32,107 nt of DNA from Actinomycetota bacterium (GTDB taxonomy: Bacteria; Actinomycetota; CADDZG01; WHSQ01), in contig WHTI01000018.1 of assembly GCA_009377815.1 (NCBI GenBank), positions 1-32,107 of the forward strand, written 5' to 3'. How positions within the stretch are numbered: the stretch's first letter is position 1; each line of letters begins with the position of its first letter. Shown here one piece after another: positions 1 through 32,107 of this stretch. The notes below the pieces were generated by a model that worked only from the letters and a program-made list of their open reading frames with translations, ran no database searches and was not told the origin of the DNA. Position numbers and translations under genes: made by a program.

Positions 1-1233
1 ATCCACCCGATCCGGAGGCCCGAGTTCCGCCGCCTGCTCGCGATGTCGATCACGGTGGCCCTCGGTTTCGGGATGCTCATCCCCGTCCTCCCCCGCTTCG
101 CCAAGGACTTCGGCGTGTCGCTGGCGGTCGTCGGTCTGGTCCAGCTCGTCTTCGGACTCACGAGGTTCTCTTTCGGGATCGTGGGTGGGGTCGTGGTCGA
201 TCGCTTCGGCGAGCGATCCTCCACCATCACCGGCCTGCTGATCGTTTCGTTGTCTTCCTATGCTTGCGGTTTCTCGGAGACGTTCACCCAGCTCGTTCTC
301 GCCCGCGGCTTCGGTGGGGCCGGGTCCGCCCTCTTCATCGCGGGACTCCAGAACCGGATCATCCGGATCATCGAACCCGAGGCCATGGGCCGAGCGTCGG
401 TGGCGAACCGCGCCACGTTCCTGATCGGGATCGGTCTCGGTCCCCTGCTCGGTGGCTTCGTCGCGCATTCGTTCGGTCTCGCGGCGACGTTCCACTTCTA
501 CGCGACCGGACTACTCCTCGCCGCGATCATCGGATGGTTCGTGATGGCCGAGGAGGGCGAGAAGGTCGAGCGGGTCCATCGTTCCCCGTTCGCCGCGCTG
601 AAGGCGGCGAGACCGCTGTTCTCAGACCTCAGGTACGTCGCCGCGCTGGCCGCAACACTCGCGGCGTGGTGGATGATCTCGGGACCGGCCCAGTTCATGG
701 GACCGCTCTTCGGCGAGGCCCGGCTCGGGTTCAACTCGAACCAGATCGGCCTCGCCGCCACGATGATCTCTGTCGGAGAGGCAGCGGTCCTTCCATTCAT
801 CGGTAGGAGCACCGATCGTTTCGGACGCAAGGCTGTGCTCCTTCCCGCCCTCGCCCTGGCCGTCGTTGCCACCGTCCTGATGGGTCAGATCGAGGACGTC
901 CCGTGGGCCTTCTTCGCGCTGATGGCTCTGATGGGCGCCGCGATCGCCTCGATCTCCGTTGCCGCGGGTGCACTGCTCGCCGACGCGATCCCGCGCGGAG
1001 GATCGGGAGCGGCGGTAGGGCTCGGGCAGATGGCCGGCGACCTCGGCTACCTAATCGCTCCTGTCGCCACCGGCTACGCGGCCGAGACCCTCGGCTTCGG
1101 ATCGGCCTACGTGATCGCGGCCATCCCGGCCGGTCTCATCTTCCTCGTGGCGCTGCGACTCCCCCGAGGCGTCACCGCGCGGAGCGAGGAGAAGCCGATC
1201 GAGATCCAGGGGAACGAGATCGATCCCCTCTAA
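1..1233 (+). CDS. MFS transporter, 5' end cut by window edge
   Basis: A multi-pass membrane protein of the major facilitator superfamily, probably a proton-driven exporter or uptake carrier; the substrate cannot be read. The reading frame is open from base 1 through the ATG at 43, and the 14 codons before that ATG (ending in the arginine-rich FRRLLA) look like a normal cytoplasmic N-terminus, so the gene very likely starts upstream of the window. Hydrophobic segments recur through about 410 residues, consistent with 12 helices. The loop between helices 2 and 3 carries the MFS motif-A-like GVVVDRFGERSS, and a second copy (GRSTDRFGRKA) sits at the start of the second half, as expected for the duplicated fold. 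It ends 24 bases before purM on the same strand, but purM seems to have its own promoter. Family assignment is firm; transported compound is unknown. Confidence 0.85.
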   Translation: MHPIRRPEFRRLLAMSITVALGFGMLIPVLPRFAKDFGVSLAVVGLVQLVFGLTRFSFGIVGGVVVDRFGERSSTITGLLIVSLSSYACGFSETFTQLVLARGFGGAGSALFIAGLQNRIIRIIEPEAMGRASVANRATFLIGIGLGPLLGGFVAHSFGLAATFHFYATGLLLAAIIGWFVMAEEGEKVERVHRSPFAALKAARPLFSDLRYVAALAATLAAWWMISGPAQFMGPLFGEARLGFNSNQIGLAATMISVGEAAVLPFIGRSTDRFGRKAVLLPALALAVVATVLMGQIEDVPWAFFALMALMGAAIASISVAAGALLADAIPRGGSGAAVGLGQMAGDLGYLIAPVATGYAAETLGFGSAYVIAAIPAGLIFLVALRLPRGVTARSEEKPIEIQGNEIDPL

Positions 1234-1245
1234 AGGGTCGGCTGG

Positions 1246-1251
1246 TAGCGT
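1246..1251 (+). promoter_or_regulatory. -10 box (TAGCGT) for leaderless purM
   Basis: TANNNT hexamer ending six bases before the GTG start of purM, inside a 24-base intergenic gap. No Shine-Dalgarno sequence fits between it and the start. The spacing puts the transcription start at or next to the start codon, as in actinobacterial leaderless genes. No clear -35 box. Inferred from position and from the same arrangement at six other genes in the window. Confidence 0.5.
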
Positions 1252-1257
1252 GACGGC

Positions 1258-2355
1258 GTGAGCGGTCAGAGCTACGAGAAGGCTGGGGTCAAGGGACAGG
1301 GCGAGGCGTTGTCCTCGATCGTCAGGCACCTCGGTCCGACACTCGCTCTCCCCGACACTGCCGCGGTGCTCACCGATTTCGGTGGCTACGCCAGCGTTCT
1401 CAAGGTGTCCGAGGATCTCGCGATCGCGATCTCCACCGATGGAGTGGGGACCAAGACCCTGATCGCTTCCGCGATGGATCGCTACGACACGATCGGCTTC
1501 GACTGCATGGCGATGAACGTCAACGACATCATCTGCGTCGGCGCTCGTCCGATCGCGATGGTCGACTACCTCGGCGTCCACACGCTCGACGAAACCCGCC
1601 TGGAGGAGATCCTCAGGGGACTCGGCGCGGCGGCCAAGGAGGCCGGGGTCGCGATCCCCGGTGGAGAACTGGCACAGCTCCCCGAGGTCATCGGCTCGGA
1701 CGGGAAGTCGCCGGGCGATGAGACCGCGTTCGATCTCGTCGGAACCTGCATCGGCACCCTTCATCCCGACGACATGATCCTCGGCCGCTCGATCCGCGCC
1801 GGCGATGCGCTGATCGGGATCGCTTCCTCGGGCATCCATTCGAACGGCCTGACTCTGGCGCGGACCGTGCTCCTTAAGGGAGCTGGTTACCGGCTGGGCG
1901 ATGAGATAGGCAGGCTCGGTTGCACCCTGGGCGAGGAACTGCTGCGCCCGACCGAGATCTACGTACGCGCCGCGACGTCACTGTGGGACGTGGGGATCGA
2001 GACCAAAGGGCTCGTGCACATCACCTCTGACGGTTTCACCAACCTATGCCGCCTCGAAGCGGAGGTCGGGTACGACATCGACTCCCTGCCTCCGGTTCCA
2101 GAGATCTTCAAGCTCATCAAAGAGGCCGGCGACGTGCCGGACGCGGAGATGCACCGGGTGTTCAACATGGGCGTGGGACTCGTGGTCGTCGTCCCTCAGG
2201 AGGAAGCCGCCCGCGCGATCGTCACACTGTCCGACGCGGGCTACCGCGCCACGGCCATCGGCCGGACCGATGGAGATGTGGGAACCGTGAACCTGCGGGA
2301 AGCCGGCCTCGTCGGCCGCCTCGACTCCGGGGAGTCAACCTTCACCGCCCTCTGA
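1258..2355 (+). CDS. purM: Phosphoribosylformylglycinamidine cyclo-ligase (AIR synthetase)
   Basis: Catalyses the ATP-dependent closure of formylglycinamidine ribonucleotide to aminoimidazole ribonucleotide, the fifth step of de novo purine synthesis, in the cytosol. The 365-residue length is close to the family norm of about 345. Diagnostic stretches are STDGVGTK near residue 60, the metal/ATP-site run MAMNVNDI near 80, GGELAQLPEV near 140, and the C-terminal domain HITSDGFTNL and FNMGVGLVVVV. The N-terminal segment (SYEKAGV) also matches PurM. The GTG at 1258 is chosen because the protein begins there without extra sequence and because a TAGCGT box lies exactly six bases upstream, indicating a leaderless message. 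No other pur gene is adjacent, so purine genes are dispersed in this genome. It ends convergently with the next gene, leaving only five bases. Confidence 0.96.
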   Translation: MSGQSYEKAGVKGQGEALSSIVRHLGPTLALPDTAAVLTDFGGYASVLKVSEDLAIAISTDGVGTKTLIASAMDRYDTIGFDCMAMNVNDIICVGARPIAMVDYLGVHTLDETRLEEILRGLGAAAKEAGVAIPGGELAQLPEVIGSDGKSPGDETAFDLVGTCIGTLHPDDMILGRSIRAGDALIGIASSGIHSNGLTLARTVLLKGAGYRLGDEIGRLGCTLGEELLRPTEIYVRAATSLWDVGIETKGLVHITSDGFTNLCRLEAEVGYDIDSLPPVPEIFKLIKEAGDVPDAEMHRVFNMGVGLVVVVPQEEAARAIVTLSDAGYRATAIGRTDGDVGTVNLREAGLVGRLDSGESTFTAL

Positions 2356-2360
2356 TCGAT

Positions 2361-3242
2361 CTAGAGGGGCAGGTTCGTGTTGAGATCGATGCCGTCATCG
2401 TCGTCATCGACGTCGCCGGCCGGCGGGTCGTCGTCCGGCGTGCCCGACTTGGTCGTGCCATCCGTGTGAGACCCCTTGGTCGACTTCGCCGCACCACTCG
2501 ACCCTTCGGGGACATCGATCGTCGGTGCGGCCTCGATGGCTGCATCGATGGCCTCCTGGATCGGAGCGCTCGCGAACACGATCATGGTGCGAACCGTGTC
2601 GGCGACGTCACTGGGGAGGGATGCAAGGAACGCCTCGAGCAGGGCGGCGTCGCCGCCACCTTCCTTGAGTTCGCGGTAGGCGATCAACTGCTCCTTGTTC
2701 AGTGAGATCAACCTTCCGCCGATCTGAAGGTGCTTGACGGTCTTGCCGCCCGGGCGCAACCGGCTGGCCAGGTGGTCGGCCGGCAAGGAACTGAGATCCG
2801 CAGCAACGTGCGCCGGCTTCGGCGATCTCGCTCGCTCCGCGAACATCCCCGCGACCGCGAAGCTCATGGCGGAGAACCCCATGACGCAAGCACCCAACAT
2901 CGCAGTGATGAGCAGACGGGTTAGACGAAGGCGCGTGATCTTCTCGCGCCGGCGCGAACGAGCGGCTTGCACTTCGTTGATCGCTTCGACGAGAGCTTCT
3001 TCCTCATCGCGCACGTCGCCTTCGAGCTCCGCGATCAACCGGGTCGCCGCCTGGACCTCTCCCGCCCTCATCAGAGTGGCCGAGAAAGACAGCTTGTCGT
3101 CAACCGACTCTTTCGCATGACGGGTGAAGCGCAGCGCAGACTCGGCGAGCTCGAGGCTCGCTCTTTCTTCCTCGATGAACTCCTTGGTCCGGAGCTCGGC
3201 CAGACTGTCGCCCAGGGCGCGCATGTCTCTCACCAGTCGCAT
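2361..3242 (-). CDS. Unknown membrane protein: coiled coil, one TM helix, acidic tail
   Basis: I do not recognise a named family. Residues 1-105 are highly charged and Glu/Arg/Ala-rich with heptad-like spacing, predicting a long cytoplasmic coiled coil. Residues about 108-134 form one hydrophobic helix preceded by a basic cluster (SRRREKITRLRLTR), which argues for an N-in orientation. Residues 140-230 form a mixed, possibly globular extracytoplasmic part, and the last 50 residues are low-complexity, ending in a run of five aspartates before a short GIDLNTNLPL tail. The composition suggests a membrane-anchored scaffold or sensor, but that is a guess. The start at 3242 gives the full coil; an ATG six codons further in has a purine-rich GGTGAGAG upstream and could be the true start. 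It diverges from the carboxylase gene across 128 bases. Confidence 0.7.
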   Translation of the reverse strand: MRLVRDMRALGDSLAELRTKEFIEEERASLELAESALRFTRHAKESVDDKLSFSATLMRAGEVQAATRLIAELEGDVRDEEEALVEAINEVQAARSRRREKITRLRLTRLLITAMLGACVMGFSAMSFAVAGMFAERARSPKPAHVAADLSSLPADHLASRLRPGGKTVKHLQIGGRLISLNKEQLIAYRELKEGGGDAALLEAFLASLPSDVADTVRTMIVFASAPIQEAIDAAIEAAPTIDVPEGSSGAAKSTKGSHTDGTTKSGTPDDDPPAGDVDDDDDGIDLNTNLPL

Positions 3243-3358
3243 ACCGACAACTTCGCCCCCGGAACCCGGTCCCCTGCCCGGGAACGGGGAGAATCTGCCG
3301 TTTCCTCCCTCTTTCCACGGCGGGGAATCCCTGGGGGGACCCGGCTCTTGGTGCCCAC

Positions 3359-3364
3359 TAGACT
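3359..3364 (+). promoter_or_regulatory. -10 box (TAGACT) for leaderless carboxylase beta gene
   Basis: TANNNT hexamer followed by exactly six bases and then the ATG at 3371. The bases between show no Shine-Dalgarno, so transcription probably begins at the start codon. It lies in the 128-base divergent gap after the unknown membrane protein; nothing else clear is visible in that gap apart from GC-rich imperfect repeats. Confidence 0.5.
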
Positions 3365-3370
3365 TCAGCT

Positions 3371-4972
3371 ATGGCCATCCCAGAGAAGGACGTACAGAAG
3401 ATCACCGAAGCCGCCACCCCCGACCTCGAGGAACGCAAGAAGGATCTCGAGAGCCGTAAGGCTCAGGCCCGGGTTGCCGGGGGCGAGAAGGCGATCGAAC
3501 GCCAGCACGAGCGAGGCAAGCTCACCGCGAGGGAGCGCATCGAGAAGCTCCTCGACAAGGACAGCTTCGTCGAGACCGACATGCTCGTCCGCCACCGCTC
3601 CCACGGATTCGGCATCGAAGACAAGAGGCCTTACTCCGACGCCGTGGTCACCGGTTGGGGCTTGATCGACGGACGCAAGGTATTCGTCTTCGCGCAGGAC
3701 TTCACGGTCTTCGGCGGGTCCCTCGGTGAAGTCATGGGCGAGAAGATCTGCAAGATCATGGATCTCGCACTCGAGACCGGCGCGCCGGTGATCGGTCTCA
3801 ACGACTCCGGTGGAGCCCGCATCCAGGAAGGTGCCGCGTCGCTCGCCGGCTACGGGTACATCTTCGATCGCAACGTACGTTCTTCGGGAGTCGTTCCGCA
3901 GATCTCCGCCATCATGGGTCCGTGCGCCGGCGGCGCGGTTTACTCCCCTGCCATGACCGACTTCACGTTCATGGTCAGCGAGACCTCTCACATGTTCATC
4001 ACCGGTCCCGAAGTGATCAAGGCCGTCACCGGCGAGACCGTGACCCAGGAAGAACTCGGCGGAGCGATGAGCCACGGGTCGAAGTCCGGGGTCGCGCACT
4101 TCGTCACTGAGTCGGACGAGGATTGCCTCGAACAGATCCGCTACCTGATGTCGTTCCTGCCCTCCAACAACTTCGAATCCCCTCCCTACTTCGCGCCGAC
4201 CGACGATCCGCAGAGGGACTGTCCCGAACTCGATGAGCTGATGCCGGACTCACCGAACAAGCCGTATGACATGCACCAGGTGATCGCGAGCGTGTTCGAC
4301 GACGGTGAGTTCTACGAGGTCCACGCGCACTGGGCGCAGAACATCCTCACGGGGTTCGTACGACTTGCTGGACATCCGGTCGGCATCGTCGCCAACCAGC
4401 CACAGGTGTTGGCCGGCACGCTCGACATCCCGTCGTCAACCAAGGGTGCTCGTTTCGTGCGGTTCTGCGACGCGTTCAACATCCCGATAGTGACCTTCGT
4501 TGACGTTCCGGGCTTCCTCCCGGGCACGGAGCAGGAGTACGGCGGCATCATCCGCCATGGCGCCAAGCTCCTCTACGCGTTCTCCGAAGCAACCGTCCCC
4601 CGGGTGACGGTCATCACGCGCAAGGCCTATGGCGGTGCGTACGTCGTTATGAACTCCAAGCACATCCGGTCCGACATGTCGTTCGCGTGGCCGTCGGCCG
4701 AGATCGCGGTGATGGGGGCCGAGGGCGCCGTCAACATCATCCATCGCAAGGAAATCGCGGCCGCCGGTGAGGATGGAGCAGCGAAGCGCGGCGAGCTGAT
4801 CGCCGACTACGTCGAGCGGTTCTCTAACCCGCTGCGGGCTGCGGAGCGCGGCTACATCGACGACGTGATCGAGCCGCACGAAACCCGTCGGCGCCTGGTC
4901 AAGACCTTCGACATGTTGCGCAGCAAGCGCGAGACGATCCCCCAGCGCAAGCACGGCAACATCCCGCTATGA
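3371..4972 (+). CDS. pccB: Acyl-CoA (propionyl-CoA type) carboxylase beta subunit
   Basis: Carboxyltransferase subunit of a biotin-dependent acyl-CoA carboxylase; it moves the carboxyl group from carboxybiotin to an acyl-CoA, making methylmalonyl-CoA if propionyl-CoA is the substrate. The 533 residues cover both crotonase-like halves. The N-terminal half shows [12 protein letters not shown] and the oxyanion run [16 protein letters not shown]; the C-terminal half shows [23 protein letters not shown] and [12 protein letters not shown]. In the actinobacterial family the residue after GGAY is a known selectivity position (Asp in Streptomyces PccB, Ile in AccB); here it is Val425, so acyl preference is uncertain. 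The gene overlaps the epsilon-like gene by four bases (ATGA). The biotin-carrying alpha subunit is not in the window. A TAGACT box sits six bases before the ATG. Confidence 0.93.
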
Positions 4973-5253
4973 CGTACCGGTCGAAGAGACTCACCCTTGT
5001 CTCCGTCGATGGCAAGCCGACCGAAGACGAGATGGCCGCGATCGAGGTCGCGCTCGAAGATCAGATCGAGGACGAACGCTGGCGCAGCACGCTGTCGACC
5101 TGGCGCCGCGTGGGCCGCGCTCAGGGCCGTCGTCTCGGCAATACCGACTACCGGGATCGCTTCTCGAGTGACGACGCCTGGCGCCTATCGACCAGGCTCC
5201 CCTTCGGGGGCCGGGAGTATCCCGGCAAGAACGGACGCGGCGACTCCAAGTAG
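4969..5253 (+). CDS. Acyl-CoA carboxylase epsilon-like small subunit
   Basis: A 94-residue cytosolic protein whose start codon overlaps the stop of the carboxylase beta gene, so the two are translationally coupled. Residues 10-28 ([19 protein letters not shown]) match the pattern of the actinobacterial ACC epsilon family, in which a short N-terminal strand is followed by an (E)ElAAl helix; a Trp/Arg-rich segment ([13 protein letters not shown]) follows as in that family. In Streptomyces and mycobacteria such subunits bind the beta ring and raise activity or tune substrate choice. The Asp/Arg-rich C-terminus resembles no domain I know. Assignment rests on the short motif plus genomic position. 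It converges on the SDR gene with 16 bases between stops; those bases show no terminator. Confidence 0.7.
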
Positions 5254-5269
5254 GTTGTTGAGCGATGCA

Positions 5270-6037
5270 CTAACCGTGCATCGAGAGGCCGCCGGAGATG
5301 CTCACGGTCTGACCCGTCGTGAATGCCGCGTCGTCCGAGGCGAAGTAGGACACGATCGCCGCAACCTCTGCCGGAGTGGCTAGTCGCTTCAAGGGGGTGA
5401 CCTGCTCCATCTGCGTCATGAGTTTCGCTCCCAGCGGAGCCTGGCGGATCCGATCGGTCATCGGCGTCTCCGCCGGGCCCGGGCAGACCGAGTTGACCGT
5501 CACTCGATCGCGCGCCAGTTCCCTCGCCATCGACTTCGAGAACGCGATGACCCCACCCTTGGCCGCGGAGTACGCGGCTTCGCCCATGGAGCCGACGCGC
5601 CCGGCATCGGAAGCGATATTCACGATGCGTCCGTAACCACTCGCTCGACACCGCTCGGCGATCGAAGGAGCCAGCACGAAGGTGCAGTTCAAGGTACCCA
5701 TCATCACGACCTTCACGATCGAGTCCCAGTCCCGGGGGTCGCTTTCGAGGAAGAAGCCGGGGATGTCGAATCCGGCATTGTTCACGAGGAGGTCGACCCC
5801 TCCGTGCGTGCCGGTGATCTGCTCGGCTGCGACGCGCACCGAGTCGATGTCGCCAACGTCGCAATGGACCCACTCTCCGGCGCCTCCAGTGGAGTGCATC
5901 TCGTCGACGACCGAGGCGGAGTCGGCGTCGGAGATATCGGCGATCACCACGTGAAAATCGTCCGTGGCAAGGCGCCCCGCGATCGAACGGCCGAGTCCCG
6001 AGGCACCACCGGTCACGAATGCAACGCGCGGATCCAT
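5270..6037 (-). CDS. Short-chain dehydrogenase/reductase (SDR)
   Basis: A classical SDR of 255 residues, a cytosolic NAD(P)-dependent alcohol/ketone oxidoreductase. The cofactor motif TGGASGLG is at residues 9-16, NNAG at 86-89, and the catalytic Ser143, Tyr156 and Lys160 (YSAAK) are all in place. Asp34 at the end of the second beta strand (VIADIS) favours NAD over NADP by the usual rule. The C-terminal SISGGLSMHG is typical of the FabG/BadH-like group. Among genes handling acyl-CoA thioesters it may act on a hydroxyacyl substrate, but the sequence does not settle this. The ATG at 6037 is supported by a TAGCAT box six bases upstream, so it looks separately transcribed and leaderless even though it lies just 23 bases after the upstream minus-strand gene. 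Confidence 0.88.
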   Translation of the reverse strand: MDPRVAFVTGGASGLGRSIAGRLATDDFHVVIADISDADSASVVDEMHSTGGAGEWVHCDVGDIDSVRVAAEQITGTHGGVDLLVNNAGFDIPGFFLESDPRDWDSIVKVVMMGTLNCTFVLAPSIAERCRASGYGRIVNIASDAGRVGSMGEAAYSAAKGGVIAFSKSMARELARDRVTVNSVCPGPAETPMTDRIRQAPLGAKLMTQMEQVTPLKRLATPAEVAAIVSYFASDDAAFTTGQTVSISGGLSMHG

Positions 6038-6043
6038 GGCGGA

Positions 6044-6049
6044 ATGCTA
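6044..6049 (-). promoter_or_regulatory. -10 box (TAGCAT) for leaderless SDR gene
   Basis: On the minus strand this TANNNT hexamer is followed by six bases and then the ATG ending at 6037. It fills most of the 23-base gap after the preceding gene, and no Shine-Dalgarno is visible. Inferred from spacing shared with other genes here. Confidence 0.5.
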
Positions 6050-6060
6050 GCGGAGTAGCG

Positions 6061-7470
6061 CTACCTCGATGTGTGCTGGTTGGAACGGTGACGGATCGCC
6101 CGGAACGCGGCGGCCGCCTTCAACAACGACGGCGGGAGCGGGTATCCCGCTCGCAGCAGCGAATCGGCCAGACCACCGGTGGACGCGGGATCGGCAACGA
6201 TCTGCTCCCACGCCGATGCGGTCGATAGCGAACTCGAGGTGGACGAGCCGGTCGTGCCCGCGATCTCTTGCTGGTCCTTGCCACGAAGGAGAAGCAGCGC
6301 CGAAGACACGGAACGCTCGGAGCCGCCCGAGGGACGGTTCTTGACCTTGCCCTTGATGACCAGGGTGGTCGATCCCCCGCCGTCGAGGTTCAGGGCGTAC
6401 GTCGCTCCGAGATCCTTGAAGAGCTTGGCGAAACGCTCCAGTGTCATCCCCACGCTGTAGCCCGGTTGCCGCCCGTCGACCGTGACGAAGAGAACCCTGC
6501 CGTCGGGAGTCGAGCCCACACCGGTGCGCGGATGCCGGGAGAAGAAAGACCCGGCCCCCGAAACGTTCTCCTGGATGATCTGGCCGCTCTCGATCATCGT
6601 CGGGTTCCCACCGACGGTGTCCAGCACGCCGCCCCAACCGAGCGTCCACCCAACCATGACGTCGTCTCCCGGAACCAGTGAAGTGATCTCGGTGACCCTC
6701 TTGCCTTCAGCGGGCGTCGAGACGACGACACCGTTCTTCAGGGCCAAACGCTTCGGACCGCAGAGCACCGCATCCACCCGATAGCGGGCCTCGACCCCGT
6801 CGGAGGGGAGAACCGCGATGGGGGACTCGCGGATGAGCCGGGCCGAACAAGCATCCTCGGGGGGTCTCTCTTCGTAGCCACCTTGGGGCGTGAATAGCGC
6901 GAGCTCGTTGACGCTCGGCGCGCCGGCGTTGACCCGGGCGATTGGGAATTCAAGACCATTGGAGGGATTCGACATCCAGCCTTCAGTGTTCGGGTGTCCT
7001 ATGAAGGTCTTCGTCTCATTGCGATTCACCGAGAAGTTGCGGCCCCACAGCAGCGGGGTCTGGCCCAGGGTTCCGTCCGCCGCAAAGGTGAAGACCGGGC
7101 GCCCTGACGGCCGGGCGTAGTCGCCGTTGATCGCCACAAGGGCGTTGGACCGGTGCGCCATGCTCGAAGTGCGTTCCAGCCCGGGGAGCTGATTGCCCGC
7201 CAGCACGGTGTCGAGGGTGGAGCGCTTGTTCAGCTTTATCGAAACGACGTGGATCCGGTACGGGCCCTTGACCCTCTTCATCTCGATGTGCTTGACGCCG
7301 GGGACGATGCGGTGCGTCCGGGTCCAGCTCTTCGGTTTCCGCTTCTTCCTCGCCTCGGAGGGCGTGCCGGACGCCAGGGTTCCCACCAGAAGCGCGATAG
7401 ATAACCCCACGACACAAAGGGTCGTCGAGGGCCTTCTGCTATCCGTTGGGTGATAAGTCCGGAATCCCAT
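6061..7470 (-). CDS. Secreted phosphodiester glycosidase (NAGPA) domain protein
   Basis: A 469-residue exported protein. Residues about 15-40 form a signal peptide or anchor (SRRPSTTLCVVGLSIALLV, then a small-residue stretch), followed by a very basic patch RKKRKPK. The body carries the NAGPA/DUF2233 hallmarks: NALVAINGDY near residue 110, the GVGSTPDGRVLFVTVDGRQ segment, and ALNLDGGGSTTLVI near 370. The family includes the human enzyme that uncovers mannose-6-phosphate by removing GlcNAc from a phosphodiester; bacterial members are thought to act on envelope glycans or sugar phosphodiesters. About 75 residues after the domain are Ser/Thr-rich then helical and unassigned. A TAAGTT box lies nine bases before the ATG. 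It follows the dehydrogenase gene by 53 bases on the same strand, with no functional link evident. Confidence 0.82.
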   Translation of the reverse strand: MGFRTYHPTDSRRPSTTLCVVGLSIALLVGTLASGTPSEARKKRKPKSWTRTHRIVPGVKHIEMKRVKGPYRIHVVSIKLNKRSTLDTVLAGNQLPGLERTSSMAHRSNALVAINGDYARPSGRPVFTFAADGTLGQTPLLWGRNFSVNRNETKTFIGHPNTEGWMSNPSNGLEFPIARVNAGAPSVNELALFTPQGGYEERPPEDACSARLIRESPIAVLPSDGVEARYRVDAVLCGPKRLALKNGVVVSTPAEGKRVTEITSLVPGDDVMVGWTLGWGGVLDTVGGNPTMIESGQIIQENVSGAGSFFSRHPRTGVGSTPDGRVLFVTVDGRQPGYSVGMTLERFAKLFKDLGATYALNLDGGGSTTLVIKGKVKNRPSGGSERSVSSALLLLRGKDQQEIAGTTGSSTSSSLSTASAWEQIVADPASTGGLADSLLRAGYPLPPSLLKAAAAFRAIRHRSNQHTSR

Positions 7471-7523
7471 CGAACGAGCAACTTACCGCGCCCCTCTGAG
7501 AACGCAAGGCCCACGCCCCCTCT

Positions 7524-9290
7524 TTACTTTGAGTAGTCGTAGAAGCCGCGGCCGGTTTTGCGGCCCAAGTAGCCGGCTCGGACCATGTGCTCGAGCAAGG
7601 GGGCGGGGGCGTAGCGGCGCTCCCGGAACTCCTCGTGGAGCGACGTCAGGATCGCGTGGGTTACATTGAGGCCGACGATGTCCATCAGCTCGAACGGGCC
7701 CATCGGGTGCGCGCAACCGAGCTTCATCGCGGTGTCGATGTTCTCCGGGGTTCCGTAGCCTTCCTCGTGCATACGCACGGCGTCATTGAGATACGGGAAC
7801 AGCAGAAAGTTCACGATGAAGCCGGCGCGGTCGCGACAGCGAACCGGTCGCTTCCCGATCGAATCCACCCACGTGGTGGCGCGATCCTCGACGTCGTCCG
7901 GGGTCGCGACCGTGCGGACGATCTCGACGAGCTTCATCACGGGGGCCGGGTTGAAGAAGTGGAGACCGATCACTTTGTCGGGCCGCGTCGTCACCGCGGC
8001 GAGATCGACCACCGATAGCGACGACGTCGTCGTTGCCAGGAGAGCGTCGGGCTTTACCGCGGCATCGAGCTCGCGGAAGATGGCTTCCTTGGTCGGAAGG
8101 TCCTCGGCCACAGCCTCGACAACGAGATCACACTCGGCGAGGTCGGTGAACTCGAGGGTCGTCGTGACGCGTCCGAGAACTTCGTCGGCGGCCGCTTGCT
8201 CCATCCGACCCTTGGACACCATGCGGTCGAGGCTCTTGGTGATAGCGGCCTTCGCCTTCTTGATCGAGGCCTCGCTGCGTCCGCGCAGGATGACCTCGTT
8301 GCCCGCCTTGGCCGCAACCTCGGCGATCCCCGAGGCCATCAGTCCGGTTCCAACGACTCCGATCGACGTGATGTCCGACCTCGCGTCGCCGGTCGGCTCC
8401 GGAGCGCCATCGACGACGGTCGGAGACTCGGGCTTCTCGTAGGTGTAGAACCCGCGCCCCGATTTGCGCCCGAGATATCCGGCAACGACGTACTGCTTGA
8501 GGAGCGGCGAGGGAGCGTCCTGGTCATCGCGGAACTGGCGCCAAAGAGCCTCGCAGATCTCGTAACCGGAGTCGAGGCCGATGAGATCCAACAGCGCGAG
8601 TGGTCCCATCGGGTGACCGCAGCCGAGGCGCATCGAGGCATCGATGTCCTCGCGGGTCGCGAACCCACCGTCGAGCATCCGGGTCGCCGAGTTGAGATAC
8701 GGGAACAGGAGCAGGTTCGCGATGAACCCTGCCCGGTCGCGGCACGGCACCGCCGACTTGCCTAGCGCGGTTGCGAATCGTTCGGCGGATGCGAGGACCT
8801 CGGGGTCGGTTGCCACCGTATGCACCAACTCGACGAGCTTCATGACCGTCGCGGGGTTGAAGAAGTGGAAGCCGAGGACGCGCGACGGGCGGGCCGTAGC
8901 CACCGCCATGTCGATCACCGGGAGCGAGGACGTGTTGGTTGCGAAGATCGCCTCCGGCTTCACCACCGCGTCCAGGTCGGCGAACACTTCCTTCTTGAGA
9001 TCGAGATGCTCGGGGACCGCTTCGAAGATCAGGTCGCAGTCGGTCAGGCCCCCGTAGGTCATCGTCGATGAGATCCGGGCGAGGACGGCATCCGCATCTG
9101 CGCGCTCGAGCTTCCCTCGGTCTACCGCCCGCTCCACGCTGCGTGTGATGCGCTCGTGGCCATGGCGAAGCTGCTGTTCGTCGGCCTCCATGAAGACGAC
9201 CTCAAAGCCACCACGGGCACAAACCTCACAGATGCCGGACCCCATGGTCCCGCACCCAACGACTCCGATCTTCTTGATCTCGATGCTCAC
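7524..9290 (-). CDS. Tandem-duplicated 3-hydroxybutyryl-CoA dehydrogenase
   Basis: A 588-residue cytosolic enzyme made of two complete 3-hydroxyacyl-CoA dehydrogenase units, residues about 5-285 and 307-587, joined by a Pro/Glu-rich linker. Each has a Rossmann start, the catalytic HFFNPA His (142 and 444), the partner Glu twelve residues on (154 and 456), a DRAGFI segment, and a C-terminal AGYLGRKxGRGFY. It interconverts acetoacetyl-CoA and 3-hydroxybutyryl-CoA. Unit 1 has GCGTMG and acidic residues after strand 2 (MEAD), usual for NAD. Unit 2 has GTGLMA and LRGRS there, pointing to a changed cofactor preference or a structural role. A single-unit enzyme is about 285 residues, so this is a full duplication, a form I recall from other actinobacteria. 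The GTG start has GGAGG five bases upstream. It diverges from the mutase gene. Confidence 0.92.
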   Translation of the reverse strand: MSIEIKKIGVVGCGTMGSGICEVCARGGFEVVFMEADEQQLRHGHERITRSVERAVDRGKLERADADAVLARISSTMTYGGLTDCDLIFEAVPEHLDLKKEVFADLDAVVKPEAIFATNTSSLPVIDMAVATARPSRVLGFHFFNPATVMKLVELVHTVATDPEVLASAERFATALGKSAVPCRDRAGFIANLLLFPYLNSATRMLDGGFATREDIDASMRLGCGHPMGPLALLDLIGLDSGYEICEALWRQFRDDQDAPSPLLKQYVVAGYLGRKSGRGFYTYEKPESPTVVDGAPEPTGDARSDITSIGVVGTGLMASGIAEVAAKAGNEVILRGRSEASIKKAKAAITKSLDRMVSKGRMEQAAADEVLGRVTTTLEFTDLAECDLVVEAVAEDLPTKEAIFRELDAAVKPDALLATTTSSLSVVDLAAVTTRPDKVIGLHFFNPAPVMKLVEIVRTVATPDDVEDRATTWVDSIGKRPVRCRDRAGFIVNFLLFPYLNDAVRMHEEGYGTPENIDTAMKLGCAHPMGPFELMDIVGLNVTHAILTSLHEEFRERRYAPAPLLEHMVRAGYLGRKTGRGFYDYSK

Positions 9291-9371
9291 GGGGGCCTCC
9301 GGAGGGCTTTGATTTCAGCGGTGACCAAACCTAACCGCAACCGGGGCAACCACCGAGCGAGGAGCAATAAC

Positions 9372-11360
9372 ATGGCGGCTATGGCAGACCCCCGCAGGGA
9401 GCGCGACAAGCCGTGGATCTTCCGTACCTACGCGGGCTACGCGACGCCCGAACAGACGAACGCGCGCTTCAAGGCGAACCTCGGTAAGGGCCAGACCGGC
9501 CTGTCGGTCGCCTTCGACCTCCCGACCCAAACGGGATACGACTCGGACCACCTGATGGCGAAGGGCGAGGTCGGCAAGGTCGGGGTTCCGATCGGACACC
9601 TCGGCGACATGCGGGCGGTGTTCGACGGCATCCCGGTCGCCGAGATGAACACGTCGATGACGATCAACGCGACTGCCATGTGGCTTCTGGCGCTTTACAC
9701 CTCGGTGGCCGACGAGCAGGGGGCCGAGCGCAGGGGCCTCGCCGGCACGACCCAGAACGACATCCTCAAGGAGTACCTGTCGCGCGGGACCTACATCTTC
9801 CCGCCGGAGCCATCGATCCGACTGACGACCGACCTCATCACCTGGACGCTCCGCGAAGTCCCCAAATGGAACCCGATCAACGTTTGCTCGTATCACCTGC
9901 AGGAAGCCGGCGCGACGCCGGTCCTCGAGGTCGCCTACGCCCTGGCCAATGCGGTGACGGTGCTCGACGCGGTTAAGGCAACGGGACGCGTGTCCGAGGA
10001 CGACTTCCCGAGATTGGTCGGACGCATCTCGTTCTTCTGCAACGCCGGCATCCGGTACATCGAAGAGACCGCCAAGATGCGTGCCTTCAACGTCCTGTGG
10101 GAACGCATCACGAAGGAGCGCTACGGGGTCGACGATCCCAAGTTCCGCCGGTTCCGCTACGGGGTCCAAGTCAACTCCCTCGGGCTGACGTCGTCCCAAC
10201 CGGAGAACAACGTCTACCGGATCTTCCTCGAGATGCTCGCGGTCACGCAGTCGAAGGACGCTCGCGCCCGAGCGGTGCAGCTTCCGGCGTGGAACGAGGC
10301 GTTGGGGCTGCCACGGGCGTGGGATCAGCAGTGGTCGCTGCGCGCGCAGCAGATCCTCGCGTTCGAGTCCGACCTCCTCGAGTACGGCGACATCTTCGAA
10401 GGCTCGAAGGTCGTCGAAGGGCTCACCTCCGACATCGCCGAGGGAGCGTGGGCCGAGTACTCGAAGGTGCTCGATTCCGGTGGCTCGGTCGACGCGCTCG
10501 GATACATGAAGGAACAACTCGTCGCCGCGCACGCCGACCGGCGCCGGGCGATCGAGTCGGGAGACTCGGTCGTAGTCGGGCTCAACCGCTACACCGAAGC
10601 CGAGCCCTCACCCCTGGTCGAGGGACTCGACGAGCTCGCCTATGAGAAGGTCGACCCGCGCTACGAAGCCGCGCAGATCCAGAGCCTCGAACGCTGGCGC
10701 TCCGAGAGAGATAGCGGTGCGGTCACCTCTGCCCTCGATGGATTGAAACGCGCTGCCGCGTCGGGCGACAACTTGATGGACGCGTCGATCGCGGCGGTGA
10801 AGGCGGGCGCAACCACTGGTGAATGGTCCGATGCTCTGCGCGACGCCTTTGGCGAGTACCGGGCCCCCACCGGCGTCGGGGCCGCGGCCGCGCACGGCGA
10901 GGGGCTCGAAGGCATCCGCGAGCGCGTCAAGGCCGCGCAGGACGCTCTGGGCGTGACCAAGCTCCGCATGCTGGTGGCGAAACCGGGCCTCGACGGACAC
11001 TCGAACGCAGCCGAACAGGTCTCGGTCCGGGCTCGGGACGCCGGGTTCGAGGTCATATATCAGGGCATCCGCCTGACCCCCGAACAGATCGCCCGGGCTG
11101 CGGTCGAGGAGGACGTTCACGTGATCGGGCTCTCGATCCTGTCGGGGGCGCACGGGTGGTTAGTGCCGGACGTGATCGATCGGCTCCGGGCCGAGGGCGT
11201 CGATCCGGCTCAGGTCCCCGTCATCGTGGGCGGGGTGATCCCCGACGAGGACGCCCGCAAGCTCATCGAGCTGGGCGTCGCCAAGGTCTACACGCCCAAG
11301 GACTACGACCTCACCGAGATGATCGGGGCGATCGCCGACCTGATGGCCGCCCGTAGCTAG
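9372..11360 (+). CDS. meaA: B12-dependent acyl-CoA mutase, MeaA/ethylmalonyl-CoA mutase type
   Basis: A 662-residue cytosolic adenosylcobalamin enzyme rearranging a branched dicarboxylic acyl-CoA, most likely ethylmalonyl-CoA to methylsuccinyl-CoA. The barrel domain begins DKPWIFRTYAGYAT and carries KGQTGLSVAFDLPTQTGYDS, MTINATAMWLLAL and the MeaA-like YGVQVNSLGLTSSQPENN. The C-terminal cobalamin domain (from about 530) has GLDGHSNAAEQV and later GLSILSGAHG and PVIVGGVIP. These words match MeaA/Ecm better than methylmalonyl-CoA mutase, whose cobalamin motif reads DGHDRG. The motif Asp541-x-His543-x-x-Ala546 departs from DxHxxG. The ATG at 9372 is chosen because GGAG lies seven bases upstream and the protein then starts where the family does; a longer frame from 9156 would run into the divergent gene. 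The neighbouring hydroxybutyryl-CoA dehydrogenase fits the ethylmalonyl-CoA pathway. Confidence 0.88.
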   Translation: MAAMADPRRERDKPWIFRTYAGYATPEQTNARFKANLGKGQTGLSVAFDLPTQTGYDSDHLMAKGEVGKVGVPIGHLGDMRAVFDGIPVAEMNTSMTINATAMWLLALYTSVADEQGAERRGLAGTTQNDILKEYLSRGTYIFPPEPSIRLTTDLITWTLREVPKWNPINVCSYHLQEAGATPVLEVAYALANAVTVLDAVKATGRVSEDDFPRLVGRISFFCNAGIRYIEETAKMRAFNVLWERITKERYGVDDPKFRRFRYGVQVNSLGLTSSQPENNVYRIFLEMLAVTQSKDARARAVQLPAWNEALGLPRAWDQQWSLRAQQILAFESDLLEYGDIFEGSKVVEGLTSDIAEGAWAEYSKVLDSGGSVDALGYMKEQLVAAHADRRRAIESGDSVVVGLNRYTEAEPSPLVEGLDELAYEKVDPRYEAAQIQSLERWRSERDSGAVTSALDGLKRAAASGDNLMDASIAAVKAGATTGEWSDALRDAFGEYRAPTGVGAAAAHGEGLEGIRERVKAAQDALGVTKLRMLVAKPGLDGHSNAAEQVSVRARDAGFEVIYQGIRLTPEQIARAAVEEDVHVIGLSILSGAHGWLVPDVIDRLRAEGVDPAQVPVIVGGVIPDEDARKLIELGVAKVYTPKDYDLTEMIGAIADLMAARS

Positions 11361-11374
11361 GCCGGAGCGCCCGG

Positions 11375-11380
11375 TAGGCT
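11375..11380 (+). promoter_or_regulatory. -10 box (TAGGCT) heading the LLM-to-sugar-transferase run
   Basis: TANNNT hexamer with seven bases to the GTG at 11388, in the 27-base gap after the mutase gene. It would drive a leaderless transcript covering the tightly packed genes up to 20882. No -35 box or Shine-Dalgarno is evident. Confidence 0.5.
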
Positions 11381-11387
11381 CCCTCCG

Positions 11388-12425
11388 GTGACCTTCAAGC
11401 TCGGGACCGGCCTCTACACCGGCCAGATCCCACCGACTTCGCCCCGAACCTTCCACCAGGAGTACCAGGACACCCTGGCCCTCGTCCGCCTGACCGAGGC
11501 CGAGGGCCTCGACTCCGCCTGGGTCTCGGAGCACCACGGCTCCGCCGACGGCTACCTGCCCTCGCTCCTTCCCTTGCTCGGCGCCTTCGCCGCAGTCACC
11601 GAGCGGATCGAGCTCGGTACCGGTGTGGTGCTCGCGCCATTCCACGATCCCCTACGTCTCGCCGAGGACTTCGCGGTCGTCGACCAGATCTCCGCGGGCC
11701 GGGTCATCGCCGGGCTGGCTCTTGGCTGGAGGGATGAGGAGTTCCGGGCGTTCGGCGTCGACCCGCACACGAAGGTCGGCCGCACGGTCGAGATCAGCAA
11801 GATCCTCCGCCTAGCATGGACTGAGAACCGCTTCGACTTCGACGGCAAGTACTTCCACTACGAGGACGTCGCGGTAACCCCGAAGCCGGCGCGTGTCCCT
11901 CCGCTTCTGATCGGTGGGTTCGTTGACGCCGCGATCGAGAGAGCCGGTCGCACCGGTGACGGATACATCTCGTCCCGCGGCGCGCCGGATCGCGTGAAAG
12001 CGGCGTTCGAACTCGCATCGAAGGCGCGCTCGGAAGCAGGATTCACCGGCGCTCCGATCGTCGCACTCCTCCAGAACACGTTCGTAACCGAGGATCCGGA
12101 TGGTGACTGGCCAACCGTGCGCGCCGGGATCGGGCATCAACTCGGGGTCTATGCAGGATGGCGGTCGGGCACCGATGTGCCGGGGGTTCCGCTTGAAGTC
12201 ATTCCCCCGTCCGAGGACGACATCCGCCGCACGACCGCGTACGGAACGCCCGAGCAGGTCGTCGACTATCTCAGCGATGTCGTCCGGGTACTCGGCTCCT
12301 ATCCCGAATCCCACCTGGTGGTCAGGCTTCATTATCCGGGCATGGACGTCGAGGTTGCGGCACGTTCGATCGAGTTGTTCGCCCGGGAAGTCGCGCCGAG
12401 ACTCCGAGAGATCGCGGCCGGCTGA
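11388..12425 (+). CDS. LLM-class flavin/F420-dependent oxidoreductase
   Basis: A 345-residue luciferase-like monooxygenase-fold protein using FMN or F420; the reaction cannot be read from sequence. Family signs are AWVSEHHGSADGYLPS near residue 45, ELGTGVVLAPFHDPLRLAEDFAVVDQISAGRVIAGLALGW-type core (two shorter motifs LAEDFAVVDQ and GRVIAGLALGW), GKYFHYEDV near 160, and PPLLIGG near 178. It has no signal peptide and is cytosolic. The GTG start follows a TAGGCT box by seven bases. Its stop overlaps the next ATG (TGATG), so it is the first gene of a run leading into envelope-polymer genes, which is an unexpected partner for a flavin enzyme. It could be involved in cofactor-linked oxidation of a lipid or sugar, but this is only suggested by position. 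Confidence 0.85.
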   Translation: MTFKLGTGLYTGQIPPTSPRTFHQEYQDTLALVRLTEAEGLDSAWVSEHHGSADGYLPSLLPLLGAFAAVTERIELGTGVVLAPFHDPLRLAEDFAVVDQISAGRVIAGLALGWRDEEFRAFGVDPHTKVGRTVEISKILRLAWTENRFDFDGKYFHYEDVAVTPKPARVPPLLIGGFVDAAIERAGRTGDGYISSRGAPDRVKAAFELASKARSEAGFTGAPIVALLQNTFVTEDPDGDWPTVRAGIGHQLGVYAGWRSGTDVPGVPLEVIPPSEDDIRRTTAYGTPEQVVDYLSDVVRVLGSYPESHLVVRLHYPGMDVEVAARSIELFAREVAPRLREIAAG

Positions 12426-14389
12426 TGGAGACACCAGACAAGGGTTCGTTACCCGCGGGTCTCGTGGGGGCCGGGGCCGTGCTCGTGGCGCTGGCCGGGA
12501 TCTTCCTCTGGACCCTGGTGCTCGCCGGACCCTGGCGTCTCGGTTCCGGGCTGCTCGAGACCGCCGATCGCATCAAACGCGCCGAGAAGCGTCTGTCCGA
12601 CGGTGACTTCGACACCGCGCGCGAGGTAACGGCCTTTGCGGTCGCCGCCTCGGAGCGGGCGCGCGCCGGCGCCGACGGCGGAGGGCCGTTGCTAGACATC
12701 GCCCAGCTGGTCCCGGTGGCCGGCAACGCCCTCGAGGAGATCGAGCACTTCGTGAAGGCGACCGAATACTCGAGCGCCGCAGCGTTCGAATCGGTGAAGG
12801 TCGCAAGCGAAGCGCTCGGTGGAGATCTCATCCGTCCCGATCCTGAAGAGGAGAACGGGTCGATCATCGATCTCGAGGCCGTCGAGTCGCTGGCCGGCCG
12901 GGTACACAACATCAGGATCGGCCTGCAGAACGGCGCCGAGGAACTGACCGCGATCGATCCGAAGAATCTTCCCAGGAGGTTCCGGGGTGACCTCGCCGAC
13001 GCCCTCGAGCAGGCGGCCACTGCAGACCTCCGGCTCGCCGACGCCGAGGTGGGCTTCGAGCTGCTCCCGGGCATCCTCGGGGCCGACGGTCCCCGCAACT
13101 ATCTCCTCGGCTTCCAGAACAACGCCGAACAGCGAGGAACCGGAGGAGCCATCCTGCAGTTCTCGACCCTCACGGTGGACAACGGCCGGGTTCTGCTGGG
13201 CAACGACAAAAAGGCCGCCAAGACCGTTTACGACGTCGAGGGCGAGGGACGACCGCAGGTCGACGTGCCATTACCCGCCGATGCCTGGATCGTGAGTCAG
13301 ATCCCGGACGCACAACGGTTCGGGAACGCCAACTGGAGTCCCAACTGGCCGATGACGGCAAAGTTGATGCTCGAGTACGCGAAGGCCGCCGACCGCGACA
13401 ACGACGAGGTGGAGCTTCCCGACTTCGACGGGTTCATCGCGGTCGATCCGTTCGCGGTCGAGAAGATGATGCCCGGCGTGGGGCCCTTCACGACGGAGGC
13501 GGGAAACTGGATCACCTCCAAGCGCCTGGTCCCGTTCGTCATGTACTACGCGTACGGGAAGTTCCCGGTCCCCGGCGAGCGCAGGGCCGTCCTCAGGCAA
13601 GTAGTCGACGGGTTCTTCAGCCGGGCGGTCCAGCCTAAGTTCCCAACCGAGTTGCTCGAAGGGTCCGGTTCCGCTTTGGCCGAGAAACGTATCCAGCTGT
13701 GGTTGAAAGACGGTGCCGAGCAGGGGTTCATCAAGCACATGGGGTGGGACGGCGCGATCCCCAAGGCGAAGAGGTCCGACTATCTGATGGTGGTCGAGCA
13801 GAACGTCGGAGGTAACAAGCTCGACTACTTCGCGACCCAGACAACCGCTATGGAAGTCACGATCGACGGCGGCGACGCCCAGGTGGCGACCACCCTTGGC
13901 GTTCACAATGCGGTCTTCGCACCCCAGCCGCGCTGGATCATGGGTGACTCCGGGCCCTTCCATAAGCCGATGCTCAGCCTTTACGTGCCGGGTAACGCCA
14001 CCCTCAACGGGCCGCCGATCGTCACCGGCGAACGGCTCGACGATCCGGCCCCCGCGTTCTGGTTGAACGGGCTCCCGCCGGAGGACCTCGAAGCGGGCAA
14101 GAAGGTATGGTCGGCGACGCTCTGGGTCCCGCCCGGCGAGGACGCTTCGATCGGTTACGACTACACCGTTCCCGGGGTCGTAAGAACCGTCGGTGACCGG
14201 CAAGTCTATCGCCTGGTGATCGGCCACCAGCCGAAGGTCAATCTCGAAGAGGTGACCATCACGCTTACCCTTCCTCAGGGGGCCACCGACATCAGCGCCC
14301 CGAAGGGTTGGGTCGAAGACGGCAACGTACTGACCTGGACCAAAGAACTGAAGGAGGACATAGAGGTGGAGGTGTCGTGGCAAAGCTGA
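12425..14389 (+). CDS. DUF4012 membrane-anchored protein
   Basis: A 654-residue protein with an N-terminal membrane helix at about residues 10-35 and a large, presumably outside, remainder. The DUF4012 core is recognisable from RNYLLGFQNNAEQRGTGGAI around residue 222, followed by a region with FDGFIAVDPFAVEKMM and an adjacent helix-rich part. DUF4012 proteins are common in Actinobacteria and are usually encoded beside polysaccharide genes; their activity is not established. Residues 37-120 before the core look like helical repeats. The C-terminal 100 residues are beta-rich (YRLVIGHQPKVNLEEVTITL), like a small Ig-type or sandwich domain. The ATG overlaps the preceding stop and the 3' end overlaps the nucleotidyltransferase start by 13 bases, so the three genes are coupled. 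Confidence 0.82.
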   Translation: METPDKGSLPAGLVGAGAVLVALAGIFLWTLVLAGPWRLGSGLLETADRIKRAEKRLSDGDFDTAREVTAFAVAASERARAGADGGGPLLDIAQLVPVAGNALEEIEHFVKATEYSSAAAFESVKVASEALGGDLIRPDPEEENGSIIDLEAVESLAGRVHNIRIGLQNGAEELTAIDPKNLPRRFRGDLADALEQAATADLRLADAEVGFELLPGILGADGPRNYLLGFQNNAEQRGTGGAILQFSTLTVDNGRVLLGNDKKAAKTVYDVEGEGRPQVDVPLPADAWIVSQIPDAQRFGNANWSPNWPMTAKLMLEYAKAADRDNDEVELPDFDGFIAVDPFAVEKMMPGVGPFTTEAGNWITSKRLVPFVMYYAYGKFPVPGERRAVLRQVVDGFFSRAVQPKFPTELLEGSGSALAEKRIQLWLKDGAEQGFIKHMGWDGAIPKAKRSDYLMVVEQNVGGNKLDYFATQTTAMEVTIDGGDAQVATTLGVHNAVFAPQPRWIMGDSGPFHKPMLSLYVPGNATLNGPPIVTGERLDDPAPAFWLNGLPPEDLEAGKKVWSATLWVPPGEDASIGYDYTVPGVVRTVGDRQVYRLVIGHQPKVNLEEVTITLTLPQGATDISAPKGWVEDGNVLTWTKELKEDIEVEVSWQS

Positions 14390-15111
14390 GAGCTGCGGTT
14401 CTGGCCGCAGGAAGAGGTGTGCGTATGGGCGGTGAGCGACCCAAGACGTTGCTGCCCGTCGGCGACCATCCCCCACTGCTCCATCACATCCTGACCGGCC
14501 TCAAGGCCGCGGGGGTCGAAGACGTCTTGATCGTGACCGGATTCAAGCCGGCCGAGATACAGGACTACGTCACCGAGAAGTTCCCGGAACTCGCTGCCAC
14601 CTACACGTTCAACGCTCGCTACGCATCGTGGGGCAATTTCCATTCCGTGCGTGTGGCACTCGATCAGTCTCCGGGCTTGGACGTGCTCGTGGTCAACTCC
14701 GATGTCGTTGTGACCCCCGATGTCTACCGGCGGGTTGCCGACGTCCCGGGTGACCTCGTCCTCGCGGTCCAAGAGCGCAGGCACCTCGACGACGAGGACA
14801 TGCGCGTGAGGGTCGAGAGCGGACGGGTACTGGCGATCGGCAAGCACCTCAAGCGCGCTCTCTCGCACGGTGAGTATGCCGGCGTCTCGCTCCTCCGGCC
14901 CCCGGCCGCCCGTCAGTACCTGGACATCTCCGGTGACCAGGAATGGAGCGGAGCGCTGCACGTCTACTACGAGGACGTCTACGCCGAGATGCTCTCCAAG
15001 GTCGATACCCGTGCCGCGTCGGTCGGCGACGGTGAGTACGCCGAAGTCGACAAGCCCGAAGACCTGGCCGCGGCGATCGCCGTCATCGAACGCCTCGAGC
15101 CGGTTGGTTAG
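14377..15111 (+). CDS. LicC/IPCT-like nucleotidyltransferase
   Basis: A 244-residue cytosolic nucleotidyltransferase that would join an NTP, probably CTP, to a phosphorylated alcohol or sugar. The signature LAAGRGVRMGGERPKTLLPV lies at residues 9-28, the metal-binding Asp is in VVNSDVVV (Asp109), and NARYASWGNFHSV near 79-91 resembles the N..Y..tNn..S stretch of phosphocholine cytidylyltransferase LicC and of inositol-phosphate cytidylyltransferases. The GTG at 14377 is preferred: it gives the canonical N-terminus and has GAGGTGG about seven bases upstream, although it overlaps the DUF4012 gene by 13 bases. The next gene begins at the very next base. Since that neighbour belongs to the glycerol-1-phosphate dehydrogenase family, glycerol-1-phosphate is the leading candidate substrate, by context only. 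Confidence 0.86.
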   Translation: MAKLRAAVLAAGRGVRMGGERPKTLLPVGDHPPLLHHILTGLKAAGVEDVLIVTGFKPAEIQDYVTEKFPELAATYTFNARYASWGNFHSVRVALDQSPGLDVLVVNSDVVVTPDVYRRVADVPGDLVLAVQERRHLDDEDMRVRVESGRVLAIGKHLKRALSHGEYAGVSLLRPPAARQYLDISGDQEWSGALHVYYEDVYAEMLSKVDTRAASVGDGEYAEVDKPEDLAAAIAVIERLEPVG

Positions 15112-16143
15112 TTGGACACCCCGCGGGTCGTCGTCTTCGACGCGGGTGATGAGGATGATGCCGCCCGGCATCTCGCACAGTCGGTATCCGAGATCGGGTC
15201 ATCGACACCGCTAGTAGTCACCTCGGTCCACGGTGAACACCTCGCGCGCAAGATCCATGGGGCACGGTTCGAGACCCCACCAGAAGACGCATCGATCGAC
15301 TGGGCCTCGATCCTGGGGGCGGACGCGCATCGCTCCGGCTGCGACATCGTCGTAGCGGTCGGTGGTGGTCGATGCCTCGACCTCGCCAAGCTTGCCGCCG
15401 CCCGTGCGGGACTCACGATGGTGTCGGTCCCCACCCAGTTGTCTCACGATGGGCTCTGTTCTCCGGTCGCCGTTGCCCCCGGTCACGATGGGATCAAGAG
15501 GAGTGTCGGAGCGATCGCCCCGCGCTCGGTGTATCTGTCACTCCCCACTCTCCAGAAGTCACCGGCGGCCTCGGTGCGGGCCGGGATAGGCGACCTCCTT
15601 GCCAATCCGTTCGCCCTGCGGGACTGGGCCCTCGCCAAGGAGCGGGGGCTGGCCGAGGTCGACCAGGTTGCCTGGGACATGTCGGAGCGCTCCTACGCGA
15701 CGATCGAACCGTTCCTCGAGATCGATCTCACCGACGGGTTGCACGACTCCGCCTTCCTCAGATCGCTGGCCGATGCCTTGGTCCTCTCGGGGATCGCGAT
15801 GATCCACTCCGGATCGTCGCGGCCCGCATCGGGAGGGGAACACGAGATCTCCCACGCCCTCGACGAGCTCTTCGGCGGCCCCGGTATGCACGGCGCTCAG
15901 GTCGCATTCGGCTGCATATTCTCGGCCGCGCTCTACGGTGATGACCCGGGAGCCGTTCGCAAGCGCCTGACGAAGCTGGGCCTGCCGGCCGACCCCGGTG
16001 CTCTGGGATTGAGCCACGAGGATGCGGTGAAGGTCCTCCTCGCGGCCCCAGACACTCGTCCGGGCCGCTTCACGATCATCGAGGAAGCGGCTCTCGACGA
16101 GTCCGGCGCACAGAGGCTTGTAGGAGAGATATGGCGACCATGA
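15112..16143 (+). CDS. sn-glycerol-1-phosphate dehydrogenase family (Fe-ADH_2) protein
   Basis: A 343-residue cytosolic NAD(P)-dependent metal dehydrogenase. The family (archaeal EgsA, Bacillus AraM) reduces dihydroxyacetone phosphate to sn-glycerol-1-phosphate, the stereoisomer used in archaeal lipids. Visible hallmarks are VAVGGGRCLDLAKLAAARAG at residues 81-100, VPTQLSHDG at 106-114, AGIGDLLAN at 157-165, SGSSRPASGGEHEISHALD at 233-251 and MHGAQVAFG at 259-267; Asp161, His244 or His248, and His260 fit the metal ligands. The words SHDG and SGSSRPASG separate it from glycerol dehydrogenase and phosphonoacetaldehyde reductase. Start is TTG directly after the preceding stop, with no strong ribosome site, so translation is probably coupled. 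The 3' end overlaps the next gene by 13 bases. Exact substrate is inferred from family, not shown. Confidence 0.83.
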   Translation: MDTPRVVVFDAGDEDDAARHLAQSVSEIGSSTPLVVTSVHGEHLARKIHGARFETPPEDASIDWASILGADAHRSGCDIVVAVGGGRCLDLAKLAAARAGLTMVSVPTQLSHDGLCSPVAVAPGHDGIKRSVGAIAPRSVYLSLPTLQKSPAASVRAGIGDLLANPFALRDWALAKERGLAEVDQVAWDMSERSYATIEPFLEIDLTDGLHDSAFLRSLADALVLSGIAMIHSGSSRPASGGEHEISHALDELFGGPGMHGAQVAFGCIFSAALYGDDPGAVRKRLTKLGLPADPGALGLSHEDAVKVLLAAPDTRPGRFTIIEEAALDESGAQRLVGEIWRP

Positions 16144-17801
16144 CGATGCGCGGCCGGCGGGTCGTCGCCGGATTGCTGGTGTTGGGTTTACTTGGCGGAG
16201 CCTTCTTCGTGGTTTCGGCGATCGGTGGAGACGACGATCCCGCGCCGGGAGATAAAGCCGCCGGCGCGATCGAGGTCGATGACCGCATCTTCGAGACCAA
16301 CGACCCGGTCGAACGAGGCTGCGCTCTCGCTCTCGAGCTCCTGAAGCGGATCGAGCGAGGCACCGTGCCCGAGCACACCGAAGATCTGCTGTTCGTCCCT
16401 CAGGCCCCCAACTACGTGGGCACGTTTGGGATCAGGAGTCATTCGGGACCGTTCGACTACCTCCAAACGATCCCGCTCGTCTTCTACGGCCCCGAACGGA
16501 TCGTCGCCCAGGGCGAAGCTCTGGATAAGGCGGCGAGCATCACCGACGTCTACCCCACCGTCGGACAACTCACCGACGTAGATCTTCCCGAACGCAAGGG
16601 GAAGGTGCTTGAGGACACTCTCAAGCCGGATGTTCCCGGGGTTCCTAAGTTGATCCTCACCGTGGTGTGGGACGGGGTCGGGCGCAACATGCTGGAACGG
16701 TGGCCCGACGACTGGCCAAACCTCGCTCGCATGGAGAGGAAGGGGACGTCCTATCTCGGGGCGACGGTTGGATCGTCGCCCAGCATCACGCCGGCCACGC
16801 ACTCGAGCCTCGGCACCGGTGCCTTCCCGAAGGATCACGACGTTACCGCGATCACGATGCGCTTCGGCGAAGAGATCCGGGACGCATTCGCCGGTCGTGT
16901 CGCCTCCGACCTGAAACTCACGACGTTCGGCGACGAGGTCGACCTCGCGTACAACAACGAGTCGCTCGTCGGGATGCTCGCGTGGAAGTCGTGGCACTTG
17001 GGGATGCTGGGACACGGCTCCATGACCCCGGGAGGTGACCAGGACCTGCTGGGCATCATCGGCCACGACGAGAACATCACCGGGAACCCCGAGTACTACG
17101 CCACCCCCGAGTACCTGACTCCCTTCCCCGGCCTCACCGAGCGTCTCGAGGAACTCGATCGTGCCGACGGTGAGATCGACGAGCAATGGATGGGTCACGA
17201 CATCGAGCTGCACGAGAATCCGGCGTGGGTCAACTACTTGGGCGACGTGCTCCTTGCGACCATGGACCGAGAAGGCTTCGGTGCCGACGACGTCCCCGAT
17301 CTCCTGATGACCAACTTCAAGATGACCGACATCGTGGGTCACCAGTACTCGATGGATTCACCCGAGGAACCCGTCGTGTTGCGGGCGCAAGATGCCCAGC
17401 TCGGGCGCCTGATCGACTACCTCGATGCCGAGGTCAAGGATTACGTCGTGATCGTCACCGCCGACCACGGACACACTCCCAGCACGGAACGCTCGGGGGC
17501 CTGGCCGATCGCCAAAGGCGCCCTCGTCGCCGACCTCAACCGGTTCCTCGGGGTCGATGAGGACGCCAGCCCGGTGATCAACACCAGTGCGGTGGGGATG
17601 TTCTTCGATCCCGATCTCCTGTCGGCCACGGGCAAGACGCTTGACGAGGTCGCCACCTGGATGAACGACTACCGCCTGGAAGACAACTGGGACGAGGAGC
17701 TCCCCGCCGGCTACGAGGACCGTGCCGACGAGCAGGTCATGGCCGCGGTGTTCCCCACCGATGCGCTGCCCGAGATCATGGCCTGCTCCCGCCTAGGATG
17801 A
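16131..17801 (+). CDS. Membrane-anchored alkaline-phosphatase-superfamily enzyme, apparently circularly permuted
   Basis: A 556-residue exported or anchored protein: basic start (MRGRR), then a hydrophobic helix at about 11-31. Residues 88-165 hold what is normally the C-terminal part of the fold: SHSGPFDYLQTIPLVFYGP (His104) and ASITDVYPTVGQL. The usual N-terminal part follows: VVWDGVGRNML (Asp181), SITPATHSSLGTG (nucleophile Thr220), then MTDIVGHQ (Asp400, His404) and TADHGHTPS (Asp445, His446). The chain after 460 has no second GxHS/VPLxxYG element, so the third metal-site His seems to come from the N-terminus. Thr as nucleophile suggests a phosphodiesterase/pyrophosphatase or phosphotransferase. 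AGGAG four bases before the ATG at 16131 supports this start, which overlaps the dehydrogenase gene by 13 bases. Confidence 0.82.
   Translation: MATMTMRGRRVVAGLLVLGLLGGAFFVVSAIGGDDDPAPGDKAAGAIEVDDRIFETNDPVERGCALALELLKRIERGTVPEHTEDLLFVPQAPNYVGTFGIRSHSGPFDYLQTIPLVFYGPERIVAQGEALDKAASITDVYPTVGQLTDVDLPERKGKVLEDTLKPDVPGVPKLILTVVWDGVGRNMLERWPDDWPNLARMERKGTSYLGATVGSSPSITPATHSSLGTGAFPKDHDVTAITMRFGEEIRDAFAGRVASDLKLTTFGDEVDLAYNNESLVGMLAWKSWHLGMLGHGSMTPGGDQDLLGIIGHDENITGNPEYYATPEYLTPFPGLTERLEELDRADGEIDEQWMGHDIELHENPAWVNYLGDVLLATMDREGFGADDVPDLLMTNFKMTDIVGHQYSMDSPEEPVVLRAQDAQLGRLIDYLDAEVKDYVVIVTADHGHTPSTERSGAWPIAKGALVADLNRFLGVDEDASPVINTSAVGMFFDPDLLSATGKTLDEVATWMNDYRLEDNWDEELPAGYEDRADEQVMAAVFPTDALPEIMACSRLG
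17794..17799 (+). promoter_or_regulatory. -10 box (TAGGAT) before second phosphatase-fold gene
   Basis: TANNNT hexamer in the last codons of the preceding gene, with six bases to the ATG at 17806. It suggests an internal leaderless promoter in the cluster, in addition to read-through. The overlap with a conserved C-terminus makes chance occurrence more likely than at the intergenic examples. Confidence 0.4.
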
Positions 17802-17805
17802 GTTC

Positions 17806-19425
17806 ATGACCAGCAGAGCCGCGGTGATCGGCCTCGACGGGGCCGCCTGGCACCTCCTCGACCCCCTCATCGAGGCGGGGCTGATGCCCCGCCTGGCCGC
17901 CCTGAAGGCAAAGGGCGCCTCGGGCACGATGATGTCGACCGTTCCCACCTACACCCCGCCAGCGTGGACCTCGGCGGCCACCGGTGTGAACCCCGGCCGT
18001 CACGGGATCTACGGATTCGTCGAGGGCCACGCGCAGGCGGAGCACCAGAGCCTCTCGCACTCGGGCAAGGTCAGGTCGTCGACGATCTGGGAGATGGCGA
18101 ACGCGCAGGGGGCCAGGGCCGGGATCTACAACCTCCCGCTCACCTACCCGCCGCAGCCGCTCGACGGATGGATGGTCTCCGGGATGATGACCCCCGGCTA
18201 CGGGGAACGGCAACGCGGGTTCGCCTCGTGGGGCGCACCCCACCAGGGGTCCGAACTCGAAGCCAAGATCCTGGAGTGGGCGCCGGGCTACGTCCTCGAC
18301 ATCTCCGCCAACTACGAGCAGGACTGGCGCGACGAGAAGCTGGCGATCTCGGCCCTCGATTCGATCCGCCAGCGCAAGGTCGTACTCGAACGCTTACTCG
18401 CAACCGATCCGCCCGACGTTCTGTTCTCGGTCCAAGAGGCCCCCGACCGGATCCAGCACGTCTACTACCGCTACCTGGATCCTTCCGACGTCCTCTACGA
18501 CACGCCCGAGGGCCGCACGATCCGCCCGCACGTCGAGCGGTGCTTCGCCGCCATGGACGAGATCATCGGACTGCTCGACGACTGGGCCGGCGGCGTGATC
18601 GTCTGCTCCGATCACGGGTTCACCGCGTGGGAGGTCACCGTCCACCTGAACGCGTTGCTCGCGTCGTGGGGCTACTTCTCCTTGAGGGCCGGCACGCGTG
18701 CGATGCAATCGGGCGCCGTGCGCAAGCTCATCCCGATCGCGAAGCGTGTCCTCCCTCGCAAGTTCGCGCGCGGGGCCAAAGCGAAGACGTTCGCGGCGAT
18801 CGACTGGTCGAGGACCCGGGCGTTCGCATCCCCTATCCCCCAGCAGGGGATCTACATCAACCTCAAAGGGAGAGATCGCTTCGGCATCGTCGAGCCATCC
18901 GAACTCGCGGCGATGAAGGCGGACATCACCGAACGGTTGCTGAGCGCGTCGGGACCCGACGGGATGCCGTTCGTCGACCGGGTGTGGGCATCGGAAGAAG
19001 TCTTCCACGGCCAAGCCCTCGAAGGTGCCCCCGACCTCCTCCCGGTCATGCGCGATCACCGCTTCGAGAACTCCGATGAGATCTTCCACACCGATCCGTT
19101 CTCGGACGTCGCGCACATGCCCCGCGGGGTTCACCACCCCGAGGGGATCGTGATCGTCTCGGGCCCCGGCGTTAAGCCGGGCGAACACATCGAGGGGCAC
19201 GTACAGGACGTCACCCCGACACTCCTGTACCTCGCCGGCCTCAAGGTGCCCGAGGGCCTCGACGGCAACGTCCTCACCGGCGCTTTCGAGAACGGCCACC
19301 TCGAGTCACGGCCGGTCGAATGGACCGATCCCGCGACGAGTGGAGGACGGGACGGGAGTTCGCCATACTCGGACGAGGAGGAAGCGATGATCGAGCAATC
19401 GCTCCGGGGACTCGGGTACCTGTGA
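17806..19425 (+). CDS. Cytosolic alkaline-phosphatase-superfamily phosphodiesterase/transferase
   Basis: A 539-residue enzyme of the type I phosphodiesterase/nucleotide pyrophosphatase group with no signal peptide. Metal and catalytic residues in order: Asp11 (IGLDGA), nucleophile Thr50 (YTPPAWTS), Asp214 and His218 (PDRIQHV), Asp269 and His270 (SDHGF), and a late His in RGVHHPEG. Specific marks are PIPQQGIYINLKGR near 345 and a C-terminal tail EEEAMIEQSLRGLGYL. Both recur in the minus-strand gene at 21720-23345, so the two are paralogues on opposite arms of the cluster. The cytosolic location argues for processing an intracellular intermediate, such as a nucleotide-activated or lipid-linked phosphodiester. 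Four bases separate it from the preceding gene and its stop overlaps the next start. Confidence 0.85.
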   Translation: MTSRAAVIGLDGAAWHLLDPLIEAGLMPRLAALKAKGASGTMMSTVPTYTPPAWTSAATGVNPGRHGIYGFVEGHAQAEHQSLSHSGKVRSSTIWEMANAQGARAGIYNLPLTYPPQPLDGWMVSGMMTPGYGERQRGFASWGAPHQGSELEAKILEWAPGYVLDISANYEQDWRDEKLAISALDSIRQRKVVLERLLATDPPDVLFSVQEAPDRIQHVYYRYLDPSDVLYDTPEGRTIRPHVERCFAAMDEIIGLLDDWAGGVIVCSDHGFTAWEVTVHLNALLASWGYFSLRAGTRAMQSGAVRKLIPIAKRVLPRKFARGAKAKTFAAIDWSRTRAFASPIPQQGIYINLKGRDRFGIVEPSELAAMKADITERLLSASGPDGMPFVDRVWASEEVFHGQALEGAPDLLPVMRDHRFENSDEIFHTDPFSDVAHMPRGVHHPEGIVIVSGPGVKPGEHIEGHVQDVTPTLLYLAGLKVPEGLDGNVLTGAFENGHLESRPVEWTDPATSGGRDGSSPYSDEEEAMIEQSLRGLGYL

Positions 19426-20882
19426 CGCAAACCGAGGCTGTACCGGCCTTTCCGATCCGCAAGCGAGCCCACCGGCAGAGCAGCTTCCGCATCGCTCTGC
19501 GGGTCCTGGCCGACGGCATGGCCGTTTCGTCCGCGCTGTTCCTAGCCACCGCTCTCCGGTTCGAGATCTTCAGCGGTGCGCCGGGGAAGGTCGACGGAGC
19601 GCTGATCGATTACACCCTGGTGACTGTCATCGCGACGCCGGTGTGGCTCCTCCTGTTCTGGCTCTACGGGCTCTACGAGCCGCGCCAGGTTCTGTCGCCG
19701 GTCAACGAGTTCAAACAGGTCTTCCATGGGGTGGTTGCCGGCTCGGTGCTCATCTTCGTGGCCGACTCGGTCTTCAACCGCAACCTCGCGCGCGGGTGGG
19801 CTCTGCTCGGTATGGCGCTCAGCTTCGTCCTCGTGGGCGGCGAACGTCTGGTCGTTAGGAAGTTCCTCCACTTTATGAGGAGGCGCGGCTCGGATGCGAC
19901 CCGCACCCTGATCGTCGGCACCAACCACGAAGCACGCACGATCGCCAAGACCCTCGACCGTGAGGGCTGGCTCGGCTATCAGATCCTCGGCTTCGTCGAC
20001 GACGCCGGCCCCGACAGTGAGGAACTCGAGGACGGTTACACGGTGCTGGGAACGCTCGCCCAACTGAAGGACTTGGTCGATGAGTACCGGGTGAACAACG
20101 TCCTCATCGCTGCATCCGCTCTCGATCCCGGCTATCTCAACCGGCTGTTCTGGGAACTGCAGGATCACGACGTCGACATCCAGATCACCTCGGGAACCGT
20201 CGACCTGATGGCGTCCAGGATGATCGTGCAGTCGGTCGCGGGTGTTCCACTCCTGTACGTCCGTCGCAGTGGGATGGACGGACTTCAGAGAACCATCAAA
20301 CGCAGCATCGATGTCGCCGGATCGCTGTTCGTCGGGCTCTTGCTCTCCCCCGTGCTCCTCGCCTTCGCCCTGTGGATCAAACGGGACTCCCACGGCCCGG
20401 CCTTCTTCAAGCAGGTGCGAGCCGGACGCGACGGCGAGCCATTCGTGTGCTGGAAGTTCCGAACGATGGTGGCCGATGCCGAAGAGCGGAAGGCCGAACT
20501 CGAGGCCCTGAACGAGGGGCCCGGCCTGCTGTTCAAGGTCAAGGAGGATCCGCGCATCACCAAGGCGGGAAAGTTCCTTCGACGGTTCTCGCTCGACGAA
20601 CTGCCGCAGCTACGGAACGTCCTCAAGGGTGAGATGAGCCTGGTCGGCCCCCGCCCCGCGCTCCCCTCCGAGGTTGAGCAGTTCGACGACTGGACCCGGA
20701 ACCGGATGAAGGTCAAGCCCGGGATGACCGGCCTGTGGCAGGTCTCAGGGCGGGCGGAGACGAGCTTCTCCGACTACGTCCGCTACGACCTCTTCTACAT
20801 CCAGAACTGGTCCCTATCGCTCGACCTCTGGATCCTCTGGCGCACCTTCCGGGCCGTGCTCTCTGCCGAGGGCGCGCACTAG
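19422..20882 (+). CDS. Polyprenyl glycosylphosphotransferase (sugar transferase, WbaP/CpsE type)
   Basis: A 486-residue integral membrane enzyme that starts polymer assembly by moving a sugar-1-phosphate from a nucleotide sugar to undecaprenyl phosphate. Four or five helices occupy residues 22-145; a Rossmann-like middle domain spans 160-285 (LIVGTNHEARTIAKTL); the catalytic bacterial-sugar-transferase domain runs from about 292 (KRSIDVAGS), a hairpin helix at 300-318, then KFRTM (345-349), SLDELPQLRNVLKGEMSLVGPRP and KPGMTGLWQVSGR. The GTG at 19422 is chosen because it overlaps the preceding TGA by four bases and gives the normal N-terminus; an open extension upstream to 19320 would overlap the phosphatase gene by 106 bases. 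Its place at the end of the run says the cluster makes a lipid-carrier-built glycan. Sugar specificity is not readable. Confidence 0.92.
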   Translation: MTQTEAVPAFPIRKRAHRQSSFRIALRVLADGMAVSSALFLATALRFEIFSGAPGKVDGALIDYTLVTVIATPVWLLLFWLYGLYEPRQVLSPVNEFKQVFHGVVAGSVLIFVADSVFNRNLARGWALLGMALSFVLVGGERLVVRKFLHFMRRRGSDATRTLIVGTNHEARTIAKTLDREGWLGYQILGFVDDAGPDSEELEDGYTVLGTLAQLKDLVDEYRVNNVLIAASALDPGYLNRLFWELQDHDVDIQITSGTVDLMASRMIVQSVAGVPLLYVRRSGMDGLQRTIKRSIDVAGSLFVGLLLSPVLLAFALWIKRDSHGPAFFKQVRAGRDGEPFVCWKFRTMVADAEERKAELEALNEGPGLLFKVKEDPRITKAGKFLRRFSLDELPQLRNVLKGEMSLVGPRPALPSEVEQFDDWTRNRMKVKPGMTGLWQVSGRAETSFSDYVRYDLFYIQNWSLSLDLWILWRTFRAVLSAEGAH

Positions 20883-20904
20883 GCATCGAGGCGCCACGAA
20901 GGGG

Positions 20905-20910
20905 TAACCT
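20905..20910 (+). promoter_or_regulatory. -10 box (TAACCT) for leaderless ACT gene
   Basis: TANNNT hexamer in the 34-base gap after the sugar transferase gene, six bases before the ATG at 20917. No Shine-Dalgarno follows it. One of the clearest examples of the recurring spacing. Confidence 0.55.
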
Positions 20911-20916
20911 CGAAGC

Positions 20917-21294
20917 ATGCTTGAGGAGATCGTCCTATCCATCGACGACGAACCGGGGGCCCTGGCCGTTATAGGGGAGCTCCTCGGCGACTCCAAGGTC
21001 AACATCTACGCCCTGTCCGCCACGACCTACAATGAACAGGGAGTCGTCCACCTTGTTTGTGACGACGGTGATGACGCGGCGGAGGTCCTGAAGTCGAACG
21101 GATTCAAGGTCAGGACCACCCGCCCCGTAATGACCGCAACGGTCGACGACCAGCCCGGGGAGCTAGGCCGCTACTGCCGCAAGCTGACCGACGCCGGTGT
21201 CACAATCTCCGCCGCGTATGTCGCTAGAAAAGGTGGCGGCGAGACCGAGTTGGTGTTCGCGGTCGACGACCTCGAGGCTGCCCAAGAAGCGTGA
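20917..21294 (+). CDS. Tandem ACT-domain protein
   Basis: A 125-residue cytosolic protein with two ACT-like units: residues 1-62 (IVLSIDDEPGALAVIGELL...INIYALS-type pattern, read here as VNIYALSATTY) and 66-125 (TATVDDQPGELGRYCRKLTDAGVTISAAYV). Each shows the DxPGxL turn that binds small ligands, usually amino acids, at domain interfaces. No catalytic domain is attached, so it is a stand-alone sensor, similar to small ACT proteins of unknown target found in many bacteria and archaea. A TAACCT box six bases before the ATG indicates its own leaderless transcript. It ends five bases from the convergent DUF4383 gene. Nothing ties it specifically to the polymer genes. Confidence 0.83.
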   Translation: MLEEIVLSIDDEPGALAVIGELLGDSKVNIYALSATTYNEQGVVHLVCDDGDDAAEVLKSNGFKVRTTRPVMTATVDDQPGELGRYCRKLTDAGVTISAAYVARKGGGETELVFAVDDLEAAQEA

Positions 21295-21299
21295 CGCCT

Positions 21300-21701
21300 C
21301 TACGTTGCGCGGGCCGGTCCCTCCGCTCCCACTGAACCAAAGTAGAGCGCCAGCGCCGCGGTCGCGACGTGCAGGTAGTTGTCGGTCGAGCCCGCGTCCT
21401 TGATGGCGAGGAACTCGAGGGCGCCGACCATGCCCAGCACGAAGAAGAGTCCGAGGACGACCCCGAAAGCGAGGTTCACGGACTTGGCCGAAGCGTGCTT
21501 GCCGGCGGCGCCGAGCCACACTGCCCCCAGTCCGAGGTGCACGATGTTGTGGAGTGGGTTCACGGGAAAGATGATGAGTTCCTCTCCAACACCCTTCCCT
21601 GCGAATTCATCGAAGCCCGTTACCGCGAACCCGAGCAGACCCATCACGAGGTAGACCACACCGAAGACCAGAGCGAATATCTGTGCCGGCGTCTTGTTCA
21701 T
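21300..21701 (-). CDS. DUF4383 membrane protein
   Basis: A 133-residue integral membrane protein with four hydrophobic helices (about 7-27, 48-66, 74-98, 104-124). The marker FPVNPLHNIVHLGLGAVWL at about residues 45-63 is the core of the DUF4383 family, frequent in Actinobacteria and of unknown role. The start is firm: AAAGGAG lies four bases before the ATG. It is the last gene of the minus-strand run and starts 18 bases after the phosphatase-fold gene ends, so it is likely co-transcribed with it. The short C-terminal tail (GSVGAEGPARAT) is unremarkable. Confidence 0.85.
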   Translation of the reverse strand: MNKTPAQIFALVFGVVYLVMGLLGFAVTGFDEFAGKGVGEELIIFPVNPLHNIVHLGLGAVWLGAAGKHASAKSVNLAFGVVLGLFFVLGMVGALEFLAIKDAGSTDNYLHVATAALALYFGSVGAEGPARAT

Positions 21702-21719
21702 CGTTCTCCTTTCGCGTGC

Positions 21720-23345
21720 CTAGAGGTAGCCAAGGTTCTTGAGGGACTCCTCGATCGCCGCTTCCTCCTCGGCCGTATAGGCCTCGGCCTGCGAGCCCTC
21801 ACCTGCATTCGGAAGATCCATCGCCTCGATCACCGGCGGCCGGCCGGCGACCATTTCCGGGGGGAGATAGCGAGTCAGCACCTCGCCGTCGACCTCGGGG
21901 ACCTTGAGCCCGGCGAGATACAGAGCGGTCGGCATCATGTCGAGGAGGTTCGCCCGTTCCCCACGGCGCGCTTCGATCCCGGGCCCGGCCACGCCGAAGA
22001 CGCCGTCCATGTGGTGGAAACCCCTTGGCAGCGAGCGGTAGTCGTCGAGGACGGACGGTGAGTAAAGGCCGTCGGACAGCTCGTACGAGTACTCCCGGCA
22101 CACGGGATAGAGGTCGGGCGCGAAGGGGGCCTGGGATCCGTTGACCACGTCCTCGCGCTTGTACACGTGGTCCACGACCGGCTTGCCGTCGTCGGGATCG
22201 ATCAACGAGGTCAGCTTGGCGATGATCTCGTCCCTGACAGCTTCGTAGTCGCTCTGGGGGACGATCCCCTGCTCCTCGCGACCTTCGAGATTGATGTAGA
22301 TCCCCTGCTGCGGGATCGGAGCGGAGAACGCCTTCGTGCTGCTCCAGTCGATCGACTGTTGCGCCGCGCCCTTGGCTTTCTGCCACACCGACTTCGGAAG
22401 GAGCTTCTTCGCCCTCCGCGCGACCTTCCTGACTCCTTGCGACTTCGTGACGGCACCGGCCCCTTTGACCGAGAGGAACCCCCACTCGCGCAGCGCGACG
22501 TTGATGTTCACGCTCTTGTCCTTGGGTCCGAAACCGTGGTCGGACATCGACAGCACCCAGCCGTCGTCACCGGCCCAGTCGAGGAGATCCGCGATCATCT
22601 CGTCCATCTCGTCGAAGAACTCCCACGCGCGTTCGCGGATCGCCTTCGCTTCGGGACGGTTGTAGTGCTCCTCGCGCGGATCGATGTACTTGTAGTGAAC
22701 GTGCATCAATCGGTCGGGGGCTTCGAGCACCGCGAACAACAGAGGGACGTCGCTGGTATCGAGGAGGTACTTGAGAGCCGTTCGCTTCTTGGCGAGGTTC
22801 CGAGACAAGCGCTCGATGATGTCGGTGGACTTCCAGTCCTGCGCGTAGTCGACCTCGATGTCGATCTCGTAGCTGCCGGTCTTGCCCACGATCTCGGCCG
22901 CGAGCTCGGGCGGGTAGGTGAAGTTGTCCGGAGTCTCGCCGCCGCCTTCGGGAGTCAGCATGCCGGACACCGAGAATCCATCGACGACGGGGGCCGGGTA
23001 GGTCATCGGGATGTTGAACAGACCGATCTTCGTGCCCTGAGCGTTGGCGGCGTTCCAGATCGCGGGAGCGGCAACCTTCTCGAGCCGTACTAGGCCGAGG
23101 CTCTTCTGAACGTGCCCAAGGGTGAACCCGAAGATGCCGTGCTTGCCGGGATTCACGCCGGTGAAGATCGAGGTCCACCCCGGCGGGGTGTACGGCGGCA
23201 CGGTGGAGGTCAGCTTCCCGGAGACCCCTCGGTCGAGCAACGCCTTGAACCGGGGCATGTGCCCGGCCTCGAACGCCGGATCGAGGACCGAGAAGGTCAT
23301 CCCATCGAGCCCGAGCATGAGGGTTCTCACCGAAGGCGTGTCCAT
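21720..23345 (-). CDS. Alkaline-phosphatase-superfamily enzyme, paralogue of 17806-19425
   Basis: A 541-residue cytosolic protein of the type I phosphodiesterase group. Asp14 (LGLDGM), nucleophile Thr53 (YTPPGWTS), Asp211 and His215 (PDRLMHV), Asp269 and His270 (SDHGF) and a late His (RGFHHMDG) give the complete metal site. It shares with the plus-strand enzyme the blocks GVNPGKHGIFGF, PIPQQGIYINLEGR and the tail EEEAAIEESLKNLGYL, so they came from one ancestor. It overlaps the CDP-alcohol phosphatidyltransferase gene by 19 bases, which couples them and makes a role on the product or by-product of that transferase plausible. Possible activities include phosphodiester hydrolysis and phosphoalcohol transfer; sequence alone does not decide. 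Confidence 0.85.
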   Translation of the reverse strand: MDTPSVRTLMLGLDGMTFSVLDPAFEAGHMPRFKALLDRGVSGKLTSTVPPYTPPGWTSIFTGVNPGKHGIFGFTLGHVQKSLGLVRLEKVAAPAIWNAANAQGTKIGLFNIPMTYPAPVVDGFSVSGMLTPEGGGETPDNFTYPPELAAEIVGKTGSYEIDIEVDYAQDWKSTDIIERLSRNLAKKRTALKYLLDTSDVPLLFAVLEAPDRLMHVHYKYIDPREEHYNRPEAKAIRERAWEFFDEMDEMIADLLDWAGDDGWVLSMSDHGFGPKDKSVNINVALREWGFLSVKGAGAVTKSQGVRKVARRAKKLLPKSVWQKAKGAAQQSIDWSSTKAFSAPIPQQGIYINLEGREEQGIVPQSDYEAVRDEIIAKLTSLIDPDDGKPVVDHVYKREDVVNGSQAPFAPDLYPVCREYSYELSDGLYSPSVLDDYRSLPRGFHHMDGVFGVAGPGIEARRGERANLLDMMPTALYLAGLKVPEVDGEVLTRYLPPEMVAGRPPVIEAMDLPNAGEGSQAEAYTAEEEAAIEESLKNLGYL

Positions 23346-23983
23346 ATGGTCTTGAGCATAGCGAGGGTGACCATGGCGATCCCTACGCCGAAGGCCGGGA
23401 GCACGAAGCCGCTCAGCGGACCGAAGATGTAGACGATTGCCTGGACGTCGGGCATCCCCGGGTTCGGTAACAGCCTCCGGCGCGCTAATGCCTGTGCCAG
23501 ACGTCCGCCGGGACCGTCGCCCTTCTCGGCCCCCGCGATCTCAAGGAAGTAATAGGCGAGGAAGACGTAGGTGATGACCCACCAGATGTCCCGGTCGACG
23601 AGATCGGGCGCGCGCCAGACGTAGATCGCCAGTCCGGCCCCCGCTGCCGCGCGCCGGGCACCGTCGGCAAGATGGTCGAGCGCTTCACCCTTCGCGCTGG
23701 TGACCCCGGTCGCTCGTGCCAGCTTCCCGTCGACGCAATCGAACACGAACGCCAGATAGAACGAGATGCCCCCGGCGATCAGGCCCCAACGCTCGCCGGT
23801 GGCGAAGAACCCGCCCGACATGAGCCCGAAGATCAACGCGATCACGGTTACCTGATCGGGGCTCAGCCAGCGATGCCGGAAAAGGAACCTCACGATGCGG
23901 ATCGACACCGGGTCGGTCAGCAGGACCGTGAACCAGTAATCCCGCTTCTTCGCGCCGGGCGGATGGGCCCATATATCGGTCAT
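23327..23983 (-). CDS. CDP-alcohol phosphatidyltransferase
   Basis: A 218-residue integral membrane enzyme that transfers a phosphoalcohol from a CDP-activated donor to a hydroxyl acceptor with release of CMP. The family motif is perfect: Asp82-x2-Asp85-Gly86-x2-Ala89-Arg90-x8-Gly99-x3-Asp103-x3-Asp107. Hydrophobic helices surround it (43-60, 66-81, 108-125, 133-148, 176-210). Before the motif, WLSPDQVT is the usual interface segment. Substrates could be CDP-diacylglycerol plus a polyol phosphate, or a soluble CDP-alcohol made by the LicC-like nucleotidyltransferase encoded 8 kb away. The ATG overlaps the upstream glycosyltransferase stop by four bases, and its own end overlaps the phosphatase-fold gene, so all three are one operon. 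Confidence 0.9.
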   Translation of the reverse strand: MTDIWAHPPGAKKRDYWFTVLLTDPVSIRIVRFLFRHRWLSPDQVTVIALIFGLMSGGFFATGERWGLIAGGISFYLAFVFDCVDGKLARATGVTSAKGEALDHLADGARRAAAGAGLAIYVWRAPDLVDRDIWWVITYVFLAYYFLEIAGAEKGDGPGGRLAQALARRRLLPNPGMPDVQAIVYIFGPLSGFVLPAFGVGIAMVTLAMLKTIWTRLR

Positions 23984-24927
23984 CGCTTAGATCCGTACTG
24001 CGGATCGACGAGCCCGTGGCCGCGGGCCTGCTCCAACGAACCGGTGACGAGACCGGTCACGAGACCCGGATCGCGCGTCTGGATCGCCTTACCGATGTTG
24101 ATGATGAACAGACCGGTCAGCGCCCACCACAACGCCGCCTTGTAGCGGAAGGTCTGCGGCATCAGCTTGCGGTGGAGGTAGAACTGATTCGCCATGTTCA
24201 TCCGTTGCAGCTCGTGAGAATTCATCCGTGCGGCGTCGCTCTTGAGGTGGTCACAACGGGCCGCCGGAGTCTGCAGCAGGGTGTAGCGGCGCGAGACACG
24301 GTAGGAGAAATCGATGTCCTCCTTGTATCCGTAGCCGGCGAGTTTCTCGTCGAACCGATCGTCGGCGAAGACCTCTCGTTTGTATGACATGAACCAACCG
24401 TTCATGTACTCGATCCTCCGAACCCCCGCCGAATCGGAGACCCCCTCCGCGTAGAACCCCTTGCGGATCCTCCCCGAGGCCTCCGGCCACCACCCGCCGA
24501 TGCCGAACAGGCGGCGATAGAGGATCGTGATCCTCGACGGCCTCGCGGGCCGCACCGGCGTGGCGCGGACACCACCGATCTCAGGTCCCCACTTCGCGTA
24601 CTCGGCCAGGATCTGCTCGTGGCAGTCGGGCTCGAGGCGGACGTCATCGTCGATGAGGAAGACGATGTCGCCATCGGTGCGATCGATGCCGACGTTGCGC
24701 TGCACGGTCAGGCCCCTCGGGGCCGGATGGACGTAGTCCAGGCTCAGGCCGTTGTCGGCACAGAGCTTCTCGATCGCCTCTCGGTTTGGGGCCTCGTCGC
24801 TCGAGTCCACGATCGCCAGCTCGCCCGGCAGCACGGTCTGGGCCACGAGGCTCTCGACCGTTCGCAGCAGGTCATCGGGGCGGTTGCGCGTGGCTATGAC
24901 GAACGAGCTCTTGGGATCTGTAGACAT
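23980..24927 (-). CDS. Family 2 glycosyltransferase
   Basis: A 315-residue GT-A fold glycosyltransferase. SFVIATRNRPDDLLRTVESL at residues 8-27 is the nucleotide-sugar-binding start, FLIDDDVRLEP at about 90-100 gives the DxD metal motif, and GYKEDIDFSYRV near 219-230 carries the catalytic acidic pair. A hydrophobic C-terminal stretch (ALWWALTGLFIINI) may tether it to the membrane. It would add a sugar to a lipid-linked acceptor in the same pathway as the downstream CDP-alcohol transferase, with which it overlaps by four bases. I prefer the ATG at 24927, since the family begins there; an in-frame ATG at 24984 would add 19 residues of non-conserved sequence. A TACCCT box lies ten bases upstream of the chosen start. 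Confidence 0.88.
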   Translation of the reverse strand: MSTDPKSSFVIATRNRPDDLLRTVESLVAQTVLPGELAIVDSSDEAPNREAIEKLCADNGLSLDYVHPAPRGLTVQRNVGIDRTDGDIVFLIDDDVRLEPDCHEQILAEYAKWGPEIGGVRATPVRPARPSRITILYRRLFGIGGWWPEASGRIRKGFYAEGVSDSAGVRRIEYMNGWFMSYKREVFADDRFDEKLAGYGYKEDIDFSYRVSRRYTLLQTPAARCDHLKSDAARMNSHELQRMNMANQFYLHRKLMPQTFRYKAALWWALTGLFIINIGKAIQTRDPGLVTGLVTGSLEQARGHGLVDPQYGSKR

Positions 24928-24983
24928 ACCGGGGGGCAGGGTACCAATCCGGGCCCCCGAGCAGGGATGACCGATATGGGCCA

Positions 24984-25012
24984 TTGTCCCCAGCCGCCCC
25001 AGGCCCTACCGT
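24984..25012 (+). promoter_or_regulatory. Promoter of metallophosphoesterase gene (TTGTCC, 17 bases, TACCGT)
   Basis: TACCGT at 25007-25012 stands six bases before the ATG at 25019, so the transcript would be leaderless. TTGTCC at 24984-24989 sits 17 bases upstream of it, a fair -35 match with ideal spacing. This is the only one of the leaderless-type promoters here with a plausible -35 element. It lies in the 91-base divergent gap with the glycosyltransferase. Confidence 0.5.
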
Positions 25013-25018
25013 GACCCA

Positions 25019-26839
25019 ATGCTTACCGATGCGCTCCACCTCATCCGGTCGCGCCGTGTTCTGGCCGCCGCCGGGCTTGCTCTCGCCCTCTTCGTCGCCT
25101 CCTTCGCGGGAGGCCCCGGGACCGTCTTGCGCGCCAAGGCCGCTCCCCTGGGCCAGACCACCCTCGACAAGACGATCGTGCCCAAGGGCAAGAAGGGCAA
25201 GAAGAAGAAGCAGTTGAAGTACGGCCCCGGCCAGGCCCGGGTGACCCGCTCACTCATCAAGAACTATCCGACCGGTCCCGGCGAAGGGCTCGCCGCTTTC
25301 CGCCAGATCTCGGACGTCCACACGGTCGACGAAGAGTCCCCGGCCCGGGTCGAGTGGGCCGACAAGTGTGGCCCCGGCTACACGAGCGCCTATCGTCCGC
25401 AGGAGGCGATGTCCGCCCAGGTCGGCGATTCGATGATGAAGGCCCTGAACTCGATCGTTAACGGACCGGCGACGGATGTCCCGTTCAGTTTCGCGATCTC
25501 GACCGGGGACAACGTTGACAACAACCAGTACAACGAGCTCCGCTGGTTCATCGATCTGCTCGACGGTGAGGAGGTCGTGCCAAACTCCGGCGGTACAACT
25601 GCCGAGGACCGTGCCGCATCTCCCTACGAGGGCTACACCCGAGATCTGACACAGAACAACCTCGGTGATGACATCGGGGTCCCCTCTGCGACCGCGTTGG
25701 GCACCAGCATCCTCGAACTCGCCCAGGACGGTTTCGACGCGACCGGCTCGGAGGTTCCCTGGTACGCGGTCCTGGGCAACCACGACGGCCTCGCGCAGGG
25801 CAACCTGCCGGGTACCGGCGCATTCGCGCCTGTCCCCCTCGGGAGCCACAAGAACTTCAGCCCCATCGAAGACAAGAAGTACTGCGCCGTCTTGGTCGAG
25901 GACGCCGTCCAGGGCGTGACCGACGCCCTCGTTGACCTCTTCAGCGGACACTCGGTCACGGCCGACCCCGACCGCCGCTTCCTTAGCAACCACAACGACG
26001 TTGTGGCCGAGTACTTCAACTCGACTGGTCTCCCAGAGGGCCACGGCTTCGACAACGCGCCGATGGATCCGCAGCACGCCGGCACCGCGGGCTACTACTC
26101 GTTCGACATCGAGGCCGAGTACCACATCAAGGGGATCTCGCTGGATACGATCACCTGGGGCGGAGGGCCGGACGGAAGCGTCTCCAACCCGCAGTTCCAG
26201 TGGCTCGAGGACGAGCTGATCGCGAACTCCAGCTCGTATTACGACGAAGCGGGAGAGCTCGTCGAGAACCCCGGCGTTGAAGACAATTTCGTCGTTCTGT
26301 TCTCGCACCACACCTCGAAGTCCTTGAACAACCCCGGGCCAGATGACGCAGGGGCGCCGTACCACTGCTTCAAGGCAGGTGACGATGAGGATTGCGACTC
26401 CGTGGGCCTCAAGGATCTGATCCACCGGTTCCCGAACGTGATCGCGTGGGTCAACGGACACGAGCACAACAACCGTGTCAATGCCTACAAGGCTCCCGAG
26501 GGCGCCGCGACGCGGGGCTTCTGGGAGATCAACACGGCCGCTCACATCGACTGGCCCCAGCAGTCCCGCCTGCTCGAGATCGCGTGGCAGGAGGGCGACC
26601 TCTACACGCCGGACGTCCTCATCATCTACGGGACGATGGTGGACAGCGCCGCGCCGATCAAGCCCAACCCGGAAACGCAGGTTCCCGTGACCTACCTCGC
26701 CGCCCTGTCGCGGTATCAGGCCTACAAGGATGCTTGCCTGCGGAAGGGCCAGGCCGACTGCAGTGCGAGGGGTAAGCCCGGAAGCAGGAACGTCAAGCTG
26801 ATCATCCCGGCCGCGTTCAACCCGTGGCCTGACCTCTAG
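25019..26839 (+). CDS. Exported PPA1498-type metallophosphoesterase
   Basis: A 606-residue calcineurin-like phosphoesterase. The N-terminus RSRRVLAAAGLALALFVASF (10-29) fits a twin-arginine (Tat) signal, suggesting export after folding with its metals. A Lys-rich patch follows at 56-67. The five metal motifs are complete: ISDVHTVDE (Asp99, His101), STGDNVDN (Asp164), VLGNHDG (Asn254-His255-Asp256), LFSHHTSKSL near 420 and WVNGHEHNN near 480. The RQISDVHTVDEESPARVE run is diagnostic of the PPA1498 group, secreted phosphoesterases of unknown substrate in Actinobacteria. It could act on phosphodiesters or nucleotides outside the cell. It ends four bases inside the convergent WecG-type gene and just before a strong hairpin. 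Confidence 0.88.
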   Translation: MLTDALHLIRSRRVLAAAGLALALFVASFAGGPGTVLRAKAAPLGQTTLDKTIVPKGKKGKKKKQLKYGPGQARVTRSLIKNYPTGPGEGLAAFRQISDVHTVDEESPARVEWADKCGPGYTSAYRPQEAMSAQVGDSMMKALNSIVNGPATDVPFSFAISTGDNVDNNQYNELRWFIDLLDGEEVVPNSGGTTAEDRAASPYEGYTRDLTQNNLGDDIGVPSATALGTSILELAQDGFDATGSEVPWYAVLGNHDGLAQGNLPGTGAFAPVPLGSHKNFSPIEDKKYCAVLVEDAVQGVTDALVDLFSGHSVTADPDRRFLSNHNDVVAEYFNSTGLPEGHGFDNAPMDPQHAGTAGYYSFDIEAEYHIKGISLDTITWGGGPDGSVSNPQFQWLEDELIANSSSYYDEAGELVENPGVEDNFVVLFSHHTSKSLNNPGPDDAGAPYHCFKAGDDEDCDSVGLKDLIHRFPNVIAWVNGHEHNNRVNAYKAPEGAATRGFWEINTAAHIDWPQQSRLLEIAWQEGDLYTPDVLIIYGTMVDSAAPIKPNPETQVPVTYLAALSRYQAYKDACLRKGQADCSARGKPGSRNVKLIIPAAFNPWPDL

Positions 26840-27600
26840 GAGCGCTCGGATGGCCGAGCGGGTCGCTTGACCCGCTCGGCCACTATCCGCACCAGGAACG
26901 CAGGGTTGCCCAGAATGTAGCGACGCCACATCCGGCGCGGTTCCTGTAGTAGCCGGTAGATCCACTCGATCCCCAAACGGTTCATCCAACGCGGCGAGCG
27001 CGGGACCTCACCGGCGGTGAAGTCGAAGAACGCTCCTACCCCAACACCCAGACGAGCGCCGGTGCTGGCCAGATTGGCCGCGAGCCATCGCTCCTGCAGG
27101 GGATTGCCCATCGCAACCATGACCACATCGGCTCCGCTGTCCTGGATCTGTGCCGCCACCACCCGATCGTCGGATCGCTCGAAGAACCCGTCCCGGGTCC
27201 CCGCGATCTCGAGTTCCGGGATCGCGGTCACGAGGCGTTCGGCGGCACGATCGGCCACCCCGGGCCGCGCTCCGAGGAGGAACAGGGACCACCCGTGGCG
27301 AGCCGCCAGGCGTGCGATCTCGGGATTGAAGTCACTGCCGTTGAGGTTCTCGGGGAACGGCTTCCCGTAAAGGCGCCCGGCGACGGAGAGACCGGCGCCG
27401 TCGTTCAGGACCACGGCCGCCGATCCAAGCAAGCGCCGATAGGCCGGTTCCTTGCTCGCCGTGTTGAGGGTATGAGCGTTCACGTAGACGACGAGGGCGG
27501 GGGCACCTTCGAGGGCAGCACGTTCCACCGTGGCGATCGCCTCCATGGTCGTCATCCGCCCGACCGGCACGCCGAGCACCTCTACAGGGTCCAGAACCAT
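26836..27600 (-). CDS. WecG/TagA/CpsF family glycosyltransferase (GT26)
   Basis: A 254-residue glycosyltransferase that adds ManNAc-type or related sugars to undecaprenyl-linked intermediates of teichoic acid, enterobacterial common antigen or capsule. Markers are VEVLGVPVGRMTTMEAI at the start, VNAHTLN near 45, VLNDGAGL near 69 (probable catalytic Asp), FLLGARPGVADRAAERL near 115, MGNPLQERW near 172, and the C-terminal amphipathic part PRWMNRLGIEWIYRLLQEP that docks on the membrane. The ATG at 27600 is chosen since it begins the conserved domain; an open extension of 62 codons upstream is Arg/Ser-rich and overlaps the divergent promoter area. Its last codons are part of a perfect hairpin that also lies just after the convergent gene's stop. 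Confidence 0.9.
   Translation of the reverse strand: MVLDPVEVLGVPVGRMTTMEAIATVERAALEGAPALVVYVNAHTLNTASKEPAYRRLLGSAAVVLNDGAGLSVAGRLYGKPFPENLNGSDFNPEIARLAARHGWSLFLLGARPGVADRAAERLVTAIPELEIAGTRDGFFERSDDRVVAAQIQDSGADVVMVAMGNPLQERWLAANLASTGARLGVGVGAFFDFTAGEVPRSPRWMNRLGIEWIYRLLQEPRRMWRRYILGNPAFLVRIVAERVKRPARPSERS
26851..26882. terminator. Perfect 14-bp hairpin between convergent genes
   Basis: Bases 26851-26864 (TGGCCGAGCGGGTC) are exactly complementary to 26869-26882, with a four-base GCTT loop. It begins 11 bases after the metallophosphoesterase stop and lies within the last codons of the opposing glycosyltransferase gene. Neither side has a clear T-run, as is common for actinobacterial hairpin terminators. 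It could stop transcripts arriving from the left; for the minus-strand gene it falls just before the stop codon. Confidence 0.65.
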
Positions 27601-27709
27601 GGGGCGCAGTCTTACAGACCGAGTCGGTACACTGGGGCCCCCGTGCGGCGAACCTCCATCCAGAGGACCCTCACGAGGCTGAGACACCCGAGTAACCACG
27701 GAGGATCGC

Positions 27710-28945
27710 TTGAGCGCGCCGAACGTCCTGTTCCTGGCCATCGACTCCCTGAGGGCCGATGCCGTCTTCGGCGACCACATCCCCACGCCGAATCTCGACC
27801 GCTACGCAGCCTCGGGGGCTCAGTTCCGCCAGTGTGTCTCGACCACGACCTCCACGACCCCTTCGTTCTCCTCGATGCTGACCGGGTGTTATCCACCCCG
27901 GCACGGGGTCAGGGGCCTCCAGGGGTATCGCCTCTCGACCGCGGTGACCACGATGGCCGAGGCCTTCGGAGCGGCCGGCTACCAGACCCACGCCGAGGTT
28001 ACCGGCCCCCTGGTTCCGGAGACGGGCGTGCTGCGCGGGTTCGAGAACGCCGTCCACCGTCCGGGCTACAAGGTGAAGCCGTTCGTGTGGCGAGACGATG
28101 TCATGGAGCGGATGAGCTCCTACACGGAACCCTGGTTGATGCTCCTCCACACCTGGGAGGTCCACCGTCCCTATCGCCCGGCCCCCGACTATGTGAGGCG
28201 CTGGGACAAGGGCGGGTACGAGGCGGTCGTGGCCATGAGCGATGAATGGCTCGCTCCCGTTATCGAAGCCGCCGGAGAGAACACGATCGTCGTGATCACC
28301 GGAGACCACGGCGAGGAATACCCCGACACGAGGATGGGCCAGAAGATGCATCGCGCGGCCACCAAGTCGCGAAAGAAGTTCCGTCTCGACAAGTGGTTCC
28401 CCTACCTCGACAAGAAGTTCGCCGGGATGGCACTCGGACACGGCTTCGCCCTGTGGGAGCACCTCGTGCGGGTGCCGCTGATCATCAACGGGCCCGGCGT
28501 TGCGCCGGCGAGGGTCGAGGACCAGGTCCGACACGTCGACCTGTTCCCCACACTGTTGGACCTGTGTGGGATAACGATCCCCGGGGACATCGATGGACGC
28601 AGCGTGAAGTCACTGATGAGCGGCGGAACCTTGCCTGAAGAACCTGCCTACATGGAAGCGGTAGGCGTGAAACTCGAAGGCGATCGGATCGCGGCCATAC
28701 GCACGCCGGATTGGAAGCTGATGCGCTACAAGAGCGACCGGAGCAAAGAGGTTCTCTTCCGGCTCGACGGCGGCTTGCCTCCCGACGAGAAGCACAACGT
28801 GCTGACCCGGCATCCCGAGGTCGCCGGCAAGCTCGGTGCCTTCCTCGACCGCGTCCAGGCGATCGAAGCCGACCCCGACTCCCCGCTGAGCGAATCGGAC
28901 GAGGCCGTCATCGAACAGCACCTGCGCGACCTCGGTTATCTGTAG
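27710..28945 (+). CDS. Sulfatase-fold hydrolase/transferase with Thr nucleophile
   Basis: A 411-residue cytosolic member of the sulfatase branch of the alkaline-phosphatase superfamily. Asp12 (LAIDSLRAD) and ITGDHGEEY (Asp199, His200) are metal ligands; RHGVRG and the late LGHGFALWEH segment fit the fold. At the active site the sulfatase signature C/S-x-P-x-R is replaced by Thr49-Thr50-Pro51-Ser52-Phe53, so no formylglycine can form. Thr nucleophiles belong to phosphodiesterases and phosphoalcohol transferases such as LtaS, which makes phosphate chemistry more likely than sulfate removal. The tail DEAVIEQHLRDLGYL matches those of the two phosphodiesterase-like proteins in the window. Start is TTG with GGAGG five bases upstream (27700-27704); a TACACT box at 27628-27633 may be its promoter. 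The sulfotransferase gene starts 10 bases after its stop. Confidence 0.83.
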   Translation: MSAPNVLFLAIDSLRADAVFGDHIPTPNLDRYAASGAQFRQCVSTTTSTTPSFSSMLTGCYPPRHGVRGLQGYRLSTAVTTMAEAFGAAGYQTHAEVTGPLVPETGVLRGFENAVHRPGYKVKPFVWRDDVMERMSSYTEPWLMLLHTWEVHRPYRPAPDYVRRWDKGGYEAVVAMSDEWLAPVIEAAGENTIVVITGDHGEEYPDTRMGQKMHRAATKSRKKFRLDKWFPYLDKKFAGMALGHGFALWEHLVRVPLIINGPGVAPARVEDQVRHVDLFPTLLDLCGITIPGDIDGRSVKSLMSGGTLPEEPAYMEAVGVKLEGDRIAAIRTPDWKLMRYKSDRSKEVLFRLDGGLPPDEKHNVLTRHPEVAGKLGAFLDRVQAIEADPDSPLSESDEAVIEQHLRDLGYL

Positions 28946-28955
28946 GGGTGGGCTA

Positions 28956-29846
28956 GTGGAGGAGGCGCCGTTCTTCATCGTGGGGTCGGCCCGTTCGGGA
29001 ACGACCCTTCTCCGGATGATGCTCAACGCGCATCCTCAGGCTGCAATACCACCCGAATCACGCTTCATCGTCGAGCTCTACCCGGGGACCGATCAGATCG
29101 ACGTCGAGCACTACCTCGAGGTACTCGGTTCCCATCGTCAGTTCTGTTCCTGGCAACTACCGATCGATCTCGTTGCTGCAGAACTGCCGGAGAGCGGAAC
29201 GATCCCCTACGCCGCGGCAGCCGTCGCCCCCTATCGCGCCTTTGCAAAGAGCCACGGCAAGCAACGATGGGGCGATAAGACGCCGCGCTACGTGCTCGAC
29301 ATCCCACTGCTGGCGCGACTGTGGCCCGAGGCTCGGTTCATCCACCTCGTGCGCGACGGTCGCAACGTCGCCCTGTCCTACGCCGACGTCCCGTTCGGCC
29401 CGAAGACCGTCTCGAAGGCGGCGCGACTGTGGGCCAAGCGCGTGCGGGCCGGGGTCGAGGCGGGCGCCGCACTGGGCGACCGCTATATCGAGATCCGCTA
29501 CGAGGACTTCGTCACCGATCCCGAGGCCCAGGCGCGACTTCTGTGTTCGTTCCTCGGCCTCGAGTACGACGCTCAGATGCTCGAATACACCACCCGGTCG
29601 CGGGGGCAGGTACTCCCCCGCGCGTCGAAGTACAACCCCCACGTAACCGAAGAGCCGATCGCCCACACCAGATCGTGGGAGACCGATATGCCGGACGGTC
29701 AGGTCGGGGTATTCGAAGCGATCGCAGGCGATCTCCTGGCGCTCTTCGACTACCCGGTGCGGCATCCCAAGCCATCTCTCGCCACGCGCACCGCCGCAGG
29801 ACTTGGTTCGGCAGGTCTCCCTATCGGTCGCCTGCACGGAAGATAG
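28956..29846 (+). CDS. Sulfotransferase (Sulfotransf_3 type)
   Basis: A 296-residue cytosolic PAPS-dependent sulfotransferase. The 5'-phosphosulfate loop GSARSGTTLLRMML is at residues 10-23, and the 3'-phosphate motif HLVRDGRNVALS is near 129-140; RWGDKTPRYV near 108 and IRYEDFVTDPE near 180 are further family words. It transfers sulfate to a hydroxyl on a sugar, lipid or protein. The GTG start follows the sulfatase-fold gene by ten bases with a G-rich GGGGTGGG just upstream, so the two are probably one transcript. With a second sulfotransferase at the right edge, this suggests that the surface product of the region is sulfated, but acceptors are unknown. Confidence 0.87.
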   Translation: MEEAPFFIVGSARSGTTLLRMMLNAHPQAAIPPESRFIVELYPGTDQIDVEHYLEVLGSHRQFCSWQLPIDLVAAELPESGTIPYAAAAVAPYRAFAKSHGKQRWGDKTPRYVLDIPLLARLWPEARFIHLVRDGRNVALSYADVPFGPKTVSKAARLWAKRVRAGVEAGAALGDRYIEIRYEDFVTDPEAQARLLCSFLGLEYDAQMLEYTTRSRGQVLPRASKYNPHVTEEPIAHTRSWETDMPDGQVGVFEAIAGDLLALFDYPVRHPKPSLATRTAAGLGSAGLPIGRLHGR

Positions 29847-29940
29847 GCTGAGAGTAAGCCGCCGATCTCCGGGTAGATGACCGGGGAGGAAGGGCGTACC
29901 GGGGAAGACGGGCATAGCCGACGAACCCGAGGGAGGTCTG

Positions 29941-31110
29941 ATGGCCGAGAGCCACTTCGACCCGATCGACTACGACACCATCAGGGGACTTCTCGAATAT
30001 GAGGGTGATCCCGCAGTATCGATCTTTATGCCGACGCACCGCAGGGGGCCTGAGACGGAGTTGGACACGGTCCAGCTGAAGAACCTTCTGGCCGACGCGG
30101 CAACCATCCTCGAGAACCGAGGACTGCGCCGCCCGGCGATCGAGTCGATCATGGAGGGCCCGAGCTCCCTCCTCGATGACCGGCTCTTCTGGCAACACCA
30201 ACTCGACGGGCTGGCTCTGTTCTCCGGGGACGGTTTCTTCCAGAGCTACCGCGTCCCACTTCAACTGGCGGCCCACGTCTACGTGAACCGGTCCTTCCAC
30301 ACCAAACCGCTGCTGCCCGCGCTCGGCCGGGGGCATTTCTACGTGCTGGCGCTCAGTCTGGGCTCGGTCCGATTGATGCGCGGAACGAAGTACGGCATCG
30401 AAGAGATCGACCTCTCCGAGATCGAGATGCCATTCAGCCTCGACGACACCTTGCGATTCGATGAGTTCGACAGTCGGGGAGGTCTACAAAACCGACCGGC
30501 CGGAAAGGGCGGCGCCGGAGGTCGGCTCCAGTTCCACGGTCACGGGCCCGGAGGAGAGGACACCAAGGCCGAGGCACTCCGTCACTTCCAAGGTGTAAGT
30601 GCAGGTATCGGCGAGGTTCTGCGTGGAGAGAAGGCTCCCCTTGTTGTTGCTGCGGTGGACTACCTGCATCCAATCTTCAGGCAGGCGACCGACTACCAGC
30701 ACGTCACCGGGCACGGCATCGATGGAAACCCGGACCGCCTCAGTGCCGCCGATCTCCACGAGCGTGCTTGGCCCATCGTCGAGCCGCTATTCGATTCGGG
30801 GCTCCGCGAGGCGATCGAGAACTACGGTACCTATCAGGCACAGGACCGGGGATCGTGCACCGGGACAGAAGTCTTGACCGCCGCCTTCCAGGGCCGCGTC
30901 GATGTTCTGCTACTCAGGGCGGGGGCGTCGATGTGGGGCACCTACGACTTCGCCGAAGACCACCTCGATGTTCACGGTGACGAGGCGAAGGGCGAGGACC
31001 TGCTCGATCTGGCCGCACGCCAGACGGTTTTGGGTGGAGGCCGCGTCTACGTCGTCGAGCCGGAGCGGATGCCCTGTCCCTCGGAGGTCGCCGCTCTATT
31101 CCGTTATTAG
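29941..31110 (+). CDS. Bacterial archaeo-eukaryotic release factor-like (baeRF) protein
   Basis: A 389-residue cytosolic protein resembling baeRF family 3, bacterial relatives of the eukaryotic/archaeal peptide release factor eRF1. Markers are VSIFMPTHRRG at 26-36, LDTVQLKNLLADA at 41-53, WQHQLDGLALFSGDG at 84-98, NRSFHTKPLLPAL at 116-128, YVLALSLGSVRLMRG at 134-148 and the C-terminal VDVLLLRAGASMWG. Residues 179-205 form a Gly-rich loop with GKGGAGG; this is the place where eRF1-like proteins carry a catalytic loop, but no exact GGQ is present. The group has been proposed to act in ribosome rescue or translation stress. GGAGG four bases before the ATG marks a leadered gene; TAGGCT at 29844-29849 is a possible promoter in the 94-base gap. 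Confidence 0.75.
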   Translation: MAESHFDPIDYDTIRGLLEYEGDPAVSIFMPTHRRGPETELDTVQLKNLLADAATILENRGLRRPAIESIMEGPSSLLDDRLFWQHQLDGLALFSGDGFFQSYRVPLQLAAHVYVNRSFHTKPLLPALGRGHFYVLALSLGSVRLMRGTKYGIEEIDLSEIEMPFSLDDTLRFDEFDSRGGLQNRPAGKGGAGGRLQFHGHGPGGEDTKAEALRHFQGVSAGIGEVLRGEKAPLVVAAVDYLHPIFRQATDYQHVTGHGIDGNPDRLSAADLHERAWPIVEPLFDSGLREAIENYGTYQAQDRGSCTGTEVLTAAFQGRVDVLLLRAGASMWGTYDFAEDHLDVHGDEAKGEDLLDLAARQTVLGGGRVYVVEPERMPCPSEVAALFRY

Positions 31111-31116
31111 TCCTGG

Positions 31117-31287
31117 CTAGCGGTCCTCGTCGTCCTGTTCGGCGGGGATCGCCTGCTCGAGGGCGTCGGCTTCGGGAACGTCGGGGTCGCTCGGAGCGGG
31201 CTCGACCTCCGGTTCGTCTGGGACCCAACCTTCCTCTTGCTCCTGAGCGTCGGCTTCGGGAACGTCGGGGTCGCGATCGTGACTCAT
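31117..31287 (-). CDS. Tiny acidic repeat protein, 56 residues
   Basis: A very acidic 56-residue open frame with ATG at 31287 and an AGGAGG ribosome site seven to eight bases upstream; it ends in TAG near the convergent baeRF stop. It contains DPDVPEADA twice (residues 6-14 and 34-42), each followed by a Glu-Gln pair two residues on, separated by a Trp-Val-Pro-Asp segment. No hydrophobic segment and only a few basic residues, so it is probably disordered. I know no function; DVPEADAxEQ-like words do occur in small actinobacterial proteins, from memory. It lies 19 bases downstream of the UPF0047 gene on the same strand and may be co-transcribed with it. The strong ribosome site and the preserved reading frame over the repeat support a real gene. 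Confidence 0.65.
   Translation of the reverse strand: MSHDRDPDVPEADAQEQEEGWVPDEPEVEPAPSDPDVPEADALEQAIPAEQDDEDR
31163..31274. repeat. Two exact 28-base direct repeats inside the acidic mini-gene
   Basis: Bases 31163-31190 and 31247-31274 are identical (starting GCGTCGGCTTCGGG), 84 bases apart, a multiple of three. They encode the repeated DPDVPEADA word, so the gene appears to have grown by an in-frame 28-codon duplication whose intervening part has since diverged. Confidence 0.8.
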
Positions 31288-31306
31288 TGCTTGCCTCCTC
31301 TCGCGA

Positions 31307-31708
31307 TCAGGCGGGCAGGAACGACAATCTCAGTTTACGGGTCGGGTTATCTACGTTGGTATCGACCAGCACCAGGCTCTGCCACGTTCCCAGCTGCAGA
31401 CGTCCACCGATGACCGGGACGGTGATCGAGGGCGCCACGAACGCAGGGATGACATGGTCGGCGCCGTGGCCGCTCGAGCCGTGCGAATGCGACCAGCGAT
31501 CGTCGCGCGGGAAGACTTCGTCCAGCACCCCCGAGAGATCCGCCTCCGATCCGGAGCCGGTTTCCATGATCGCGAGCCCGGCGGTCGCATGAGGCACGAA
31601 CGCATGCACGAGCCCGTCGCCCTCGGACGAGCAGAAGTCGTTCAGGCTCTGGGTGACGTCGGTGAACCGGCGCGTACCGGTGTGCAGTTCGATCACCTCC
31701 GAACGCAT
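31307..31708 (-). CDS. YjbQ/UPF0047 family protein
   Basis: A 133-residue cytosolic protein of the widespread UPF0047 family, a compact trimeric fold with weak thiamine-phosphate synthase activity reported for E. coli YjbQ; the true role is unsettled. Family marks are HAFVPHATAGLAIME at 35-49 (His40), RWSHSHG at 71-77, DHVIPAFVAPSITVPV at 84-99 and GGRLQLGTWQSLVLVD at 101-116. The ATG at 31708 is chosen because GGGAGG lies just upstream and the conserved domain starts there; an open extension to 31813 overlaps the sulfotransferase and shows no similarity. It starts 20 bases after the sulfotransferase stop, so the two probably share a transcript. Confidence 0.88.
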   Translation of the reverse strand: MRSEVIELHTGTRRFTDVTQSLNDFCSSEGDGLVHAFVPHATAGLAIMETGSGSEADLSGVLDEVFPRDDRWSHSHGSSGHGADHVIPAFVAPSITVPVIGGRLQLGTWQSLVLVDTNVDNPTRKLRLSFLPA

Positions 31709-31728
31709 CCGTGCCTCCCATCGCGTAG

Positions 31729-32107
31729 CTAGAGCTGGTATCCGAGTCGTTCCATCGTCGGAGCGATCAACGGGGTGATGCTGGCGATCTCGGTGGGGTT
31801 CTCCCGCTTCCACTTACCCTTCTCCGGAGCCGTCACCACATTCACCGGGGTCGTGGCCACGCCGGCCGCAGCCGTCCGGACCGCGTGATCGAGCGGAACG
31901 CCGATGCGATCCATGATCCGAGCGACCTCTGCCGAGGGGTCGTCGGTCAGGTCCTCGTAGCGGACCGTGATCCAGCGGCTCTCATCGAACCGCGACCCGT
32001 CGTCCAGCGAATAGTCGTTGGCCAACTTCCACTGCTTGGCGCAAACCACCTCGAGAGGACCGCTGAGATCCTCCCTCCATCCCGGGTAGAGCACGAACTT
32101 CCACCAC
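31729..32107 (-). CDS. Sulfotransferase, 5' part cut by window edge
   Basis: The C-terminal 126 or so residues of a sulfotransferase. The frame stays open to the last base of the window (tryptophan-rich WKF before VLYPGW), so the GTG at 32094 is internal and the start lies outside. WITVRYEDLTDDPSAEVARIMDRIGV is cut here to its key words: VRYEDLTDDP and a following helix, typical of the region after the second PAPS motif; KWKREN near the C-terminus is the usual Gly/Lys-Trp segment that closes over the cofactor. The PAPS-binding loop is outside the window. It ends in ERLGYQL, typical of sulfotransferases. Together with the enzyme at 28956-29846 it suggests sulfation of a surface product. Confidence 0.82.
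   Translation of the reverse strand, partial: WWKFVLYPGWREDLSGPLEVVCAKQWKLANDYSLDDGSRFDESRWITVRYEDLTDDPSAEVARIMDRIGVPLDHAVRTAAAGVATTPVNVVTAPEKGKWKRENPTEIASITPLIAPTMERLGYQL

Follow-up and report, generated by a model that had tools for sequence, protein, structure and literature searches.

What does a glycerol-1-phosphate dehydrogenase (G1PDH) do in an actinomycete? The presence of this enzyme in bacteria is usually discussed only within the 'lipid divide' debate, where it is taken to suggest archaeal-like lipids, as for Streptomyces (PMC6431249). The window analysed here, a stretch of 32,107 nucleotides from an uncultured Actinomycetota bacterium, places a gene of this family among genes for nucleotidyl transfer, CDP-alcohol chemistry and glycan synthesis. 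With moderate confidence, we read these genes as a pathway for CDP-activated sn-glycerol-1-phosphate, the enantiomer typical of archaea, which would decorate or build a surface glycoconjugate.

All genes were located at the positions given here and matched to curated families by profile search. On the plus strand, the gene for a DUF4012 protein with an N-terminal membrane helix (12425–14389; PF13196, E 2e-25) precedes that of a LicC-like nucleotidyltransferase (NTP; 14377–15111; PF12804 NTP_transf_3, E 3e-16), which starts with GTG and overlaps the DUF4012 stop at 14389. The gene of the EgsA/AraM glycerol-1-phosphate dehydrogenase family (15112–16143; PF13685 Fe-ADH_2, E 3e-20) starts with TTG immediately after the NTP stop; the abutment proposed in a sequence-only reading of this DNA was thus borne out by the coordinates and the start and stop positions. 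Two PF01663 AlkP-fold proteins follow, one with an N-terminal signal or anchor (16131–17801) and one with intact active-site residues and no signal peptide (17806–19425), and then a polyprenyl-phosphate hexose-1-phosphate transferase (EPS_sugtrans; 19320–20882; TIGR03025, E 3e-132, over cut-off). This sugar-transferase operon converges with a minus-strand operon (24984–21720), in which mutually overlapping genes encode a GT2 glycosyltransferase (23980–24984; PF00535), a CDP-alcohol phosphotransferase co-transcribed with it (23327–23983; PF01066, E 8e-14), and a second cytosolic PF01663 AlkP-fold enzyme (21720–23345). Family matches and overlaps agree with the earlier description of this operon, including a paralogous phosphatase-fold enzyme, as the 21720 protein is 44% identical to the 17806 protein. 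The distance of 4 kb past the sugar transferase is right for the operon's 5′ end (4.1 kb), but its near end lies 0.8 kb away. A WecG/TagA-family glycosyltransferase gene (26836–27786; PF03808, E 4e-59) is also on the minus strand.

Conservation was assessed in 24 genomes of the class, 16 from the window's family and 8 from two sister families. The dehydrogenase and the NTP were each found in 15 of the 16 family genomes and the CDP-alcohol transferase in all 16, whereas none of the three occurred in the sister families (0/8), so that the predicted co-occurrence of this trio does hold within the class. The NTP and dehydrogenase genes are adjacent in every family relative with both genes on the fetched contig, and their adjacency is therefore not a matter of chance. 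The transferase gene lies 4–20 kb from the dehydrogenase gene in the family, on the opposite strand, and two relatives (L031 and L032) carry the consecutive run WecG/TagA, GT2, CDP-alcohol transferase and AlkP. Outside the family, 28 dehydrogenase loci from 15 genera were inspected. A CDP-alcohol transferase was located at most 4 kb from the dehydrogenase at 23 of them (11 genera), with none in the remaining 295 kb beyond that distance and five loci lacking one, and the NTP was present at 22. The neighbourhood whose absence from relatives was to count against the proposal is therefore conserved. On plasmids of Nitratidesulfovibrio and Cytobacillus, however, homologues of the dehydrogenase occur by themselves, so clustering is not universal for the dehydrogenase family. 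Conserved clustering together with shared presence and absence strongly supports a functional link between the three enzymes.

The gene set is common in part to Streptomyces and other actinomycetes. In Streptomyces fungicidicus the order is DUF5941, phosphocholine cytidylyltransferase family, Fe-ADH family, CDP-alcohol transferase, glycosyltransferase, ABC permease and ABC ATPase; the Streptomyces layout reads DUF5941/CDP-alcohol transferase, nucleotidyltransferase, dehydrogenase, CDP-alcohol transferase, glycosyltransferase and ABC exporter. A Streptomyces block of araM, CDP-alcohol transferase and tagGH has been published as synteny only, with no pathway (PMC13118837), and we found nothing beyond synteny in the literature on such a pathway in actinomycetes. 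The same three families and a glycosyltransferase thus share one run there, but that run contains a second CDP-alcohol transferase as well as DUF5941 and an ABC exporter, whereas the single CDP-alcohol transferase of the window's family is encoded in a separate operon, alongside AlkP-fold enzymes and WecG/TagA. It weighs against our reading that neither an exporter nor a polymerase turned up close to the CDP-alcohol transferase. Nor was a TagGH-type ABC exporter seen in the window, though Streptomyces and other loci have one.

Assignment of the dehydrogenase to the EgsA/AraM G1PDH family appears good from its sequence. Its top NCBIfam model is G1PDH (NF002022, E 1.5e-61), with a score of 208 bits against an equivalog cut-off of 413 bits; the trio homologues in Streptomyces and elsewhere likewise fall short, at 215–262 bits, and the equivalog model is therefore narrow. 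Residues D161, H244 and H260, the expected metal ligands of the family, and S236-R237-P238 align with 5fb3 and 4rgq. This ligand set and SSRPxSG are conserved across the homologue alignment, D161 being nearly invariant. Less favourably, the closest match of the dehydrogenase among solved structures is 3ce9, which carries the label glycerol dehydrogenase and in which the Arg of SSRP is missing. For the NTP, the best solved relative is LicC (1jyk), followed by CTP:inositol-1-P cytidylyltransferase (2xme). It matches the NTP_transf_3 fold and retains the LicC signature N..YA..NN..S, and its homologues have a CDP-alcohol transferase nearby in nearly all cases. We infer it to be a CTP:sn-glycerol-1-phosphate cytidylyltransferase.

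The two enzymes could instead handle another small molecule, the dehydrogenase reducing a different keto-phosphate and the NTP activating the resulting phospho-alcohol. The score below the G1PDH cut-off would fit this, as would the range of possible models for the NTP, which takes in LicC, IPCT and sugar-1-phosphate nucleotidyltransferases. We consider it rather unlikely, however, since the dehydrogenase keeps SHDGxxSP, the D/H/H set and SSRPxSG(x)EH, which the solved proteins named G1PDH share, and G1PDH is likewise the top-scoring model for the trio homologues of other families. The G1PDH family is known for a single product.

Bacterial G1PDH is best known from the GGGPS route (PMC6431249, PMC5059525), and glycerol-1-phosphate might feed archaeal-type ether lipids here, as with AraM/PcrB of Bacillus subtilis. 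That system likewise has a bacterial G1PDH homologue, but its product goes to heptaprenylglyceryl phosphate, and the profile search found no PcrB/GGGPS in the window's own genome. Across the class, the GGGPS search yielded no more than four partial hits, which covered the final ~50–65 of 226 model positions and lay inside long unrelated frames. An ether-lipid role is largely refuted and, in our judgement, scarcely credible. GpsA, for ordinary lipids, is present in the genome.

The CDP-alcohol transferase has an intact motif, DCVDGKLARATGVTSAKGEALDHLAD, and shows the D..DG..AR.{8}G...D...D pattern with PF01066 above cut-off. Its nearest solved relative is AF2299, and IPCT-DIPPS is among the matches for both the transferase and the NTP. 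These matches would suit a trio that makes a soluble or lipid-linked compound of the glycerophosphoinositol type, comparable to the hyperthermophile DIPPS route from CDP-glycerol and inositol phosphate. Glycerophosphoinositol synthesis in Archaeoglobus and Aquifex reportedly (Rodrigues, 2017) combines a glycerol-phosphate cytidylyltransferase with DIPPS, with an sn-1 preference in some cases. That route shares the CDP-glycerol donor and a CDP-alcohol phosphotransferase, but its product is a soluble solute, its acceptor is inositol phosphate and it has no glycan neighbours. Inositol-1-P synthase occurs in 22 of the 24 class genomes, but is no less frequent in the sister families, where the trio is missing. 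Its absence from the window's assembly is thus probably a gap, and we gave that absence no weight against inositol. There is also a separate PIP-synthase-like enzyme, and neighbours such as glycosyltransferases and an exporter suggest that the product goes to the surface; we therefore hold an inositol compound to be very unlikely.

Choline/ethanolamine phosphotransferase-type enzymes, which act on diacylglycerol, are also among the transferase's nearest solved relatives, and phosphatidylglycerol has a head group of sn-1 configuration (PMC8262930). CDP-sn-glycerol-1-phosphate might accordingly be used on a membrane lipid, giving phosphatidylglycerol or a glycerophospho-glycolipid from diacylglycerol or a glycolipid without a PGP phosphatase step. 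This we regard as unlikely. The genome already encodes a PgsA (TIGR00560, over cut-off) as well as a ClsA-like enzyme that scores under the cut-off of its model, and the CDP-alcohol transferase clusters with transferases linked to the dehydrogenase and not with this PgsA/Cls pair. The genes for WecG/TagA and GT2 are constant companions of its own gene, the GT2 pairing being kept in relatives and in Streptomyces, where an ABC exporter joins it.

From these families, motifs, clustering and co-occurrence, the substrates, stereochemistry and acceptor of a surface glycerol-phosphate pathway may be proposed as follows. The dehydrogenase would reduce DHAP to sn-glycerol-1-phosphate, and the LicC-like enzyme would couple it to CMP from CTP, giving CDP-glycerol. 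In the membrane, the CDP-alcohol phosphotransferase would then transfer the glycerol phosphate moiety onto a hydroxyl group of an acceptor that is itself membrane-bound. The likeliest acceptor would be a polyprenyl-linked glycan that the sugar transferase initiates and that WecG/TagA and GT2 elongate. Export of the product would fall to the ABC exporter in Streptomyces-type loci.

The closest comparison is the wall teichoic acid linkage unit (TagO-TagA-TagB with TagD). Both have a polyprenyl-linked sugar start and a WecG/TagA-family transferase, whose gene here lies near that of the glycerol-phosphate transferase and is contiguous in L031 and L032; CTP-activated glycerol phosphate and its transfer to a lipid-linked glycan would be further shared steps. 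However, the NTP is LicC-like and not TagD, and G1PDH would supply sn-1 in place of sn-3 glycerol phosphate. The CDP-alcohol transferase would stand in the place of TagB, as an unrelated enzyme using the opposite enantiomer; no PF04464 (TagB/TagF) CDP-glycerol glycerophosphotransferase was found in the genome, which is 96.6% complete, while the B. subtilis control was positive. GCTs outside the TagD family do exist, according to the part of PMC8262930 that cites Rodrigues 2017.

Wall teichoic acid uses CDP-activated sn-glycerol-3-P, and lipoteichoic acid uses sn-glycerol-1-P from phosphatidylglycerol (PMC8262930). The suggested mirror image of teichoic-acid glycerol phosphate consequently holds against the CDP-glycerol wall polymer but not against lipoteichoic acid, which already has sn-1 units. 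Lipoteichoic acid synthesis also places sn-glycerol-1-phosphate on the cell surface, but takes the unit from phosphatidylglycerol outside the cell and not from a CDP-activated cytosolic form. GacH-type transfer onto the cell surface has the same external source and no cytosolic CDP-activation. If our reading is right, what is new would be the CDP activation of sn-1 glycerol phosphate in the cytosol, whereas the handedness of the polymer would have precedent. Tentatively, and at somewhat less than even confidence, we suggest that actinomycetes have a second, previously undescribed surface glycerol-phosphate route, in which cytosolic CDP-sn-glycerol-1-phosphate, made by G1PDH and a LicC-type cytidylyltransferase, is used by a CDP-alcohol phosphotransferase on a lipid-linked glycan, an enantiomeric and non-homologous counterpart of TagD/TagB.

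The dehydrogenase gene is linked to genes for CDP-alcohol chemistry and for surface glycans in the studied class, and probably in Streptomyces too. Such a tie would change how bacterial G1PDH presence is read, giving the enzyme, if true, a role outside ether lipids. On the pathway reading, Streptomyces, which is genetically tractable, should have an envelope component that can be tested for, and the enzymes should offer a new source of enantiopure CDP-sn-1-glycerol.

The AlkP-fold proteins would be additions of the window's lineage that may trim, hydrolyse or transfer phospho-groups; the 16131–17801 protein is probably extracytoplasmic, as judged by its N-terminus. In a fold search, the predicted structure of the 21720–23345 protein came equally close to phosphonoacetate hydrolase, NPP and PafA, so no substrate was named and a role from structure was dropped. 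The DUF4012 gene lies upstream of the NTP in all family relatives with intact contigs except one (L041). A LytR-CpsA-Psr-like ligase role for its product was also abandoned, as the AlphaFold model (pLDDT 80) gave only weak beta-sandwich hits in Foldseek and no LCP. Two ordinary LCP genes are found elsewhere in the window's genome.

The genome is a draft from an uncultured actinomycete whose closest named relatives are Actinomycetota MAGs. Genes in the window were assigned with curated profiles throughout. A tight plus-strand run (12425-20882) encodes, in order, a DUF4012 protein, a nucleotidyltransferase (14377-15111), a dehydrogenase of the glycerol-1-phosphate dehydrogenase (G1PDH) family (15112-16143), two AlkP-fold proteins, and a polyprenyl sugar transferase. 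Converging on it from the right is a minus-strand run (24984-21720) of a GT2 glycosyltransferase, a CDP-alcohol phosphotransferase (23327-23983), and another AlkP-fold protein. The profile matches confirmed the gene coordinates, families and arrangement proposed in an earlier sequence-only reading. The second operon, which that reading had placed 4 kb past the sugar transferase, in fact has its near end 0.8 kb past it. The DUF4012 protein (12425-14389) adjoins the nucleotidyltransferase and is kept within the family of 16 genomes to which this one belongs; a fold search returned no useful match for it.

We then compared the dehydrogenase with characterized families. Its top curated model was NAD(P)-dependent G1PDH (E 1.5e-61), at half the equivalog cut-off score of that model, and homologues from Streptomyces and other actinomycetes likewise had this model on top and fell under the cut-off. 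Alignment with the solved G1PDHs 5fb3 and 4rgq revealed shared SHDGxxSP, GxGD, SSRPxSG, EH and HG positions, with SNDG in 4rgq where the dehydrogenase and 5fb3 have SHDG. Among 18 actinobacterial proteins, the two histidines were invariant and the aspartate was present in nearly all. The top model, the shared motif positions and the retained His/His/Asp residues therefore make a good sequence-based case for membership of the G1PDH family, from which the activity is predicted. One relative (G012) carries a second G1PDH gene, 41% identical, that directly overlaps a gene for a PIP-synthase-like CDP-alcohol transferase (locus L037, G012:C15, 9170-10820); the window genome has a homologue of this transferase (L004) without a second G1PDH.

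The closest solved structures to the nucleotidyltransferase were LicC and inositol-1-phosphate cytidylyltransferase. The LicC-like N..YA..NN..S stretch is kept with slight variation (GN for NN), and is also common to the corresponding proteins from other families. The CDP-alcohol transferase has the full CDP-alcohol motif, with AF2299 as its closest solved relative. In a quick tree with long branches, of which only the broad split was used, it grouped with transferases adjoining G1PDH genes, apart from PgsA and the ClsA-like protein of its own genome. The only other paralogue to fall on the G1PDH-linked side was the PIP-synthase-like L004.

Whether the three genes travel together was examined across the phylum. 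Within the family, the dehydrogenase and the nucleotidyltransferase were each found in 15 of 16 genomes and the CDP-alcohol transferase in all 16; the single genome lacking the first two is 81% complete. None of the three was found in the class's two other families (8 genomes). The dehydrogenase occurred in 41 of 396 sampled genomes of the phylum, giving 28 loci outside the family from 15 genera, with the second G012 copy counted. A CDP-alcohol transferase lay within 4 kb of the dehydrogenase at 23 of these loci (11 of the 15 genera), and the nucleotidyltransferase was present at 22. Around the outside loci, 40 CDP-alcohol transferase genes were counted in 218 kb of nearby sequence, against none in 295 kb farther away. 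Homologues on plasmids of the non-actinomycetes Nitratidesulfovibrio and Cytobacillus were solitary.

In Streptomyces fungicidicus, the annotated order is a DUF5941 protein, a phosphocholine cytidylyltransferase family protein, an iron-containing alcohol dehydrogenase, and a CDP-alcohol phosphatidyltransferase, followed by a glycosyltransferase, an ABC permease, an ABC ATPase, and then hopanoid genes. The same synteny, with tagGH and araM, has been recorded with no pathway given (PMC13118837). The protein encoded by the first gene of the Streptomyces cluster combines a CDP-alcohol transferase with DUF5941, whose function is not known (L073, 7298-8617; L096, 2186-4003); no mention of DUF5941 was found in the literature searched.

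The rest of the genome bears on what the three enzymes might make. GpsA, the normal source of sn-glycerol-3-phosphate, is present. An archaeal-type lipid route is unlikely, because no GGGPS was found in the window genome. Inositol does not explain the three genes either, since inositol-1-phosphate synthase occurs in 22 of the 24 class genomes, including those that lack them; its absence from the window assembly is probably an assembly gap. No TagB/TagF-family gene was found in the window genome. At two loci of relatives (L031 and L032), WecG/TagA, GT2, CDP-alcohol transferase and AlkP genes are consecutive on a single strand, and the window has its own WecG/TagA gene (26836-27786) just past a metallophosphoesterase. 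The wall teichoic acid pathway has its TagA step directly ahead of that of TagB, which adds the first glycerol phosphate. By analogy with this order, the WecG/TagA-linked row suggests that TagB's place could be taken here by the CDP-alcohol transferase.

The predicted pathway would be a variant of known chemistry, and the confidence we attach to each step is a judgement, not a computed value. The dehydrogenase very probably converts DHAP to sn-glycerol-1-phosphate. Activation of this product with CTP is likely, and its subsequent use by the CDP-alcohol transferase only slightly less so. If these steps hold, we lean towards a lipid-linked glycan, rather than diacylglycerol, as the acceptor. Such a surface pathway had been proposed in the sequence-only reading; our results support that proposal in part, and its main link, the one between the three enzymes, is considerably stronger than could be known from the window and extends beyond it. 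The part describing the product as the mirror of ordinary teichoic-acid glycerol phosphate holds for the CDP-glycerol of wall teichoic acid and some capsules, but not for lipoteichoic acid, which already has sn-1 handedness, acquired through phosphatidylglycerol (PMC8262930); this handedness is therefore not foreign to bacterial surfaces. Because PlsY and PlsC can accept both enantiomers (PMC13400652), sn-glycerol-1-phosphate could leak into lipids as well.

Several other genes of the window were noted. A sulfatase-family protein (27710-28945) has STTPSFSS in place of the Cys/Ser-x-Pro-x-Arg motif of formylglycine sulfatases, so that it probably acts as a phosphotransferase or phosphoesterase. 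It is followed by a sulfotransferase gene (28956-29846). At 7524-9290, a 3-hydroxyacyl-CoA dehydrogenase is tandemly duplicated inside one gene, adjoined by a methylmalonyl-CoA mutase-like gene (9156-11360) in an order kept in relatives. The protein encoded at 29941-31110 matches several bacterial archaeo-eukaryotic release factor (baeRF) families.
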